NCBI RefSeq assembly: GCF_000152625.1
Contig: NZ_CH724156.1
Span: 2,320,687-2,384,686, forward strand
DNA: 64,000 nucleotides
Direction of reading: 5' to 3'
From: Roseovarius nubinhibens ISM
Lineage (GTDB): Bacteria > Pseudomonadota > Alphaproteobacteria > Rhodobacterales > Rhodobacteraceae
Every line of letters starts with the position of its first letter. Positions within the stretch are counted from its first letter, which is position 1. Shown here piece after piece: positions 1 through 64,000 of the stretch. The translations under genes were made by a program, and so were the position numbers. Below the pieces are notes generated by a model. The model saw only the letters and a list, made by a program, of their open reading frames with translations. It had not been told where the DNA came from and ran no database searches.

Positions 1-2
1 TC

Positions 3-140
3 GACGAGGGGCAGGCGCGAAATGAGGCAGGGCTGCTGCATGATTTGGCAGCGCGGCTCGAAGGCTTTCTCGCGCGGCATCTCAGCGACGAGGAAGACCT
101 TGTCGTGCCGTTGCTTTTGCACCACAAATTGAGAGGATAG
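3..140 (+). CDS. Hemerythrin-like domain protein, C-terminal fragment
   Basis: The reading frame is open from the left edge of the window and ends in TAG, giving the last 45 residues of a protein. The tail has the spacing HLSDEEDLVVPLLLHH, in which His, Glu and Asp residues on one helix resemble the last metal-ligand helix of a hemerythrin HHE domain. Such domains bind a di-iron centre and sense or carry oxygen, NO or iron. The N-terminal ligands lie outside the window, so the assignment rests on one motif. It is on the same strand as the transporter operon that follows, but 140 bases of structured spacer separate them. Confidence 0.5.
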   Translation, partial: DEGQARNEAGLLHDLAARLEGFLARHLSDEEDLVVPLLLHHKLRG

Positions 141-173
141 AGCGTGATCCCGGGCGGCTGGCCCGGCCGGGAC

Positions 174-220
174 ATTCGGGGCAGGAAAACTTGGGCGGAC
201 CCAAGGTCGTTGCCCCGAAT
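174..220 (+). other. Two-stem structured element before the nucleobase transporter
   Basis: A 10-bp perfect outer stem (ATTCGGGGCA at 174-183 with TGCCCCGAAT at 211-220) encloses a 6-bp perfect inner stem (CTTGGG 190-195, CCCAAG 200-205, loop CGGA). The internal loop is asymmetric, GGAAAA on one side and GTCGT on the other. A separate GC hairpin lies just upstream at about 150-166. No T-tract follows directly, so it is not a standard intrinsic terminator. It could be the 3' end of the hemerythrin transcript or a leader RNA element of the transporter operon; see the findings. Confidence 0.5.
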
Positions 221-230
221 CGCTTTGCTC

Positions 231-248
231 TTTACCGTTTGGTAAAAT
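231..248. promoter_or_regulatory. Palindromic operator overlapping a putative -10 box
   Basis: TTTACC-GTTT-GGTAAA (231-246) is a perfect 6-bp inverted repeat with a 4-base centre. The right arm runs into TAAAAT (243-248), a good -10 candidate about 34 bases before the chosen start codon of the binding-protein gene. The shape TT.ACC....GGT.AA resembles TetR-family operators, including the RutR-type site TTGACCANNTGGTCAA known from pyrimidine control in E. coli. The regulator itself is not in the window, so the family is an inference. Confidence 0.5.
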
Positions 249-281
249 ATGAAAAATCGCCAACTGGGATGGGATAGGAAT

Positions 282-1313
282 ATGAAACTCACAAAACCCG
301 TGTTTGCCCCGCTGAACCGCCGGGGTGTTCTCAAGGGCGGTGCCGCGCTCGCCGCGACCGCCGGTCTTGGCGCGATGCCGACCGGCCTGCTTGCACAAGA
401 AAAGATCAGCGTCGCCGCCATCTATACCGTTCCGGTTGAGCAGCAATGGGTGAGCCGCATCCACAATGCCGCCACCGGCGCCGTCGAGGCCGGTCAGATC
501 GAGTATCAATTCTCGGAAAGCACCTCGAACACCGATTACGCCCGCGTCATGCGCGAATATGCCGACAGCGGCGTCGACATGATCATCGGCGAGATGTTCG
601 CGGTCGAGCAAGAAGCGCGCGAAGTGATCGCGGAATATCCCAACACCACTTTCCTGATGGGCTCGTCCTTCCCGGCGGATGAAAACTATCCGAACCTCGG
701 TGTGTTCGACAATTACATCCAGGATGCGTCCTATCTCAGCGGCATCATTGCCGGGTCGATGACCGAGACCGGCAATATCGGCATGGTCGGCGGTTTCCCG
801 ATCCCCGAGGTGAACCGGTTGATGCATGCCTTCATGGCCGGTGTCCGCGAAGTGAAGCCCGAGGCGAAATTCCAGGTGAGCTTTATCGGGTCGTGGTTCG
901 ATCCGCCGAAAGCCAAGGAAACCGCCTTTGCGATGATCGAGAACGGTGCCGATCTGCTCTATGCCGAACGCTTTGGCGTGTCGGACGCGGCGCAGGAGAA
1001 GGGCATTCTTGCCATTGGCAACGTGATCGACACCCAGGCCGATTACCCCGAAACGGTCGTGGCCTCGGCGCTGTGGCATTTCGAGCCGACGCTGCAGGCG
1101 GCGCTGGCCAATCACAAGGCAGGCACGTTCAAGGCCGAGAATTACGGCGTCTATTCCTTCATGAAGGAAGGCGGCTGTTCGCTGGCCCCGCTCGGCACGT
1201 TTGAAGGCAAGGTGCCGGCCGAGGCGATGGCGCTTGTCGAAGAGCGGACCAAGGCGATCAAGGCCGGTGAGTTCACCGTCGAGATCAACGACGACGAGCC
1301 CGCTTCTTCCTGA
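282..1313 (+). CDS. BMP-family ABC transporter substrate-binding protein (nucleoside/nucleobase type)
   Basis: This is the periplasmic receptor of the first operon, 343 residues. A Tat-like signal opens it: two arginines (NRRGVLKGG), a hydrophobic run, then a cleavage region near LLAQE. The body matches the BMP/PnrA-like fold, whose characterised members bind nucleosides. The start at 282 is preferred over 249 because GGGATAGGA sits at proper distance before it, whereas 249 has no ribosome site and would add an odd extension before the signal peptide. Its stop overlaps the next start (TGATG), so it is translationally coupled to the ATPase. The ligand is probably a pyrimidine base or nucleoside, judged from the deaminase at the end of the operon. 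Confidence 0.8.
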   Translation: MKLTKPVFAPLNRRGVLKGGAALAATAGLGAMPTGLLAQEKISVAAIYTVPVEQQWVSRIHNAATGAVEAGQIEYQFSESTSNTDYARVMREYADSGVDMIIGEMFAVEQEAREVIAEYPNTTFLMGSSFPADENYPNLGVFDNYIQDASYLSGIIAGSMTETGNIGMVGGFPIPEVNRLMHAFMAGVREVKPEAKFQVSFIGSWFDPPKAKETAFAMIENGADLLYAERFGVSDAAQEKGILAIGNVIDTQADYPETVVASALWHFEPTLQAALANHKAGTFKAENYGVYSFMKEGGCSLAPLGTFEGKVPAEAMALVEERTKAIKAGEFTVEINDDEPASS

Positions 1314-2851
1314 TGACTGACAAGACGACGGCGCAGGACATTGTCCTGCGCCTCAACCGCATCACCAAGCGCTTTGGCAGCCTGACCGCCAATGACGGGA
1401 TCAGTTTCGAGCTGCGGCGCGGTGAGGTGATCGCCTTGCTGGGCGAAAACGGTGCGGGCAAGACCACCCTCATGAATATTCTCTTCGGCCATTACACGGC
1501 CGACGAAGGCACGGTCGAAGTCTTTGGCCAGCCGCTGCCGCCGGGCGAGCCGGGGGCGGCGCTGGCGGCGGGCGTCGGCATGGTGCATCAGCATTTCACG
1601 CTGGCCGACAATATGAGCGTGCTCGACAATATCCTGCTCGGCACCGAACCTTTGTGGAAGCTCGGCATGGGCCGTGGCGCGGCGCGGCGCAAAGTCAGCG
1701 ATCTGGCGCGCGATTTCGGGCTGGTGGTCGATCCGGACGCCCGCATCGGCAGCCTGTCGGTGGGCGAGCGGCAGCGGGTCGAGATCCTCAAGGCGCTCTA
1801 CCGCGATGCGCGGATCCTGATCCTCGACGAGCCGACCGCGGTGCTGACCCCGCAGGAGACCGACGCGCTCTTTGAGACCTTGCAGAAGGCAGTGGCGCAG
1901 GGGCTGTCGATCATTTTCATTTCGCACAAGCTGCATGAGGTCATGGCGATCTCGCAGCGGGTGCTGGTGCTGCGCCACGGCAAGCTGGTGGGCGAGGTGG
2001 CGACGCAGGCGACGGATCGTCACAAGCTCGCCGAGATGATGGTCGGGGCCGAGATCACCCCGCCGGCGCCGCGCGAGGCGCGTCCCGGCGCGGTGCTGAT
2101 GTCGCTCAAGGCGGTCAGCACGGCGGCACGGGGCAATCAGACCGGGCTGCGCGCCGTTGATCTCGACCTGCGGGCCGGGCAGATCACCGGGCTCGCCGGG
2201 GTGAGCGGCAACGGCCAGGGGGCGCTTGCCGATCTGCTGTCGGGGCTCGAGGTGCCGCAATCGGGCGAGATGCATCTCGCCGAGGGCGAGACCGCCCGCT
2301 GGACCCCGCGCGCCGCGGTGGCGCAGGGCGTCGGGCGCATCCCCGAAGACCGGCACAAGACCGGCACGATCGCCGATTTCAGCCTCACCGAGAACGCGGT
2401 GCTGGAGAGCTATACCAAGCCGCCGATCGCGCGGCGGGGCTGGATGAACTGGCGCGAGGCCGAAGACCAGACCCGTGCCATCATCGAGAAATACGACGTG
2501 CGCTGCCCGGGGCCGGAGGCGCGTATTCGCCTGCTGTCGGGCGGCAATATGCAGAAACTCATCCTTGGTCGGGTCTTTGAGGCCGCGCCGCGCATCATCC
2601 TCGCCAATCAGCCGGTGCGGGGGCTTGATATCGGGGCGGTGACCTATGTGCAGGAACAGCTCATCGCGGCGCGGGACGCGGGCGCGGCTGTGCTGCTCAT
2701 TTCCGAGGATCTCGACGAGGTGCTGGCGCTGTCGGATGTCATTCATGTGATGTCCGAAGGCCGGTTGTCGCCGGAATTTGCGCGCGGGACGAAGACGCCC
2801 GCCGAGCTGGGGGTATGGATGGCAGGACAGGGGTTTGACGATGCGGCTTGA
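1313..2851 (+). CDS. Nucleoside/sugar-type ABC transporter, double ATP-binding protein
   Basis: A 512-residue ATPase with two ABC domains in one chain, as in the NupA/YufO and RbsA/MglA families. Domain 1 has an intact Walker A (GENGAGKTT), signature (LSVGERQRVEILKAL) and Walker B (ILILDEPTAVLTP). Domain 2 is degenerate: its P-loop region reads GVSGNGQGALADL, lacking the usual GKS/T, while a signature-like LLSGGNMQKLILGR is kept. One active and one degenerate site is usual in this family. It starts inside the previous stop codon and overlaps the following permease by 11 bases, so the transporter genes form one tightly coupled unit. Confidence 0.88.
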   Translation: MTDKTTAQDIVLRLNRITKRFGSLTANDGISFELRRGEVIALLGENGAGKTTLMNILFGHYTADEGTVEVFGQPLPPGEPGAALAAGVGMVHQHFTLADNMSVLDNILLGTEPLWKLGMGRGAARRKVSDLARDFGLVVDPDARIGSLSVGERQRVEILKALYRDARILILDEPTAVLTPQETDALFETLQKAVAQGLSIIFISHKLHEVMAISQRVLVLRHGKLVGEVATQATDRHKLAEMMVGAEITPPAPREARPGAVLMSLKAVSTAARGNQTGLRAVDLDLRAGQITGLAGVSGNGQGALADLLSGLEVPQSGEMHLAEGETARWTPRAAVAQGVGRIPEDRHKTGTIADFSLTENAVLESYTKPPIARRGWMNWREAEDQTRAIIEKYDVRCPGPEARIRLLSGGNMQKLILGRVFEAAPRIILANQPVRGLDIGAVTYVQEQLIAARDAGAAVLLISEDLDEVLALSDVIHVMSEGRLSPEFARGTKTPAELGVWMAGQGFDDAA

Positions 2852-3893
2852 ACCGGTGGCCAATCCGGGGCTGGCGCGATCGCTGGGATACCCGGCGGTG
2901 GCGCTTGGCCTGACGGTGGTGGTGGCGTCGCTGCTGGCGCTGGCGGCCAAGGCCGATCCCTTTGCGACGCTGGGGCTTATCCTCAAGGGGGCGGCGGGGT
3001 CGAAATTCGCGCTGCTCGAGACGTTGAACCGGGCGACGCCGCTCATTTTCACCGGGCTGGCGGTGGCGGTGGCCTTTCGCGCCAAGCTCTGGAATATCGG
3101 GGCCGAGGCGCAGTTCTATGCCGGGGCGCTGGTGGCGGTGCTTTTGGGCACCGGGGCGCTGGGCTTTCTCCCCGGGTTTCTGCTGATCCCGGCGATGGCG
3201 GGGGCGGCGATGCTGGCCGGGGCGTTGATGCTCTTGGGGCCGGTGATGCTCAAGGTGCGGCTCGGCGTGGACGAGGTGGTGACCACCTTGCTTTTGAACT
3301 TCATCATGCTGCTCTTTATTTCCATGCTGCTCGAAGGCCCTCTCAAGGACCCGATGGGCATGGGCTGGCCGAAATCCGAGCCGCTCGACCGGGCGGCGCG
3401 GCTGGGGAGGATCGTCGATGGTCTACGGCTGCATTGGGGGTTTGGGCTGGCGCTGATTTCGGCGGCGGTGGTCTGGATCATCCAGGCGCGCACCACGCTC
3501 GGCTATGAGATCCGCGCGGTGGGGCAGAACCCGCAGGCAGCGCGGTTTGCGGGCATTCCGGTCAATCTGGTGCTGGTCAAGACGGCGCTGTTGTCCGGTG
3601 GTCTTGCGGCGCTGGCGGGCTGGTCCGAGGTGGCGGGGCTCAAGGGCAATCTGACGCTCGATATCAGCCCGGGCTTTGGCTACACCGGCATCATCGTGGC
3701 GATGCTGGCGCTGTTGCATCCGGGCGGTGTGGTCATTTCAGCCATCTTTGTCGCGGGCATTTTCGTGGGCGCAGACAGCATGAGCCGCGCCGCCGGGGTG
3801 CCGACCTATATCGCCGATATCCTGCTGGCGACGGCGCTTCTCTTCATGGTGCTGGCGATATTGCTGACGCGGTTCCGCGTGGTGAGGGGGTAG
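2841..3893 (+). CDS. ABC transporter permease, BPD_transp_2 family (nucleoside uptake)
   Basis: A 350-residue integral membrane protein with about eight to ten hydrophobic segments, of the LivH/YufP-like permease family that partners BMP-type receptors. The conserved stretch GVDEVVTTLLLNFI is typical of the nucleoside members. The start at 2841 (MRLEPV) is chosen because the longer frame from 2778 would extend deep into the ATPase gene; the resulting 11-base overlap with the ATPase is typical of coupled genes. It should form a heterodimeric channel with the next permease. Confidence 0.85.
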   Translation: MRLEPVANPGLARSLGYPAVALGLTVVVASLLALAAKADPFATLGLILKGAAGSKFALLETLNRATPLIFTGLAVAVAFRAKLWNIGAEAQFYAGALVAVLLGTGALGFLPGFLLIPAMAGAAMLAGALMLLGPVMLKVRLGVDEVVTTLLLNFIMLLFISMLLEGPLKDPMGMGWPKSEPLDRAARLGRIVDGLRLHWGFGLALISAAVVWIIQARTTLGYEIRAVGQNPQAARFAGIPVNLVLVKTALLSGGLAALAGWSEVAGLKGNLTLDISPGFGYTGIIVAMLALLHPGGVVISAIFVAGIFVGADSMSRAAGVPTYIADILLATALLFMVLAILLTRFRVVRG

Positions 3894-3896
3894 GCC

Positions 3897-4844
3897 ATGG
3901 CGGATATCATCGACATTCTTCTTTCGGCAAGCTTCTGGGCCGCGGCGGTGCGCATCGCCTCGCCGCTGATCTTTGCGACGCTGGGCGAGCTGATCTGTGA
4001 GCGTGCCGGCATTCTCAACCTCGGGATCGAGGGGATCATGGTTCTGGGGGCCTTTACCGGCTGGCTGGCCGTGTATTACGGCGCGGATCTGTGGACCGGG
4101 GTGGCGGTGGCGATGGGGGCGGGGATGCTCTTTGGCCTGCTGCATGCGACGCTGACGGTGCCCTTTGGCCTGTCGCAGCATGTGGTGGGGCTTGGCATCA
4201 CGCTCTTGGCCACGTCTGTGGCCTATTTCGCCTATCGGCTGGCGCTGCCGCAGGTGACGAGCCCGCCGCGCATCACGCCGTTTCAGCCCTACGAGATTCC
4301 GCTGCTGTCGGATATTCCGATCCTCGGGCCGGCGCTCTTTGCGCAGACGCCTTTGACCTATCTCGCCTTTGTGCTGGCCTTCGCGGTGTGGTTCACCCTC
4401 TACCGCACGCCGCTCGGTCTGGCCCTGCGGGCCGTCGGCGAAAACCCCGGCGCGGTCGAGGCGCAGGGCCTGTCGGTCACCGCGCTGCGCATGGGCGCGG
4501 TGATGGTGGGCAGCGGTTTCATGGCGGTGGGCGGTGCGTTCCTGACCATGTCGGCCTTTTCGAGTTTCTTCTTCGAGATGGTGAACGGGCGTGGCTGGAT
4601 CTGTATCGCGCTGGTGGTCTTTGGCGCGTGGAAGCCGGGCAAGGCGGTGCTTGGCGCGCTGTTGTTCGCCGGGTTCGATGCGCTGCAGATCCGGTTGCAA
4701 CAGACCCCGCTCGGCGCGGAAATTCCCTATCAGATTTTCCTGATGATCCCCTATATTCTGTCGATCCTGGCGCTCATCTTCATGTCGCGCCGGGCCGAGG
4801 TGCCAGCCGCGCTCATGGTGCCCTATAACCGAGGAGAACGCTGA
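3897..4844 (+). CDS. ABC transporter permease, second subunit (nucleoside uptake)
   Basis: A 315-residue membrane protein of the same superfamily as the preceding permease, shorter and corresponding to the YufQ-type partner. It has the family region LGELICERAGILNLGIEGIM near the N-terminus and a cluster of hydrophobic helices. Only three bases separate it from the first permease, and its TGA overlaps the ATG of the deaminase. The tight packing indicates that uptake and deamination are made together. Confidence 0.86.
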   Translation: MADIIDILLSASFWAAAVRIASPLIFATLGELICERAGILNLGIEGIMVLGAFTGWLAVYYGADLWTGVAVAMGAGMLFGLLHATLTVPFGLSQHVVGLGITLLATSVAYFAYRLALPQVTSPPRITPFQPYEIPLLSDIPILGPALFAQTPLTYLAFVLAFAVWFTLYRTPLGLALRAVGENPGAVEAQGLSVTALRMGAVMVGSGFMAVGGAFLTMSAFSSFFFEMVNGRGWICIALVVFGAWKPGKAVLGALLFAGFDALQIRLQQTPLGAEIPYQIFLMIPYILSILALIFMSRRAEVPAALMVPYNRGER

Positions 4845-6127
4845 TGGCCGAGTTCGACATTCTGGTGACGGGCGGCACGCTGCCGGATGGCCGCGTGGCG
4901 GATATCGGCATCACCGGCGACCGGATCGCGGCGCTGGGCGATCTGTCGGGGTCGACAGCAGGCGAGGTGATCGAGGCCGCCGGCGATCTGGTGAGCCCGC
5001 CCTTCGTTGATCCGCATTTTCATCTCGACGCGACGCTGAGCTATGGCACGCCGCGCATCAATGCCAGCGGCACGCTGCTGGAGGGGATCGCGCTCTGGGG
5101 TGAGCTCAAACAGACGGTGACGGTGGATGAGATGGTCGAGCGGGCGCTTGCCTATTGCGATTGGGCGGTGAGCCTCGGGCTGCTCACCATCCGCAGCCAT
5201 GTCGATGTCTGCGACGACCAGCTGCGCGCCGTGGAGGCGATGTTGCAGGTGCGCGAGACGGTGAAACCCTATCTCGATCTGCAGCTCGTGGCCTTTCCGC
5301 AAGATGGGCTCTATCGCGACCCAACAGCGCATCAGAACCTGATCCGCGCCCTCGATATGGGGGTGGATGTGGTGGGCGGCATCCCGCATTTCGAGCGCAC
5401 CCGCGCGGCGGGCGATGCCTCTGTCACCGAGCTGTGCGAGATTGCCGCGAAACGCGGGCTCATGGTCGATATGCATTGCGACGAGAGCGACGATCCGCAG
5501 AGCCGCCATATCGAGACGCTGGCCGCCGAGACCACGCGGCTCGGGTTGCAGGGGCGGGTCGCCGGATCGCATCTCAGCTCGATGCATTCGATGGACAATT
5601 ACTATGTCTCGAAGCTCTTGCCGCTGATGGCGGAGGCCGAAGTATCCGCCATTCCGAACCCTCTCATCAACATCATGCTGCAGGGGCGGCAGGACACGTT
5701 TCCAAAGCGGCGCGGGCTGACCCGGGTCAAGGAGATGCAGGCGCTCGGCATCCGGGTGGGCTGGGGTCAGGATTGCGTGCGCGATCCGTGGTACAGCCTC
5801 GGCACCGGCGACATGCTCGACGTGGCCTTCATGGGGATGCATGTGGCGCAGATGAGCGCGCCGGAGGAGATGCAGCGCTGTTTCGACATGGTGACGCAGG
5901 AGAACGCGGCCATTCTGGGGCTCGAGGAGTATGGGCTGCGCGAGGGCGCGCTCGCCTCTCTCGTGGTGCTCGATGCGGGCAGTGCGATCGAGGCGCTGCG
6001 GCTGCGCCCGGCGCGGCTTGCCGTGGTGTCGAAAGGCAAGATCGTCTCGACCCAGCCGCGGGGCGACGCGACGCTCAGACTGCCGGGACGACCGAAGAGC
6101 GGCAACCGGCGGCATGAACTCAGCTAA
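4844..6127 (+). CDS. CodA-family cytosine/5-methylcytosine deaminase
   Basis: An amidohydrolase of 427 residues that hydrolyses the amino group of a pyrimidine base in the cytoplasm. The metal and catalytic residues of E. coli CodA are all present with a constant offset of three: H58 and H60 (DPHFH), H211 and E214 (HCDESDD), H243 (GSHL) and D310 (GQD). The next residue, which is D314 in E. coli CodA, is C311 here. From memory, change at this position is the mark of CodA relatives that accept 5-methylcytosine, one of them from Rhodobacter sphaeroides; that recollection needs checking. GAGGAG precedes the start, which overlaps the permease stop. Last gene of the operon. Confidence 0.85.
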   Translation: MAEFDILVTGGTLPDGRVADIGITGDRIAALGDLSGSTAGEVIEAAGDLVSPPFVDPHFHLDATLSYGTPRINASGTLLEGIALWGELKQTVTVDEMVERALAYCDWAVSLGLLTIRSHVDVCDDQLRAVEAMLQVRETVKPYLDLQLVAFPQDGLYRDPTAHQNLIRALDMGVDVVGGIPHFERTRAAGDASVTELCEIAAKRGLMVDMHCDESDDPQSRHIETLAAETTRLGLQGRVAGSHLSSMHSMDNYYVSKLLPLMAEAEVSAIPNPLINIMLQGRQDTFPKRRGLTRVKEMQALGIRVGWGQDCVRDPWYSLGTGDMLDVAFMGMHVAQMSAPEEMQRCFDMVTQENAAILGLEEYGLREGALASLVVLDAGSAIEALRLRPARLAVVSKGKIVSTQPRGDATLRLPGRPKSGNRRHELS

Positions 6128-6180
6128 GAACCGCCAAGAACCGCCAAGACCTGCGCCGTCCCCGGTGAGGGCGGCGCTTT
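6126..6180 (+). terminator. Short direct repeats and hairpin at the end of the deaminase operon
   Basis: AAGAACCGCC occurs twice head to tail (6126-6135, 6136-6145) and starts a third, diverged copy. It is followed by a GC hairpin with arms GCGCCG and CGGCGC (6153-6177) and then TTT. The short T-run makes it a weak intrinsic terminator. It lies between convergent genes, so it can serve either strand. Confidence 0.4.
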
Positions 6181-6183
6181 GGG

Positions 6184-6828
6184 TTATTTCGAGCGCCAGC
6201 TGTCGCGCCAGCGGCGCAGCCGCGACCGGCGGTCGTTGATCGCGTTTCCGGCGGCGTCCCAGCTGTCTTCGATATCGTCAAAGACCGGGTCGATGCGGCG
6301 CGCGCGAAACCGCCGCCAGCGCACCCAGATCGCCCAGACCGTGGCAAAGAACAGCGTCAGGATGATGATGTTGAGCCAGGGGATCGGGCTGTAATCCGGG
6401 CCCGGCGCGGGCTTGATCGAGATCGCGTTGGGAAAGATCGTCAGGAACTCGTTGCGCCAGCCGTAGTGTTTGACCACGTACCATTCCGGGTTGGCCTTGG
6501 TCGAGACGGCGTCATTGGCCTCGGTATAGAGATTGGCGGTGTCGAATTTGAAATAGGGCGGCCAGCGCCAGCCGGTGTCCTCGTTGCGATAGACGATGGC
6601 GCGGCCATTGGGGCGCACCGCCTGAATGAACTGCACGTCGCGATTGGCGAGCGAGGTGGATTGATCCTCGGGCTCCGACCAGAAGATCCGGGTCCAATCG
6701 GTCAGATCCTGCCGTTCCTCATAGGTGTTGACGATGCGCACCGTGTCATGCTGCGGCAGCGTGTAGTGAAAGAAGATCGCGACAGCCGCCCAGAAGGTCA
6801 GCCAGAACGCCCATTTGAGGTAAACCAT
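6184..6828 (-). CDS. DUF1523 family membrane protein
   Basis: A 214-residue protein with one N-terminal membrane helix (about residues 5-25, LKWAFWLTFWAAVAIFF), a soluble middle part rich in aromatic residues, and a second helix near residues 148-168. The C-terminal tail is strongly basic and cytoplasmic (RRFRARR, RSRLRRWRDSWR). This layout matches the DUF1523 family, which has no known function and is common in Rhodobacteraceae. AAAGG lies before the start. It is the last gene of the long minus-strand run and is separated by 11 bases from the small membrane protein upstream, so the two are probably co-translated partners. Confidence 0.75.
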   Translation of the reverse strand: MVYLKWAFWLTFWAAVAIFFHYTLPQHDTVRIVNTYEERQDLTDWTRIFWSEPEDQSTSLANRDVQFIQAVRPNGRAIVYRNEDTGWRWPPYFKFDTANLYTEANDAVSTKANPEWYVVKHYGWRNEFLTIFPNAISIKPAPGPDYSPIPWLNIIILTLFFATVWAIWVRWRRFRARRIDPVFDDIEDSWDAAGNAINDRRSRLRRWRDSWRSK

Positions 6829-6839
6829 TAAGCGGCCTT

Positions 6840-7106
6840 TCAGTGGAAATTCGTCAGGTAGATGATCACCGAGACGATGATCACCGGGATCACATAGACC
6901 CCGAGGATAAGCTTGCGCCGGAGCGAGCGGTCATAATCGCGCAGGCCGTCGTCCATGAAGGCCTCATAGCTGCCTTCGTGGCCGCCTTCCTGCCATTCGG
7001 CGTTGAGTTTGCCACGGCGCACCGAGCGCGACCAGAGCGACAGGCAGATATAGATCACCGTCAGGACAAAGAACCCTATGACGACGAGCCGGGCCAATGC
7101 GAACAT
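6840..7106 (-). CDS. Small two-helix membrane protein, unknown function
   Basis: Eighty-eight residues with a hydrophobic helix at each end (about 5-26 and 66-86) and a charged middle part (EWQEGGHEGSYEAFMDDGLRDYDRSLRRK). Positive residues flank both helices on the loop side, suggesting a hairpin with a cytoplasmic loop. A clear TAAGGAG sits before the start. No named family is recognised. It lies 20 bases after the DUF6638 gene and 11 bases before the DUF1523 gene, so it is likely a subunit or accessory of the same membrane-linked system. Confidence 0.8.
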   Translation of the reverse strand: MFALARLVVIGFFVLTVIYICLSLWSRSVRRGKLNAEWQEGGHEGSYEAFMDDGLRDYDRSLRRKLILGVYVIPVIIVSVIIYLTNFH

Positions 7107-7126
7107 GGGTCTGTCTCCTTAGCTGC

Positions 7127-8446
7127 TTAGCGGCGGACCGGGCCCCAAGGGCCGGTGGTGGGCCGTTTGAGGGGCGGGGGTGGCGTTTGATGGGCAAAGA
7201 GTGCCTGTCGGGTGGCCTCTTTGTCCAGTTGATAGTCCTGTTTGAGGAAGCGCACGGCATAGTCCTTCTTGGCCTCGGGCCAGCTGGCATAGAGCCGGTA
7301 GAAGAGCGATTTGTGGCAGATGAAGAGCTGTCGGATATCCTTGGGGGCGAGTTCGGCCAAGAGCATGTTGACGAGATCGGCATCCGGGTGATCGGCGGCG
7401 CGCAGGGTGTAGAAATAGGCCGGGTGATCGGAGGCGATCCGCGGCCAGTCGCCGCCCGCCTCGGCCCAGGTCACCAGGCTGTTGAGCGCGTGGAACTCGG
7501 GCGGCAGGAGGGCGCTGTGCCGGGCGGCGAGACGGCGCAGCGCGGCGCTGTCGGCGCCCGGGGTGATGTCATGGGCACAGAGCGCATCGACGAGGATGAA
7601 CTCCATCTTTTGGCGCAGGATGGCGGCGGCATCGATGCCGCGCGCGCCGATCACCGGCTCGACCAGCTTGTTGAGGTCGAGAAACTTGGCGATCTGGTTG
7701 CGCTGGCTCAGATCAAAGACATGCGCCAGCGGCGCGTCGTCAAAGAGCGCCCGGTCGCCCGCGGTGATGAGCGCGGGATGGGCCACGGTCTGAAAGAGAT
7801 AGGTGCCGCCGAAATGGGCGGTCCAGAAATTGCCCTGCTCAAATTCCATCTTGGGCAGGGCGATCGGGTTGCGGGTGATGTCGCCGGTCTCGCCCGCCAG
7901 ATCGATCATCTCGGCGATGAGCAGGTCGTCATACCAGCCGTCGTCGCGGCTCAGAAATTCGCCGATCTTCTGTTCGAGCTGGGCCGCGTGGCGCAGCGCG
8001 CCGCCGGTGGTGTCGGCCTCGATGGTGATGCGGCGCAGATCGAAGAGCCGGGCGGGCGTGGCCATGTCATAGACCGAATTCACCAGCTCACCCGCCACCG
8101 CATCGCGGGCGGTGAGGGCAAAGAGCGCGGGTTCGTTGTCGTCGATGAAACGGCGCAGGATCGAGCGCGAGGTCGAGAATTTCGCATCGAGCAGCGGCGC
8201 GGTTTTCTGCGCGGTGCTGAGCAGGATGAACTGCCGGTTGACGCCCGCATGGTTGAGATAGAGCGGATCGCCGAGCTCGTGGCCGATCTCCGGCGAGAAG
8301 CCCGAGATGTCGATGTAGAAATCGGTGAGCGCGGTTTCGCGGCCCGTCAGATGTTTGAGCGCCCGGTTGTAGCGTTCCACCAACGCGGGCGAGGCCACGT
8401 GGACGAGATTGCCATACATGAGGCCGGATTGGATGAGGCGGTTCAT
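7127..8446 (-). CDS. DUF6638 family protein
   Basis: A soluble protein of 439 residues without signal peptide or clear membrane helix. The N-terminus MNRLIQSGLMYGNLVHV and the overall length fit the DUF6638 family of Rhodobacteraceae, function unknown. The start at 8446 is supported by GAGAAGG nine bases upstream; the longer open frame to 8626 runs through a G12 tract and into the ATPase gene and is rejected. It follows the AAA+ ATPase on the same strand and is a candidate client or adaptor of that ATPase, which is an inference from position only. Confidence 0.78.
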   Translation of the reverse strand: MNRLIQSGLMYGNLVHVASPALVERYNRALKHLTGRETALTDFYIDISGFSPEIGHELGDPLYLNHAGVNRQFILLSTAQKTAPLLDAKFSTSRSILRRFIDDNEPALFALTARDAVAGELVNSVYDMATPARLFDLRRITIEADTTGGALRHAAQLEQKIGEFLSRDDGWYDDLLIAEMIDLAGETGDITRNPIALPKMEFEQGNFWTAHFGGTYLFQTVAHPALITAGDRALFDDAPLAHVFDLSQRNQIAKFLDLNKLVEPVIGARGIDAAAILRQKMEFILVDALCAHDITPGADSAALRRLAARHSALLPPEFHALNSLVTWAEAGGDWPRIASDHPAYFYTLRAADHPDADLVNMLLAELAPKDIRQLFICHKSLFYRLYASWPEAKKDYAVRFLKQDYQLDKEATRQALFAHQTPPPPLKRPTTGPWGPVRR

Positions 8447-8490
8447 TTTGTTGGCCTTCTCGCAGAACAAGAGCGAGGCGCCCGGCCCGA

Positions 8491-8502
8491 GGGGGGGGGG
8501 GG
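8491..8502. repeat. G12 homopolymer tract in the AAA+/DUF6638 spacer
   Basis: Twelve consecutive G residues (C12 on the coding strand of the neighbouring genes) stand in the 130-base spacer between the AAA+ ATPase stop (8577) and the DUF6638 start (8446). The next 35 bases can form an imperfect GC hairpin (CGCCCGCCC with GGGCGGG/GGGCGC). Tracts of this length are prone to slipped-strand length change and also to sequencing error. Confidence 0.9.
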
Positions 8503-8576
8503 CGGAACGCGCCCGCCCTGGGGGGCGGGTCGGGCGCGTCGCGGCGTTGCCGCGATATAGGCTTGTGTCAGAGAGC

Positions 8577-10514
8577 TCATCCCTTGCTCTCCAGATAGCG
8601 GCGCTTGGCCTCTTCGGTGCGGCCATAGTCGCGGATCATCGCTTCGATCGCGGCTTCGTCGCTCTTGTCGGCGTAGCGGAATTCGCTGTCGGCGTAGCGG
8701 TTGATCTCTTGCAGCACCATGTCGATGGTGATCTGCTGGCGCAGCTCGTCGATCATCGCTTTCTTGGTCTCATAGTCGCGGAAGAGGAAGAGATCGGGCT
8801 TTTCCATCCATTCATCGGGCAGTTCGAAATCCATGGCGCGGACCTTGACCGCGTCGGTGATGTTCTTGATCGCGCGGCCGGTAAAGCGTTCGTCGGCCTC
8901 TTGGATGCCCTTGAGATAGGTGCCGAGCTTGGCAATCGTGTCGAGCGGGCCGATCTCATTTGCCACCCGGTCATAGACCCGCAGCAGCCCCTCTTCATGG
9001 GGTTTGCCATGGCTTTCAAAGCTGGCGGCAACGGCTTTTTCGATCTCTTGCGCGGCGTAAAGTTCATGCGCGCCGAGCGGGATGTCGTGGTCGTTGCCCA
9101 TCAGCAACGCCAGAATATCGATGTAATCCTCGCGGGTCTGTGGCCCATCGACGAGGAACCGGGCCCCGGCGCGCTGGCGCAGGGCGTCGTCGACATTTTC
9201 GGGATAGTTCGAGAACATGCCAAAGGTGCAATTGCCGCGCACCACGGTGTTGGCCCCGGCAAAGCTCTCCATCAGCACGGCGGTGATTTCGAGCTGGCCG
9301 GCAGAGGATTGGCGGTCGCCCCGCTTGCCGGCGAGCTGATCGATATCGTCGATCGTGCCGAAACCGATCACGCCCGGATCGAGCACGTTGTTGATGAAGG
9401 CCTTGGCGTTTTGCGCCGATTTGCCCTGATAGCTGTCGATACTGTCGGTCGAGAGGTTCTGATAGCGAAACGGATAGCCCGCGTTGTCGCAATAGTCCTT
9501 GATCAGCCCGGCCATCATCTGAATGAGCGTGGTTTTCCCGGTGCCCGGCTTGCCGTCGCCCATGAAAGTGAAGATGAAGCCGCCAAGCTCGGCAAAAGGG
9601 TTGAGCCGCCGGTCGAAATCATAGGCCATGAGCATTTTCGACAGCTTCAGCGCCTGATATTTCGCGATATGGTTGCCGACCACCTCATGCGGTTTCTTGA
9701 AGCTCATGGTGAGGGTTTGCGACTTGCCCTTGGTCGAGGGGGCAAAGCCTCGGATCGTCAGGTCATCGGCCTCGATGCGCCAGGAGGCATTGGTAAAAGG
9801 CGCGAGCCGGGGCGCGGTCTGGGCGCGCAGGGCGGCCTTTTCCATGAGCTGTTCGGCATAGGCCTGGGCGGTGGCGATGGCGCGGCTGTCGTCATGGGCC
9901 TCGCGGGCGAGCATCTGATCGAGCTCCCAGAGCGCGCCTTGCAGGGCCATCTGGGCGTGATCGGTCAGCAGCTCTTCGACCTCGCCGAGCTCGACCGTGG
10001 TTTCGCTGCCATGGGGGGCGAGGAGGTAGGCCGCCGCATTGGCAAAGACATGGGCCGCGATGAGCGCCTCGGCAGCCATCAGCTCGGTAAAGTCGGATTT
10101 CTTGTCGGCGGGCAGCGTGCCTGCGAGATTGGCGCGGCGCAGATCGGCGAGGCCGGTGGCCTCGGCATAGTGTTCCGCCAGCGCCAGCGCGATGGCCAGC
10201 GCCCGGCGCAGATCGGTGAGCAGCGTCGCCTGCTGGGGCGAGGGGATCGGGTCGTCCTCATCGGTGCCGGTGATCCGGGCGATGAGATGCACCCCCTCGG
10301 GCCGCGCGGTCGAACGGGTCACAAGCCCCGGCGTCGTGCTGCGAAAGCGCCGCCGCGTGCCGACCCCGGACGAGCGTTCCGGTGCGGCCTCGGCGGGGGC
10401 GGCGCTGGCGATGCGGGGGGTGTGGTCGAACCCGGTGAGCAGGGCGGTGGCCGCCGTCATATGTTTGGTGATATCTGCTTCGCGCAGCTCCATCATATCG
10501 GCGGTCAAACTCAT
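8577..10514 (-). CDS. AAA+ family ATPase, large
   Basis: A 645-residue protein with an alanine-rich helical N-terminal half and one AAA+ module. Walker A is GDGKPGTGKTT near residues 319-329, Walker B IGFGTIDDID near 383-392, a sensor-1-like GMFSNYPENVDDAL near 432-445, followed by RQRAGARF, a possible arginine-finger region. No membrane helix or protease domain is seen. The start at 10514 is preferred over 10523 because AAGGGG stands nine bases before it and abuts the other. The DUF6638 gene follows on the same strand. It probably remodels a protein or complex; the substrate is unknown and a MoxR-like chaperone role is only one possibility. Confidence 0.82.
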   Translation of the reverse strand: MSLTADMMELREADITKHMTAATALLTGFDHTPRIASAAPAEAAPERSSGVGTRRRFRSTTPGLVTRSTARPEGVHLIARITGTDEDDPIPSPQQATLLTDLRRALAIALALAEHYAEATGLADLRRANLAGTLPADKKSDFTELMAAEALIAAHVFANAAAYLLAPHGSETTVELGEVEELLTDHAQMALQGALWELDQMLAREAHDDSRAIATAQAYAEQLMEKAALRAQTAPRLAPFTNASWRIEADDLTIRGFAPSTKGKSQTLTMSFKKPHEVVGNHIAKYQALKLSKMLMAYDFDRRLNPFAELGGFIFTFMGDGKPGTGKTTLIQMMAGLIKDYCDNAGYPFRYQNLSTDSIDSYQGKSAQNAKAFINNVLDPGVIGFGTIDDIDQLAGKRGDRQSSAGQLEITAVLMESFAGANTVVRGNCTFGMFSNYPENVDDALRQRAGARFLVDGPQTREDYIDILALLMGNDHDIPLGAHELYAAQEIEKAVAASFESHGKPHEEGLLRVYDRVANEIGPLDTIAKLGTYLKGIQEADERFTGRAIKNITDAVKVRAMDFELPDEWMEKPDLFLFRDYETKKAMIDELRQQITIDMVLQEINRYADSEFRYADKSDEAAIEAMIRDYGRTEEAKRRYLESKG

Positions 10515-10736
10515 CTTGCGCATCCCCTTGCGGCGCGGCCCCGTGGCGCGCGACCTGTTACCATACCTCTGCCCCGGTCCGGAGCGCCGGGCGGGCCTTG
10601 GGGCGCGCGATCCCTGTCGTGATGTCAGGGGGTTACTGCGCGGGGCCGGACCGGGCGGGGCGGGGTCTTATAGGAGGAAATGTATAGGCGCGCCCAGCGT
10701 TTTGCCATGTTTAATTGGCGGTGCCCGGCGGCAGGG

Positions 10737-13700
10737 TCAGTGGAAATCGCGGCTTGGAAAGAGCTTCTTGGCCTGATCGCGCGGGTGGCGGGCGCTGGGG
10801 CTGCGGGTGCTGGCGCGGGGCTGTTCCTTGGGCAGGTTGTCGGTCACCGATGTGGTGCCGCCCACCACCTCGCTCAGGGGATGGCCGAGATCGCCCAGCC
10901 GGTGCGACAGGTCTTCGATCTCCTGCGCGATGAGATGCACCACTTGGCCCTCGCGCTGCAGCGGGCCGGTGACCCGCAAGAGACGCCCGCCCATCACCGG
11001 GCGGCGGAACCGTTCGAACACCTTGCGCCAGACCACCACATTGGCCACGCCGGTTTCATCCTCGAGCGTCAGGAAAACCACGCCGGAGGCGGTGCCGGGG
11101 CGTTGCCGGGTGATCACCAGCCCGCAGATCGAGCGCCGTTCGAGCGGCGCGGTGAGCAGCGCGTCATGGCGCGTCAGCCCGGGCATCGACGGGCGCAGCA
11201 ATTCCATCGGATGCGCCCGCAGCGTCAGCCGCATCGAGACGTAATCCTCGACCACCTCTTCGCCCAGATGCATCGGCGGCAGGGTCACGGCGGGTTCGTG
11301 GATCGCCTCGCCATCGATGGGATCGTTGAAAAGCGGCAGCGGCTTTTGCCCGCGGATCGCCCGCACCGCCCAGAGCGCATCGCGCCGGGTCAGCCCCATA
11401 TCGGCAAACCCGTCCGCCTCGGCCAGCCGTTCCAGCACCGCAGGCGCGACCCCGGCGCGCAGCCAGACGCTTTCGGGATCGCGGTAGCCATTGCCCCGCG
11501 CCGCGACGATCCAGCGGGCGTCCTCTTCGCGCAGCCCCTTGATCTGGCGAAACCCGAGCCTGAGCGCCAGCGCCCCGTCGCCGCGCCGTTCGAGCGTGTT
11601 GTCCCATTCGCTGTGATTGAGGCAGACGGGGCGGGTTTCGACCCCGTGGTCGCGGGCGTCGCGGACGATCTGGGCGGGGGCGTAAAACCCCATCGGCTGG
11701 CTGTTGAGCAGGGCGCAGGCAAAGATCGCCGGGTGGTGGCATTTGAGCCAGGCCGAGACATAGACCAGAAGCGCAAAGGCCGCCGCGTGGCTTTCGGGAA
11801 AGCCGTAATCGGCAAAGCCCTCGATCTGGCCGAAACAGCGTTCCGCCACCTCGCGGGCATAGCCATTGGCCATCATGCCGGTGAGGAACCGGTCGCGGTG
11901 TTCGCCGATCGTGCCCATGCGCCGAAACGAGGCGAGCGAGCGGCGCAGGTGGTCGGCCTCTTCGGCGGTATAGCCCGCCCCGGTCATGGCGATCTGCATC
12001 GCCTGTTCCTGAAAGAGCGGCACGCCGAGCGTGCGGCGGGTGACCTCTTCGAGCGCCGGGCCGAAGGGCTCGGGCGCCTCGAGCCCTTGCCGGCGGCGGA
12101 TATAGGGCTGAACCATACCGCCCTGTATGGGGCCGGGGCGGACGATGGCCACCTCGATCACCAGATCGTAGAATTCCCGGGGTTTCATCCGCGGCAGAAA
12201 ATTCATCTGGGCGCGGCTTTCCACCTGAAACACCCCCACCGCATCGGCGCGTTGCAGCATCTCGTAGGTGTGGCGGTCCTCCTGCGGCACGGTGGCGAGG
12301 CTGAGGTTCTGGCCTTCGTGCTGGGCCAGCAGGTCAAAGGATTTGCGCACGCAGCTCAGCATCCCGAGCCCGAGCACATCGACCTTGAGAATGCCCAGCG
12401 TGTCGATGTCGTCCTTGTCCCATTCGATCAAGGTGCGGTCCTCCATCGCCGCGTTCTCGATCGGAGCGAGCTCGTCGAGCCGCCCCTTGGTGATGACGAA
12501 GCCGCCGACATGCTGGCTCAGATGGCGGGGAAAGCCGATGATTTCCCCGATGAGCCGCATCGTCTGGGCGAGCCTGCGGTCGGCCGGGTCAAGCCCCAGT
12601 TCGCGGGCCCGTTCCATATCCGCGCCGCTGTTGGTCAGCCCCCAGATATCCGCCGAGAGCCGCGTCGTCAGATCCTGCGAGAGCCCCATCACCTTGCCCA
12701 CTTCGCGGATCGCGGCGCGGGTGCGGAAATGGATCACCGTGGCGCAGAGCCCGGCCCGTTCGCGCCCATAGGTGGCATAGATCCACTGGATCACCTCCTC
12801 GCGCCGCTCATGTTCGAAATCCACGTCGATATCGGGCGGCTCGCCGCGATGGCGCGAGATGAACCTCTCGAACACCATGCCGATCATCTCGGGCGAGACA
12901 TCGGTGATGCCGAGCAGGTAGCACAGGATCGAATTGGCCGCCGAGCCGCGCCCCTGACAGAGAATGCCCCGGCTGCGGGCGAATTGCACGATGTCGTGGA
13001 CGGTGAGGAAATAGGCCGGAAACTTGAGCTCTTCGACCACCGCCAGCTCTTTGTCGAGAAGCGCCCGGGCCTTGGCCGTGGCACCCTTGGGGTAGCGCCG
13101 CGCCAGCCCCTCTTCGGCCAGCCGGCGCAACCGCGCCATGGGGGGCTCGTGCTGGCTGCCCTCTTCGGGATATTGATAGCTCAGCTCGCTGAGGCAAAAG
13201 CTGCACCTGCCGGCGATCTCCACCGTGCGGCGTAGCGCGGCGGGATGGTTGCGAAACAGCCGGGCCATGTCCTCGGCGCCTTTGAGGCGGCGTTCGGCAT
13301 TGGGCAGGGCGCGGGTGCCGATATGGTCGATGGTGCAGCCCTCGCGCAGGCAGGTCAGCACATCGGCCAGTTGCCGCCGCGCCGCGCGATGCATGAGCAC
13401 ATCGCCCACCGCCACCATCGGCGCGGCACAGCGCAGGGCGAGCGCCGCGCAGGCGTCGAAATAGGCCTGATCCGACCCGTCATAGCGCGGGGCCGCGCCA
13501 AGGAACACATGACCCGGATAGCGTCGGCGCATCTGCTGGATCTCCGGCGCGGCGCGGCGCAGATCCTCGGGCAGGGCAATCAGGATCATCCCGGCGCAGC
13601 CCGCGAGGAGATCGGCCAGATCGAGATGGCACTGGCCCTTTTCGGCGCGCCGTTTGCCCAGGGTCAACAGCCGGGTCAGCCGCTGATAGGCGGCCAGATC

Positions 13701-14060
13701 CGTGGGCAGCGCCAGCCAGTCCACGCCGCGCCCGTCGCGCAGCACCAGCCGCGCGCCGGTGATCAGGCGCGGCAGCTGCGGGGTCTCGGGCCGGGGCAGG
13801 GGGCGCTGCCAGCCGACCTCCTGCCGCGAGCTGCTGTCGATGCGCCGATGCGAGCGGATCGGCAGCACCTCTTGCGCCTTGTCGCGCAGGAGCTTCAGCG
13901 CCTTATAGGCCCGCACCACCCCGGCGAGCGAATTGCGGTCGGTGATGGCGATGGCCTCGAGCCCCAGCTCGGCGGCGCGGGCGACCATTTCCTCGGGATG
14001 CGAGGCCCCGGTGAGAAAGGTGAAATTCGTGGTCACGCCAAGTTCGGCATAGGGGATCAT
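10737..14060 (-). CDS. dnaE2: Error-prone DNA polymerase DnaE2 (ImuC)
   Basis: A C-family polymerase of 1107 residues, the catalytic part of the ImuA-ImuB-DnaE2 translesion mutasome. It opens with a PHP domain (ELGVTTNFTFLTGASHPEE), has the polymerase active site PDIDVDFEHERREE near residue 410, and a C-terminal OB-fold region (VICGLVITRQRPGTASG). It is shorter than replicative DnaE and lacks its C-terminal tau-binding tail. The start at 14060 shares an ATGA with the ImuB stop; the longer frame to 14171 lies inside imuB. A 222-base spacer separates it from the AAA+ start downstream. Confidence 0.95.
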   Translation of the reverse strand: MIPYAELGVTTNFTFLTGASHPEEMVARAAELGLEAIAITDRNSLAGVVRAYKALKLLRDKAQEVLPIRSHRRIDSSSRQEVGWQRPLPRPETPQLPRLITGARLVLRDGRGVDWLALPTDLAAYQRLTRLLTLGKRRAEKGQCHLDLADLLAGCAGMILIALPEDLRRAAPEIQQMRRRYPGHVFLGAAPRYDGSDQAYFDACAALALRCAAPMVAVGDVLMHRAARRQLADVLTCLREGCTIDHIGTRALPNAERRLKGAEDMARLFRNHPAALRRTVEIAGRCSFCLSELSYQYPEEGSQHEPPMARLRRLAEEGLARRYPKGATAKARALLDKELAVVEELKFPAYFLTVHDIVQFARSRGILCQGRGSAANSILCYLLGITDVSPEMIGMVFERFISRHRGEPPDIDVDFEHERREEVIQWIYATYGRERAGLCATVIHFRTRAAIREVGKVMGLSQDLTTRLSADIWGLTNSGADMERARELGLDPADRRLAQTMRLIGEIIGFPRHLSQHVGGFVITKGRLDELAPIENAAMEDRTLIEWDKDDIDTLGILKVDVLGLGMLSCVRKSFDLLAQHEGQNLSLATVPQEDRHTYEMLQRADAVGVFQVESRAQMNFLPRMKPREFYDLVIEVAIVRPGPIQGGMVQPYIRRRQGLEAPEPFGPALEEVTRRTLGVPLFQEQAMQIAMTGAGYTAEEADHLRRSLASFRRMGTIGEHRDRFLTGMMANGYAREVAERCFGQIEGFADYGFPESHAAAFALLVYVSAWLKCHHPAIFACALLNSQPMGFYAPAQIVRDARDHGVETRPVCLNHSEWDNTLERRGDGALALRLGFRQIKGLREEDARWIVAARGNGYRDPESVWLRAGVAPAVLERLAEADGFADMGLTRRDALWAVRAIRGQKPLPLFNDPIDGEAIHEPAVTLPPMHLGEEVVEDYVSMRLTLRAHPMELLRPSMPGLTRHDALLTAPLERRSICGLVITRQRPGTASGVVFLTLEDETGVANVVVWRKVFERFRRPVMGGRLLRVTGPLQREGQVVHLIAQEIEDLSHRLGDLGHPLSEVVGGTTSVTDNLPKEQPRASTRSPSARHPRDQAKKLFPSRDFH

Positions 14061-15535
14061 GCGAATTCCCCCTGCACGAACCAGCCCGGCGCCTGTGGCG
14101 TGTAGAACATCCACAGCCGCCGCCCCTGATGGGTCTGCACCTGCCAATAGTCGCGCAGGCCGCGCCGCCAATTGTCATCGCTGAGCCACCATTCCGGGGC
14201 GATCCGTTCCGGGCCGCAGAGCCGCGCAACGCTCAGCGCCATACGCCGCCAGCGAAACCGCGCGGGCGGGCGCGGCCCGTGGCCCGCGATGGGTTCCGGC
14301 GGAAAGAGCACGAGAGGGCGCGGGCGCGGCGCGGACCAGTTGCCTTCGGGGCGCGAATAGGCCGCCGGCGAGATGAGAAAACCGCGTTCGGGGATGTGGC
14401 TGTCGGCGGGCAGGAAACGTTGCACATTCTCGAGCCCGATCCGGGTGCCGATGCGGGTGATGAGATCGTCGAGCTGGCTGTCGTCGCGTCCCTCCATATG
14501 GGTGATCTGCCGCGCCGGAAGCCGTTCCACCTGCACCGCCTCGAGCCGCAGCTGATCGATGCCATAGCCTGCCTCGACCGCTGCGACGCCGCGTTCAAAG
14601 AGCGGCAGGATGCGGGCCGCGTCGCGCAGCGGCTGGGCGAGGCGCAGCTCGACCGTGCGGGCCTCCTGATCGACCCGGCGCAGGGTCAGGCAGAGGCTGC
14701 GCGCGCCGGTCTCGTGATGGGCGAGCTTGGCGCAGAGCTGATCGAGGAGGCGCGACACCCCGGCCATGACATCGTCGCACAGGCCGATCGGCTCGGGCAG
14801 GGTCATGCGGACGCCGTAATGGGGCGGCTCGGCCAGCGGCGTGATCTCTTCGGGCTGGCGGCCCAGCGCCTGATCGAGCCGCAGGAGCGGCGCGGGACCA
14901 AAGCGGCGGGCGAGCGGCGCGCGCGGCGTGGCGTCGAGATCGGCGATCCGGCGCAGCCCCAGCCGTTGCAGCCCGGTCACCAGATCGGGATCGAGCCGCA
15001 GCGCCGCCACCGGCAGATCTGCGAGCGCCGCCTGGGGCGCGCCGGGCGCGGCGCAGCCTTCGCCATGACGGGCCAGCGCCCAGGCCGCCCCCCGCGTGTC
15101 GCCGAGCCCGAGCCGCGCCGCCACGCCCGCGCGACCGAGGCCTTGGCGCATATTGGCCAGCATCTGCGATTCGCCGCCAAAGAGATGCGCCGAGCCGGTG
15201 ATGTCGAGCACCAGCCCATCATCCCCCTCGAGCCCGACCCAGGGGCAATAGCGCGTGGCCCAGCGCCGCAGCACATGCAAAAACCGCGCCTCGGCCTGAA
15301 GATCGGCGGGGCGGCTTTGCAGATCGGGGCAAAAGGCGCGGGCATCGGCAAAGGACATGCCACGGTGCAGCCCTTGGCGTTCGGCGGCCTGATTGAGGCA
15401 ATGCAGCCGTTCCGCATTGGCCTCGCGCAGGGTCAGGACAAAGGGCCCGGCAATCGGGCGCAGCCGCAGAACCCGGTCACTCGCCAGCCGGGGAAACCAG
15501 ATCGAGACGACGCGCCTCTGTAGACCATCGAACAT
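14057..15535 (-). CDS. imuB: ImuB, inactive Y-family polymerase-like mutasome protein
   Basis: A 492-residue Y-family homologue beginning RRVVSIWFPRLASDR, with palm, fingers and little-finger regions recognisable (GLVLDITGSAHLFGGE). In true Y-family enzymes acidic residues bind the metals; here the N-terminal site lacks the usual DxDxFFA, as expected for ImuB, which acts as a hub that links DnaE2 to the beta clamp rather than as a polymerase. Its 5' end overlaps imuA by 59 bases and its stop overlaps dnaE2 by 4, so all three are coupled. Confidence 0.92.
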   Translation of the reverse strand: MFDGLQRRVVSIWFPRLASDRVLRLRPIAGPFVLTLREANAERLHCLNQAAERQGLHRGMSFADARAFCPDLQSRPADLQAEARFLHVLRRWATRYCPWVGLEGDDGLVLDITGSAHLFGGESQMLANMRQGLGRAGVAARLGLGDTRGAAWALARHGEGCAAPGAPQAALADLPVAALRLDPDLVTGLQRLGLRRIADLDATPRAPLARRFGPAPLLRLDQALGRQPEEITPLAEPPHYGVRMTLPEPIGLCDDVMAGVSRLLDQLCAKLAHHETGARSLCLTLRRVDQEARTVELRLAQPLRDAARILPLFERGVAAVEAGYGIDQLRLEAVQVERLPARQITHMEGRDDSQLDDLITRIGTRIGLENVQRFLPADSHIPERGFLISPAAYSRPEGNWSAPRPRPLVLFPPEPIAGHGPRPPARFRWRRMALSVARLCGPERIAPEWWLSDDNWRRGLRDYWQVQTHQGRRLWMFYTPQAPGWFVQGEFA

Positions 15536-16037
15536 GCCAGGCCCCTAATGTTCCCGATTTGTTCTTAATAAGATCCCATCGCATCAGAGTCGAGTCGTCG
15601 CAGCCCCGCGCGTCATGGATCGGCATGGCCTGCCAGCGGGTCTCGGCCGCATTGCTGCCCATGCCCTCGGGAATGAGGCAAAGCCCGGTCGCCCCCCCGG
15701 CCTTGGCCGCCAGTTGCAGCCGCCGTCCCTCGCGCAGGTCGAGCGCGGCGCTGATCTCGAGCACCACCAGCGGCACCGCGCCGTCGCGCAGCGCCTCTTC
15801 GGCCACCGCCAGAAGATCACTCTGGTCCGCGGCCTGCGCCACCAAGAGCCGCGCCGGATCGAGAAAGGCCGAGAGCCCCACCGGGTTGAGCGTCTCGCGC
15901 AGCCAGGCCTCGCGCAGCCACAGCACCCGCGTCATCGGTGCGGCGGCGATGGCGGCAAAGCCGCGCGCGCCTGCGCCGCAGACCTCGTGGACACGGGCCG
16001 GGCGCAGCGGAAAGGCGGGGAGGGAATCTGCACTCAT
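15477..16037 (-). CDS. imuA: ImuA, RecA-like mutasome protein (short form)
   Basis: A 186-residue RecA-fold protein, first gene of the imuA-imuB-dnaE2 cassette. No intact Walker A is visible, which agrees with a structural rather than ATP-driven role. The C-terminal part (STLMRWDLIKNKSGTLG... AWHVRWSTEARRLDLVS) is the typical ImuA end. The start at 16037 gives MSADSLPAF; the longer frame to 16136 runs into the preceding gene. No alphaproteobacterial SOS box (GTTC-N7-GTTC) was found before it. The 61-base spacer instead holds a direct repeat GGTGAAAGAGGG (twice, about 16067-16093), so read-through from the upstream gene is likely. Confidence 0.85.
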   Translation of the reverse strand: MSADSLPAFPLRPARVHEVCGAGARGFAAIAAAPMTRVLWLREAWLRETLNPVGLSAFLDPARLLVAQAADQSDLLAVAEEALRDGAVPLVVLEISAALDLREGRRLQLAAKAGGATGLCLIPEGMGSNAAETRWQAMPIHDARGCDDSTLMRWDLIKNKSGTLGAWHVRWSTEARRLDLVSPAGE

Positions 16038-16098
16038 GGCGCGCAGTATAGCGGCGCGGCGGGCAGGGGTGAAAGAGGGGCGGTGAAAGAGGGCGGGC

Positions 16099-17232
16099 TT
16101 AGTAGCGCAGCACGCGGCCCGCGCTGCCCACCACATATTTGGTCACCTGGGCAAAGCCCGGCGGGGATTTCTCGGCCAGCACCTGATAGGGGCGTTCGGG
16201 CAGGATGATGCTCCGGTCCATGCGGGTGGCGCCGATGTCGGCCCCGCGCCCGGAAAAGGGATCGAGCGCAAAGACTTCGCGTTCCACCGTGCCGAACCAG
16301 CCGGCGCGCTCCTCGATCACCCGTTCGCTCTGCAGGATCTCGTCGGTCCAGGCCAGCGCCCAGGTCTGATCCACGCTGGCGGCAGCCTCGGAGAGCACCT
16401 CGTGGAGTGGGCCGCTCTGCCGGGTGTAGCCATGGGCGTAGAGCGGGCCGAGATGCAGGCGGCGCAGGGATTTCGGGTGCAGATCGTCAAAACTGTCGTC
16501 GAAACCCTTGGCGATGGTCAAAAGCTTGAGCCCGCCGAGCGCCTGCCCCATGAGATGCGCCTGCACCTCGGGCCAGCGCCGGGTGTCGCGCAAAAGCGGC
16601 GTGCGGCCGCTGTCCTCGAGCTCCATCAGATAGATGGTGGGCAGGTTGACCTGACTGTCATAGACCGCCCAATGGATCAGCAGCCGGGGACGGGTGCCGG
16701 AATTGCCCCGGCCATAGAGCTCTATGGCGCGGGGGTCGTTCTGGGCCCAGAACAGTTCGCCCCGCGCAAGCTCTTGATAATAAAGCCGTTGTGCCAGCGC
16801 GAATTGCAGCCGGGTGGGGATGTCTCGCTCGGCCACGATCTGATCGACCATCTGCCGTTTGAGCGTCTCGGCCCCCGGCATATTGTCGAGATGGGTGGCG
16901 GCCTGCTGCGCGTCATTGGCCATGATCAGCAGCTCGTTGAACACCGGAAAACCGCTGTCCTGCGTGTCGAGCGTCAGCGGCGGCACTGGGCGGCCGGTGT
17001 CGCGCCCGACCAGCAGGTATTTCATCGACAGGGCGTGAAACGTGTGGCCGAGCTGGGTGAGATAGGTCGCGAGGATCTCGATCTCGGGCTCGGAGAGCTG
17101 GTTGCGGGCGCGCATATCGGCGGCGACCCGTGGCAGATGGTCGAGAATCTGCCGAAAGGTCGCAAAATAGCGCCGCGACGCCCGAAGGTCGCGCAGCGCC
17201 TTGTGGTCTTCTGCGGTCGGTGCCCTAGCCAT
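16099..17232 (-). CDS. Unrecognised protein, 377 aa
   Basis: A soluble protein of 377 residues with no recognised family. There is no signal peptide and no membrane helix. The first 180 residues look helical and charged (RNQLSEPEIEILATYL), the middle is more beta-like (LLIHWAVYDSQVNLPTIYLMEL) and the end is basic. GAGG at good distance favours the start at 17232 over 17244. It follows the coiled-coil gene by 32 bases and precedes imuA by 61, all on one strand. Its place next to the coiled-coil protein and in the same run as the AAA+/DUF6638 genes suggests a shared complex, which is inference. Confidence 0.7.
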   Translation of the reverse strand: MARAPTAEDHKALRDLRASRRYFATFRQILDHLPRVAADMRARNQLSEPEIEILATYLTQLGHTFHALSMKYLLVGRDTGRPVPPLTLDTQDSGFPVFNELLIMANDAQQAATHLDNMPGAETLKRQMVDQIVAERDIPTRLQFALAQRLYYQELARGELFWAQNDPRAIELYGRGNSGTRPRLLIHWAVYDSQVNLPTIYLMELEDSGRTPLLRDTRRWPEVQAHLMGQALGGLKLLTIAKGFDDSFDDLHPKSLRRLHLGPLYAHGYTRQSGPLHEVLSEAAASVDQTWALAWTDEILQSERVIEERAGWFGTVEREVFALDPFSGRGADIGATRMDRSIILPERPYQVLAEKSPPGFAQVTKYVVGSAGRVLRY

Positions 17233-17264
17233 GGGCGGCCTCATCCCCGGTCAGGACGCGCAGC

Positions 17265-18341
17265 TCAGACGCCATAAAGGTTCTTGTCATGTTTCTCGAC
17301 AATATCCTGAAACCGGCGGGCAAAGCGTTCGTCGGCCTTGGCCTTGGCCTCGAGCACGTCGCGGGCAAAGACCATGTGATCCTCATGCGCCTCGAGCATG
17401 TCGGCCATCTTCTGATTGGTGGCCGCGCCGATCCCGGCCATGGCGGATTGCGCCTCTTGGTCGGTCTTGACGCCGATCTCGTTGATGCGGTGGGCGACGT
17501 CCTGCTGCTGGGCGGTTTTGAGCGATTTGGTCAGCGCATCATAGAGCACGACCCGCTGTTTGGTGTCGGTCTGCAGCTTGTTGATCAGCACCATCTGCGT
17601 CGCCGCCTGATTTTGCAGGCTGTCGACCCAGGTTTTGCCCTTTTCGATATAGCGTTCAAGGGTTTGCGACTTGGCGAGCTTGACCTGTTCGTCCTGCACC
17701 ATGGCGTTGTATCTGGTGTTGAGCTCGGCAAGCTGCGTCTCGAGCTTGGTGCGGGCGGCGGCGTCGGTCTCGCTGGCGATGGCGTTTTCGAGCTTGATGA
17801 TCTCGGGGTCGAGCGCCTTGATCTCGGTGCGCACGGTTTCGAGCTCTTGCACGGTGAATTCACGGTCGTCCAGCGTCTCGGTCAGGTTGGCTTCGACCTT
17901 TTGTTTCTGGTCTTCGAGCACCGCGAGCTGACCTTCGAGCAGCTGGGTGATCACGTCGGATTTGGAGATCAGATCCTGCAGTTTGTCGTCGATGCTGGCG
18001 GTGCGCATCCGGTCCTGGCGCATGCTGTCGGATTTCGCCTTGGAGAAGATGCCGACAAAGCTTTCCCAGCCGGTCTTGGTGCGCATCTCGTCGAAATCGC
18101 GGGAAAAGGCGGCGGTGACATCGTCGAGCCCCATGATCAGCTCGGCGATATTGGCGTTCATCACCTCGGTATGGGCATGAACATCCTCGAGCGTGGCGTT
18201 TTCGATGTCGAATTCGGCCGCTTGTTCGCTGCCGAGTTTCTGTCGGGCGCTCTGGATACGGCTGGTGATGGCTTCGATCTTGGCCTGGGCCTCTTCGACC
18301 TGAGCCTGGCTTTCGCGCATTTGTGTTTCAAGATCGGCCAT
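17265..18341 (-). CDS. Coiled-coil protein with TelA-like layout
   Basis: A 358-residue, almost wholly helical protein: long heptad-like stretches at about residues 1-40, 130-225 and 240-350, very rich in Glu, Gln, Lys and Ala, no Cys, no membrane helix. A central GWESFVGIFSKAKSDSM followed by IDDKLQDLISKSDVITQLLEGQ recalls the order of elements in the TelA protein encoded at 56.6-57.8 kb (SWWEKLLGRAAPF, then IDKITDDLLSHEHTLLKD). The likeness is weak and by eye. It is the first gene of the minus-strand run; a spacer of 239 bases with the divergent hydrolase gene holds its promoter. Confidence 0.7.
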   Translation of the reverse strand: MADLETQMRESQAQVEEAQAKIEAITSRIQSARQKLGSEQAAEFDIENATLEDVHAHTEVMNANIAELIMGLDDVTAAFSRDFDEMRTKTGWESFVGIFSKAKSDSMRQDRMRTASIDDKLQDLISKSDVITQLLEGQLAVLEDQKQKVEANLTETLDDREFTVQELETVRTEIKALDPEIIKLENAIASETDAAARTKLETQLAELNTRYNAMVQDEQVKLAKSQTLERYIEKGKTWVDSLQNQAATQMVLINKLQTDTKQRVVLYDALTKSLKTAQQQDVAHRINEIGVKTDQEAQSAMAGIGAATNQKMADMLEAHEDHMVFARDVLEAKAKADERFARRFQDIVEKHDKNLYGV

Positions 18342-18580
18342 ATGCCCCCCCTATATACCTTAAGTTACAATCCGTTCGGGCGGGCGGGATCATGCCGGCT
18401 CGGCCCTCTTCGTCAGTCGTTATCCCGTTCAATATATGCAGGATTGCATGTCATTGAAACGGTTTGATCCCCTCGGGGCGGAAAAACCTGTGAGGGGCGG
18501 AGGCGCGGGCAATTCGCGTGACATATTCAGCCGGCTGCATGTATGATACGGCGCAACGAGAGCGAGTGAGATCAAGCGAT

Positions 18581-19459
18581 ATGACACGCCAAGACATGAG
18601 CCAAGCCCCTGAGGTCACAGCGTTTTTCGATGAGGCGTCGAACACGTTCAGCTATGTGGTCAAGGACCCCGAGAGTGCCGCCTGCGCGGTGATCGACAGC
18701 GTGCTCGACCTCGATTACGCGGCGGGGCGGATCGCGTTTGACGGGGCGGATGAGATCATCGCGCATATCCGCGACAAGGGGCTCGAGCTGCAATGGCTGA
18801 TCGAGACCCATGTCCATGCCGATCACCTGTCGGCGGCGCCTTATATTCAGGACGCGCTGGGCGGGCAGGTGATGACCAGCGAGAAAATCATCGAGGTGCA
18901 GGAGACATTCGGCAAGGTGTTCAACGAGGGCACCGAGTTTCAGCGCGACGGGTCGCAGTTTGATCGGCTGCTCAAGGATGGCGACGAATACAGCATCGGA
19001 CAGCTGCGGGCTTTTGCCCTGCTGACCCCCGGTCATACCCCCGCTTGCATGACGCATGTCATTGGAAATTCAGCCTTTGTTGGCGATACTCTCTTCATGC
19101 CGGATGGGGGGTCGGCGCGGGCGGATTTTCCGGGGGGGGATGCTGGGGTGCTCTATGATTCGATCATGCGGGTGCTGAGCCTTGAGGACGAAACGCGGCT
19201 CTTCATGTGCCATGATTACGGGCCGGGTGGGCGTGAGGTGCAATATCAGACCACGGTGCGCGAAGAGCGCGAGAACAATATCCATGTGGGCCAGGGCGTG
19301 AGCCGCGAAGCCTTTGTAAAGATGAGAGAAGATCGCGACAAGACGCTGTCGATGCCCAAGCTCATCATCCCCTCGCTGCAGGTCAATATGCGGGCCGGGG
19401 ACGTGCCGCGCGACAAGGATGGCAACATGGTTCTGAAGGTGCCGGTCAACAAACTCTGA
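18581..19459 (+). CDS. MBL-fold hydrolase, persulfide dioxygenase (ETHE1/Blh)-like
   Basis: A cytoplasmic metallo-beta-lactamase-fold protein of 292 residues. The metal motif THVHADH is followed by PGHTPAC, GDTLFMPDGG and CHDYGPG, which supply the further ligands. The pattern with a single-iron site and GDTLF fits the ETHE1/Blh group, which oxidises glutathione persulfide or related sulfur species. The start at 18581 is preferred because the frame to 18518 has no ribosome site; 18596 is also possible. Here it stands alone, without the usual sulfide-responsive repressor next to it, so the role in sulfide detoxification is by family only. Confidence 0.78.
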   Translation: MTRQDMSQAPEVTAFFDEASNTFSYVVKDPESAACAVIDSVLDLDYAAGRIAFDGADEIIAHIRDKGLELQWLIETHVHADHLSAAPYIQDALGGQVMTSEKIIEVQETFGKVFNEGTEFQRDGSQFDRLLKDGDEYSIGQLRAFALLTPGHTPACMTHVIGNSAFVGDTLFMPDGGSARADFPGGDAGVLYDSIMRVLSLEDETRLFMCHDYGPGGREVQYQTTVREERENNIHVGQGVSREAFVKMREDRDKTLSMPKLIIPSLQVNMRAGDVPRDKDGNMVLKVPVNKL

Positions 19460-19493
19460 GGCCGCGACAGCGGGATGGGGCCGAAAAACGCCA

Positions 19494-19532
19494 TGTCGGC
19501 AGGACGTCGGCATTACGTCGGTATTGCGACAG
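19494..19532. repeat. 11-bp direct-repeat array A (consensus CGTCGGTATTG)
   Basis: Three consecutive 11-bp units, TGTCGGCAGGA, CGTCGGCATTA and CGTCGGTATTG, are followed by a partial fourth unit beginning CGACAG. The array lies in the 189-base spacer between the hydrolase stop and yajC. Two arrays with the same unit and the same strict 11-bp period occur at 30660-30703 and 54335-54378. Confidence 0.8.
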
Positions 19533-19648
19533 TGTGTCCGAGCCCCGCCAGAGCGGCGTTTTCGCGCCTTGCAAATAGGCCCGCGCGGCCATAGGTTCCC
19601 CGCAAATTCCCGGGCGGACACGCCCTTCATCGGACAAGGAGAATTCCT

Positions 19649-19936
19649 ATGGAAGGCGGCAACGCATTGGCCCAGTTTCTACCCCTCATCCTGATCTTCG
19701 CGATCATGTATTTCCTGCTCATCCGGCCGCAGCAGAAGAAGGTCAAAGAGCATCGCGCGATGGTCGAAGCCCTGCGCAAGGGCGACCGTGTCGTGACCCA
19801 AGGCGGTCTCATCGGCAAAGTGTCGCGCGTGCAGGATGGTGAGCTTGAGGTCGAGCTGGCCCCGAATGTCAAAGTGCGCGTGCTGCGCCATGCCATTTCG
19901 GAAGTGCGTTCGAAGACCGAACCGGCGGAAAGCTGA
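19649..19936 (+). CDS. yajC: Sec translocon accessory subunit YajC
   Basis: A 95-residue inner-membrane protein with one N-terminal helix (about residues 8-24) ending in the family hallmark IRPQQKKVKEH, then a soluble domain (KGDRVVTQGGLIGKV). YajC associates with SecDF and the SecYEG channel. AAGGAG is well placed before the start. It is followed by the fused secDF gene 112 bases downstream, the standard gene order. Confidence 0.95.
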   Translation: MEGGNALAQFLPLILIFAIMYFLLIRPQQKKVKEHRAMVEALRKGDRVVTQGGLIGKVSRVQDGELEVELAPNVKVRVLRHAISEVRSKTEPAES

Positions 19937-20048
19937 TCCAAAGCTGATCCCGGGGCCCCTGCGCGCGGATGATCCGCAGCGCCGGGGCCTGCGGCGCCAC
20001 GGGCGTCGCGCGACCCTGACATTCTGACACTGCCCGAAAGCCTGCATC

Positions 20049-22682
20049 ATGCTGAAGATTGATCTGTGGAAACGTATTCTCATCTGGGGCGTGGTTCTCA
20101 TCGGACTTCTGCTGGCCGCGCCGAACGGGTTCTACAACAGGGTCGAGACGCATAATGACGCGGCCAAGCTGGTCGAGCAGGGGGCGGACCCGGCGAGCGT
20201 CAGCGACGAGCTGGCGCAATGGCCGACCTGGCTGCCCTCGGGGCTGGTCAATCTCGGGCTCGACCTGCGCGGCGGCGCGCATCTTCTCGTCGAAGTGCGG
20301 GTGCAGGAAGTGTATCAGGCACGGCTCGAGGCGATGTGGCCCGAAGTGCGCGACCTGCTGCGGGACAATCGCGGCGAGGTCGGCGCGATCCGCCTGCAGC
20401 AAGAAAATGCCGAAGAGCTCGTCGTTCAGCTGGTGCAAAAGCCGGAGGCGGTGAGCCAAGCGGTGACGCTGGTGCGCGGGCTGGCACGGCCCGTCACATC
20501 GCTGACCGGGGCCGGTTCGAACGATATCGAGGTGAGCGCGCGGGGCGACAGTGTCGTGGTGCGGCTCAGCGAGGCCGAACAGCGCGCCACCGATGAGCGG
20601 ACCGTGCGTCAGGCGCTCGAAATCATCCGCCGCCGGATCGACGAGGTCGGCACGCGCGAGCCGACCATTCAGCGCCAAGGCGCCGAGCGTATCCTGATCC
20701 AGGTGCCGGGCATCGGCAGTGCCGAAGAGCTCAAGGCGATCATCGGCACCACGGCAAAGCTCACATTCCAGCCGGTGGTGAGCCGCACGAGCAATGCCAA
20801 TGAACGCCCCGGTGCGGGCAATGAAATCCTGCCCTCGCTCGATGAAGAGGGGGTGTATTATATTCTGGAACGGGCGCCGGTTGTGACCGGTGAAGAGCTC
20901 GTCGATGCGCAGCCCGATTTCGACCAGAACGGGCGGCCTGCCGTGTCCTTCCGGTTCAACACCACGGGCGCGCGGAAATTTGGCAATTACACCGCCGAAA
21001 ATATCGGCAATCCCTTTGCCATCGTTCTCGATGGTGAAGTGATCAGCGCGCCGGTGATCCAGAGCCATATTCCGGGCGGGTCCGGCATCATCACCGGCCA
21101 GTTCACGGTGGAAGAGACCACCAATCTCGCGGTTCTGCTGCGTGCCGGGGCGCTGCCGGCGGGGCTCGATTTCCTCGAAGAGCGGACCATCGGCCCAGAG
21201 CTTGGCGCTGACAGTATCGAAGCGGGCAAGATCGCCTGTTTCGTGGCCTTCGCGCTGGTGCTGGCCTTTATGTGGGCGAGCTATGGCCGGTTTGGCCTCT
21301 TTGCCAATATCGCGCTCATCGTGAACGTCGGGCTGATCTTTGGCCTGCTGAGCCTGATCGGGGCGACGCTGACCCTGCCGGGGATTGCGGGGATCGTTCT
21401 TACCATCGGGATGGCGGTGGATGCCAACGTGCTTATTTTCGAGCGTATCCGCGAGGAAATGGCCACGGCCAAGGGCCCGGCGCGGGCCATCGAGCTTGGC
21501 TATGAAAAGGCGCTCTCGGCGATTGTGGATGCCAATATCACCACCTTCATCACCGCTGTGATCCTCTTTGTCATGGGCTCGGGCCCGGTGCGCGGCTTTT
21601 CGATCACGCTGGGGCTCGGCATCATCACCTCGCTCTTTACCGCGATCTATGTGACGCGGCTCTTGGTGGTGATGTGGTATGACCGCAAGCGGCCCAAATC
21701 GGTGCTGCAGGGGCGGTCGCTCAAGCTTGTGCCGCAGGTCACCAATTGGGATTTCTTCCGTCGCTGGAAGCTCTCGATCGGGGCGTCGGTTCTGATGATC
21801 CTCGTGGCGGTCACCTCCTTTGGGGCGCAGGGGCTCAACTTTGGCATCGATTTCCGGGGCGGCACGACGATCCGCACCGAGAGCGCCGAGAGTATCGACA
21901 TCGGCACCTATCGCGGCGCCATCGAAGAGCTTGGCCTTGGCGATGTGACCATCACCGAAGTCTTCGATCCGACCTTTGCCCCCGATCAGAATGTCGCCAT
22001 GGTGCGCATTCAGGCGCAAGACGATCAGGAGAGCGTCACGGCCGAGCTGATCAACAGCGTCGAGGCGGCGCTCGCCGCGGCGGTGCCGGATATCAAGTTC
22101 ACCTCGGTGGAGAGCGTCGGCCCGAAAGTGTCGGGCGAGCTGATCACCACGGCGGTGATTGCCGTGATGCTCGCGATCGGCGCGGTGCTCGTCTATATCT
22201 GGCTGCGCTTTGAATGGCAGTTCGCCTTGGGCGCGGTGGCGGCGCTCGTCCATGACGTGGTGTTGACCATCGGGGTCTTTGCGATCTTCCAGATCCAGTT
22301 CGACCTGGCCATTATCGCGGCGCTTTTGACCATCGTGGGCTATTCGCTCAACGATACGGTGGTGGTGTTTGACCGGGTCCGTGAAAACCTGCGCAAATAC
22401 AAGAAAAAGCAGCTTGGCGAGGTTCTCAACCTGTCGATCAACGAGACGCTGAGCCGGACGATGATGACCTCGGTCACCACGCTTCTGGCGCTGGTGGCGC
22501 TCTATTTCCTCGGCGGCGATGTTATCCGTGGCTTTGTCTTTGCGATGATCTGGGGCGTGATTGTCGGGACCTATTCGTCGGTCTTCGTGGCCTCGACCAT
22601 CCTGCTCAAGCTTGGCGTCAAGCGTGACTGGTCCAAGCCCGATGGCAATGCCGGCACGCAATTTGCCAATGTCGATGCCTGA
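20049..22682 (+). CDS. secDF: SecDF fusion, protein translocase accessory
   Basis: One 877-residue frame holds SecD (about 1-555) and SecF (about 575-877). The SecD part has the periplasmic P1 region (LGLDLRGGAHLLVEV) and six membrane helices with the motif GIVLTIGMAVDANVLIFERIREE. The SecF part has the matching NFGIDFRGGTTI and LTIVGYSLNDTVVVFDRVREN. The complex uses proton flow to pull exported proteins across the membrane. The two halves are joined without stop or start, so this is a fused form rather than separate secD and secF. The TGA overlaps the next gene. Confidence 0.94.
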   Translation: MLKIDLWKRILIWGVVLIGLLLAAPNGFYNRVETHNDAAKLVEQGADPASVSDELAQWPTWLPSGLVNLGLDLRGGAHLLVEVRVQEVYQARLEAMWPEVRDLLRDNRGEVGAIRLQQENAEELVVQLVQKPEAVSQAVTLVRGLARPVTSLTGAGSNDIEVSARGDSVVVRLSEAEQRATDERTVRQALEIIRRRIDEVGTREPTIQRQGAERILIQVPGIGSAEELKAIIGTTAKLTFQPVVSRTSNANERPGAGNEILPSLDEEGVYYILERAPVVTGEELVDAQPDFDQNGRPAVSFRFNTTGARKFGNYTAENIGNPFAIVLDGEVISAPVIQSHIPGGSGIITGQFTVEETTNLAVLLRAGALPAGLDFLEERTIGPELGADSIEAGKIACFVAFALVLAFMWASYGRFGLFANIALIVNVGLIFGLLSLIGATLTLPGIAGIVLTIGMAVDANVLIFERIREEMATAKGPARAIELGYEKALSAIVDANITTFITAVILFVMGSGPVRGFSITLGLGIITSLFTAIYVTRLLVVMWYDRKRPKSVLQGRSLKLVPQVTNWDFFRRWKLSIGASVLMILVAVTSFGAQGLNFGIDFRGGTTIRTESAESIDIGTYRGAIEELGLGDVTITEVFDPTFAPDQNVAMVRIQAQDDQESVTAELINSVEAALAAAVPDIKFTSVESVGPKVSGELITTAVIAVMLAIGAVLVYIWLRFEWQFALGAVAALVHDVVLTIGVFAIFQIQFDLAIIAALLTIVGYSLNDTVVVFDRVRENLRKYKKKQLGEVLNLSINETLSRTMMTSVTTLLALVALYFLGGDVIRGFVFAMIWGVIVGTYSSVFVASTILLKLGVKRDWSKPDGNAGTQFANVDA

Positions 22683-23433
22683 GGCATTGCTTGCGGTCTT
22701 CGGCCTGCCGGGGATCGCGTGGCTGGCGCTGGCGATGGCGGTGGCGGGGCTCGTCCGGGGCTTTGCGGGCTTTGGCACGGCGCTGATCTTTGTGCCGGTG
22801 GCGGGGATGTTCCTCGCACCCGCGCAGGTGGTGGGCACCATCGTGATCACCGGGGTATTTTCGACGGCGGCGCTGCTGCCCCGCGCCTGGCGGCAAGGGG
22901 ACCGGGCCGAGGTCGGCTGGCTGGTGCTGGCAGCCTTGCCGACGGTGCCGGTGGGGCTCTGGCTCATCACCCAGCTTGACGCGGATGTGGTGCGCTGGAC
23001 CGTGGCGGTGATCGCGGGCGGCACACTGGCGCTGCTCATCTCGGGCTGGCGGTTTACCGGCACGGTGGGGCGCGGTGGTCTGTTGGTCATCGGGGCGCTG
23101 GCGGGGCTGATGGGCGGGCTGACCGGGCTCACCGGGCCGATGGTCATTCTGTTTTACCTGTCGGGGCAGGCGGTGGCGCAGTCGGTGCGGGCCAATACGA
23201 TCCTGTTTCTCGCGGCGCTGGATGTGGTGATCGTGGCCAATCTGCTCATCTCCGGGACGGTGGAGATGAATATCGTCTGGCTGGCGGTGGTGCTGGCCGT
23301 GCCCTATTTCATCACCACGATGATCGGGCAGGCGCTGTTTGATCCGAAGCTTGAGAAGACCTATCGCGCACTGGCGCTGACGGTGATCGGGCTTGCGGTG
23401 TTGAGCGGGCTGCCGATCTGGAGCATGATCTGA
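22675..23433 (+). CDS. TauE/SafE family sulfite/organoanion permease
   Basis: A 252-residue polytopic protein with about eight hydrophobic helices and the repeated glycine-rich motifs of the TauE/SafE family (VRGFAGFGTALIFVP in the first half, LMGGLTGLTGPMVILFYL in the second). Members export sulfite, sulfoacetate or related anions or take them up. The start at 22675 overlaps the secDF stop by eight bases; 22669 (ATGTCG) is equally possible. The substrate cannot be read from the sequence. Confidence 0.82.
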   Translation: MPEALLAVFGLPGIAWLALAMAVAGLVRGFAGFGTALIFVPVAGMFLAPAQVVGTIVITGVFSTAALLPRAWRQGDRAEVGWLVLAALPTVPVGLWLITQLDADVVRWTVAVIAGGTLALLISGWRFTGTVGRGGLLVIGALAGLMGGLTGLTGPMVILFYLSGQAVAQSVRANTILFLAALDVVIVANLLISGTVEMNIVWLAVVLAVPYFITTMIGQALFDPKLEKTYRALALTVIGLAVLSGLPIWSMI

Positions 23434-23448
23434 GCCAAGGAGCGCACC

Positions 23449-23808
23449 ATGCAACTCAATGAGATCACATTCACCTCTGCGACCCCGATCGACGGCTATG
23501 GGCCGGGGTTTTTCCGGGTTGGCGGGCAGGTGATGGAGGGGGCGATCCTCGTGACCGAACAGGGCGCAAAGCCTTGGGGCGGGCTCGAGGATGCCGCGAC
23601 GCTTTTGGCGCTGGCGGGGCAGGTGGATGTGGTGTTCATCGGCACCGGGGGCGAGATTGCACCGCTGCCCGCCGGGCTGCGATCAGAGCTCGAGGCGGCG
23701 GGGATCGGGGCCGAGATCATGGCGTCGGACGCGGCCTGCCGGACCTATAACGTTCTACTGTCAGAAGGTCGCCGGGTGGCGGCGGCGCTGCTTCCGGTTG
23801 GCGGATGA
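23449..23808 (+). CDS. Mth938-like domain protein
   Basis: A 119-residue soluble protein of the Mth938/NDUFAF3-like family (DUF498). In Rhodobacter capsulatus a small frame of similar size (orf124) precedes the cytochrome c maturation genes helABC, and this gene has the same place. The core VFIGTGGEIAPLP is typical. Its stop overlaps the ccmA start (ATGA). The biochemical role is unknown; relatives in mitochondria assist assembly of respiratory complex I. Confidence 0.8.
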   Translation: MQLNEITFTSATPIDGYGPGFFRVGGQVMEGAILVTEQGAKPWGGLEDAATLLALAGQVDVVFIGTGGEIAPLPAGLRSELEAAGIGAEIMASDAACRTYNVLLSEGRRVAAALLPVGG

Positions 23809-24437
23809 GCGACACGCGGCCCTTGCTGGAAACGCGCGCGCTCAGCGTCGGGCGGGGCGGGGTCGGCCTGCTCGAGGGCGTCGATCTGCGGATCATGCCG
23901 GGCAGCGCGCTGGTCCTGCGGGGGCCGAATGGCAGCGGCAAGACGAGCCTCTTGCGGACGCTTGCGGGGCTACAACCGCCGCGCGACGGCACCCTTGAGG
24001 CCGAGCCGGACGACATTGTGCTCGCCGGGCATCTTGACGGGGTGAAACCCACCTTAAGCGTGGCCGAGAACCTGCGGTTCTGGGCCGAGATTTTCGGCAC
24101 CAGCGGCATTGAGCAGGCGCTCAGGACCTTTGATCTCGACCGGCTGCGCGACCGGATGGCGGCGAGCCTGTCGGCCGGGCAAAAGCGGCGGCTGGGTCTG
24201 GCGCGGCTCATCGTGGCGGGGCGCAAGCTCTGGCTCTTGGATGAGCCGACCGTTTCGCTCGACCAAGAGGCGACCGGGCTCTTTGCCAGCGCGGTGCGCG
24301 CGCATCTGGATCAAGGCGGGGCGGCGATCATTGCCACCCATATCGACCTCGGCCTCGCGCCGATAGAGCACATGGATGTGAGCCGATACCGCGCCGCGCC
24401 GCCCGCGCCCGACGATTTCGACGAGGCCTTTGCATGA
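23805..24437 (+). CDS. ccmA: Haem exporter ATP-binding protein CcmA
   Basis: A 210-residue ABC ATPase with Walker A GPNGSGKTSLLRTLAG, signature LSAGQKRRLGLARL and Walker B LWLLDEPTVSLD. It is the ATPase of the CcmABCD complex that releases holo-CcmE in cytochrome c maturation. It corresponds to helA of Rhodobacter. It overlaps both neighbours by four bases. Confidence 0.92.
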   Translation: MSDTRPLLETRALSVGRGGVGLLEGVDLRIMPGSALVLRGPNGSGKTSLLRTLAGLQPPRDGTLEAEPDDIVLAGHLDGVKPTLSVAENLRFWAEIFGTSGIEQALRTFDLDRLRDRMAASLSAGQKRRLGLARLIVAGRKLWLLDEPTVSLDQEATGLFASAVRAHLDQGGAAIIATHIDLGLAPIEHMDVSRYRAAPPAPDDFDEAFA

Positions 24438-25090
24438 GGGCGCTGCTGCTTCGGGATCTGCGGCTGGCGATGCGGGCCGGGGGCGGCTTTGGCCTTGCCA
24501 TGGCGTTTTTCCTGATCGTCGTGGTTCTGGTGCCCTTTGCGGTGGGTCCGCGGGCCGATCTGCATAGCGCCATTGCGCCCGGGGTGCTCTGGCTCGGGGC
24601 GCTGCTGGCGTGCCTCTTGTCGCTCGACCGGATGTTCGCGCTCGATTGGGAGGATGGCACGCTCGACCTTCTGGCCACCGCGCCGCTGCCGCTTGAGATG
24701 GTGATCATCGCCAAGGCGCTGGCGCATTGGCTCACCACCGGGCTGCCGCTGGTGCTGCTGGCGCCGATGCTGGGGATCTTGCTCAACCTTGCGCCCGAGG
24801 CCTATGGCGCGCTCACCCTGTCGCTCGCCGTTGGCACGCCGGCGCTGTCGGTGATCGGCGCCTTTGGCGCGGCGCTGACGGTGGGGGTGAAGCGCGGCGG
24901 GCTGCTGCTAAGCCTGCTGGTGCTGCCGCTCTACGTGCCGAGCCTCATCTTCGGGGCGGATATGGTGCGGCGGGCGAGCGAGGGCGGCGCGGTCACAACC
25001 CCGTTATTGCTGCTGGCCGGGATCACCTGCGGCGCAATCGCGCTTTTACCCTTTGCCTCGGCTGCGGTATTGAGGGTGAATCTCAGATGA
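24434..25090 (+). CDS. ccmB: Haem exporter permease CcmB
   Basis: A 218-residue membrane protein with six hydrophobic helices, the CcmB permease (helB of Rhodobacter). The region LSLDRMFALDWEDGTLDLLATAPLPLE after the second helix (partly cited) is the family hallmark. It starts inside the ccmA stop and is followed 13 bases later by ccmC. Confidence 0.92.
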   Translation: MRALLLRDLRLAMRAGGGFGLAMAFFLIVVVLVPFAVGPRADLHSAIAPGVLWLGALLACLLSLDRMFALDWEDGTLDLLATAPLPLEMVIIAKALAHWLTTGLPLVLLAPMLGILLNLAPEAYGALTLSLAVGTPALSVIGAFGAALTVGVKRGGLLLSLLVLPLYVPSLIFGADMVRRASEGGAVTTPLLLLAGITCGAIALLPFASAAVLRVNLR

Positions 25091-25103
25091 CCGGACGGTG
25101 CCC

Positions 25104-25835
25104 ATGAACGCGATCTGGCAATATGCCAACCCGAAGAAATTCATCGACACGTCAGAGCGGCTCTTGCCTTGGGTGGCGGGGCTGGCGGCGCTGTGCCTGG
25201 GCGTCGGGCTGATCTGGGGCTATTTCCTGACCCCTGATGCCGAGCGCTTTGGCGCGACGGTCAAGATCATCTATCTGCATGTGCCCGCCGCCATGATGGC
25301 GATCAGCGCCTGGTTCATGATGCTGGTGGCCTCGCTCATCTGGATCATCCGCCGCCACCATGTGAGCGCGCTGGCCGCCCGGGCCGCCGCCCCGGTGGGC
25401 GCGGTGATGACGGTGATCGGGCTGGTGACCGGGGCGATCTGGGGCCAGCCGATGTGGGGCACCTGGTGGGCCTGGGACCCGCGGCTCACCTCGTTTTTGA
25501 TCCTGTTCCTGTTCTACCTCGGCTATATCGCCCTTTGGGCGGCGATTGAGGATGATGACAGCGCCGCCGATCTGACCTCGATCCTCTGTCTGGTGGGGTC
25601 GGTCTTTGCGGTGCTGAGCCGCTATGCGGTGAATTTCTGGAATCAGGGGCTTCATCAGGGCGCATCGCTCAGCCTCGACAAGGAAGAGAACGTGGCGGAT
25701 GTGTTCTATATCCCGCTGCTGGTCTGTATCGCGGGGTTTGTCCTGTTGTTCGTGGCGCTGGTCCTGATGCGGACCGGGACGGAAATCCGGGCGCGGCGGA
25801 TGCGCGTCCTGCTGGCACGGGAGCGGATGAAATGA
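25104..25835 (+). CDS. ccmC: Haem exporter protein CcmC
   Basis: A 243-residue protein with six membrane helices and the tryptophan-rich haem-handling motif WGTWWAWDPRLTS near residues 115-127, flanked by histidines (YLHVPAAMM before it, NQGLHQGAS after it). CcmC loads haem onto CcmE. The ATG at 25104 is chosen; a GTG two codons upstream is possible. The stop is embedded in the ccmD start. Confidence 0.94.
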   Translation: MNAIWQYANPKKFIDTSERLLPWVAGLAALCLGVGLIWGYFLTPDAERFGATVKIIYLHVPAAMMAISAWFMMLVASLIWIIRRHHVSALAARAAAPVGAVMTVIGLVTGAIWGQPMWGTWWAWDPRLTSFLILFLFYLGYIALWAAIEDDDSAADLTSILCLVGSVFAVLSRYAVNFWNQGLHQGASLSLDKEENVADVFYIPLLVCIAGFVLLFVALVLMRTGTEIRARRMRVLLARERMK

Positions 25836-25990
25836 TGCCGGATCTGGGCAAATACGCGGTCGAGGTTCTGGCCTCTTACGGGGCGTCGATTGCGCTGATC
25901 GTGGCGCTGGTGGTGCTCAGCGTGGCGCGGGCGCGCCGGGTGCGGGCCGAGCTTGAGACAGTTGAGAAACGGAGCAGGCAAGATGGCTAG
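25832..25990 (+). CDS. ccmD: Haem exporter protein CcmD, 52 aa
   Basis: A small membrane protein, MMPDLGKYAVEVLAS then a helix of about 20 residues (ASIALIVALVVLSVARARR) and a charged tail. It has the size and position of orf52 in the Rhodobacter hel cluster, that is CcmD, which helps release holo-CcmE. Either of two adjacent ATG codons (25832 or 25835) can serve; both overlap the ccmC stop. It overlaps the ccmG start by eight bases. Confidence 0.9.
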   Translation: MMPDLGKYAVEVLASYGASIALIVALVVLSVARARRVRAELETVEKRSRQDG

Positions 25991-26522
25991 GATCTCTCCC
26001 TTGATGGCGGCGCCGCCGCTGATTTTCGCGGCGATTGCGGGGCTGTTTCTCGTCGGCATGATGCGCGACGACCCCGATGCGCTGCCCTCGGTCTTTGTCG
26101 GGCGCGAGGCGCCGCCACTGCCGTCCGAGGCGCTGCCGGGGCGGGCGCCGCTCACCGATGCCGATCTGCGCAGCGGTGAGGTCACCATCGTGAATTTCTG
26201 GGCCTCCTGGTGTCCGCCCTGCCGGGCCGAGCACCCGACGCTCAAGGCGCTGGCCCAAGAGGGCTTGCGCGTTGGTGGGGTGAATTTCAAGGATGAGGCG
26301 GATCAGGCCAATGGCTATCTCGACCGGGATGGCGATCCGTTCTTTGGCGTGAGCTATGACCCGAAAGGGCGCACCGCCATTGATTGGGGGGTCACCGCGC
26401 CGCCCGAGACCTTTATCATCGGACGCGATGGCACGGTTCTCTTTCGCTTTGCCGGGCCTCTGGTCGGCAGTGATTACGAGCAGCGGTTTCGCCCCGCTCT
26501 CGACCGGGCCTTGGCGGAGTGA
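25983..26522 (+). CDS. ccmG: Thiol:disulfide oxidoreductase CcmG/DsbE (HelX)
   Basis: A 179-residue periplasmic thioredoxin-fold protein anchored by an N-terminal helix (about residues 8-28). The active site is NFWASWCPPCRAEHP, with the CcmG-specific GVNFKDE and cis-proline region TAPPETFII. It reduces apocytochrome c before haem attachment. The start at 25983 has GGAG upstream and follows directly from ccmD; the frame to 25953 is rejected. It closes the ccmABCDG run; ccmE, ccmF and ccmH are not in the window. Confidence 0.93.
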   Translation: MARISPLMAAPPLIFAAIAGLFLVGMMRDDPDALPSVFVGREAPPLPSEALPGRAPLTDADLRSGEVTIVNFWASWCPPCRAEHPTLKALAQEGLRVGGVNFKDEADQANGYLDRDGDPFFGVSYDPKGRTAIDWGVTAPPETFIIGRDGTVLFRFAGPLVGSDYEQRFRPALDRALAE

Positions 26523-26524
26523 GG

Positions 26525-26556
26525 CCGGTCAAGATCGGTTAAGTCCGGTTAGGACG
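26525..26556. repeat. 10-bp direct repeats behind ccmG
   Basis: CCGGTCAAGA, TCGGTTAAGT and CCGGTTAGGA stand head to tail, then CGGCTC. The period is 10 bp, unlike the 11-bp arrays elsewhere in this window. They lie between the ccmG stop and the stop of the small reverse gene. Confidence 0.55.
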
Positions 26557-26558
26557 GC

Positions 26559-26693
26559 TCAATAGTCGCATTGCAGATGGCTGACCTCGTCGCTCGCCCG
26601 GCAATCATGGGTGTTGGCGGCGTCGCCCTGTGCGCCGACGACGGCGAGGATGACGAGGGCGGCCGCCTGAGCGGTAATCAAGAACCAGCGCAT
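26559..26693 (-). CDS. Small secreted or membrane protein, 44 aa
   Basis: A short gene encoding MRWFLITAQAAALVILAVVG, then a polar part of about 24 residues with two cysteines (THDCRASDEV and LQCDY at the end). The first 22 residues look like a signal peptide or membrane anchor, with AAN a possible cleavage site. TAAGGA stands at good distance before the ATG. It is convergent with ccmG and co-directional with acnA upstream, but behind the acnA terminator. A disulfide between the two cysteines is possible in the periplasm, where the neighbouring CcmG acts. No family recognised. Confidence 0.65.
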   Translation of the reverse strand: MRWFLITAQAAALVILAVVGAQGDAANTHDCRASDEVSHLQCDY

Positions 26694-26824
26694 TTTTTTT
26701 CCTTATCTGCTTGTCCTAAGACATGGGGCAGGGCGGGAAAAAAAGAAGTGGGCATCTGCGCGCCATATTCCCCCTTGGGCCTCCTTGAGCGAAATCCAGC
26801 GTGGTGTTGCGCGGCAATCCCCCA

Positions 26825-26856
26825 TGAAAAAACCCCCGGTGTGGAACCGGGGGTTT
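26825..26856 (-). terminator. Intrinsic terminator of acnA
   Basis: An 11-bp perfect stem (AAACCCCCGGT at 26830-26840, ACCGGGGGTTT at 26846-26856) is preceded on the + strand by a run of A, which becomes TTTTTT after the stem on the minus strand. It ends acnA transcription and separates it from the 44-aa gene. Confidence 0.9.
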
Positions 26857-26893
26857 CGTGTTTTTCAGGATGCGGCGTCGGCTGACGCGGCGA

Positions 26894-29668
<2,775 letters not shown>

Positions 29669-29751
29669 TGGGATCTCCTTCCGGCTGGGAATGGCTCTGG
29701 CTTGGGTTGCTTCTGACCGATTTGCGGCAAGCGATCAAGGGGTCTGAGCGC

Positions 29752-29777
29752 AAATTGTATACGAGTGTACACAATTT
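29752..29777. promoter_or_regulatory. 26-bp palindrome between acnA and the DUF1223 gene
   Basis: AAATTGTATAC (29752-29762), spacer GAGT, GTACACAATTT (29767-29777) form an inverted repeat of 11-bp arms with one mismatch. The core TTGT.TACA resembles operators of GntR/FadR-like regulators (TTGTATACAA). On the minus strand TTGAAA directly precedes it, so it may overlap the acnA promoter. The other divergent gene starts 132 bases away. Confidence 0.65.
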
Positions 29778-29909
29778 CAAGCGCCTTGCGGGCTGTCACA
29801 AGGCATCGCGCAGGCGTGATTGGTTTCACGCGCCGTTTGACGCTAGGTTTTCCAGAGGGCAAAAGCCCAATGTGATATAGAGCAGACTGACCAAGGAACG
29901 GAGCGGCGC

Positions 29910-30635
29910 ATGGCGCGAGGATGGAGATCGATAGCGTGTGGACTGGCTCTGGCCCTTCCTCTGGTTCTGGGCCTCGGGCCGGGATCGGCGGTGCAGGCGC
30001 AGGGCCGGGCCGTGGTGGTCGAGCTCTTTACCTCGCAGGGCTGTTCCTCTTGCCCGCCGGCGGATGAATATCTGCATGAGCTGGCCAAGCGCGACGATGT
30101 GATCGCGCTGGCGCTGCATGTGGATTATTGGGATTACATCGGCTGGAAGGATATTTTCGCCGATCCCGCCTATACGGCGCGGCAGCGCAAATATGCCAAG
30201 GTCGCCGGGCGGCGCATGGTTTATACGCCGCAGATGATCATCAACGGGCAGGAAGATGTGGTGGGCAATCGGCCGCAGGATGTGCAGGCCTTGATTGCGG
30301 CGCATCAGGCGAAACCGGCGCAGGTGCGGCTTCATGTGACGCGGGCGGGGCGGGCGTTGCAGATCAATGCGCGCGATGTGAGCGGGGCGGGGCAGAGCTG
30401 GGATGTGCAGCTGGTGTCCTACCGGCCTGAAAGCCCGGTCAAGATCACCCGGGGCGAGAATGCCGGGCATGATTTCACCTATGCCAATGTGGTCACCGGG
30501 ATCACCCGGATCGCGCAATGGCAGGGCAATACGCCGCTGTCGCTGAATGCCAAGGCGCCGGGCGATGGGCCGGTCGTGGTGGTGGTGCAGCGCGCCGGGC
30601 TGGGTCGGATCGCGGCGGCGCAGATCGCCAAATAA
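29910..30635 (+). CDS. DUF1223 thioredoxin-like secreted protein
   Basis: A 241-residue protein with a signal peptide (helix about residues 8-28, cleavage near VQAQG) and the DUF1223 start VVVELFTSQGCSSCPPADE, where CSSC is a thioredoxin-like active site. The HVDYWDYIGWKD and QMIINGQED segments are also characteristic. The family is periplasmic and of unknown function; the motif suggests a disulfide-related redox role. It is divergent from acnA. Confidence 0.88.
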   Translation: MARGWRSIACGLALALPLVLGLGPGSAVQAQGRAVVVELFTSQGCSSCPPADEYLHELAKRDDVIALALHVDYWDYIGWKDIFADPAYTARQRKYAKVAGRRMVYTPQMIINGQEDVVGNRPQDVQALIAAHQAKPAQVRLHVTRAGRALQINARDVSGAGQSWDVQLVSYRPESPVKITRGENAGHDFTYANVVTGITRIAQWQGNTPLSLNAKAPGDGPVVVVVQRAGLGRIAAAQIAK

Positions 30636-30659
30636 CCCGAAATTAACCTGAAAATGCCA

Positions 30660-30703
30660 CGTCGGTGGCGCGTCGGTTACGCGTCGGTATTGCGACGGTC
30701 CTG
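30660..30703. repeat. 11-bp direct-repeat array B (consensus CGTCGGTATTG)
   Basis: Four exact 11-bp units, CGTCGGTGGCG, CGTCGGTTACG, CGTCGGTATTG and CGACGGTCCTG, lie between and across the stops of the convergent DUF1223 and acyltransferase genes. The last units encode the acyltransferase C-terminus (RRNTDA). Confidence 0.85.
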
Positions 30704-31615
30704 CATATGGCGGGCGCGGGCCTCGGCGAGATCGCCGGTGCCATCCTTCCAGCGGCGGTGAATCCAGAACCATTGGTCCATGTGATCGCGCACCTGCGCC
30801 TCGAGCCGGTCGTTGAATTCGCGCGTCATCTCGACCGGGTCGCCATGGGCGATGGGGGCCTCGACATGGATGTCGAAATGGAGGCCGTCGGGGCGGCGGA
30901 TGCCCCAGACCGGGACCAGCGGCGCGTCATATTTCAGCGCCAGCTCGGCGGTGACGAGCGAGGTCAGCGCGGGCTGGCCGAAGAAGTCGAGCGGCACGCC
31001 GTCCTGGGCGTTGAGATCGTTGAGGATGGCCAGCACGCCGCCCTTGCGGAGATGTTTGACCATGGCGACCATGCCGCGTTTGCCCTGTTCGAACATCGGC
31101 TGGCTCAGCGCGTCCATGACCTGGGTGTAATGGACGTTGAAATAGCGGTTCTTGAGCGGGCGGTAGAAGACGCCCATTTCGAACCCCTGTTCGATCATCG
31201 CGATGCGGGCGGCGTTGAAACTGCCGAAATGGCCGGTGACAAAGATCACCGGGCGGTTCTCGGCGCGGGCCTTGCGGATCGCCTCCATGCCGGGGCCGGA
31301 GACGGTGGATTGGCGCGCGGTCTCGATGAAATCGCGGGTCGAATACATCTCGATCATGTTGCGCCCGGCATTGTCGGGCACCCAGCGGACGAGGTGATTG
31401 ACCTCGGCGGGCGAAAGATCGGGGCGCACCTGGGCGAGGTTCTCGCGCACCCGTTTGCCATAGCCCGCCAGCGGCGCGACGAGGCGCGCGGTGATCCAGC
31501 CCATCACCGGCACGCGGGTCCGGTAGGGCAAGAGAAGCGCCAGACCGATCAGCCCACGCAGCACGAGGTTCACCACATATTCGCTGGCGCGGGGGAGAAA
31601 CGGGTCTTTGGACAT
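30677..31615 (-). CDS. Lipid A biosynthesis acyltransferase homologue (LpxL/HtrB family) with altered catalytic motif
   Basis: A 312-residue inner-membrane protein with one N-terminal hydrophobic segment. It has the family blocks IFVTGHFGSFNA, VFYRPLKN, ILNDLNAQDG and FFGQPA. Family members transfer an acyl chain to lipid A using an H-X4-D/E pair. Here the sequence is H-FGSF-N, so the acidic residue is Asn. It may be less active, act on another lipid, or the neighbouring residues may compensate. The start at 31615 (MSKDPFLP) has no clear ribosome site; 31651 is an alternative. Confidence 0.8.
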   Translation of the reverse strand: MSKDPFLPRASEYVVNLVLRGLIGLALLLPYRTRVPVMGWITARLVAPLAGYGKRVRENLAQVRPDLSPAEVNHLVRWVPDNAGRNMIEMYSTRDFIETARQSTVSGPGMEAIRKARAENRPVIFVTGHFGSFNAARIAMIEQGFEMGVFYRPLKNRYFNVHYTQVMDALSQPMFEQGKRGMVAMVKHLRKGGVLAILNDLNAQDGVPLDFFGQPALTSLVTAELALKYDAPLVPVWGIRRPDGLHFDIHVEAPIAHGDPVEMTREFNDRLEAQVRDHMDQWFWIHRRWKDGTGDLAEARARHMQDRRNTDA

Positions 31616-31712
31616 GGGCTGGGCCGCCTTGTTGTTCACTGGCCCCGACATAAAGCGGACGGGACACGGGGACAAGCGCGGTGATCAGCGGCGGGATCTG
31701 CGGGCGACCGGG

Positions 31713-32783
31713 TCAATCCTCCTCATCGTCGTCTTGCGGGGTGACGAGGGAGATTTCGCCCGCCGCGTCGAGACGGCGGATGGCGTTGATCACCTCGGTC
31801 ATCGCCTCTTCGCCGGTGCGGGGGCGGACGGTGCCCATCTCCTGCATCGCCTCGCGGAGGTTTTCCGACATGCGTTTCGACATGTTCGACAGCAGGAATT
31901 CCGCCACATTGTCGAGCCCGGCAGGCCCGGCGGCGGCGAGCGCGGTGACGAGCCGGGTCTGATCGACCTCGCGCAACACGCGCGGCACATCGGCGGTGCC
32001 GAGCCGTTCCGGGATATGGGCGAAGGTGAAGATCGCCTTGCGCACCTGTTCGGCGAAATCGCGGTCCTCTTCTTCGAGCCCCGAGAGCACATCGTCGCGC
32101 AGCGAGGAGAGCGAGGAATTGAGAATCGCGCCGACCCGTTCCACCGGCCCGTCGGCAAAGGCCATCACCGGCTTGTCGGCGAGCTGCGCGGCGAGGGCCA
32201 TGCCGATGCGTTCGACGGCGACCGGGTTCACCGCCTCGGTCTGCGACACGGCATAGGTGATGCGGCGGGCGGTTTCGCCGGGCAGTTTGCCCAGAAGTTC
32301 GGCGGCGCGGGTCACCTCGAGTTTCGACAAGAGCACGGCGGCCACCTCGGTGCATTCGGCCTGAATGAGCGGGGCAAGTTCCGAAAGTTCGGCCTTGCGG
32401 ACCTGATCCCACGGATCGCCCATCTGCCGCACGCCCGCCTCCTTACGCAGGCGCGAGGCGGTCTGGGGCGAGAGCCTGCCGCCGAGTTCAGAGAGCGCGC
32501 CGGCGACGCCATGCGGGAAGATGAGGCCCATCGCCTCAAGCTCGGACGCGAATTCGCCGAGCACCGCGATAAGCGTTTCGCGGTCGACATAGCGCATTGC
32601 GCCCATCTGGGTGGTCAGGCTTTCCTGCAGCGGTTCGGGCAGGTCGGCGAGGCGCAGTTCGGCGCCTTCCTTGAGCAGGAAGCGCACGATGATCGCGGCC
32701 TTTTGTCGGCGGGTCAGGTGGGCGGCAGGGCGCAGGGGCGCGGTGCTGCCCTCGATCTGCGCCAGCGATGTCGGTGAGCCCAT
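31713..32783 (-). CDS. fliG: Flagellar motor switch protein FliG
   Basis: A 356-residue protein with the three FliG parts: N-terminal domain beginning LTRRQKAAIIVRFLL, middle domain, and the torque-generating C-terminal domain (EFLLSNMSKRMSENLREAMQEMG). The acidic tail DDDEED is unusual but fits the family's variable end. Start at 32783 is favoured by GAGG six bases before; 32789 is possible. No other flagellar gene is near; it stands between the acyltransferase and purB. Confidence 0.85.
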   Translation of the reverse strand: MGSPTSLAQIEGSTAPLRPAAHLTRRQKAAIIVRFLLKEGAELRLADLPEPLQESLTTQMGAMRYVDRETLIAVLGEFASELEAMGLIFPHGVAGALSELGGRLSPQTASRLRKEAGVRQMGDPWDQVRKAELSELAPLIQAECTEVAAVLLSKLEVTRAAELLGKLPGETARRITYAVSQTEAVNPVAVERIGMALAAQLADKPVMAFADGPVERVGAILNSSLSSLRDDVLSGLEEEDRDFAEQVRKAIFTFAHIPERLGTADVPRVLREVDQTRLVTALAAAGPAGLDNVAEFLLSNMSKRMSENLREAMQEMGTVRPRTGEEAMTEVINAIRRLDAAGEISLVTPQDDDEED

Positions 32784-32885
32784 GGTCATCCTCGTCTGGT
32801 TCCGGCTCAGACTAGGGGCCAAGGGTGAAAAATCGCCTAACGGGTTTGGGGGGGCGGGGAACGCCCGGTCGCGGGTTGTATCCGG

Positions 32886-33039
32886 GCCAAATCGGAGATT
32901 TGGCAGCGCCCGAACCGCCCCCACGGGGCGGGCGCTTGCGCCCACCCCTCGGTTCGGGCGCGGGGGTGTGGGGGTTTACCGTGCAGCTTGCTCCGGGCGG
33001 GCGGGTGCTTGCGCCCAGCCCTCGGTTCGGGCGCGGGGG
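32886..33039. repeat. GC-rich intergenic palindrome and 41-bp direct repeats
   Basis: The spacer between fliG and purB (about 320 bases, 32784-33104) has no gene. It holds a perfect palindrome GCCAAATC-GGA-GATTTGGC (32886-32904) and two near-identical copies of a 41-bp unit (32926-32966 and 32999-33039, centred on GCTTGCGCCCA and CTCGGTTCGGGCGC) with a start-to-start distance of 73 bases. The purB terminator follows. Confidence 0.75.
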
Positions 33040-33053
33040 AGGCGCTGGGAATG

Positions 33054-33081
33054 AAAAAAGGGCCGCCATGAGAGGCGGCCC
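33054..33081 (-). terminator. Intrinsic terminator of purB
   Basis: Arms GGGCCGCC and GGCGGCCC (33060-33081) around a six-base loop are followed by TTTTTT on the minus strand. It lies 24 bases past the purB stop. Confidence 0.92.
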
Positions 33082-33104
33082 TTGGTTTGGTCGGTCGGGT
33101 GGGA

Positions 33105-34412
33105 TCAGCTCTCGCCGAAGACCCGGCCAAAGATCGTGTCGACATGTTTGGTGTGGTAATCCATGTCGAATTTGGCGCGGATGCCGTCTTCGCCCAGCGC
33201 GGCGACAACCTCGGCATCGGCGAGCAGAAGTTCCTGGAAGTCGAGACGCTCTTCCCAGACCTTGAGCGCGTTGCGCTGCACCATGGAATAGGCGTCTTCG
33301 CGGCTGACACCGGCCTGGGTCAGGGCGAGGAGCACCCGCTGGCTCATCACCAGGCCGGGGAATTTATTCATGTTGTCGAGCATGTTCTCGGGGAAGATCA
33401 GCATCTTGTCGATGACGCCGGTCAGCCGGTTCAGCGCGAAATCGAGCGTCACGGTGGCGTCGGGGCCGATGCCGCGCTCGACCGAGCTGTGCGAGATGTC
33501 GCGTTCATGCCAGAGCGCCACGTTTTCCATCGCCGGGATCACCGTCATCCGCACGAGACGGGCGAGACCGGTGAGGTTTTCGGTCAGCACCGGGTTCTTC
33601 TTGTGCGGCATGGCCGACGAGCCCTTTTGGCCCATCGAGAAGAATTCCGCGCCTTCGAGCACTTCGGTGCGCTGCATGTGGCGGATTTCGATGGCGACGT
33701 TTTCGATCGACGAGGCGATGACGCCGAGCACGGCAAAGAACATCGCGTGGCGGTCGCGCGGGATCACCTGGGTCGAGATCGGCTCGGGCGAGAGGCCGAG
33801 CTTGGCGCAGACATGTTCCTCGACCCGGGGGTCGATATTGGCGAAGGTGCCGACCGCGCCCGAGATGGCGCCGGTGGCGATCTCTTCGCGGGCCTGTTCG
33901 AGACGGCGCTTGTTGCGGTCCATCTCGGCATAGAAGCGGGCGAAGGTGAGCCCCATGGTGGTGGGTTCGGCATGGATGCCGTGGCTGCGGCCGACGCGCA
34001 CGGTGTTCTTGTGCTCCATCGCGCGCTTCTTGAGCGCGGCGAGCAGCTTGTCCATATCGGCGAGCAGGATGTCGGCGGCGCGCACGAGTTGCACGTTGAG
34101 GCAGGTGTCGAGCACATCGGAGGAGGTCATGCCCTGATGCACGAACCGCGCCTCTTCCGAGCCCACATGTTCGGCGAGATGGGTCAGGAAGGCGATGACG
34201 TCATGTTTGGTCACGGCTTCGATTTCGTCGATCCGGGCGACATCGAATTCCACGTCCTTGGCCTTCCACACGGCTTCGGCGTTTTCGCGGGGGATCACGC
34301 CGAGATCGGCCATGGCGTCACAGGCATGGGCCTCGATCTCGTACCAGATGCGGAATTTGGTCTCGGGCGACCAGACGGCAACCATTTCGGGGCGCGAATA
34401 GCGGGGAATCAT
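33105..34412 (-). CDS. purB: Adenylosuccinate lyase PurB
   Basis: A 435-residue fumarase-superfamily enzyme acting twice in purine synthesis (SAICAR to AICAR, and adenylosuccinate to AMP). The signature loop GSSAMPHKKNP is intact, as are TSSDVLDTCLNVQ and the catalytic HGIHAEPTT. Length is normal for the short bacterial form. It has its own terminator and is divergent from the DUF6314 gene. Confidence 0.96.
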   Translation of the reverse strand: MIPRYSRPEMVAVWSPETKFRIWYEIEAHACDAMADLGVIPRENAEAVWKAKDVEFDVARIDEIEAVTKHDVIAFLTHLAEHVGSEEARFVHQGMTSSDVLDTCLNVQLVRAADILLADMDKLLAALKKRAMEHKNTVRVGRSHGIHAEPTTMGLTFARFYAEMDRNKRRLEQAREEIATGAISGAVGTFANIDPRVEEHVCAKLGLSPEPISTQVIPRDRHAMFFAVLGVIASSIENVAIEIRHMQRTEVLEGAEFFSMGQKGSSAMPHKKNPVLTENLTGLARLVRMTVIPAMENVALWHERDISHSSVERGIGPDATVTLDFALNRLTGVIDKMLIFPENMLDNMNKFPGLVMSQRVLLALTQAGVSREDAYSMVQRNALKVWEERLDFQELLLADAEVVAALGEDGIRAKFDMDYHTKHVDTIFGRVFGES

Positions 34413-34494
34413 GCTAGCGGTGTCCTGTGGTGATGGATGGGTTGCTGCGGGGTTTAGACCCGTGCGCCCAAAGGAACAAGGCAGGAGCGCGAAA

Positions 34495-34902
34495 GTGGGT
34501 CGTTTTGCCCGTGTTTTGGCGGATTTCGAAGGGGTTTGGCAGCTTTCGCGCGAGATCGTTCAGGCGGATGGCGGGCGCGCGCGCTTTGCCGGGGAGGCGA
34601 TGTGGCGGCCCGATCCCGAGGGGCTGCGCTATGAGGAGCGGGGGCTGTTGCAGATCCCCGGCCAGCCCGCGATGCAGGCCGAGCGGCGGTATTTGTGGCG
34701 TGACGATCTGACGGTCTGGTTCGACGATGGGCGGTTTTTCCATCAGGTGCCGCCGGAGGGCGGTGAGACCGGCCATTGGTGCGATCCCGATCAATATGAC
34801 GTGGCCTATGAGTTCGGCCGCTGGCCCGAGTTCACCGTGCGCTGGCAGGTGCGGGGGCCGCGCAAGGATTATGAGATGCGGAGCCTCTACAGGCGCGCCT
34901 GA
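34495..34902 (+). CDS. DUF6314 family protein
   Basis: A 135-residue soluble protein that begins VGRFARVLADFEGVW with a GTG codon; AGGAG lies seven bases before it, so this start is preferred to the ATG at 34411, which would add a low-complexity extension inside the purB promoter. It has a lipocalin-like beta pattern with RYLWRDDLTVWFDDGRFFH and WCDPDQYDV, typical of DUF6314. Function unknown. Confidence 0.78.
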   Translation: MGRFARVLADFEGVWQLSREIVQADGGRARFAGEAMWRPDPEGLRYEERGLLQIPGQPAMQAERRYLWRDDLTVWFDDGRFFHQVPPEGGETGHWCDPDQYDVAYEFGRWPEFTVRWQVRGPRKDYEMRSLYRRA

Positions 34903-34914
34903 GCCGCGCGGCGT

Positions 34915-35688
34915 TTAGGCGAGGATGCCATTGGCGGTGTCGAGCACGGCGGGCAGGATGCGGGCGCGGACCTCGTCGAAATCATAGCTGAGCCCGGAGA
35001 CCGAGACCTGCACCGCTGCCTCGGAGCGGCCGCCGGGGCCGGTGATCGGGGCGGCGAGGCTGATTTCATTGAGGATCACCTGATCGCGGGTGAGCGCATA
35101 GCCGTTGCGGCGGCATTCGACGATATCGGCGTTGATCGCGTCGCGGTCGGTGATCGTCTTATGCGTATAGGGGTGCACCTCCTAGGTTTCGACCGCCTGC
35201 CAGCGGTCCTCTTCGGCCCAGGTCGAGAGCATCACCCGGCCCGAGGCGGTGCAGAGCGCGGGCACCCGGCGGCCGACGATGGAGGCGGCGAAATGGGTGC
35301 GCTGCGAGGGCAGGCGCAGCGCGTAGATGATGTGATTGCCAGACATCTGCGCGAGGTTCACCGTCTCGCCGATCTGCTGCGACAGTTCCACCAGTTTCGG
35401 CAGCGCCCGGGCGATGATCGGATCGGACCAGTAATAGGCATAGGCCAGTTCGAGCCAGGCATGAGAGGGACGGAATCGCCGGGTCGCGCTATCGCGATCG
35501 AGCATGCCTTCGACATGAAGCGTGTGGGCGAGGCGCTGAACCGCGCTTTTTTGCAGCCCGGTGCGCTGCACCAGTTCCGAGAGCGACAGGCTGGCATGAG
35601 ATTCGTCGAAAGCGCGGAGCAATTTCAGCCCTTTGGCCAGCGTGCCTGCGTAAAGTGAGCTGTGCTTTTGCGCGGTTTCTTCGCCCAT
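34915..35688 (-). pseudogene. IclR-family transcriptional regulator interrupted by an in-frame amber codon
   Basis: The frame reads as one IclR protein of 257 codons except for TAG at 35182-35184 (codon 169). Before it are the winged helix-turn-helix (LAKGLKLLRAFDESH, LSELVQRTGLQKSAVQRLAHTL) and the first half of the ligand domain (VGRRVPALCTASGRVML). After it the same frame continues with HPYTHKTITDRDAI, RNGYALTRDQV and the usual C-terminus to TAA. The break lies in a loop of the effector domain. The gene is divergent from the peptide transporter operon and was probably its regulator. It may be a true nonsense mutation, a truncated active form, or a sequencing error. Confidence 0.8.
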
Positions 35689-35844
35689 ATTTTAAGTCTC
35701 CCCCCAATTGAGCCCCGACATGATCCGCAAAAACCCTTGACGGGTGCGGGACTCTTCCGCTTAACTTGATCATATAACGATGCTGTGTGTCAAATAGTGA
35801 TACTCGGCATCCCGTCAAAAAACTGCCACCCACAGGGAGCCGAC

Positions 35845-37362
35845 ATGAAAACTTTCCTTTTCAAGACCACTGCCATTGCTGCGCTGGCTGCCAGCACCGC
35901 GATGCCTGCCCTGGCCGACAAGGCCTCGGGCACGCTTAACGTGGCCTTCACCAAAGAGCTCGAGAACGTCGACAGCTATTTCAACTCGTCGCGCGAAGGC
36001 GTCGTGTTGCAGCGGGCGATCTGGGACGGTCTGATCTATCGCGATCCCGAGACCAACGAATATATCGGCAACCTCGCGACCAGCTGGGAGTGGATCGACG
36101 ACACCACGCTCGAGCTCAAGCTGCGCGAAGGGGTGACGTTCCACAACGGCGAAGCGTTCAACGCCGATGACGTGGTGTTCACCGTCAATTACGTCGCCAA
36201 GGAAGAAAACGGCGTCAAGACGCAGCGCAATGTGAACTGGATGAAATCGGCCGAGAAGGTCGATGATTACACCGTGCGCATCCTGCTCAAGGACAAGTTC
36301 CCGGCGGCGATCGAATTCCTGTCGGGTCCGGTGTCGATGTACCCGAATGAATATTACGCCGAAGCCGGCCCCTCGGGCATGGGGCTCAAGCCCGTGGGCA
36401 CCGGCCCCTATAAGGTGACCGAAGTGGTGCCGGGCCAGCATTTCGTGCTGGAGGCCAATGAGAGCTATCACGACAGCCCCAAGGGCCAGCCGGAGATTGC
36501 CAAGATCGACATCCGCACCATCCCGGATGTGAACACGCAGATGGCCGAGCTGTTCTCGGGCTCGCTCGATCTGATCTGGCAGGTGCCGTCGGACCAGGCG
36601 GAAAAGCTCGCCACGATGGACCAGTTCACCGTCGCCAATGAATCGACCATGCGGGTCGGTTACCTGCAGATGGATTCGGCCGGTCGCAGCGGTGAGGACA
36701 ACCCGTTCACCAAGCTCAAGGTACGTCAGGCGATCAACCACGCGATCAACCGTCAAGAGCTTGTCGATGCGCTGCTCAAGGGCAAGAGCAAGGTGGTCTA
36801 TACCCCCTGCTTCCCGAGCCAGTTCGGCTGTATCCAGGACGTGACCGAATATGAGTACGATCCGGAGAAGGCCAAGGCGCTGCTGGCCGAGGCGGGCTAT
36901 CCCGATGGGTTCACCATCGAGTTCTACGCCTATCGCGACCGGCAATATGCCGAGGCGATTGCCAGCTATCTCAACGCCGTGGGCATCCAGACCGATTTCA
37001 AGATGCTGCAATATTCGGCGCTGCGTGAGCTCAACATGAATGGCGAAGTGCCGATCTCGTTCCAGACCTGGGGCAGCTATTCGATCAACGACGCCTCGGC
37101 CATGGTCAGCCAGTTCTTCAAGCACGGCGCGCTCGATTCGACGCGCGACGATGAGGTGCTCGAATGGCTCAACGTGGCCGACAGCTCGACCAACCCGGAC
37201 GAGCGGATCGAGTATTACACCAAGGCGATCCAGAAGATCACCCAAGAGGCCTATTGGGCGCCGATGTTCACCTATAACACCAACTACGTCTTCACCGGCG
37301 AGGTCGATTACACCCCGACACCTGATGAGGTGCTGCGGTTCGTCGACATGAGCTGGAAGTAA
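35845..37362 (+). CDS. Peptide/opine ABC transporter substrate-binding protein (SBP_bac_5)
   Basis: A 505-residue periplasmic receptor with a clear signal peptide (MKTFLFKTTAIAALAAS, cleavage near ALADK) and the DppA/OppA family blocks (LEPLxR-like region replaced by LRVAFTKELEN-type start, AINHAINRQELVDALLKG, GYPDGFTIEFYA). AGGGAG precedes the ATG at 35845. It opens an operon with two permeases, two ATPases, a gamma-glutamyltransferase and an M20 peptidase, so a gamma-glutamyl peptide such as glutathione is a possible ligand. Confidence 0.88.
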   Translation: MKTFLFKTTAIAALAASTAMPALADKASGTLNVAFTKELENVDSYFNSSREGVVLQRAIWDGLIYRDPETNEYIGNLATSWEWIDDTTLELKLREGVTFHNGEAFNADDVVFTVNYVAKEENGVKTQRNVNWMKSAEKVDDYTVRILLKDKFPAAIEFLSGPVSMYPNEYYAEAGPSGMGLKPVGTGPYKVTEVVPGQHFVLEANESYHDSPKGQPEIAKIDIRTIPDVNTQMAELFSGSLDLIWQVPSDQAEKLATMDQFTVANESTMRVGYLQMDSAGRSGEDNPFTKLKVRQAINHAINRQELVDALLKGKSKVVYTPCFPSQFGCIQDVTEYEYDPEKAKALLAEAGYPDGFTIEFYAYRDRQYAEAIASYLNAVGIQTDFKMLQYSALRELNMNGEVPISFQTWGSYSINDASAMVSQFFKHGALDSTRDDEVLEWLNVADSSTNPDERIEYYTKAIQKITQEAYWAPMFTYNTNYVFTGEVDYTPTPDEVLRFVDMSWK

Positions 37363-37375
37363 GATCCAAACCGCG

Positions 37376-37449
37376 AGGGGCGCGCCTGGTCGCGCCCCTT
37401 ATCCCCTGACCATGTGATGCCTCTCTTCAGGTCTGGCCCCAAGGGCCAG
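37376..37449 (+). other. Two intercistronic hairpins behind the binding-protein gene
   Basis: AGGGGCGCG-CCTGGT-CGCGCCCCT (37376-37399) followed by TTAT, and CTGGCCC-CAA-GGGCCAG (37433-37449). Such hairpins after a receptor gene commonly protect its mRNA or terminate part of transcription, giving more receptor than permease. The spacer to the permease is 125 bases. Confidence 0.7.
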
Positions 37450-37487
37450 GCGGCGGGTGGTGTCATGTGCAGTTCGAGGTTTATCAA

Positions 37488-38405
37488 ATGTTACCTTTCA
37501 TCCTGAAACGTCTGGGCCTCGCGTTGCTTGTGGCCTTTACCGTCAGTTTCATCAGCTTCTCTTTGCTCTTCCTGTCGGGTGATCCGGCGGCGGCGCTCGC
37601 GGGCGAGACCGCCAGCGGCGAAGATGTCGAAGCGATCCGGCGGCTCTATGGGTTCGACCGGCCGATGCTGGTGCAATATGGCGAATGGCTCTTGTCTGCT
37701 GTGCAGGGCGATTTCGGGGAAAGTTACTATTTCAAGTTGCCGGTGGCCTCGCTCATCGCGGAGCGGCTGCAGGTGACCATGCTGCTCGGTGTCTGTGGCA
37801 TCAGCTTTGCGCTGCTGACCGCCGTGCCGCTGGGCGTGGTGGCGGCGATCCGGCCCAATTCACTCATCGACCGGGTGGCGCTGTTCCTGTCAGTGGCCGG
37901 GCAGGCGATGCCGTCCTTCTGGTTCGGTCTGATCCTGATCGTGATCTTTTCGATCACGCTCGGCTGGCTGCCGCCTTCGGGGGCCGCGAGCTGGAAACAT
38001 TTCATCATGCCGACCGTGGTGCTGGGCTATTACGCGATGCCCGCCATCATGCGGCTGACGCGGGCCGGGATGCTCGATGTTCTCAATTCGGATTACATCC
38101 GCACGGCACGGGCCAAGGGCGCGGGCGAGGGCCGGGTTCTGTTCAAACACGCGCTGCGCAACGCGATCATCCCGGTGGTGAGCCTCGCGGCGGTGCAGAT
38201 GGGCTTTATGCTGGGTGGCTCGATCGTGGTCGAGAGCGTCTTTGCCCTGCATGGCGCGGGATACCTCGCCTGGGAGAGCATCGCCCGCAATGACCTGCCG
38301 ACGGTGCAGGCGCTGATCCTCGTTTTCTCGATGTTCTACATCGTTTTCACCTTCCTGGCCGACGTTCTCAACGCCTGGCTCGACCCCCGTATGCGGAGTA
38401 GCTGA
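37488..38405 (+). CDS. Dipeptide-type ABC transporter permease (DppB-like)
   Basis: A 305-residue permease with six predicted helices, N-terminal LPFILKRLGLALLVAFTVSF and the inner-membrane coupling loop TARAKGAGEGRVLFKHALRNA (partly cited). The ATG at 37488 is chosen because GAGG precedes it; the GTG at 37467 would add seven atypical residues. Pairs with the following permease, one base away. Confidence 0.9.
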   Translation: MLPFILKRLGLALLVAFTVSFISFSLLFLSGDPAAALAGETASGEDVEAIRRLYGFDRPMLVQYGEWLLSAVQGDFGESYYFKLPVASLIAERLQVTMLLGVCGISFALLTAVPLGVVAAIRPNSLIDRVALFLSVAGQAMPSFWFGLILIVIFSITLGWLPPSGAASWKHFIMPTVVLGYYAMPAIMRLTRAGMLDVLNSDYIRTARAKGAGEGRVLFKHALRNAIIPVVSLAAVQMGFMLGGSIVVESVFALHGAGYLAWESIARNDLPTVQALILVFSMFYIVFTFLADVLNAWLDPRMRSS

Positions 38406-38406
38406 T

Positions 38407-39306
38407 ATGAGCAGTGATGTGACAGATCCCCTCACGGCGGAAATCCAAGGGCCGACCCCGCGCGAAATGCTCAAGGCACGGGCGCGGGGGCACAAGGGCC
38501 TCATCTTTGGCATGGGCATCGTTGGCCTGCTGGTTCTGGTGGCGATCCTCGCGCCGGTGCTGGCGCCGCATGATCCCTATGCGCAGAGCCTGATGAAACG
38601 CATGGCGCCGCCCGTATTCCTTGGCGGCACATGGGAGCATCCGCTCGGCACCGACCATCTGGGCCGCGATTACCTCAGCCGTCTGATCTATGGCGCGCGG
38701 GTGTCGCTTCTGATCGGGGCGGTGGCGGCGCTGATTTCCGGTGTCATCGGCACCGCGATGGGCGTCGCGGCGGGCTATTTCGGCGGCAAGGTCGATGCGG
38801 TGGTGACCTTTCTCATCAACGTGCGCCTCGCGATGCCGGTGGTTCTCGTGGCGCTGGCGGTGGTGGCGATCCTTGGCGGGTCGCTCACCGTGGTGATCTG
38901 TGTGCTGGGGCTGTTGCTCTGGGACCGGTTCGCGGTGGTGATGCGGGCCTCGACCCTGCAGGTGAGCCGGCGCGATTACGTGGCGGCGGCGCAGGTGATC
39001 GGTGCCTCGACCCCGCGCATTCTCTTGACCGAGATCATGCCCAATATCTTCAACAACCTGATCGTGGTGATCACCCTCGAGATGGCCCATGCGATCTTGC
39101 TCGAAGCGGCGCTGAGCTTTCTCGGGCTGGGCGTGCAGCCGCCGACCCCGAGCTGGGGTCTGATGGTGAGCGAGGGCAAGAACATGATGCTGTTCGAGCC
39201 CTGGCTGGTGCTGATCCCCGGTGCGGTGCTGTTCCTTCTGGTGCTGGCGATCAATCTCATGGGCGACGGTCTGCGTGACGTCACCGCCCCCGAAGGACGG
39301 AGCTGA
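38407..39306 (+). CDS. Dipeptide-type ABC transporter permease (DppC-like)
   Basis: A 299-residue permease with the N-terminal OppC_N type segment (GLIFGMGIVGLLVLVAIL, then APHDPYAQ) and the marker LGTDHLGRDYLSRLIYGARVS (partly cited). The coupling loop reads YVAAAQVIGASTPRILLTEI. Forms the channel with the DppB-like protein. Confidence 0.91.
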   Translation: MSSDVTDPLTAEIQGPTPREMLKARARGHKGLIFGMGIVGLLVLVAILAPVLAPHDPYAQSLMKRMAPPVFLGGTWEHPLGTDHLGRDYLSRLIYGARVSLLIGAVAALISGVIGTAMGVAAGYFGGKVDAVVTFLINVRLAMPVVLVALAVVAILGGSLTVVICVLGLLLWDRFAVVMRASTLQVSRRDYVAAAQVIGASTPRILLTEIMPNIFNNLIVVITLEMAHAILLEAALSFLGLGVQPPTPSWGLMVSEGKNMMLFEPWLVLIPGAVLFLLVLAINLMGDGLRDVTAPEGRS

Positions 39307-39309
39307 GCC

Positions 39310-40317
39310 ATGACCGAAGAGACGCTTCTGAGTGTGCGCAACCTGACGCTGACCATCCCCACGGGGAGCGGTATCCTGCATGCGGTGCGCGGTATTGATT
39401 TCGATCTCAAGCGGGGCGAGACCCTGTCGATCGTGGGCGAAAGCGGGTCGGGCAAATCGCTCACCTCGCTGGCGGTGATGGGCCTTCTGTCGAAGGGCAT
39501 CAAGCGCGAGGCCGACGAGATGCGCTTTGACCAGACCGATCTGCGCAGCGCCTCGCCCAAGGTGATGCGCGATCTGCGCGGCAACCGCATGGCGATGATC
39601 TTTCAGGAACCGATGACCTCGCTCAACCCGGCCTATACGATCGGCGATCAGCTGATCGAGACCCTGCGGCTGCACCGCCGGGTCAGCAAGGCCAAGGCGC
39701 GCGAGCGGGCGATTGAACTGTTGGAAAAGGTCGGCATCACCGCCGCGGCGAGCCGGTTGGGGCAATATCCCCATCAGCTCTCGGGTGGGTTGCGGCAGCG
39801 GGTGATGATCGCGCTGGCGCTGATGTGCGAGCCGGATCTTCTCATCGCGGACGAGCCGACCACGGCGCTCGATGTGACCATTCAGGCGCAGATCCTGCGG
39901 CTCCTGGTCGATCTCACCAAAGAGATGAACATGGCGATGATCCTGATCACCCATGATCTCGGCGTGGTGGCGCGGGTCGCCGACAAGGTGGCGGTGATGT
40001 ATGCCGGTGAGCTGGTCGAGACCGGTCCGGCCAAGGACATCTTTGCCGCGCCGAGCCATCCCTACACGCGCGGCCTGCTGCGCTGCATCCCGCAGCCCGG
40101 CAAGACCGAACGCGGCGCGCCGCTCGGCACCATTCCGGGCATCGTGCCGTCGCTCATCGGCGAGGTCACGGGCTGTGCCTTCCGCACCCGTTGCGCCCAT
40201 GCGCAGCCGGCCTGCCGCGAGGCCATCCCGCATCATGGCGATGCCGCGCATCGTTTCCGTTGTATCCATCCCGACGGGGCCCGCTCCGCCGAGACCGCCG
40301 AAGGAGAGCCCGTATGA
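39310..40317 (+). CDS. Dipeptide-type ABC transporter ATP-binding protein (DppD-like)
   Basis: A 335-residue ATPase with Walker A GESGSGKSLTSLAVMG, signature LSGGLRQRVMIALAL and Walker B LLIADEPTTALDV. The C-terminal oligopeptide-transporter extension has the cysteine cluster GCAFRTRCAHAQPACRE, which in characterised relatives binds an iron-sulfur cluster. It overlaps the DppF-like gene by four bases. Confidence 0.93.
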   Translation: MTEETLLSVRNLTLTIPTGSGILHAVRGIDFDLKRGETLSIVGESGSGKSLTSLAVMGLLSKGIKREADEMRFDQTDLRSASPKVMRDLRGNRMAMIFQEPMTSLNPAYTIGDQLIETLRLHRRVSKAKARERAIELLEKVGITAAASRLGQYPHQLSGGLRQRVMIALALMCEPDLLIADEPTTALDVTIQAQILRLLVDLTKEMNMAMILITHDLGVVARVADKVAVMYAGELVETGPAKDIFAAPSHPYTRGLLRCIPQPGKTERGAPLGTIPGIVPSLIGEVTGCAFRTRCAHAQPACREAIPHHGDAAHRFRCIHPDGARSAETAEGEPV

Positions 40318-41300
40318 GTGAGCCCGTTCTCAAACTCGACAAGGTCAAGAAGACCTATACCGTCAAGCAGGGTCTCTTTGGCGAGCGCAAGCCGCTGACG
40401 GCGGTCAATGAGGTGAGCCTGTCGCTCGACAAGGGCGAGGTTCTGGGCCTGGTGGGCGAGAGCGGCTGTGGCAAGTCGACCATGGCCAAGCTCTTGCTCG
40501 GGCTGGAAGCGCCCACATCGGGGCAGGTTCTGGTCGATGGCGAGCCTCTCGATGGGCTTGACCGGCGCGCGCTGGCGAGCCGGTTGCAGCCGATCTTTCA
40601 AGATCCCTACAGCTCGCTCAACCCGCGCAAGTCGATCTATGACATCATTTCGCTGCCGCTGCGGGTCCACAAGATCGGCGACAGCGCCAGCCAGCAAAAG
40701 GCGGTGAAGGATATTCTCGATGTGGTGGGTCTGCCGCAGCGGGTGATGAACACCTATCCGAGCCAGATGTCCGGCGGGCAGCGGCAGCGGGTCGCCATCG
40801 CGCGGGCGCTGGTCATGCGGCCCGAGATCGTCATCTGCGACGAGCCGACCTCGGCGCTCGATGTGTCGGTGCAGAGCCAGATCCTCAACCTGCTGGGCGA
40901 GCTGCGCCGCGAGTTTGGCCTCACCTATCTGTTCATCAGCCATGACCTCGCGGTGGTCGAGCATCTGGCGACGCGGGTGGCGGTGATGTATCTTGGGCGG
41001 ATCGTCGAAGAGGCGCCGGTGGCCGATCTCTTTGAAGCGCCGAAACACCCCTATACCAAGGCGCTGCTCAATTCGGTGCTCACGCCTGAGCCGGGGCTGG
41101 GCGTGCCGGAGACCGCGCTGGGTGCCACCTATCCCAACCCGATCGACCCGCCCTCTGGCTGTGCCTTTCATCCGCGCTGCCCGATGGCGACGGATCATTG
41201 CGCGGCCAAGGCCCCGCGCGCCATCGACACGCCCGCGGGCCATGTCGAATGTCATCTGCACGATCCCGAAAGTCCCATGTACAACAAGGACGCCGCTTAA
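40314..41300 (+). CDS. Dipeptide-type ABC transporter ATP-binding protein (DppF-like)
   Basis: A 328-residue ATPase with Walker A GESGCGKSTMAKLLLG, signature MSGGQRQRVAIARAL and Walker B IVICDEPTSALDVS, and the C-terminal GCAFHPRCPMATDHC extension. The ATG at 40314 shares ATGA with the DppD-like stop. Second ATPase of the same importer; the gamma-glutamyltransferase gene starts three bases after it. Confidence 0.93.
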   Translation: MSEPVLKLDKVKKTYTVKQGLFGERKPLTAVNEVSLSLDKGEVLGLVGESGCGKSTMAKLLLGLEAPTSGQVLVDGEPLDGLDRRALASRLQPIFQDPYSSLNPRKSIYDIISLPLRVHKIGDSASQQKAVKDILDVVGLPQRVMNTYPSQMSGGQRQRVAIARALVMRPEIVICDEPTSALDVSVQSQILNLLGELRREFGLTYLFISHDLAVVEHLATRVAVMYLGRIVEEAPVADLFEAPKHPYTKALLNSVLTPEPGLGVPETALGATYPNPIDPPSGCAFHPRCPMATDHCAAKAPRAIDTPAGHVECHLHDPESPMYNKDAA

Positions 41301-41303
41301 ATC

Positions 41304-42866
41304 ATGTCGCACGCGCTCTCTTCGTCTCAGCACACCACGAAACATGTGATCGAAACAAAGGGGGGCGTGGTGGCATCACAGCACCGGCTCGCCGCAGAGG
41401 CGGGGGCCGAGGTGCTGCGCGCCGGGGGCGACGCGGTGGATGCGGCGGTCGCCTGTTCTTTTGTGGTGGGGGTGCTCGAGCCATGGATGAGCGGCCCGGC
41501 GGGCGGCGGCGCGGCGGTGCATTGGCGCGCCGACAGCGGCGAGGCGGTGGCGATCAATTTCGGCATGCGCTCGCCCAAGGGTTTGCGGGTCGAGGACTAT
41601 CCTCTCTCGGGCGAGGGCAAGGCTGGCGATCTGTTCCCATGGGAGCGGGTCACCGAGGATCGCAACGTCCAAGGGGCCAAAGCGATTGCGGTGCCGGGCA
41701 CGGTCGAAGGGCTGGGCCAGGCGCATGCGCGCTGGGGCAAGATGCCCTGGGCCGAGCTGGTCGCGCCGGCGGTGGCCCATGCGCGGCAGGGGATGCTCGT
41801 CGATTGGTATGCGGCGCTGATCATCGCCTCGACCGCGCGCGAGCTTGCCAAGGACCCGGATGCGGCGGCGATGTTCCTTGATGACGGGCAATGGCCCAAG
41901 GGCTCGGGCTGGACCGCGATCCCCGACAACCGTCTCGATCAGTCGCGGATGGCCGACAGTCTCGACATTGTGGCGCGGGGCGGGGCGCGGGCCTTTCACG
42001 AGGGCGATCTGGCGCAGGCCATGGCGCGCGATGTGCAGGAAAAAGGCGGCTCGCTCAGCTATGAGGACCTCAAGGGCTATCGCGCCTGGATGGGCGCGGC
42101 GACGCCGGTCAAATATCGCGATGCGCTCTATCATGTGATGCCGGGGCTGACGGCGGGGCCGACCTTTGCCCGCGTGATGGAAGAGCTCGAAGCCGTCGAT
42201 ATGTCGACCCCGGCGCAGGCCTATACGGCCTATGCGCGGGCGCTCGATCAGGCCTATGCCGAGCGGCTGGGCAAGATGGGTGACACGGGCGAAGTGCCGG
42301 AAGCGCCGGGATGCACCACGCATTTCGCGGTGGTCGACCGGGCCGGCAATATGGTGACCCATACCCAGACGCTTCTGTCGATCTTTGGCAGCCGTGTGGT
42401 GTCGCCCTCGACCGGGTTCCTGATGAACAACGGCATCATGTGGTTCGACCCCGAGCAGGGCAAACCCAATTCGCTCGGCCCGGACAAATCCTGTTTGATG
42501 AATGTCTGCCCGGTGCTGGGCGCGGTGGGCGACAAGCGCTTTGCCATTGGCGCGTCGGGCGGGCGCAAGATCGTCTCGGCGGTGTCGCAGCTCGCGTCTT
42601 TTGTCGTCGATGGCGGCATGGATATTGCCGGGGCCTTTCACAATCCGCGCATCGATGTGTCGGGCGGCGGTCAGATCATCGCCGATGAGACGCTGGACGA
42701 GGATGTGCTGGCGGCGCTCGGCGAGGTGCTGCCGATGAAAACCACGCGCCGCACCGTGCTGCCCTATGCCTTTGCCTGCCCGGCGGGGGTCATGCGGCAG
42801 GGCGCGGTGAACACCGGCTGTACCGAGATCATGTCGCCCTGGGGCGACGCCGCATTGGAAGACTGA
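41304..42866 (+). CDS. Gamma-glutamyltransferase, cytoplasmic form
   Basis: A 520-residue Ntn-hydrolase that cleaves gamma-glutamyl amide bonds. The self-cleavage site and new N-terminal Thr are at GCTTHFAVVD, and the oxyanion motif is GASGGRKI. Unlike periplasmic GGT there is no signal peptide, so it should act on peptides already imported by the preceding transporter. Three bases separate it from the ATPase gene and eleven from the M20 peptidase gene. Confidence 0.88.
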   Translation: MSHALSSSQHTTKHVIETKGGVVASQHRLAAEAGAEVLRAGGDAVDAAVACSFVVGVLEPWMSGPAGGGAAVHWRADSGEAVAINFGMRSPKGLRVEDYPLSGEGKAGDLFPWERVTEDRNVQGAKAIAVPGTVEGLGQAHARWGKMPWAELVAPAVAHARQGMLVDWYAALIIASTARELAKDPDAAAMFLDDGQWPKGSGWTAIPDNRLDQSRMADSLDIVARGGARAFHEGDLAQAMARDVQEKGGSLSYEDLKGYRAWMGAATPVKYRDALYHVMPGLTAGPTFARVMEELEAVDMSTPAQAYTAYARALDQAYAERLGKMGDTGEVPEAPGCTTHFAVVDRAGNMVTHTQTLLSIFGSRVVSPSTGFLMNNGIMWFDPEQGKPNSLGPDKSCLMNVCPVLGAVGDKRFAIGASGGRKIVSAVSQLASFVVDGGMDIAGAFHNPRIDVSGGGQIIADETLDEDVLAALGEVLPMKTTRRTVLPYAFACPAGVMRQGAVNTGCTEIMSPWGDAALED

Positions 42867-42877
42867 TTGGAGAAACC

Positions 42878-44272
42878 ATGACCAGAGACGCCGCACTTGC
42901 CCATGTCGCCGATTATTACGACAGGGGCGCGTTTCAAAGCGAGCTTGCCGAGCTCGTCACCTATCGCAGCGAGAGCCAGAACCCCGCGCCCGAGGCGGCG
43001 GCCGAGCTGCGCCGCTATCTCGACGAGGCGATGCTGCCCCGGCTGAGCAAGCTGGGCTTTGACTGCGAGATCATCGCCAACCCGGATCCGCGTGGCGGGC
43101 CGCTGCTCATTGGCGAGCGGCGCGAGGGCGAGGGCCTGCCGATGGTGCTCACCTATGGGCATGGCGACACGGTGCGCGGGCAGGATGATATGTGGCGCGA
43201 CGGGCTGCAGCCCTGGGAGCTCGTCGAAGAGGGCGAGCGGCTCTATGGCCGGGGGGTGGCCGACAACAAGGGGCAGCATCTGATCAATATCGCGGCGCTG
43301 GAATCGGTGCTGGCGGTGCGCGGTAGCCTTGGCTTTAACCTGCGGATCGTGATCGAGATGAGCGAAGAGGTGGGCTCGTCCGGGCTGCCCGAGGTGTTCG
43401 CGGCCTATAAAGACCGGCTCGCGGCGGATGTTCTCATCGCCTCGGACGGGCCGCGGCTGCAGCCCGAGGTGCCGACGATGTTCATGGGCTCGCGCGGCGG
43501 CACGACCTTTGATCTCATCGTCGAGACCCATGAGGGCGCGCATCATTCGGGCAATTGGGGCGGGCTTCTGGCCGATCCGGCGATGATCCTCGCCCATGCG
43601 CTGGCCGAGATCACCGACCGGCGTGGCCAGATCAAGGTGCCGGAATGGCGGCCCGACAGTCTCACCGACAAGATCCGCGACGCGCTGCGCGATTTGCCGG
43701 TGGCGGGGGGCGATGGCCCGGCGGTCGATCCCAACTGGGGCGAAGAGAGCCTGACGCCCGCCGAGCGGGTCTTTGGCTGGAACAGCTTTGCGGTGCTGGC
43801 GATGGTGTCGGGCGTGCCGGATGCGCCGGTCAACGCAATCTCGGGCTGGGCGCGGGCGAGCTGTCAGCTGCGCTATGTGGTGGGGACCGACCCTGAGGAT
43901 GTGATCCCCGCGCTGCGCCGTCATCTCGACCGGGCCGGGTTCGACAATGTCCGGATCGAGCCGCATGACCGGGGGTTTTTCGCCGCGACGCGCCTTGATC
44001 CCGATCACCCCTGGGCCGAGTTCGTCGGCAACTCGATCCGCAAGACCAGCGGCGGCGATCTGCATGTGCTGCCGAACCTCGCCGGGTCGCTGCCCAACGA
44101 CAGTTTCACCGATATTCTCGGTGTGCCGACCATCTGGGTGCCGCATTCCTATCGCGGCTGCTCGCAACATGCGCCGAATGAGCATGTGTTGAAATCCGTC
44201 TGCCGCAGCTCTCTCGAGGTCATGGCGGGCGTCTTCTGGGATATAGGTGAGACAGGCGGCCCCAAGGGCTAA
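42878..44272 (+). CDS. M20-family metallopeptidase
   Basis: A 464-residue two-zinc peptidase: first ligand motif TYGHGDTVRGQDD, bridging-Asp motif GRGVADNKGQH, catalytic and ligand glutamates in EMSEEVGSSG, and the lid-domain histidine in THEGAHHSGNWGG. Members are di- and tripeptidases, such as those that split Cys-Gly. It is the last gene of the peptide operon, so it probably finishes hydrolysis of the imported peptide after the gamma-glutamyl group is removed. Confidence 0.88.
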   Translation: MTRDAALAHVADYYDRGAFQSELAELVTYRSESQNPAPEAAAELRRYLDEAMLPRLSKLGFDCEIIANPDPRGGPLLIGERREGEGLPMVLTYGHGDTVRGQDDMWRDGLQPWELVEEGERLYGRGVADNKGQHLINIAALESVLAVRGSLGFNLRIVIEMSEEVGSSGLPEVFAAYKDRLAADVLIASDGPRLQPEVPTMFMGSRGGTTFDLIVETHEGAHHSGNWGGLLADPAMILAHALAEITDRRGQIKVPEWRPDSLTDKIRDALRDLPVAGGDGPAVDPNWGEESLTPAERVFGWNSFAVLAMVSGVPDAPVNAISGWARASCQLRYVVGTDPEDVIPALRRHLDRAGFDNVRIEPHDRGFFAATRLDPDHPWAEFVGNSIRKTSGGDLHVLPNLAGSLPNDSFTDILGVPTIWVPHSYRGCSQHAPNEHVLKSVCRSSLEVMAGVFWDIGETGGPKG

Positions 44273-44302
44273 GCCTGCGTAACAAGTACCATCACTCACG
44301 AC

Positions 44303-44337
44303 AAAAAGAAGCGCCCCCGGACATCCGGGGGCGCTTC
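44303..44337 (-). terminator. Intrinsic terminator between convergent operons
   Basis: GAAGCGCCCCCGG (44308-44320), loop ACAT, CCGGGGGCGCTTC (44325-44337) is a perfect 13-bp stem. On the minus strand it is followed by TTTTTG, so it ends the amino-alcohol operon; on the + strand no T-run follows, though the stem may still stop the peptide operon. Confidence 0.9.
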
Positions 44338-44379
44338 ACGTTTCAGCACTGACGCAGTGGCGCGGGGCCCCGTGTCGCG

Positions 44380-45525
44380 TCAGAGCGCCGCCTTGAACAG
44401 GGCGCGCAGATTGTCGGTGGTGAGCGGCACCGGGTTGCCGCCACAGGACGGGTCTTCGAGCGCCATGGCGACCATGTCCTCGAGCCGGTCCTCGGTCACG
44501 CCGAGTTCGGTCAGGCTGCGCGGGATGCCGAGGCTGTCGTTGAAGCTCTGCACGAAGCGGCGGAAGCCGTCGAACCCGCCCTCGATGCCGAGATAGGAGG
44601 CGGCGAGATCGAACCGGTCCTTGATCAGCGGCGCGTTGAGCTCGAGCACGGCGGGCATGCAGACGGCGTTGGTGGTGCCGTGATGGGTGTTGAACACCGC
44701 GCCGATCGGGTGGCTCATGGCGTGGATCGCGCCGAGACCCTTTTGAAAGGCGGTGGCCCCCATGGCGGCGGCGCTCATCATATTGGCGCGGGCCTCGATG
44801 TCTGTGCCGTCGGCATAGGCGCGGGGCAGGTTGTCGATGACCAGGCGCATCCCTTCGAGCGCGATGCCCTGGCTCATCGGGTGGTAATGCGGGCTCGAAA
44901 ACGCCTCGACGCAATGGGCGAAAGCGTCAAGCCCGGTGCCTGCGGTGATGAATTTCGGCATGCCCACGGTCAGTTCCGGGTCGCAGATCACCACGGCGGG
45001 AAGCACCTTGGGGTGGAAGATGATCTTTTTCACATGGGTTTCGGAATTGGTGATGACGCTGGCGCGGCCCACTTCCGAGCCGGTGCCGGCGGTGGTCGGC
45101 ACGGCGACGATGGGCGCGATGGCCTCGGCATCGGCGCGGGTCCACCAATCGCCCACATCCTCGAAATCCCAGATCGGCCGGGTCTGACCGGCCATGAAGG
45201 CGACCATCTTGCCCAGATCGAGCCCGGAGCCGCCGCCAAAGGCGATAACGCCATCATGGCCGCCCGCCTTATAGGCCGCGACGCCCGCGTCGAGATTTTT
45301 CTCGTTCGGGTTGGGATCGACCTCGGAGAACATGGCGCGGCCAAGCCCCGCCGCCTCGAGAATGTCGAGCGCCTGGGCCGTGACCGGCAGGCCCGCGAGG
45401 CCTTTGTCGGTGACCAGCAGGGGCTTCTTGATGCCCGCCTGGGCGCAGGCCTCGGGCAGTTCCTTGATGCGGCCGGGGCCGAATTTCATCGCGGTCGGAT
45501 AGGACCAGTTTCCGGTGAGGGTCAT
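44380..45525 (-). CDS. Iron-containing alcohol dehydrogenase
   Basis: A 381-residue group III alcohol dehydrogenase. The NAD-binding motif is AFGGGSGLDLGKM, and the metal ligands lie in GLDAFAHCVEA and GAIHAMSHPIGAVFNTHHG. AAGGTGA stands six bases before the ATG at 45525, which overlaps the aldehyde dehydrogenase stop. It is the last gene of the operon. With the aldehyde dehydrogenase it can oxidise a primary alcohol to an acid; I infer a gamma-glutamylated amino alcohol as the substrate. Confidence 0.9.
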   Translation of the reverse strand: MTLTGNWSYPTAMKFGPGRIKELPEACAQAGIKKPLLVTDKGLAGLPVTAQALDILEAAGLGRAMFSEVDPNPNEKNLDAGVAAYKAGGHDGVIAFGGGSGLDLGKMVAFMAGQTRPIWDFEDVGDWWTRADAEAIAPIVAVPTTAGTGSEVGRASVITNSETHVKKIIFHPKVLPAVVICDPELTVGMPKFITAGTGLDAFAHCVEAFSSPHYHPMSQGIALEGMRLVIDNLPRAYADGTDIEARANMMSAAAMGATAFQKGLGAIHAMSHPIGAVFNTHHGTTNAVCMPAVLELNAPLIKDRFDLAASYLGIEGGFDGFRRFVQSFNDSLGIPRSLTELGVTEDRLEDMVAMALEDPSCGGNPVPLTTDNLRALFKAAL

Positions 45526-46901
45526 GATGTCACCTTTTTGAGATGGTAGGATTTGGGACGGGTCAGGTTGTGATAGCCGATCAGCGACAGGCCGCCGCCG
45601 CGCCCGGTGTTCTTGCAACCGGTCCAGCACAGGCCGGGATCGAGATAATCGGCGCGGTTCATGAAGACGGTGCCGGTCTCGATCTGATCGCCGACGCGCT
45701 GGGCGCGGTCGAGATCGGCGGTCCAGAGCGAGGCGGTGAGGCCAAATTCGCTATCGTTCATCAGCGCCACCGCCTCGGCATCGTCGCGCACCTTCATGAT
45801 GCCGACCACCGGGCCAAAGCTTTCGTCGCGCATGACGCGCATGTCATGGGTCACATTGGTGAGGATCTGCGGCGTGAGATAGGCGGCGCCATCATCGGCG
45901 GCCATGGTTTCGATATGGGCGACGGCCCCGGCGGCGAGCGCCTCGTCGATCTGGTCGCGCACTTCGCGGGCAAAGCGGACATGTGCCATCGGGCCGATGG
46001 TGGTTTCCGGGTCGAGCGGATTGCCGAGCGTATAGCCCTGCACCACGGCGACGGCCTTTTCCACGAAAGCGTCATAGAGGCTTTCATGCACATAGATGCG
46101 TTCGATGCCACAGCAGCATTGGCCCGAGTTGAACATCGCCCCGTCGATGAGCGTGTCGACCGCCGCATCGAGATCGGCATCCTCCATCACATAGCCGGGG
46201 TCCTTGCCGCCAAGTTCGGTGCCGACGCCGGTGAAGGTGCCCGCCGCCGCGCGTTCCATGGCGCGACCGCCGCCCACCGAGCCGGTGAAATTGACGAAAT
46301 CGAACGCCCGTTCGGCGATGAGCGCCGAGGTCGTGTCATGGTCGAGAAAGACGTTCTGGAACACGTCATCGGGCACGCCCGCCGCGTGAAAGGCCTGCGC
46401 CATGCGTTCGCCCACCAGAAGCGTCTGGGTCGCGTGTTTCAGGATCACGCTATTGCCCGCGATGAGGGCCGGGGCCACGGTGTTGATCGCGGTCATATAG
46501 GGGTAGTTCCACGGCGCCACGACAAAGACCACGCCATGCGGCACGCGCTTGATATAGCGTTTGAAACTGGCGTCTTCGCCCACCTCGATATCGGCCAGCC
46601 CTTCGGCGGCGATCTTGGCCATATGGCTCGCGCGTTCGTTGAAGCCGCCGAATTCGCCGCCATAGCGGATGGGGCGGCCCATCATATGGGCAAGTTCGGG
46701 CACGATCTCGTCATTCATCGCGCCGACGGCGGCAACGCCTGCCATCACGAGATCAATGCGTTCCTGCAGCGGCCGGGCCGCCCAGACCGCCTGGGCCATG
46801 CGGGCGCGGTCGGCGGCGTCGCGGGCCTGCGCCAGGCTCAGCGTGTCGCGCGTGGCGAACACCGAGCCGTCGATGGGCGAAATACATTCCAGAGTGCTCA
46901 T
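45522..46901 (-). CDS. NAD(P)-dependent aldehyde dehydrogenase
   Basis: A 459-residue ALDH with the cofactor-binding APWNYPY, the general base Glu in GTELGGKDP and the nucleophile in FNSGQCCCG (the second or third of three cysteines; the first aligns with the usual position). GAGGAC before 46901 supports this start; the frame upstream to 47012 is a spacer hairpin region. It probably converts the aldehyde made by the neighbouring alcohol dehydrogenase to a carboxylate. Confidence 0.9.
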   Translation of the reverse strand: MSTLECISPIDGSVFATRDTLSLAQARDAADRARMAQAVWAARPLQERIDLVMAGVAAVGAMNDEIVPELAHMMGRPIRYGGEFGGFNERASHMAKIAAEGLADIEVGEDASFKRYIKRVPHGVVFVVAPWNYPYMTAINTVAPALIAGNSVILKHATQTLLVGERMAQAFHAAGVPDDVFQNVFLDHDTTSALIAERAFDFVNFTGSVGGGRAMERAAAGTFTGVGTELGGKDPGYVMEDADLDAAVDTLIDGAMFNSGQCCCGIERIYVHESLYDAFVEKAVAVVQGYTLGNPLDPETTIGPMAHVRFAREVRDQIDEALAAGAVAHIETMAADDGAAYLTPQILTNVTHDMRVMRDESFGPVVGIMKVRDDAEAVALMNDSEFGLTASLWTADLDRAQRVGDQIETGTVFMNRADYLDPGLCWTGCKNTGRGGGLSLIGYHNLTRPKSYHLKKVTS

Positions 46902-46957
46902 CTTGTCCTCATTGTCGAAAGGGGCGCGAAGGGCGCCCTTGATCTTGCCAGTAGGGG

Positions 46958-46993
46958 GCCCCGCCGCCCGCGTCGGGCGCGGCACGGCGGGGC
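46958..46993. other. Intercistronic GC hairpin
   Basis: GCCCCGCCG (46958-46966) pairs perfectly with CGGCGGGGC (46985-46993) in the 97-base spacer between the glutamine-synthetase homologue and the aldehyde dehydrogenase gene. A second short GC dyad lies at 46921-46940. No T-run, so it more likely stabilises or attenuates the message than ends it. Confidence 0.6.
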
Positions 46994-46998
46994 AGGTG

Positions 46999-48351
46999 TC
47001 AGACGCGTTCAAACCCGCGCTTGAGTTCGTAATCGGTAACGATCCGGTCGAAATCCTCGAGCTCGACCTCGGCAGCGCGGGCGTAATGCGTCACCACCTC
47101 CTCGCCCAGCGCCTTGCGCAGCATGGAAGACCCCAAAAGCGCCTCGCGCGCGTCGCGCAGATTGCCGGGGATGAGCCCGGTGTCCTCGCCATAGGCGTCG
47201 CCCTTGAACGGGGCGGGCAGGCTCAGCTTTTCCTCGATCCCGGCGATGCCCGCGGCGAGCAGGGCCGCCATGGCGAGATAGGGGTTGATGTCCGAGCCGC
47301 CGACGCGGCATTCGACGCGCACCGCCTTGGTGCCTTCGCCGCAGAGCCGGTAGCCCGCGGTGCGGTTGTCCACCGACCAGATGATCCGCGTCGGCGCGAA
47401 GGTGCCTTTGACGAAACGCTTGTAGCTGTTGATATAGGGCGCGAAGAAATAGGTCATGTCGGGCGCGTATTTGAGCAGGCCCGCCATGTAATGTTTCATC
47501 AGCTCGCTCATGCCGAGCGGGTCGTTCGCGTCATAGAAGGCCGGTTTGCCCTCTTTCCACAGCGATTGGTGGACATGGCTCGAGCTGCCGACCTTGTCGT
47601 GATGCCATTTCGGCAGGAAGCTCGCGGCATGGCCCTGCTGCCACGAGATTTCCTTGACCGCATGTTTGGCGATCGTGTGGTAATCGGCGGTGTCGAGCGC
47701 CGCGGCATATTTGATGTTGAGCTCTTCCTGACCGGCCTCGGCCTCGCCCTTGGAATTCTCGATGGGAATGCCCGCGTTCCACAGATGGTTGCGGATCGGG
47801 CGCATCACATGCTCTTCCTTGGTGGTCTGGAAGATGTTGTAATCCTCGTTATAGCCGGAATAGGGCTGCAGATCGCGGTAGCCGTCCTTGCGCAGCTCTT
47901 CAAAGCTCTTCTCGAAGAGGAAGAATTCCAACTCGGTCGCCATCATCGCGTCAAAGCCCATGGCGTCGAGCCGGGCGAGCTGTTTCTTGAGCATGGCGCG
48001 CGGCGAATGCGGCACCGGTTCATGCGTGTGGTGGTCGAGCACGTCGCACAGCACCATCACCGTGCCTTCGAGCCAGGGCACCGGGCGCAGCGTTGTGAGA
48101 TCGGGCTTCATCACATAATCGCCATAGCCCTGCTCCCAAGAGGTCGAGGCAAAGCCCTCGGGCGTGGCCATCTCGAGATCGGTGGCCAGCAGGTAGTTGC
48201 AGCAATGGGTTTCTTCCCAGGCGCTGGCGATGAAATGCCCGGCGTGGAACCGTTTGCCCATCAGGCGGCCCTGCATGTCCACGAGGCATGCGAGGACGGT
48301 ATCGACGCTGCCATCGGCAACCTGGTCTTTCAACGTATCGAAGGAGAGCAT
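46999..48351 (-). CDS. Glutamine-synthetase homologue, probable gamma-glutamyl-amine synthetase
   Basis: A 450-residue GS-fold ligase. Metal and glutamate motifs are kept: ATELEFFLFEK, EISWQQGHAASFLPKWHH, GSSSHVHQSLW, INSYKRFV and RVECRVGGSDINPYLA. The adenylylation-loop Tyr region of GlnA is not evident, and the family resembles PuuA/GlnA4-type enzymes that join glutamate to an amine. In this operon it stands with a TRAP importer, an alcohol and an aldehyde dehydrogenase, which suggests an amino alcohol as the acceptor. The start at 48351 is used; the extension to 48402 runs into the leader hairpins. Confidence 0.82.
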   Translation of the reverse strand: MLSFDTLKDQVADGSVDTVLACLVDMQGRLMGKRFHAGHFIASAWEETHCCNYLLATDLEMATPEGFASTSWEQGYGDYVMKPDLTTLRPVPWLEGTVMVLCDVLDHHTHEPVPHSPRAMLKKQLARLDAMGFDAMMATELEFFLFEKSFEELRKDGYRDLQPYSGYNEDYNIFQTTKEEHVMRPIRNHLWNAGIPIENSKGEAEAGQEELNIKYAAALDTADYHTIAKHAVKEISWQQGHAASFLPKWHHDKVGSSSHVHQSLWKEGKPAFYDANDPLGMSELMKHYMAGLLKYAPDMTYFFAPYINSYKRFVKGTFAPTRIIWSVDNRTAGYRLCGEGTKAVRVECRVGGSDINPYLAMAALLAAGIAGIEEKLSLPAPFKGDAYGEDTGLIPGNLRDAREALLGSSMLRKALGEEVVTHYARAAEVELEDFDRIVTDYELKRGFERV

Positions 48352-48375
48352 GAGCGGCCCTTTGTTGTTGCGGCC

Positions 48376-48443
48376 AAAACGCTTGGCGAAGCGTTTTGCC
48401 AAATTCCTGTGGAGGAATTTGGCCCACCCGGAAGCGGGCCAAA
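48376..48443 (-). promoter_or_regulatory. Three overlapping hairpins between dctP and the GS homologue
   Basis: AAAACGCTT-GGCG-AAGCGTTTT (48376-48397), GCCAAATTCC-TGTGGA-GGAATTTGGC (48398-48423) and TTTGGCCC...GGGCCAAA (48418-48443). The second and third share TTTGGC, so only one can form at a time. The spacer has 111 bases and no gene. Confidence 0.75.
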
Positions 48444-48462
48444 TCCGATTGCGAAACCTCTA

Positions 48463-49497
48463 TCAGGTGTAGCGGTAGGGCCGACCGGCTTTTTGCATGT
48501 CGGCGTTGTATTTTTTGAAGATTTCGACGACGCGCGCCTTGGTCTCGGATTCGGCGGCGATCTCGTCCCAGAAGGTGAGCGCGGCGTCTTCGACCTTGGC
48601 CCATTCTTCGTCGGGGATCGTGGTCAGCTTCATCTTGTCGCCATTGACGCGCAGCGAGGCTTCGCCACCCCAATACCACCACTGACGGTAGTAATGCGAC
48701 TGGTCACAGCAGACGCGGAACAGCGTTTGCAGGTCTTCGGGCAGCTCGTCCCAGCGGCCTTGGTTGGCAAAGAACGACCCGGCCCAAGCGCCCGAGATGT
48801 TGTTGGTGAGGAAATAGTTGGTCACATCGGCCCAGCCGACGGTGTAATCCTCGGTGATGCCCGACCAGGCGATGCCGTCGAGCTCGCCGGTTTGCACGGC
48901 AACCTCGATGTCTTCCCACGGCAGGGTCACCGGCACGACGCCGAACTGCGCGAGGAAGCGACCGGCGGTGGGGAAGGTAAAGACCCGCTTGCCTTCGAGA
49001 TCGGCGAGGCTGTTGATCGGGTCCTTGGTGGCGAAATGGCAGGGGTCCCAGGACCCGGCCGAGATATGTTTGACGCCGACCTTGGAATATTCCTCGTCCC
49101 AGATTTCATTCAGACCGTATTGGTTGAAGAGCACCGGCACATCGAGGGAATAGCGCGAGGCAAAGGGGAAGTAGCCGCCAAAGACGGTGACTTCGGTGGG
49201 CGAGGCCATGCTGTCGTCATCGGATTGCACCGCGTCAATCGTGCCGCGCTGCATGGCGCGGAAAAGCTCGCCCGTGGGCACCAGCTGATCGGCGAAGAAG
49301 AGCTCGATCTGCATCCGGTCGCCGGCGATCTTGTTGAACATATCGATGGCGGGTTTCACCACATGTTCGGCCAGCGCGGGACCGGCGTAGGTCTGCATCC
49401 GCCATTTGATCGTCGATTGCGCGATGGCCGGGGTCGCCAGCGGCGCGGCGGCGGCACCGACGGCGGCCGTGGTTAAGAACTTGCGTCTTGTGGTCAT
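48463..49497 (-). CDS. dctP: TRAP transporter substrate-binding protein DctP
   Basis: A 344-residue periplasmic receptor with a Tat signal (TTRRKFLTTAAVGAAAAP, cleavage near AIAQS). Family blocks are GDRMQIELFFADQLVPTGE, LADLEGKRVFTFPTAGRFL and VQTGELDGIAWSG. The pocket is rich in aromatic residues (QSHYYRQWWYWGG), which would suit a small organic cation or alcohol as well as an acid. It follows the permease genes in the operon, the reverse of the commonest order. Confidence 0.88.
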   Translation of the reverse strand: MTTRRKFLTTAAVGAAAAPLATPAIAQSTIKWRMQTYAGPALAEHVVKPAIDMFNKIAGDRMQIELFFADQLVPTGELFRAMQRGTIDAVQSDDDSMASPTEVTVFGGYFPFASRYSLDVPVLFNQYGLNEIWDEEYSKVGVKHISAGSWDPCHFATKDPINSLADLEGKRVFTFPTAGRFLAQFGVVPVTLPWEDIEVAVQTGELDGIAWSGITEDYTVGWADVTNYFLTNNISGAWAGSFFANQGRWDELPEDLQTLFRVCCDQSHYYRQWWYWGGEASLRVNGDKMKLTTIPDEEWAKVEDAALTFWDEIAAESETKARVVEIFKKYNADMQKAGRPYRYT

Positions 49498-49545
49498 GGT
49501 CTCTCTCCTTTGTTGAACGAGGTGCCCCTTGCGGGGTCTTGGTGG

Positions 49546-50868
49546 TTATTTTCCGTAGACATAGTCGGGCAGCCAGAGCGCGATCTGCGGGAAGACCATC
49601 ACCAGTGTCAGCGCGACAGCCATCACGAGGACGAAGGGGATGATCGACACATAGATGTCGCGAAGCCCGATTTCCGGCGGGGCCATGGCCCGCATCAGAA
49701 AGAGGTTATAGCCGAAGGGCGGCGTCATATAGGCGATCTGCGTGGTGATCGTATAGAGTACACCATACCATATGAGATCGAACCCCAGCTCGCCCACCAG
49801 CGGCACATAGAGCGGCGCCACGATGACCAGCATCGCCGTGTCGTCGAGAAACGTGCCCATGATGATGAAGCTGAGCTGCATCAGGATCAGGATCGCCCAA
49901 GGCCCGAGGCCGAGCTGCGAGGTGAAGAGATCCTCGATGGCCTTGACCGCGCCGAGCCCGTCGAAAATCGCGCCAAAGCCCAGGGCCGCGAGGATGATCC
50001 ACATGAACATGCAAGAAATGCCGAGCGTGTTGCGCACCGAGTTTTCAAAGACTTCGCGGGTCATCCGGCCCTTGAGCACGGCGGCGAGAAAGGCGGTCAT
50101 CGCGCCGATGGCCGAGCTTTCGACAAGCGAGGTCCAGCCGTTGACGAAGGGCACCATCATCGCGGCAAAGATCGCCAGCGGCAGGATGCCCGCGCCCAAG
50201 AGCCGCATCTTTTCCGCCATCGGCACGCGGCGCTCTTCTTCCGGCAGGACCGGGCCGAGATCGGGCTGCAGACGGCAGCGCACATAGATGTAGATGATGA
50301 ACATCGCGGCCATCAACAGCCCCGGCAGCACACCTGCGAGCCAGAGCTGCCCCACCGGCTGCCGCGCGATCATCGCATAGAGGACGAGCACCACCGAGGG
50401 CGGCACGAGAATACCTAAGGAAGAGCCTGCCTGAATGACCCCGGTTACCATGATCTTGTCATAGCCCCGGCGCAGCAGTTCCGGCAGGGCGATGGTCGCC
50501 CCGATGGCCATGCCCGCCACCGACAGGCCGTTCATCGCGGAAATCAGCACCATGAGGCCGATCGTGCCAATGGCCAGACCGCCGCGCACCGGGCCCATCC
50601 AGACATGGAACATCTTGTAGAGATCATCGGCGATGCGGCTCTCGGAGAGCACATAGCCCATGAAGATGAACATCGGCAGGGTGAGCAGCGGATACCATTT
50701 CATCAGCTTCATCGCCGCCGAGAAGGGCACATCGACGCCGCCCGTGCCCCAGAGCAAAAGCCCTGCCGCCGCGCCGACAAAGCCGATGGCGCCAAAGACA
50801 CGCTGCCCGGTGAGCAGCATCAGCATCATCGAGCTGAACATCAGCAGCGCGATCATTTCGTAGGACAT
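49546..50868 (-). CDS. dctM: TRAP transporter large permease DctM
   Basis: A 440-residue membrane protein with about twelve helices. It begins MIALLMFSSMMLMLLTGQRVF and contains the family motif SGLSVAGMAIGATIALPELLRRGYD (partly cited) and PSVVLVLYAMIARQPVGQLWLAG. The start overlaps the DctQ stop as TGATG. It moves the substrate with sodium ions. Confidence 0.92.
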   Translation of the reverse strand: MSYEMIALLMFSSMMLMLLTGQRVFGAIGFVGAAAGLLLWGTGGVDVPFSAAMKLMKWYPLLTLPMFIFMGYVLSESRIADDLYKMFHVWMGPVRGGLAIGTIGLMVLISAMNGLSVAGMAIGATIALPELLRRGYDKIMVTGVIQAGSSLGILVPPSVVLVLYAMIARQPVGQLWLAGVLPGLLMAAMFIIYIYVRCRLQPDLGPVLPEEERRVPMAEKMRLLGAGILPLAIFAAMMVPFVNGWTSLVESSAIGAMTAFLAAVLKGRMTREVFENSVRNTLGISCMFMWIILAALGFGAIFDGLGAVKAIEDLFTSQLGLGPWAILILMQLSFIIMGTFLDDTAMLVIVAPLYVPLVGELGFDLIWYGVLYTITTQIAYMTPPFGYNLFLMRAMAPPEIGLRDIYVSIIPFVLVMAVALTLVMVFPQIALWLPDYVYGK

Positions 50869-51464
50869 CAGACCTCCACTCCGCGCAGACGCGCGATGTC
50901 ACGGAAAAACTCGGCCAGGCATTGCAGGAGCATCAGGAAGACGCCGAAACAGAGCAGCGCCTTGACCGGCCAGATATAAGGGCGCCAGGCGCTGCGGCTG
51001 CGTTCGAGAAAGCCGAGCTTTTCCCCCGCCGCGTCAGAGCCTTCGGTGACCAGCGTCACCAGCAGATCCCAGAAGAAGGAAAACGGCTCGGTGCCGAAAT
51101 AGCCGAGCGAATAGGCGGTCGAGCCGACCGCGCCATAGAGCAGCACGCCGAGGTAGAACATCAGGAACAGAACGGTGATCCCGTCCATCCAGGCCTTGGT
51201 CCGTGGCGACCATTCGCCATAAAAGAGGTCCATCCGCACATTCGAGCCAAGCTGGATCGAATAGGGCCCGCCGAGCACGTAATAGGCGACCATGACGAAC
51301 TGGGCCATTTCCAGTGTCCAGAGCGACGGGTTGAAGAACGTCTTGGACACCGAGGACCAGAGCAGCACGCCGATCAGCGCAAAGATCAGATACATGGTGA
51401 TGCGGCCGATGAAACGGTTCATCGCATCGACCCCGTGGATATAGCCGAGAATGAGTCTAGGCAT
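50868..51464 (-). CDS. dctQ: TRAP transporter small permease DctQ
   Basis: A 198-residue protein with four membrane helices and the conserved region FVMVAYYVLGGPYSIQLGSNVRMDL (partly cited) that includes R, V and D of the DctQ motif. The start at 51464 overlaps the amidohydrolase stop by eight bases (ATGCCTAG), so it is coupled to it. The extension to 51488 is rejected. Confidence 0.88.
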   Translation of the reverse strand: MPRLILGYIHGVDAMNRFIGRITMYLIFALIGVLLWSSVSKTFFNPSLWTLEMAQFVMVAYYVLGGPYSIQLGSNVRMDLFYGEWSPRTKAWMDGITVLFLMFYLGVLLYGAVGSTAYSLGYFGTEPFSFFWDLLVTLVTEGSDAAGEKLGFLERSRSAWRPYIWPVKALLCFGVFLMLLQCLAEFFRDIARLRGVEV

Positions 51465-52269
51465 TCTGTGCCCTCCCGGTCTTGGCACCCGATGACCCCC
51501 CGGCCCCCAGAGCGTCGAGCGCCGGGCGCAAAAGCGTCAGCATCTCGTCGGTCATCTGCGCCTCGTCAGCGGCATTGGTCAGCAGATCGTTGCGGATCTC
51601 GATCATCACATTCGGCAGGCCCCGGGTGATGCCGTATTCCTTGAGCGAATGGGTGACGCCATCCTGCGGGCCGTAGGGCTCGTTCCGCTCGACACGGCGA
51701 TGCGGCAGGCGGTGCGCCTGATCGAGCATCGCATCGGCAAGACCTGCATCCTCGTCATGCAGAATGCCGATTTCGACGGCGCGGGGGCGGTCGTTATAGA
51801 CGGGCGTAAAGCTGTGGATGGTGATGAGGAGGCTTGGCTGACCGGCCTCTGCACGGGCATCCAAGAGCCGGTACACCGCGTCGCGGAAGGGCAGGTAGAC
51901 CCGATCGACCCGGGCCTGGCGGGAGGCGTCATCAAGATCGCGATTGCCGGGGACAGAGATTTTCTCTGATTGGGACGGCATGGCCGAGGCCGCATGCGGC
52001 GGGCGGTTGCAATCATAGACCAGCCGCGAGACCGTCGAGGCCACCAAAGGCGCGTCGAGCGCCTGCGACAGGCCCAGCGCCACGGCGCGCGCGCCCGGGT
52101 CCCATGCGGCATGGCTCTGCCGGTCCGCCTCTGCGAGGCCGAGATCGCCGAAGTCATCGGGAAAACGGTTCGATGCATGTTCACAGAGAATCACCGCCGC
52201 GCCCTGACCCTGTGGGTTGATCAGCTCGACCGCCTGCAAATCCTGAGTGTCGCGCAATTCTGTTGCCAA
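51457..52269 (-). CDS. N-formylglutamate amidohydrolase family protein
   Basis: A 270-residue zinc amidohydrolase of the N-formylglutamate deformylase family (PF05013). Motifs are ILCEHASNRFPDD, YDCNRPP, TIHSFTPVYNDRPR and IEIRNDL. It starts with TTG, seven bases after AGGGGG; no other in-frame start lies near. First gene of the operon behind the regulated promoter. No histidine-degradation gene is close, so the substrate is unlikely to be N-formylglutamate; cleavage of a gamma-glutamyl amide is my inference. Confidence 0.85.
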   Translation of the reverse strand: MATELRDTQDLQAVELINPQGQGAAVILCEHASNRFPDDFGDLGLAEADRQSHAAWDPGARAVALGLSQALDAPLVASTVSRLVYDCNRPPHAASAMPSQSEKISVPGNRDLDDASRQARVDRVYLPFRDAVYRLLDARAEAGQPSLLITIHSFTPVYNDRPRAVEIGILHDEDAGLADAMLDQAHRLPHRRVERNEPYGPQDGVTHSLKEYGITRGLPNVMIEIRNDLLTNAADEAQMTDEMLTLLRPALDALGAGGSSGAKTGRAQNA

Positions 52270-52283
52270 ATTCCGTCCCCCTT

Positions 52284-52329
52284 TGAAAAAATGTTTTCAC
52301 AAGCGGGAAAGCCTGTCAATATATTCACA
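52284..52329. promoter_or_regulatory. Divergent promoter with two palindromes, RpiR control region
   Basis: Palindrome 1 is TGAAAA-AATG-TTTTCA (52284-52299); palindrome 2 is TGTCAATATATTCACA (52314-52329, 14 of 16 symmetric). On the minus strand TTGACA (rc of 52314-52319), 17 bases, then AAACAT form a promoter for the amidohydrolase operon, with palindrome 1 on the -10. On the + strand TTCACA (52296-52301), 18 bases, then TATATT (52320-52325) form a promoter for rpiR. Each palindrome thus covers elements of both promoters. TGAAA...TTTCA is typical of RpiR-family operators. Confidence 0.7.
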
Positions 52330-52390
52330 GTGAGCCCGGAGAAGAATTTGATCAAAGGCGCCCGACGGGAGGGGCCAAGGGAGGGACGAG

Positions 52391-53269
52391 GTGCCGGAGA
52401 CAGACGAAACCGTCCGCGATCTGATCCGCGCGCATTACGAGGATCTGACCCAGACCGAGCGCAAATGCGCCAATGCGCTGTTGCAGGATTATCCCGGCGC
52501 GGGGCTGGCCTCGATCACCGAGGTGGCGGCCAATGCCGACGTGTCGACGCCGACCGTGGCGCGGATGGTGCAAAAGCTCGGCTTCAAGGGGTTTCCGCAG
52601 TTCCACAAGGCGCTGCTGCAGGAGTTGCAAGCCAAGGTCTCGGGGCCGACACAGCGCCGCGATGCCTGGGCCTCGGAGGCCCCGGCGGCGCATCTTCTCA
52701 ACCGGTTTTCGCAAGCAGTGACCCACAATCTGGAGCAGACCTTTTCGCATGTGGACAGCGACCGGTTCGACGCCTCGGTGGCGCTGCTGTCGCGCACGGA
52801 AGGCCAGCTTTATATCGTTGGCGGGCGGATCACCCGGAGCCTCGCCGATTATGCCTTTACCCATTTTCAGGCGATCCGGCCGGGGGTGGTGCATATGACC
52901 TCCTCCGCCGCCACCTGGCCGCATTACGTGCTCGATATGGGGCCGGGGGACACGCTGTTGATCTTCGATATCCGGCGCTATGAGGCGAACCTCTTGCGAC
53001 TGGCGGAACTCGCGTCAGAGCGCGGCGTCAAGGTGGTGCTCATCACCGATCAATGGACCTCGCCGGTGGCGCGGGTGAGCGACCATGCCTTCACCTGCTG
53101 GGTCGAGATCCCGTCAGGTTGGGACAGCAATATCTCGACCATGATGCTGCTCGAGGCGATGATCGCCGCCGTGCAGGAGAGCCGCTGGCCCGAGGCGCGC
53201 AAACGTTATGAAGAGCTCGACCAGATCTTTGATCAAACGCGGCTCTTTCGCAGGCCGGGCAGCAGCTAG
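52391..53269 (+). CDS. RpiR-family transcriptional regulator
   Basis: A 292-residue regulator with an N-terminal helix-turn-helix (ITEVAANADVSTPTVARMVQKLGFKGF, partly cited) and a C-terminal SIS domain (LYIVGGRITRSLADY, DTLLIFDIRRYEANL) that usually binds a phosphosugar or similar small effector. It starts with GTG after GGGAGG. It is divergent from, and probably controls, the TRAP/gamma-glutamyl operon; the true effector is then likely an intermediate of that route. Confidence 0.88.
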   Translation: MPETDETVRDLIRAHYEDLTQTERKCANALLQDYPGAGLASITEVAANADVSTPTVARMVQKLGFKGFPQFHKALLQELQAKVSGPTQRRDAWASEAPAAHLLNRFSQAVTHNLEQTFSHVDSDRFDASVALLSRTEGQLYIVGGRITRSLADYAFTHFQAIRPGVVHMTSSAATWPHYVLDMGPGDTLLIFDIRRYEANLLRLAELASERGVKVVLITDQWTSPVARVSDHAFTCWVEIPSGWDSNISTMMLLEAMIAAVQESRWPEARKRYEELDQIFDQTRLFRRPGSS

Positions 53270-53271
53270 CC

Positions 53272-54384
53272 CTATTGCGCTTGGGCGTAGAGATAGCCCA
53301 GACCGGCGGCGAGCAGCGCGCCGAGGATGACGGCGATGGTGATCTTGATGGCCGACCAAGGGCGTTCGCCCTGCACCCGGCCAGTGCGGCCATTGACCAC
53401 GAACCGGTAGGTTTTGCCGCGGTATTTATAGGCCGCGAGCCAGACCGGCAGCAGGATATGTTTGAAGGTCACGTCGCTGATCGCGGTGTCGATATCGTGG
53501 ATGCGCTGGCGGTCGCCGCCGATGTCGAATTTCACGTCGCGGGCGATCACCCGGTCCATATGGGCGCGGGCCTCGTCAAAGCCGGTGTCGAGATCGACCG
53601 TATAGGCCTCGGCCCGAAATCCGGCAAGATATTCAGGACGATAGGGTTCGAGCGCCGCGAGATCCCAGGGCTCTAGCGCGTCGGTATAGCGTTTCGGCAG
53701 GGAGGTGGAGCCGAGCACGAGCACGTCGTCGAAGAAGCGCGCGACGCGGCCTGTGACGGCGCGCCAGCGGATTTTGGCGACGCGCTGGGTCTGGCGTTTG
53801 CCGTCGCGCATGACGGTGCGGTTCTCGTAATAGACCGTGCCGCGTTCGCCGCGATAGCGGCTTTTCGTATCGGCGTCGAAGGTCCAGTAGGGGACGTAAA
53901 TTCCCTGCATTTTCCGACCCTTGCGGGCATATTCCTGCAGCCCGCCGGGGGCAAACCAGAGCCCTCCGAGCCAGTCGGTCATGGCCTGCCGCGCGGCGCG
54001 TTCTTCGAGGGCGAAGGGGAGGAGGGCGCGGGGTTTTATGTGGCGGTTGGGGCCGGTGTCGGTGACCACGGGGGTGGCGCAGAACGGGCATTCGGCGGCG
54101 TGGGTGGCGGCGTCAAACTCGAACACCGCGCCGCAGTTGGGGCAATTGACCGTGCGCGTTTCTTCGATTTCTTGCGCAGGCAGCAAGTCATTGATGGCGC
54201 TGCGAAAATCGAGCTCGTTGATGGCGTGGGGGGCGCTGGCGCGTTCGATCTCGCGGGTGTTGCCGCAGAAATCGCAGACCAGTTGATCGGCGCCCGGGTC
54301 ATAGCGATAGTCGCCGCCGCAATTGTCGCAGGGAAAGCGGTATTGCGTCGGTAAAGCGTCGGTATCTGGTCGGTGCGGAATCAT
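53272..54384 (-). CDS. Zinc-ribbon membrane protein of the TelA/SPFH cluster
   Basis: A 370-residue protein with two zinc ribbons, CDNC...CDFC (about residues 19-40) and CPNC...CPFC (about 80-100), a long soluble domain (IYVPYWTFDADTKSRYRGERG) and one C-terminal helix (AIKITIAVILGALLAAGLGYLY, partly cited). Such proteins are often named after replication factor Y without good reason. The only start is the ATG at 54384; it has no ribosome site, and the first 17 codons run through repeat array C. Last gene of the cluster; its stop lies next to that of rpiR. Confidence 0.78.
   Translation of the reverse strand: MIPHRPDTDALPTQYRFPCDNCGGDYRYDPGADQLVCDFCGNTREIERASAPHAINELDFRSAINDLLPAQEIEETRTVNCPNCGAVFEFDAATHAAECPFCATPVVTDTGPNRHIKPRALLPFALEERAARQAMTDWLGGLWFAPGGLQEYARKGRKMQGIYVPYWTFDADTKSRYRGERGTVYYENRTVMRDGKRQTQRVAKIRWRAVTGRVARFFDDVLVLGSTSLPKRYTDALEPWDLAALEPYRPEYLAGFRAEAYTVDLDTGFDEARAHMDRVIARDVKFDIGGDRQRIHDIDTAISDVTFKHILLPVWLAAYKYRGKTYRFVVNGRTGRVQGERPWSAIKITIAVILGALLAAGLGYLYAQAQ
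54335..54378. repeat. 11-bp direct-repeat array C (consensus CGTCGGTATTG)
   Basis: Units AAGCGGTATTG, CGTCGGTAAAG, CGTCGGTATCT and GGTCGGTGCGG follow at exact 11-bp steps. Unlike arrays A and B it overlaps the 5' end of a gene, the zinc-ribbon protein, where it encodes HRPDTDALPTQYR. Confidence 0.8.
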
Positions 54385-54441
54385 CAGGGCGCCAGCGTTG
54401 GATTTGGGTATTTGTCACCAGAAAGAGCGGGGGCCGCGCGC

Positions 54442-55569
54442 CTAGCCTGCGGGCGGCGGTGGCGGCGGCATGACGGTGAAGAGCTGGGCCAATTCGCGCA
54501 CGTCGCCGGCGCGCAGCCAGCCATCCTGACCCGGGGTCCAGACATGGGTGTCGCGGCTCAGGCTGCCGTCACCGGCCATGCGGCCCATATCGGCCTTGGA
54601 GAAGGGGCCGCGGGTCTGGCCGGCCTCGGCGATATGCCAGACATGTTCCACGGGGGGCGGCGGCGGAGCGGGCTGGGCCTGGGCCGGGCGGGCGCCCCAG
54701 GGGCCGGATTGCGGGCTCTGCTGGCCCGACATCTGCTGTGCCATGGCAAGCCCCATGCCCGCGCCGAGACCGGCGGCCATGCCGCCACCAGCCGGGTTGC
54801 GGGCGGCCTCGGTCATCGCCTCGGCGGCGGAATATTGGGTGAAGCGGCCAAGATCGCCGGCGACGCCCATCGAGGTGCGTTTGTCGAGCGCCGCTTCGAC
54901 GGCGGCGGGCAGCGAGATGTTTTCGATATAGAGCTCGGGGATGGAGAGGCCGTATTCGGCCACGGTGGCGGAGATGGCGGCGGCGACCAGCTTGCCCAGG
55001 TCGGCGGTGTTGGCGGCCATGTCGAGCACCGGGATGCCGGAGCTGGCCAGCACGCGCGAGGCCTCTTGCACGATGATGTTGCGGATCTGGTAGCTGATCT
55101 CGTCCATGGTAAATTCGCCGTCGGTGCCGACGATTTCGACGAGGAATTTCGCGGGGTCCGTGACGCGCACGGAATAGGTGCCATAGGCGCGCAGCCGGGT
55201 CGGGCCGAACTCTGGATCGCGCAGCATGATCGGGTTCTTGGTGCCCCATTTGAGATCGTTGAACCGGGTCGTGTTGACGAAATAGATCTCGGATTTGAAG
55301 GGCGATTTGAAACCGTGATCCCAATGGTTGAGCGTGGTCAGGATCGGCATGTTGTTGGTCTCGAGCATGTAGAGACCGGGGGTGAAGACATCGGCCAGCT
55401 GACCTTCGTGGACGAAGACCGCCGCCTGACCTTCGCGCACGGTGAGCTTGGCACCATATTTGATTTCATGGCCTTCGCGCTCGAACCGCCAGACCATCGT
55501 GTCGCGGGTGTCATCGGTCCAGTGGATGATGTCGATGAATTCGCCGGTGAGAAAATCGAAAATACCCAT
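54442..55569 (-). CDS. SPFH/virion-core-like protein with C-terminal GYF-type domain
   Basis: A 375-residue protein: an N-terminal SPFH domain of the YdjI/virion-core type (AVFVHEGQLADVFTPGLYMLET, partly cited; LRAYGTYSVRV), a glycine/methionine-rich linker (GGGMAAGLGAGMGLAMAQQM), a proline-rich stretch, and a GYF_2-like module (HVWHIAEAGQTRGPFSKADM, then TQVW-like HVWTPGQDGWL). It ends in a polyproline tail. SPFH proteins form membrane-bound rings or scaffolds. It lies between the zinc-ribbon and DUF2927 genes, 19 bases after the latter, and follows the TelA and XpaC genes. Confidence 0.85.
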   Translation of the reverse strand: MGIFDFLTGEFIDIIHWTDDTRDTMVWRFEREGHEIKYGAKLTVREGQAAVFVHEGQLADVFTPGLYMLETNNMPILTTLNHWDHGFKSPFKSEIYFVNTTRFNDLKWGTKNPIMLRDPEFGPTRLRAYGTYSVRVTDPAKFLVEIVGTDGEFTMDEISYQIRNIIVQEASRVLASSGIPVLDMAANTADLGKLVAAAISATVAEYGLSIPELYIENISLPAAVEAALDKRTSMGVAGDLGRFTQYSAAEAMTEAARNPAGGGMAAGLGAGMGLAMAQQMSGQQSPQSGPWGARPAQAQPAPPPPPVEHVWHIAEAGQTRGPFSKADMGRMAGDGSLSRDTHVWTPGQDGWLRAGDVRELAQLFTVMPPPPPPAG

Positions 55570-55588
55570 AGATCAGGTCTCCTCTGGG

Positions 55589-56551
55589 TTAACTATTGCC
55601 CATGGCACGGGCGGTCAGGCGGCGCAGGATCGGCCGTGCCTCGTCGATCCCCATGCCGGGGCGCAGGGCGGGATCGTAGAGCAGGCCGAGCAGCAGCTCG
55701 TCATGGGTGGTGAGTAGGGCGAACTCGTCATCATCATTGAAGATCGAGGGCCGAGCCCGGGGGCTGTCATTGGCGAGGCCCATGCCTTGGGCCATTTCTT
55801 CGTGCACGCAGGAGCGGCGCATCAGCTCGGGCTGTTCGGCGCGCACGAAGGCCACCGCGCGGCTGTAGCTGTAGCGGCTGTCGTTCGAGCCAAAGGCCGT
55901 CACGAGGCAATAGATCGAGGGCGGCAGGTTGGCGATGAGCGAGAGCGTCGCCGAGTTCACATTGGGCGAGACCGAGCGGAGCAGCGCCTGAGCCTCGCGC
56001 GTGTCATCGGCGGTCATGAAGAAGACGTGGAAATTGGGCGCGTTGGCGGACATCGAAATGGGATGGCCGGTGACCCGGGCGAGGCGCTGGGTGAAGCCCG
56101 CGACCATCGCGCGGTCGCTGGCGCGCTGGGCCTCGGGGACGGTCGAGCCAAAGCTCGTCGAGACCCGCACCGGGCCGGTCCATTTGCGCAGCGCGCCGGG
56201 GCGGTTGGCGGCGCGGGCGCCGCTCACCGTATGTTCGTCGTAAAAGGCGATCCGTTCGAAATTGCGCAGCACGTCCGTGTCGGTAAAGACCGTGTCCGGG
56301 CCGCCGCCATCGGTGCGCAACAGCCCCTGCGATTGCAGATGCTGTTCGAGCCGGGCGTAGCGCTGCGCCAGCGACTGGCTATAGGCGGAGGGCTGTTGCG
56401 TGGCGGGCTGGGCCGCGCTCGGCGGGCGCAGCGCCGTGGGCTGGGCCGGGGCCGGGGGGGTGGGCGCCTGCGTGGCGGGCAGGCAGGCGGCGAGCGCGAA
56501 ACACGCCGCCAAGAGCCCCGTCCGCACGGATCTGCACCCCGTGATGGTCAT
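55589..56551 (-). CDS. DUF2927 family lipoprotein, possible metalloprotease fold
   Basis: A 320-residue exported protein with a lipobox (CFALAACLPA; Cys at about residue 23), a low-complexity Pro/Ala/Gln linker and a DUF2927 domain. The conserved CVHEEMAQGMGLANDSP contains HExxQ, like a zinc-peptidase helix, with further acidic residues downstream (FNDDDEFALLTTHDELLL). The start at 56551 lies 17 bases after the telA stop. Its place among cytoplasmic TelA/XpaC partners suggests an envelope-facing element of the same system. Confidence 0.8.
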   Translation of the reverse strand: MTITGCRSVRTGLLAACFALAACLPATQAPTPPAPAQPTALRPPSAAQPATQQPSAYSQSLAQRYARLEQHLQSQGLLRTDGGGPDTVFTDTDVLRNFERIAFYDEHTVSGARAANRPGALRKWTGPVRVSTSFGSTVPEAQRASDRAMVAGFTQRLARVTGHPISMSANAPNFHVFFMTADDTREAQALLRSVSPNVNSATLSLIANLPPSIYCLVTAFGSNDSRYSYSRAVAFVRAEQPELMRRSCVHEEMAQGMGLANDSPRARPSIFNDDDEFALLTTHDELLLGLLYDPALRPGMGIDEARPILRRLTARAMGNS

Positions 56552-56568
56552 CCCCGGCCCCGCCAAGA

Positions 56569-57765
56569 TCAGCTCGGGACCGCGGTGCCGGCGTTGTCGC
56601 CGGTGCCGTCGCGGCGGGCCTTGGCGGAGGCGAGCGTGTCGCGCAGCTCGGTCTCCATGCGCTTGAGCTCTTCCTCAGCGGCGGCGCGACGGGCCTTGCC
56701 TTCGTCGGCGATCTGCAGGCTTTCCTGAATGGTGCCGATGAGATCGGCATTGGCCTGTTTCACCGCTTCGATGTCGAACACGCCGCGTTCCATCTCTTCG
56801 CGGATCATCTTGTTGCTTTCGCGCAGATTTTCGGCATTGGCGGTGAGCAGCTCGTTGGTCAGGTCATTGGCGTCGCGCACCGCGGCGGCGGCGGCGGCGG
56901 AGCGCTGGATCGTGACCGCCTGCGCCAGCTGGGTTTCCCACAGCGGCACGGTGTTGACGAGGGTCGAGTTGATCTTGGTCACCAGGCTCTTGTCGTTTTC
57001 CTGCACGAGGCGGATCGACGGCAGCGATTGCATCGTCACCTGGCGGGTGAGTTTGAGATCATGCACCCGGCGTTCGAGATCGTCGCGCGCGGCGCGCAAA
57101 TCGCGCAGCTCTTGCGCCTTCATCACCTGATCTTTTTCGGGCGCGGCCTCAACCTCGGCCTCTTTGGCGGGGATGTCGACCGTGTCGAGCACCCGCAGCT
57201 TTTCCTCGCCGGCGGCGATATAAAGCGCCAGCTCGTCATAGAATTGCAGGGTTTTCTCGTAGAGCAGGTCGAGCGATTTGATGTCCTTGAGCAGCGTGTG
57301 CTCATGGCTCAGCAGATCGTCGGTGATCTTGTCGATCTGGCCCTGCACGCTTTCGAACTTGGCGGTGAACTTGGCGAAGGGGGCGGCGCGGCCGAGCAGT
57401 TTTTCCCACCAGCTGCGTTCGCGGCGCACGTCGAGTTCGGAGACCGAGAAGCCGCGGATCGTGGTGACGATCGAGCGCAGGCTGTCGCCTGCCGGGCCCA
57501 CGTCCTTGTTGCGGACGCCCTGCAGCATGGATTGCGAGATTTCCTGCAGCTCGGCCTGGGCGGCGGAGCCGAAGGAGACGATCGAATTGGTGTCCGACAT
57601 GTTGATCTCGTCCATCCGTTTCTGGATGGCGGCGCTGGTCGGTTGATCGGCCTCTTGCAGCGGCACGACCGCGTTGGCGTCGGCGGGTTCGGGCAGGATC
57701 ATGGCGCTGACTTGCTCGACTTCGGCCAATGTGGCCTCGGCCTTGGCGCGGGTGCTTTGTGACAT
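56569..57765 (-). CDS. TelA family protein (toxic anion resistance)
   Basis: A 398-residue helical protein of the TelA family (PF05816). Family features are RSWWEKLLGRAAPF, QIDKITDDLLSHEHTLLKDIKSLD (partly cited), and MQSLPSIRLVQENDKSL. Described for tellurite resistance, it is usually found with XpaC and is thought to act in envelope stress. GAGAGGA is six bases before the ATG at 57765. It follows xpaC by 25 bases and precedes the DUF2927 gene. Confidence 0.9.
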   Translation of the reverse strand: MSQSTRAKAEATLAEVEQVSAMILPEPADANAVVPLQEADQPTSAAIQKRMDEINMSDTNSIVSFGSAAQAELQEISQSMLQGVRNKDVGPAGDSLRSIVTTIRGFSVSELDVRRERSWWEKLLGRAAPFAKFTAKFESVQGQIDKITDDLLSHEHTLLKDIKSLDLLYEKTLQFYDELALYIAAGEEKLRVLDTVDIPAKEAEVEAAPEKDQVMKAQELRDLRAARDDLERRVHDLKLTRQVTMQSLPSIRLVQENDKSLVTKINSTLVNTVPLWETQLAQAVTIQRSAAAAAAVRDANDLTNELLTANAENLRESNKMIREEMERGVFDIEAVKQANADLIGTIQESLQIADEGKARRAAAEEELKRMETELRDTLASAKARRDGTGDNAGTAVPS

Positions 57766-57790
57766 AACGGGTCCTCTCAACTCGGGGTAC

Positions 57791-58687
57791 TTAGCTGTCC
57801 AGATGGATGCCTTCACGCTGCAGGCGGTCGCGCAGGACGCTGATCTCGATCTCGAGGTCAGAATTGTTGTCTTGCAAGAGCTTGCGCGTCTTGGCGGTGA
57901 AATTCTCTTCGAGATCGGTCAGCAGCATCATGTAGTCCGACCGGGCGCCGGCATCGCGGGAGCGGGCGTAGATATCGGCAAATTTGATCGTCGCGTCGGT
58001 GGCGCCCTTGAGGTAGACGCCGAGATAGCGCCGGGCGGCGGTGAGATCGCGCGGGTCCTCTTCGACCGTGCGCAGCATCTCGCGCACCTTGGTCTGAAAC
58101 CGCTCGACGCGGGCCTCGGCCTGACGGTCGCCCGAGCGCAGGATGGCGTCGCGCATGGCGGCGAGATGGGCCTCGGCCTGATCGACGACGCGGGCGACGC
58201 GGTCGGTCTGATGCTGGTCGATGCCCTCCATCCCCTTGTCGCGCAGCGGGTCGAGACCGAAGGCAAAGCCGTGCAGCAGGGTGCCGGCCACCAGATAGAC
58301 CAGCGCGGCGAGCGTGCCGCCGCCTGCGGCAAAGCCTGCGAGGCCGAGACCGATCCCAGTCAGCAGCGAGCCGGCCATCTTGCGCGGCACGCCGGGGCGG
58401 CGGGCCACCTTGCGGGCGTCATAGGCCTCTTGCGCGATGATGCCCTCGCGGCTGAGCCAGGCGGCGAGCAAAAGAGCGCCCAATGCCAAGAGGTTAAGCG
58501 CCATGGCGGAGGCGCCGTTGCCAAAGGCCTGCCAGATCAGCGGCAGCGGCGCGAGGAAGAGGAAATTGACGCGGCCCCCGGCGCGGGTGCGTTTTGCATC
58601 GCGATAGGTGCCGATGTCCGGGGTGGTCTCGGTCGGGTCCGTGTCGGTGGGGTCGGGGCTATATTTGCCGCCATATCTCTGCGCCAT
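57791..58687 (-). CDS. XpaC-like 5-bromo-4-chloroindolyl phosphate hydrolysis family protein
   Basis: A 298-residue protein with a short polar N-terminus, two hydrophobic hairpins (about residues 40-75 and 105-145) and a C-terminal helical domain (RVARVVDQAEAHLAAMRDAI; TEENFTAK-like DLEENFTAKTRKLLQDN). This is the XpaC architecture, whose genes travel with telA. AGGAGG stands before the ATG at 58687, which overlaps the TGA of the 27-residue gene. The name comes from an assay phenotype in Bacillus; hydrolase activity is not shown by the sequence. Confidence 0.82.
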   Translation of the reverse strand: MAQRYGGKYSPDPTDTDPTETTPDIGTYRDAKRTRAGGRVNFLFLAPLPLIWQAFGNGASAMALNLLALGALLLAAWLSREGIIAQEAYDARKVARRPGVPRKMAGSLLTGIGLGLAGFAAGGGTLAALVYLVAGTLLHGFAFGLDPLRDKGMEGIDQHQTDRVARVVDQAEAHLAAMRDAILRSGDRQAEARVERFQTKVREMLRTVEEDPRDLTAARRYLGVYLKGATDATIKFADIYARSRDAGARSDYMMLLTDLEENFTAKTRKLLQDNNSDLEIEISVLRDRLQREGIHLDS

Positions 58688-58770
58688 CACACGCCTCCTG
58701 CGACGGTCACATAGAGGATCAATATGACAAGCAGAAAAAAGGCCAGTTTCTGCAACCCGGTTCCCGACAT
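58687..58770 (-). CDS. 27-aa single-helix membrane peptide, coupled to xpaC
   Basis: ATG at 58770 to TGA at 58687-58689 encodes MSGTGLQKLAFFLLVILILY then VTVAGGV. Residues 9-24 form one hydrophobic helix after a single Lys. GTGGGGG lies five to six bases before the ATG, and the stop overlaps the xpaC start as TGATG, so translation would be coupled. No family is recognised. Position and coupling suggest a small subunit or regulator of the TelA/XpaC complex. Confidence 0.7.
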   Translation of the reverse strand: MSGTGLQKLAFFLLVILILYVTVAGGV

Positions 58771-58911
58771 TCAACCCCCACAAGCCTTGGTTTCTCGTCA
58801 ATAACTTAGGGGATGCAAGGCAGGCTTGCTAGGGGGAAGATTGGCAGGGGCGAAACATCGCCCCCGCCGCTGTCTCTTGCCGTCGGGCCTATGACCCGCT
58901 CAGCGACCCGA

Positions 58912-59739
58912 TCAGTGACGGGCGCCGCCCTGCTGGGCGCGGCGTTCGGCGTTGAGCTTGCGGGTATAGCCGGATTGGATGATCTCGACCGCAAAGAGCA
59001 CGATGACCGAGAAGTAGAATGTCGTCTTGGACATCGGCACCACCTCATAGCCAAAGAACTTGAGCGCCAGCGTGTCGTCATGCATCGCATGGGCTGCCGC
59101 CTGACCGGCCTCGCCCAAGAGCACCACACCGACGATCAGCAGGATGAAGAGGCCGAGCACCTCGTACATCCGGTTCTTTTCGAGGAAGCGCGTCACGCTG
59201 TCGGCCAGCACCAGCATCGCCACGCCCGAGAGGATGATTGCCGTGGCCAGCACCGCAAAGACATCGGTGATCGCCAGCGCCGAGAGCACCGAATCGAACG
59301 AGAAAATCAGGTTCATGAAGACGATGAGCATCACCACCTTGGCCGCCGATTTGCCGCTCTTGCCTTCGACATCGGTGTGCAGTTGTTCGACGCTGAGCAT
59401 ATGGCTGATTTCCTTGACCGCCGTGTAGATGATGAACACGCCGCCGAGGATGAAGACACAGGTGGCAAAATTCACCCCGCCTTCGAGGATGCCGACCCAG
59501 TTCAACACGACGAAGGGTTCGGCCATCTTGTCGATCAGGCTGATCATCACGAAGAGCAGCACCACCCGCAGCGCCACCGCGATGATGATGCCCCAAAAGC
59601 GCACGGCGCGTTGCTGCGCCACCGGCGCGCGCTGGGACTCGATGGAGATGTAGAGAAGGTTGTCAAAGCCGAGAACCGCCTGCAAGAAACACAACATCAG
59701 CAGGTTACCCAGGTTCTCGATGGTCAGAAGGTCGGCCAT
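58912..59739 (-). CDS. TerC family membrane protein
   Basis: A 275-residue protein with seven to eight helices and the TerC marks: LGFDNLLYIS in helix 1 and FSFDSVLSALAITDV in the second half, both with conserved acidic residues in the membrane that may bind a metal ion (Mn2+ or Ca2+ export is known for relatives). It lies 141 bases before the 27-aa/xpaC/telA genes on the same strand. TerC, TelA and XpaC are a recurrent set in tellurite and envelope stress systems. Confidence 0.92.
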   Translation of the reverse strand: MADLLTIENLGNLLMLCFLQAVLGFDNLLYISIESQRAPVAQQRAVRFWGIIIAVALRVVLLFVMISLIDKMAEPFVVLNWVGILEGGVNFATCVFILGGVFIIYTAVKEISHMLSVEQLHTDVEGKSGKSAAKVVMLIVFMNLIFSFDSVLSALAITDVFAVLATAIILSGVAMLVLADSVTRFLEKNRMYEVLGLFILLIVGVVLLGEAGQAAAHAMHDDTLALKFFGYEVVPMSKTTFYFSVIVLFAVEIIQSGYTRKLNAERRAQQGGARH

Positions 59740-59862
59740 AATTCCGCTCCGGAGATAATTACGCGTATGATGGGTGATGTAGCGCAGTGGTCGCTTTAAG
59801 ACAAAACGAAACGCGCGGCGGCCTATATGCCGAATGCGACAAGGATGCTAAAGCAGGCGGTC

Positions 59863-60879
59863 ATGACGGAACGGAATTTCATCTCCAAAGGGGCGGCGAG
59901 CCTGCAGGTGGCCTATGACGGGCCGCCGAAGGATTACCATTTCCTGCTCTTGCCACGGCTGACGCTTCTCGCCTTTACCTCGGCGCTCGAGCCGCTGCGC
60001 ATCGCCAATCAGGTGTCGGGCAAAGCGCTCTATCGCTGGTTTCTGATGACCGAGGATGGCGCGCCGGTGACCTGTTCCTGTGGCGTCCATATCACCCCCG
60101 ACAGCGGCTTGGTCGATGTGCCGCGCAATGCGGCGGCCTTTGTCTGTGGCGGCACCGAACCGGCGGGCACCGCCTCGCCGCGCATCGTCAACTGGATCGC
60201 GCGGCAGGACGCCCATGGCTGTGCGGTGGGCGGCATCTGCACCGGGGCCTTTGCGCTGGCCCGGGCCGGGGTGATCCGCGACCGGAGCTTTACCCTGCAT
60301 TGGGAAAACCAGCCCTCCTTTGTCGAAATCTTCCCAAGGCTCGAGCCGACCGGGCATCTCTTTGAGGCCGATCGCGGGCTTGTCACCTGTGGCGGCGGCA
60401 GCGCGGCGACCGATATGATGCTCGGGCTGATCGAACGCGATCACGGCAAGGAATTGGCGCTCATCGTGGCCGATATGTGCCTGCATGCGCGCAGCGGCGC
60501 ACAGGGCGTGGCGCAGCGCTCGGCCTATTCAGCCGCGCTTGGCAGCCGCAACCCGCATCTCATCGCGGCGATCCGGCTCATGCAGGAGAACATCGAGACG
60601 CCGCGCGACATTCTCAGCATCAGCGAAGAGGTGGGCGTGTCGCGGCGGCAGTTGGAGCGGCTTTTCAAGCAGCACACTGCCGTATCGCCGGTGGAATATT
60701 ACATCGACCTGCGAATCGCGCGGGCCCATGCGCTGCTCAACGAGACGGATATGAGCATTGCCGAGATCGCCTCGGCCACCGGGTTTTCCGGCACGTCGCT
60801 GCTCGCGGCGCGGTTCCGCAAACGCTATGGCAAGCCGCCCGGCGCCTATCGCCGCAGCTGGAGCGTGACACCGGGTTAG
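59863..60879 (+). CDS. GlxA family transcriptional regulator (DJ-1/PfpI plus AraC)
   Basis: A 338-residue regulator with an amidase-like N-terminal domain (FLLLPRLTLLAF, nucleophile-elbow GGICTGAFALARAG) and a C-terminal AraC double helix-turn-helix (LSISEEVGVSRRQLERLFKQ, then IAEIASATGFSGTSLLAARF). Similar proteins such as GbdR respond to glycine betaine or dimethylglycine. The ATG at 59863 has AGGCGG upstream and is preferred to 59827. No obvious target operon is adjacent; it is divergent from terC. Confidence 0.88.
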   Translation: MTERNFISKGAASLQVAYDGPPKDYHFLLLPRLTLLAFTSALEPLRIANQVSGKALYRWFLMTEDGAPVTCSCGVHITPDSGLVDVPRNAAAFVCGGTEPAGTASPRIVNWIARQDAHGCAVGGICTGAFALARAGVIRDRSFTLHWENQPSFVEIFPRLEPTGHLFEADRGLVTCGGGSAATDMMLGLIERDHGKELALIVADMCLHARSGAQGVAQRSAYSAALGSRNPHLIAAIRLMQENIETPRDILSISEEVGVSRRQLERLFKQHTAVSPVEYYIDLRIARAHALLNETDMSIAEIASATGFSGTSLLAARFRKRYGKPPGAYRRSWSVTPG

Positions 60880-60882
60880 GGG

Positions 60883-61689
60883 TTACTTGCGGCGGCGCTG
60901 TGGTTTGCCGCGCGGCTTGGCCTTGGCCTGAGGGCCCGGCGTGCGCCCGGCCTCTTCCTCGGTCAGACCGAGCTGTTCGCGCATCACGCGGGGGCGAATT
61001 TCCTCGACCTCGCCGGATTTGAGCTGACCGAGCTGGAACGGGCCGTAGGACACCCGGATGAGCCGGTTGACGCTCAGCCCGACGCTTTCCATGGCGCGGC
61101 GGATCTCGCGGTTCTTGCCCTCGCGGATGGCCACGGTGATCCAGGCATTGGCGCCTTGCTGACGGTCGAGCGTCACCTGCATCGGCTGAAACCGCTCGCC
61201 TTCGAGTGTGACACCCTTGCGCAGCGGCTCAAAGGTCGCGTCATTGGGGCGGCCATTGACCCGCACCCGGTAGCGACGCAGCCAGCCGGTCGACGGCAGT
61301 TCCAGCCGCCGCTTGATGCCGCCGTCATTGGTCAAGAGCAGCAGACCCTCGGAATTGAGGTCGAGCCGCCCGACGCTCATCACCCGGGGCAGATCTTCGG
61401 GCAGCTTGTCGAAGATCGTGTCGCGCCCCTGTTCGTCACGGGTGGTGGTCACCAGCCCGGTGGGCTTGTGATAGAGCCAGAGGCGCGGCGGCTCGGGCGT
61501 GGCGAGGGCGCGCCCGTCCACGGTGATCTTGTCGCTCGGGGTGACATTGAGCGCGGGGCTGTCGATCTTGCGGCCGTTGACCGTCACACGGCCGGCCTCG
61601 ACCATGCGTTCGGCTTCGCGGCGGCTGGCGAGGCCGGCACGGGCGATGACCTTGGCGATCCGATCGCCGGGAGGAGGAGTCTCTGACAT
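60883..61689 (-). CDS. Ribosomal large-subunit pseudouridine synthase, RluB type
   Basis: A 268-residue enzyme with an N-terminal S4 RNA-binding domain (DRIAKVIARAGLASRREAERM, partly cited) and the catalytic motif GRLDLNSEGLLLLTNDG whose Asp attacks the uridine. The tail is basic and disordered (KAKPRGKPQRRRK). It is of the RluB/RsuA group; the length and S4 domain favour RluB. It is convergent with the GlxA gene, three bases between stops, and divergent from tadA. Confidence 0.9.
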   Translation of the reverse strand: MSETPPPGDRIAKVIARAGLASRREAERMVEAGRVTVNGRKIDSPALNVTPSDKITVDGRALATPEPPRLWLYHKPTGLVTTTRDEQGRDTIFDKLPEDLPRVMSVGRLDLNSEGLLLLTNDGGIKRRLELPSTGWLRRYRVRVNGRPNDATFEPLRKGVTLEGERFQPMQVTLDRQQGANAWITVAIREGKNREIRRAMESVGLSVNRLIRVSYGPFQLGQLKSGEVEEIRPRVMREQLGLTEEEAGRTPGPQAKAKPRGKPQRRRK

Positions 61690-61752
61690 GCTGCGTCCCT
61701 TACCCTATCCATCCGGCTTGCGGTAGTGGGGGAAGCGAGGCAAAAAGCACGG

Positions 61753-62226
61753 ATGACATTTCGCAGCCATATGGACCGGGCGCTCGATGAGGCCCGCGCC
61801 GCCGCCGCCCGCGGCGAAGTGCCCGTGGGCGCGGTTCTGGTCGGGCCGGATGGCGCGGTGATCGCCGCCGATGGCAACCGGACGCGCGCCGGCCATGATC
61901 CGACGGCCCATGCCGAGATGCTGGTGATCCGGGCGGGCTGTGCGGTGCTCGGGGTCGAGCGGCTGACGGGCTGCGATCTCTATGTGACGCTGGAGCCTTG
62001 CGCCATGTGCGCCGCCGCCATCTCTGCGGCCCGCGTGGCGCGGGTCTATTATGGCGCGGGCGATCCGAAATCGGGCGGCGTGGCCCATGGCGCGCGGGTT
62101 TTCAGCCACCCGCAATGCCACCATGTGCCCGAGATCTATGACGGGATCGGCGGGGCTGAGAGCGAGGCGCTGCTTCGCGCCTTCTTTGCCGCGCGTCGAG
62201 GCGCGACCGGAGCAGAGGGTATTTAG
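61753..62226 (+). CDS. tadA: tRNA-specific adenosine deaminase TadA
   Basis: A 157-residue zinc deaminase that makes inosine at the wobble position of tRNA-Arg. The zinc site is HAEML (His and catalytic Glu) with PCAMC (LEPCAMCAAAI). The C-terminal FFAARR is typical. The ATG at 61753 is used; the GTG frame to 61726 overlaps the rluB promoter. The gene ends in a strong hairpin. Confidence 0.93.
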   Translation: MTFRSHMDRALDEARAAAARGEVPVGAVLVGPDGAVIAADGNRTRAGHDPTAHAEMLVIRAGCAVLGVERLTGCDLYVTLEPCAMCAAAISAARVARVYYGAGDPKSGGVAHGARVFSHPQCHHVPEIYDGIGGAESEALLRAFFAARRGATGAEGI

Positions 62227-62263
62227 AACCAGAAAGAGGCAGGGCGTGGCCCTCTTTCTGGTT
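62227..62263. terminator. Hairpin between tadA and the cfa-like gene
   Basis: AACCAGAAAGAGG (62227-62239) pairs perfectly with CCTCTTTCTGGTT (62251-62263), 13 bp with an 11-base loop that can extend by GGC/GCC. No long T-run, but it directly follows the tadA stop between convergent genes. Confidence 0.75.
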
Positions 62264-62304
62264 GGAAAATACCCAAGGCGCGACGTGGGTCCCTAGCGGG
62301 CCGT

Positions 62305-63537
62305 CTATTCGGCGGCGCGCCGGGTGCTCAGCCCCGCTTCGCGGTAGAGATAGTCACGGGTCAGCGGCACGCTGCGCTGGTCGCGGGCGAGTTGGAACTG
62401 GAACACCACTTGCGTGGCATGGCGGAAGGTGAGCTCGCTCGCCAGAAGGTAATAGCGCCACATCCGGCAGAACCGGTCGTCATAGAGCGCGCGGGCGCGG
62501 TCGATATTGTCCTCGAACCGGCTGAGCCAATGGCTCAGCGTTTCGGCATAATGCAGCCGCCAGACCTCGACATCGGTGGTGACCAGTTTTTGATGTTCGA
62601 TGGCGCGTAGAGTTTCCGACATGGCGGGGACATAGCCGCCGGGGAAGATGTATTTGGTGATCCAGGGCGAGGTGGAGCCGGGGGGCTCGGACCGGCCGAT
62701 GGTGTGGATGAGCGCCACGCCCTCGGGGGTCAGCAATTGGCGCAGGCTGCGGAAATAGGTCTCGTAATGGGGCACGCCGACATGTTCGAACATGCCCACC
62801 GAGACGATCCGATCAAATTCGCCGCTGATGTCGCGGTAATCGGTGAGCAGGAATTTGGCGCGCTGGGCGAGGCCGGCCTCTTCGGCGCGGCGATTGGCCA
62901 TGGCGTGCTGTTCGGTGGAAAGCGTGATGCCGGTGACCTCGGCGCCATAGTCGCGCGCCAGGGTGAGCCCCATGCCGCCCCAGCCGCAGCCGATGTCGAG
63001 CACGCGCATCCCCGGCTCGATCAGCAGCTTGCGGGCGATATGGTGTTTCTTGGCCTCCTGCGACGCCTCGAGCGTCATCCCCGGATTAGAAAAATAGGCG
63101 CAGGAATATTGCCGGTCGGCGTCTAGAAAAAGATCATAGAGCTCGCCCGAGAGATCGTAGTGATGCGCCACATTGGCGCGCGAGCGGCTGGCGGGGTTGA
63201 ACTGTTTGAGATGGCGCAGCGCCACGCGGAGATATTCGAGCGGGCGGCGGAACCAGGGCTGACCCTGGGCGTGGATATTGATCAGCGCGAGGCTGAGAAA
63301 GCCGCGCAGATCGTCGCCGGCGATGGTCAGGCGGCCGTCCATATAGGCCTCGCCCACCGCCATGTCGGGCGACAGCACGATCTTGCGCGGCAGCGTGTCA
63401 TCATGCAGCGTGATCGCCACCTCTGGCGCGCCTTCGCCCGAGCCATAGCTCTGGGTGCGGCCGCTGGGCAGGGTCACGGTGAGCCGTCCCTGCCGGATCA
63501 AATGTTCGAGAAACGCGTCGAATACCTGTACCCACAT
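62305..63537 (-). CDS. Cyclopropane-fatty-acyl-phospholipid synthase family methyltransferase
   Basis: A 410-residue SAM-dependent enzyme: N-terminal lipid-binding part (SPDMAVGEAYMDGRL), then AHHYDLSGELYDLFLD, the SAM motif VLDIGCGWGGMGLTLA, and GVPHYETYFRS. It adds a methylene group to unsaturated phospholipid chains, or an analogous lipid modification. GGAGGAGAT lies before 63537; the frame to 63810 would use an unlikely leader. Convergent with tadA. Confidence 0.9.
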   Translation of the reverse strand: MWVQVFDAFLEHLIRQGRLTVTLPSGRTQSYGSGEGAPEVAITLHDDTLPRKIVLSPDMAVGEAYMDGRLTIAGDDLRGFLSLALINIHAQGQPWFRRPLEYLRVALRHLKQFNPASRSRANVAHHYDLSGELYDLFLDADRQYSCAYFSNPGMTLEASQEAKKHHIARKLLIEPGMRVLDIGCGWGGMGLTLARDYGAEVTGITLSTEQHAMANRRAEEAGLAQRAKFLLTDYRDISGEFDRIVSVGMFEHVGVPHYETYFRSLRQLLTPEGVALIHTIGRSEPPGSTSPWITKYIFPGGYVPAMSETLRAIEHQKLVTTDVEVWRLHYAETLSHWLSRFEDNIDRARALYDDRFCRMWRYYLLASELTFRHATQVVFQFQLARDQRSVPLTRDYLYREAGLSTRRAAE

Positions 63538-63855
63538 GGTCCGATCTCCTCCCAAAGCGGCGGGCGGGAATTGCGCGCCGTTCCAGAGGAGTCGTTGCCG
63601 GACAGCCCCCGGAATTTGCAGGACGTCTTTCAAATCGAAGAGCATTTTTGCGCAAAGAGAGCGTTCTGTAAACGGTTTGCTAACTTTTTTGCGGGTGGCG
63701 TGCGTGGCACGAATGCCCGTGGATTGATCATGGATTGCCAGAGGATTGGCCTTGGAATGCCCCGGTGCCCTTGACTTTAGGCCGTGGGCAAGGTGTATCG
63801 GCGCGACCAAGGATCACTCAGACCCGCGCCCCGCGAGGCGCCCGGAGACAGCATC
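63538..63855. other. Intergenic region between the cfa-like gene and aspS
   Basis: These 318 bases carry no gene that I can support. The left part is the leader of the cfa-like gene. The right part holds the aspS promoter (63771-63799). No tRNA or repeat was seen. Confidence 0.6.
63771..63799 (+). promoter_or_regulatory. Putative sigma-70 promoter of aspS
   Basis: TTGACT (63771-63776) and TGTATC (63794-63799) are 17 bases apart, a good housekeeping promoter shape, about 57 bases before the aspS ATG. Confidence 0.55.
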
Positions 63856-64000
63856 ATGCACGCATATCGCAGCCACACCTGCGCCGATCTCAACAAGGAC
63901 CACGTGGGTCAGACCGTTCGTCTGGCCGGCTGGGTGCACCGCATCCGCGACCACGGGGGCGTGTTGTTCGTCGATCTGCGGGATCATTATGGCATCACCC
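63856..64000 (+). CDS. aspS: Aspartyl-tRNA synthetase, N-terminal fragment
   Basis: The first 48 residues, [20 protein letters not shown], then [20 protein letters not shown] and LRDHYGIT, are the anticodon-binding OB fold of class II AspRS. CGGAGA lies before the ATG. The rest is beyond the right edge. Confidence 0.93.

Follow-up and report, generated by a model that had tools for sequence, protein, structure and literature searches.

An eto-type operon of Roseovarius nubinhibens ISM predicted to serve ethanolamine uptake and catabolism via gamma-glutamylation

Which compound is imported, and how is it broken down, by the products of an operon in which genes of a TRAP transporter stand together with a glutamine synthetase (GS)-like ligase, two dehydrogenases and a PF05013 amidohydrolase? 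The question is raised by a minus-strand gene cluster within a 64,000-nucleotide stretch of the genome of Roseovarius nubinhibens ISM (contig NZ_CH724156.1), the whole of which is hereafter called the window. The reading favored here, at a probability of roughly 0.94, is that of an eto-type operon for the uptake of ethanolamine and its catabolism through gamma-glutamylation.

Gene order and regulation

Seven open reading frames were found on the minus strand between positions 44380 and 52269, with all of the named domains scoring above the Pfam cut-offs, and the gene set and order of the original prediction are thereby borne out. In the order of transcription they encode the PF05013 amidohydrolase, DctQ, DctM, DctP, the GS-like ligase, an aldehyde dehydrogenase (ALDH) and an iron alcohol dehydrogenase (iron ADH), and this assignment of gene identity and order is established here (Table 1). 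Two ATG codons, at 51464 and 51422, are possible starts of dctQ. If the former is used, the amidohydrolase gene and dctQ overlap by 8 bases, in addition to overlaps of 1 base between dctQ and dctM and 4 bases between the ALDH and iron ADH genes, and the overlaps of 1–8 bases predicted at three joints hold on this provision. The remaining joints are gaps of about 48 bases (dctM–dctP), about 97 bases (ligase–ALDH) and, if the ligase begins at the ATG at 48351, about 111 bases (dctP–ligase). This ATG is the likely start of the ligase, though its reading frame is open to 48402.

Table 1. Genes and candidate regulatory site of the operon (window coordinates).
Feature	Coordinates	Strand	Assignment and evidence
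PF05013 amidohydrolase (FGase)	51457..52269	-	GGAH orthologue, proposed gamma-glutamylglycine amidohydrolase; TTG start; Pfam 142.8 bits
dctQ	50868..51464	-	TRAP small permease, EtoV orthologue; PF04290 57.2 bits
dctM	49546..50868	-	TRAP large permease, EtoW orthologue; PF06808 217.1 bits
dctP	48463..49497	-	TRAP ethanolamine-binding protein, EtoX orthologue; Pfam DctP 72.3 bits; Tat-type signal
GS-like ligase	46999..48351	-	ETAGA orthologue (ethanolamine gamma-glutamylase); PF00120 Gln-synt_C 322.3 bits
ALDH	45522..46901	-	GAADDH orthologue (gamma-glutamyl-acetaldehyde-amide dehydrogenase); PF00171 Aldedh 383.5 bits
Iron ADH	44380..45525	-	GETADH orthologue (gamma-glutamylethanolamide dehydrogenase); PF00465 Fe-ADH 166.7 bits; C-terminal domain PF25137 150 bits
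RpiR/MurR-family transcriptional regulator	52391..53269	+	HTH_6 and SIS domains; PF01418 59.6 bits, PF01380 76.8 bits; divergent from operon
Candidate RpiR operator	52284..52299		TGAAAA-CATT-TTTTCA; directly follows a TTGACA -35-like box read on the strand of the operon

The divergent RpiR regulator, which was left out of the gene list of the original prediction, is part of the same unit. Among 71 homologous rpiR–operon intergenic regions, which are related to one another and do not represent independent events, TTGACA is present in 66 (mean of 3 after shuffling) and the palindrome TGRAAA-N4-TTTYCA in 14 (mean of 0.01 after shuffling). The position of the palindrome suggests a repressor. RpiR would probably repress the operon in the absence of an inducer, by way of this candidate operator.

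Orthology to the eto operon and the predicted route

For Phaeobacter/Roseobacter sp. MED193, Westermann et al. (2023; PMC10132767) describe an eto operon (locus tags MED193_10021-10056) that consists of RpiR, GGAH, EtoV, EtoW, EtoX, ETAGA, GAADDH and GETADH. According to these authors, EtoX binds ethanolamine with a Kd of 7.9 uM and leaves PE, PC, G1P and G3P unbound, and five proteins of the operon go up during growth on phosphorylethanolamine. The pathway described there starts from ethanolamine and has gamma-glutamylglycine as its final intermediate; its enzyme functions appear to rest on homology, genetic context and proteomics, and it is attributed to prior work on Chromohalobacter salexigens and Agrobacterium tumefaciens, the C. 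salexigens pathway being called 'demonstrated' (PMC10132767). The MED193 genome was among those recovered in our homologue scan (L028), and the window proteins share with it 76% (RpiR), 64% (amidohydrolase), 78% (DctQ), 75% (DctM), 92% (DctP), 81% (ligase), 85% (ALDH) and 83% (iron ADH) identity. The window thus carries the complete eto set, i.e., GGAH, EtoVWX, ETAGA, GAADDH and GETADH in this order with a divergent RpiR, and its orthology to the published operon is established by the comparison.

By homology, the following reactions are expected in R. nubinhibens. DctP/EtoX would bind ethanolamine in the periplasm and DctQM/EtoVW would carry it inward, after which the GS-like ligase may use ATP to join it to the gamma-carboxyl of glutamate, yielding gamma-glutamylethanolamide. 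The alcohol group of this compound would be oxidized by the iron ADH to gamma-glutamyl-aminoacetaldehyde, which the ALDH would convert to gamma-glutamylglycine, and the PF05013 amidohydrolase is predicted to release glycine and glutamate. The original prediction had proposed just such a sequence, with import of an amino alcohol, gamma-glutamylation, conversion of alcohol to aldehyde to acid and final hydrolysis, and it agrees exactly with the pathway published for the orthologous MED193 operon (PMC10132767).

The closest solved structure to the window DctP is the sequence shared by PDB entries 4uab and 4xf5 (646 bits), and 268 of 318 residues (84%) are identical to this chain in an alignment without gaps. 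In 4xf5, the bound ligand is presumably 2-amino-1-propanol. Alignment with other TRAP binding proteins places Phe173 at the position of their carboxylate-binding Arg. With this replacement, 92% identity to EtoX of MED193 and 84% identity to the 4uab chain, the window DctP is an orthologue of both EtoX and Csal_0678 of C. salexigens. The pathway chemistry alone cannot tell ethanolamine from its C-methyl homologue, and the same binding protein sequence occurs in two PDB entries. A different small amino alcohol, for example 2-amino-1-propanol (alaninol), might be the natural substrate and would be processed by the same chemistry, giving gamma-glutamyl-alanine and then alanine. Against this substrate stand the 92% identity of DctP to an ethanolamine binder whose operon responds to phosphorylethanolamine, and the fact that ethanolamine is the abundant natural amino alcohol, being the head group of phosphatidylethanolamine and a product of membrane-lipid breakdown; a substrate other than ethanolamine is therefore considered very improbable.

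For Csal_0678, ethanolamine was found bound in structure 4UAB (PMC12410723), and the protein is without the carboxylate-binding Arg (PMC4646407). As DctP orthologues bind ethanolamine in both C. salexigens (Csal_0678) and MED193 (EtoX), the amino alcohol of the original prediction is most likely ethanolamine. Glu216 of the window protein lies within the invariant segment AWSGITEDYTVGW and, given a small assumed offset in numbering, is the only Glu able to match the reported platform residue Glu220 of 4UAB.

The ligase is closest to structure 5dm3 (336 of 448 residues identical, 75%), which we take to be Csal_0679. Its scores are far short of the NCBIfam thresholds for GlnA, the type I glutamine synthetase (TIGR00653, 251 bits, cut-off 429), and for the type III enzyme GlnT (TIGR03105, 233 bits, cut-off 470), and a separate, far stronger Gln-synt_C match in the same genome (L004, 450 bits) is presumably the housekeeping glutamine synthetase. 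The gamma-glutamylputrescine synthetase model NF045547 matches the ligase weakly (192 bits), which could be taken as a sign of a Puu-like polyamine pathway, in which the ligase would glutamylate putrescine or a related diamine. Nevertheless, this score is far under the cut-off of 650, DctP is of the ethanolamine-binding type, and a search of the operon for a PuuA-type ligase above the cut-off, a PuuB-like amine oxidase and a PuuD-type hydrolase yielded none of the three, leaving this alternative a negligible chance.

The enzymes assigned to the later steps of the ethanolamine route carry recognizable features. The ALDH contains the active-site motifs ELGGK and GQCC, and putative metal-site motifs are present in the iron ADH (GTGLDAFAH, GAIHAMSH and FNTHHG). 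The closest solved structure to the amidohydrolase is 2odf, which is Atu2144.

Conservation of the gene set and a second DctP type

The original prediction had been staked beforehand on the gene set being kept in relatives. Among 80 homologous genome loci fetched with DctP, 64 carry all seven genes, in every case (64/64) in the same order and strand and with a divergent RpiR, while several of the other 16 are broken by contig ends. Conservation in homologous loci is hereby established, and the gene set is therefore not a chance assembly. Carboxylates are the usual cargo of TRAP transporters (PMC4646407), which is what an organic acid importer beside an ordinary second glutamine synthetase and otherwise unrelated neighbors would call for, but with the Arg for carboxylate binding replaced by Phe, the gene set kept in 64 of 80 loci and ethanolamine bound by the DctP orthologues, such a locus is scarcely conceivable here.

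A match to EutB, the ethanolamine ammonia-lyase (PF06751), was found neither in the R. nubinhibens genome, which is 99.98% complete, nor in 15 further genomes that encode this transporter, while the E. coli control was positive. Therefore, the gamma-glutamyl route would operate without an ammonia-lyase backup.

Six of the loci contain the TRAP genes without adjoining GS, ALDH and iron ADH genes. The ligase is encoded elsewhere in five of these six genomes, and in two cases (L092 and L096) it adjoins a PF05013 gene and an ALDH. A check of the six loci for an alternative enzyme set turned up no eut genes. In the window, a plus-strand cluster of Opp, gamma-glutamyltranspeptidase and M20 peptidase genes (35785-44272) was also considered for its gamma-glutamyl theme and rejected; it adjoins none of the 80 loci, save for two weak M20-peptidase matches of 24-25% identity (L050 and L089).

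In many genomes of the same genus, the operon contains a DctP just 65-68% identical to that of the window, while most of its other proteins are 80-90% identical. This type has Tyr at position 173, where the window protein has Phe, and the Glu216 segment is unchanged. The pattern suggests that the binding-protein gene has been replaced in place within the operon. It is doubtful that the two types differ in specificity, for instance for ethanolamine and a branched amino alcohol; if they do, exchange of the binding protein alone would let this family of operons handle several amino alcohols. The operon ties membrane phospholipid turnover to the nitrogen and carbon supply of marine bacteria, as already published for the orthologous operon, and the window contributes one more genome, a very stable gene set and a possible second type of binding protein.

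Comparison with known systems

The Puu putrescine pathway of E. coli shares with the window operon the common logic of glutamylation, oxidation and deglutamylation. It differs in its putrescine-type substrate, in its use of an amine oxidase rather than an ADH, and in a hydrolase of the class-I amidotransferase type rather than PF05013.

The route of GlnA4 (SCO1613) in Streptomyces coelicolor was likewise proposed to proceed through gamma-glutamylethanolamide, an aldehyde and gamma-glutamylglycine to glycine and glutamate (PMC6529630). Unlike the window, with its iron ADH, TRAP transporter and RpiR, the GlnA4 cluster includes a short-chain dehydrogenase, a different regulator and a putative ethanolamine transporter/permease gene, the last being missing from S. 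coelicolor itself (PMC6529630). The ethanolamine set of C. salexigens is similar to that of the window in its proteins, with 84% identity between DctP and the 4UAB chain (Csal_0678) and 75% between the ligase and 5dm3, although its host is gammaproteobacterial. Csal_0679 carries the annotation glutamine synthetase, and in 2019 the glutamylation-based pathway of this organism was called an in silico prediction (PMC6529630).

The nearest relative is the eto operon of MED193, with which the window shares all eight genes in the same order and strands at 64–92% protein identity; sequence divergence is the only difference, and the unit has neither gained nor lost a gene. The original prediction was mistaken in regarding this gene combination as not known, given that it was published in 2023 for MED193 (PMC10132767) and that the glutamylation route in C. 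salexigens had been cited already in 2019 (PMC6529630). Since the same genes, order and regulator were already published as the MED193 eto operon, the operon is not new: it is the eto-type ethanolamine operon already described, of which the window holds one further copy and nothing beyond.

The binding protein in same-genus operons

Seven eto operons from the same genus as the window (L117-L123) encode a second type of DctP, which shares 65-68% identity with the window DctP and carries Tyr at the position of its Phe173. In six of these seven loci, the genes other than dctP are mostly 80-89% identical to those of the window, and L122 has no genes of the unit beyond those for the regulator, the amidohydrolase and the TRAP transporter. 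From sequence comparison, the binding-protein gene looks to have been swapped in place in these operons.

TRAP genes apart from the enzyme genes

TRAP transporters with the EtoX-type (ethanolamine-binding) protein were found without adjoining ligase, ALDH and Fe-ADH genes at six loci (L023, L050, L072, L073, L077 and L089), and the ligase is encoded elsewhere in five of the six genomes. In two of these five genomes (ligase loci L092 and L096), the ligase adjoins an amidohydrolase and an ALDH, and this arrangement is a split operon.

Neighboring and related genes

A cluster with an Opp-type ABC importer (SBP_bac_5, two permeases and two ATPases), a gamma-glutamyltranspeptidase and an M20 peptidase is transcribed toward the eto operon. 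It probably imports and degrades a peptide, gamma-glutamyl or otherwise. No linkage of this cluster with the eto operon was observed in relatives' loci. Two further GS-like proteins of the window's own genome (L005 and L006), 30-32% identical to the eto ligase, possibly belong to another gamma-glutamylation pathway. Between the regulator gene and the operon, the palindrome TGAAAACATTTTTTCA represents a candidate RpiR operator.

Positions of the features discussed
Feature	Position	Strand	Remark
Second-type DctP	about 6400-7000 or its reverse, in L117-L123		loci about 15 kb each
Opp-type ABC importer, then gamma-glutamyltranspeptidase, M20 peptidase	window 35785-44272	+	
Palindrome	window 52284-52299		downstream of conserved TTGACA box
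Two adjoining GS-like genes	G000:C2:86361-89460		window's own genome

Follow-up and report, generated by a model that had tools for sequence, protein, structure and literature searches.

A 27-residue open reading frame immediately ahead of xpaC in Roseovarius nubinhibens ISM is a genuine, conserved protein-coding small-protein gene under purifying selection, and its product probably acts as a single-helix accessory subunit of the XpaC–TelA membrane system. The frame lies in the window, the whole stretch of 64,000 nucleotides that was analysed, and runs on the minus strand from an ATG to a final GTG TGA, encoding MSGTGLQKLAFFLLVILILYVTVAGGV. An earlier note had claimed at 58687-58770 a frame with its own start, ribosome site, TGATG junction and one hydrophobic helix, and all of these were recovered in the sequence as described. 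The peptide TGA (58689-58687) and the xpaC ATG (58687-58685) share one A, and an SD-like 4-mer precedes 77 of 81 peptide starts against a background of 11.7%. The best 15-residue hydropathy of the window peptide is 3.07, with values above 1.8 in all of the relatives' rows printed; judged by this hydrophobic stretch of membrane-spanning length, the peptide is predicted to insert as a single-helix small membrane protein. A search for a sigma-70-type promoter between the peptide and terC, which lies 141 nt upstream, revealed no promoter-like site, and terminator-like sites in the same interval were no commoner than in shuffles.

Table. Coordinates of the small-protein gene, its putative ribosome sites and the downstream genes in the window.
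Feature	Position	Strand	Evidence
Predicted single-helix peptide MSGTGLQKLAFFLLVILILYVTVAGGV	58687..58770, stop included	(-)	ORF; 80/80 xpaC relatives; pN/pS 0.34
GGGGG, likely peptide ribosome site	58775..58779	(-)	4 nt 5' of ATG; SD-like motif
GGAGG, likely xpaC ribosome site	58694..58698	(-)	within the peptide's last codons
xpaC, 298 aa	57791..58687	(-)	PF10112 E 5e-25; start overlaps peptide stop
telA, toxic anion resistance protein	56569..57765	(-)	PF05816 (scan began at 57762)
DUF2927 protein	55589..56566	(-)	PF11150
SPFH/Band 7 protein with GYF_2 domain	54442..55569	(-)	domain matches
Zinc-ribbon protein, cluster end	53272..54384	(-)	weak Pfam zinc-ribbon matches only

Conservation was assessed in 80 relatives collected in one scan by xpaC alone, the peptide being disregarded in the choice. 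A homologous peptide was found immediately upstream of xpaC in all 80, so loss of the frame where the xpaC start is kept, one of the outcomes the earlier note had named as counting against its claim, did not occur; in two relatives (L058 and L073) the usual ATG is absent and the start is uncertain. With the window included, 62 of 81 peptides are 27 residues long and 13 have 29 residues with the typical end FGVSSGWLGGL; the consensus reads MSxTGLQKLAFxLLVxLILYVSxxGGx. We applied the coding test to the 62 members of 27 residues. Mean column entropies at codon positions 1, 2 and 3 were 0.74, 0.43 and 1.33, and pN/pS of the peptide frame over all pairs (Table) fell to 0.28 when measured against the window. 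The other five frames gave pN/pS of 0.42-2.4 and carried stops in 8 to 51 of the 62 members, and the 81 nt upstream of the peptide contain an in-frame stop in 61 of 80 relatives. Residues G5, L6, Q7, K8, L13, L14, L17 and V21 show almost no variation or none. Variability along the peptide tracks a helical period, the largest moment falling at 100 degrees (permutation p 0.03).

The gene is tightly linked to xpaC throughout the order. Among 149 genomes drawn from the order, 146 of which contain PF10112, the peptide profile matched 110, once in each. In all but one case (109/110) the peptide match shares its strand with the xpaC domain match and sits 288-456 nt upstream of it; the exception (G137) is near a contig end. 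The three genomes that lack xpaC also lack a peptide match. In the 36 xpaC-containing genomes without a profile match, a diverged hydrophobic peptide occupies the same place, all of these being judged by eye with no statistic attached (34 from a hydropathy scan and the last two, G014 and G110, from their reading frames). The peptide is encoded with xpaC and lost with it, the pattern of a membrane-complex subunit of the CydX or KdpF kind. Three genomes of the family carry a second, weaker xpaC-like gene (L152-L154, at G090:C48, G018:C28 and G047:C5) with no typical peptide ahead of it; the G090 copy has an ambiguous hydrophobic stretch.

At the junction of the two genes, the peptide stop codon begins 2-8 nt ahead of the xpaC start. 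The translational coupling proposed in the earlier note is real, but its exact TGATG-type overlap (stop at -2) holds in only 48 of 80 rows, window included, and the spacing varies. Gly25-Gly26 is near-invariant in the peptide. In the 77 of 81 members entered into the test, the first codon of the terminal Gly-Gly is GGA or GGG in 70, compared with 29% of xpaC Gly codons (p 5e-30), and the distance from the end of a GGRGG stretch to the xpaC start is 3-12 nt (mode 6). This codon bias and spacing place the xpaC ribosome site within the peptide gene, and the conservation of the terminal Gly-Gly is due at least in part to these codons serving as the xpaC Shine-Dalgarno site. On this pattern the coupling looks like a selected feature. 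Outside the terminal Gly-Gly, the peptide is constrained as a protein, which coupling does not account for.

Beyond the order, we sampled PF10112 genes elsewhere in the class, in the phylum and in the class of genome G705, whose label "gamma" is taken from kinship labels. A fixed rule was used, counting frames of 20-45 residues with an ATG or GTG start that are hydrophobic and end between -80 and +150 of the first xpaC start. Under this rule, a mini-ORF was present before 15 of 22 telA-linked xpaC loci outside the family versus 0 of 22 telA-less ones; 4 of 38 other genes in the 64-kb window, taken as controls under the same loose rule, were preceded by a hydrophobic mini-ORF. Inspection by eye, with TTG starts and lower hydropathy allowed, raised the telA-linked count to 20 of 22, the two without a clear peptide being L090 and L094; the L163 peptide is weak because of its gap of about 70 nt. 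These 44 loci exclude L083 (contig end) and L166, L185-L188, L190, L203 and L204 (domain match weak or partial); the weak loci L096, L098 and L168 were kept in the telA-less group. The Fisher values of the comparison, 1.5e-6 and 6.5e-6, are descriptive because phylogeny links the rows. In one other alphaproteobacterial family, the peptide was found at 18 of 19 readable xpaC loci, L224 being without a clear one and the cut-off loci L217 and L222 falling outside the 19. The distant peptides are typified by MPRAITKTIGFVLLFATLGFVSWQALFIVF and MNMVLRKVGGFMLLVATLGVASCQALFVHAF. Purifying selection extends to the four outside groups that were tested, with pN/pS of 0.17, 0.29, 0.14 and 0.31, the last two from one pair each. 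A plasmid of Candidatus Thiodictyon syntrophicum encodes a related 47-residue peptide 12 nt before an xpaC that has no adjoining telA. This peptide is already annotated, as "hypothetical protein", which shows that annotation does not always overlook the wider family.

Whether these peptides form one family was addressed with profiles from both sides. The Rhodobacterales peptide profile, searched elsewhere in the class, hit 8 genomes outside the family, all at E>=0.02 and none convincing. The gamma profile scored a mean of 7.75 bits on 16 non-Rhodobacterales alphaproteobacterial peptides (largest shuffle mean 2.44) and 5.31 bits on the 81 Rhodobacterales peptides (largest shuffle mean 2.47); none of 200 shuffles that preserved the hydropathy pattern reached either mean. 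Conversely, the Rhodobacterales profile scored 1.94 on the 30 others versus 0.81 in shuffles. On 25 diverged Rhodobacterales peptides the gamma profile was marginal, its score of 2.14 being reached by 3 of 200 shuffles. These scores favour common descent of the peptides across groups, although the rows are related, the sequences are short and convergence on a simple helix is possible. The window peptide matched no Pfam family at E<=1, and the 81 members hit just LapA_dom, TMEM210 and RAMP4 in Pfam, all at E>=0.14. Nothing convincing emerged when the peptide was compared with Pfam, NCBIfam, PADLOC and PDB sequences. By these comparisons the peptides are a putative new family of small single-helix membrane proteins, for which no Pfam or NCBIfam model was found; available portions of the literature on XpaC/TelA and on small membrane proteins of Rhodobacter and Rhodobacterales yielded no treatment of the peptide. 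A model of peptide and XpaC joined by read-through had a pLDDT of 86.4 and a pTM of 0.68, with 70, 86 and 74 for the first three ten-residue blocks, these being confidence values only and silent on contacts. Foldseek of this model against the PDB returned no match at E<=0.001.

Several other explanations of the frame were weighed against a subunit role. That it is a chance ORF is hardly credible: the four control genes in the window show that hydrophobic mini-ORFs do arise ahead of other genes, but the conserved frame, length and residues together with the selection refute this reading. The frame might instead be a leader for translational coupling, in which passing ribosomes expose the xpaC ribosome site and the peptide itself is inert. 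Both the frequent TGATG-type overlap and the GGA/GGG preference, the latter as expected of an xpaC Shine-Dalgarno site, agree with such a leader; it is rather unlikely all the same, given that amino-acid selection spans the whole peptide, that conservation has a helical periodicity and that other classes keep the peptide even though they often have a wider gap to xpaC and lack the GG end. We also consider it unlikely that the peptide is a free regulator of the AcrZ or stress-peptide type, acting elsewhere among the operon's membrane proteins (TelA recruitment, the SPFH scaffold, TerC) and not as a fixed XpaC subunit. Three genes do accompany it on the same strand downstream of xpaC in every readable relative (telA in 78/78, the DUF2927 gene in 75/75 and the SPFH gene in 71/71), yet the association is closest with the xpaC start, and a same-strand terC no more than 1500 nt upstream occurs in just 25 of 78.

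That the peptide is a small lipoprotein, or is cleaved in the manner of a signal peptide, in at least some lineages is very improbable as an explanation. The helices of several relatives end in lipobox-like VASC, LVTC, LPAC, LVSC or IPSC, in some cases with a polar tail behind the motif, and one relative gave a Pfam LPAM_1 match at E 0.3, below its cut-off. Against this, the window peptide has neither a Cys nor a lipobox, Cys is rare among the 81 members, and kin of the Cys-bearing forms carry Trp, Leu or Ile at that position. Peptides with a lipobox-like Cys occur upstream of xpaC at L191, L192, L194, L196, L200, L184, L206, L211 and L218, and L145 and L150 also have one at the helix end; motifs across the set include TASC and VTSC. 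Some lineages may lipidate the peptide.

We therefore retain the accessory-subunit reading as the probable one. The earlier note had suggested a subunit or regulator of an XpaC/TelA complex; genomics supports the choice of partner, through the placement by xpaC of nearly all profile matches, the lack of a match in genomes without xpaC and, outside the family, the occurrence with telA-linked and not with telA-less xpaC, while topology, XpaC binding and the effect of the peptide are what we infer. In the mechanism we propose, one helix (about residues 9-24) would insert the peptide into the inner membrane, with the N-terminus and the conserved Lys8 probably inside. The peptide would be translated just ahead of xpaC on a shared message and terminating ribosomes would pass on to xpaC, so that peptide and XpaC would arise next to each other in matched amounts. 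The conserved helix face (around A10, L14, L17 and V21, with 12, 16, 19 and 23 variable) could then pack against the membrane portion of XpaC, with a stabilising or tuning effect on it, and the peptide would be an accessory subunit of an XpaC–TelA envelope-stress system. A broader proposal, which we put forward tentatively and hold to be somewhat doubtful, is that a three-part XpaC–TelA system exists in several Proteobacteria classes, with the overlooked peptide as its third part, descended from one ancestor, lipidated in some lineages and setting XpaC–TelA engagement at the stressed membrane. A conserved additional part under selection would imply that studies confined to XpaC and TelA may be incomplete. 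The peptide also offers a small genetic handle, 27 residues that one stop codon would interrupt, and its presence separates two types of XpaC protein, the telA-linked ones, which have it, and the telA-less ones, which do not.

Known small membrane proteins provide precedents. KdpF, a 29-residue subunit of the Kdp potassium pump with one helix, is encoded directly ahead of the next membrane subunit, with which its gene overlaps, and comes closest to the peptide in gene layout, but its partner is a different one. CydX is encoded after the large subunits of its complex, the peptide before xpaC; AcrZ is not known to be encoded alongside its partner. The KdpF, CydX and AcrZ families all have Pfam models, and neither the window peptide nor the 81 members matched any of these three profiles. 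According to the available parts of the reports, CydX, a 37-residue subunit of cytochrome bd oxidase, resembles the peptide in being very short, with one hydrophobic helix, and in belonging to a membrane complex (PMC4325964, PMC6005532); it differs in having no sequence match to the peptide, whose partner would be XpaC–TelA and not an oxidase. AcrZ, in the accessible text on it, is a small protein that sits on the membrane part of the larger AcrB and alters its activity (PMC7267776), a likeness to a small modulator at the membrane part of a larger partner, again with no sequence match to the peptide.

XpaC and TelA themselves are widespread and, in the portions of the literature at hand, are implicated in how cells tolerate tellurite, nisin and other envelope-active agents, by a mechanism that is still unknown (PMC12791056, PMC7864038). 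The same gene pair as at the peptide locus is present as lmo1966-lmo1967 of Listeria and with yaaN of Bacillus, where the available text describes it as induced by envelope stress (PMC12791056). Passages of that report place lmo1966-1967 among LiaRS-regulated genes induced by bacteriocin and ascribe heightened nisin and tellurite sensitivity to an lmo1967 mutant, and these passages differ from our locus in making no mention of a small membrane peptide (PMC12791056). XpaC-like genes are linked with nisin, hBD3 and daptomycin in the accessible part of another study (PMC7864038).

As to the remaining neighbourhood, terC was considered as a fixed operon partner and rejected on the low same-strand count given above. 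None of the six operon proteins matched PADLOC at E<=0.01 in a search for anti-phage defence. Residues 178-241 of XpaC show a weak sequence match to the solved protein "Tako8" (6g6m; E 2e-4), in which no single stretch passes the limit. The zinc-ribbon protein at the end of the cluster has a hydrophobic segment at its C-terminus. Elsewhere in the window, a 38-residue hydrophobic ORF, MDDGLRDYDRSLRRKLILGVYVIPVIIVSVIIYLTNFH, ends 14 nt ahead of the first start of the gene at 6184-6828 (minus strand) and may be another small membrane protein.
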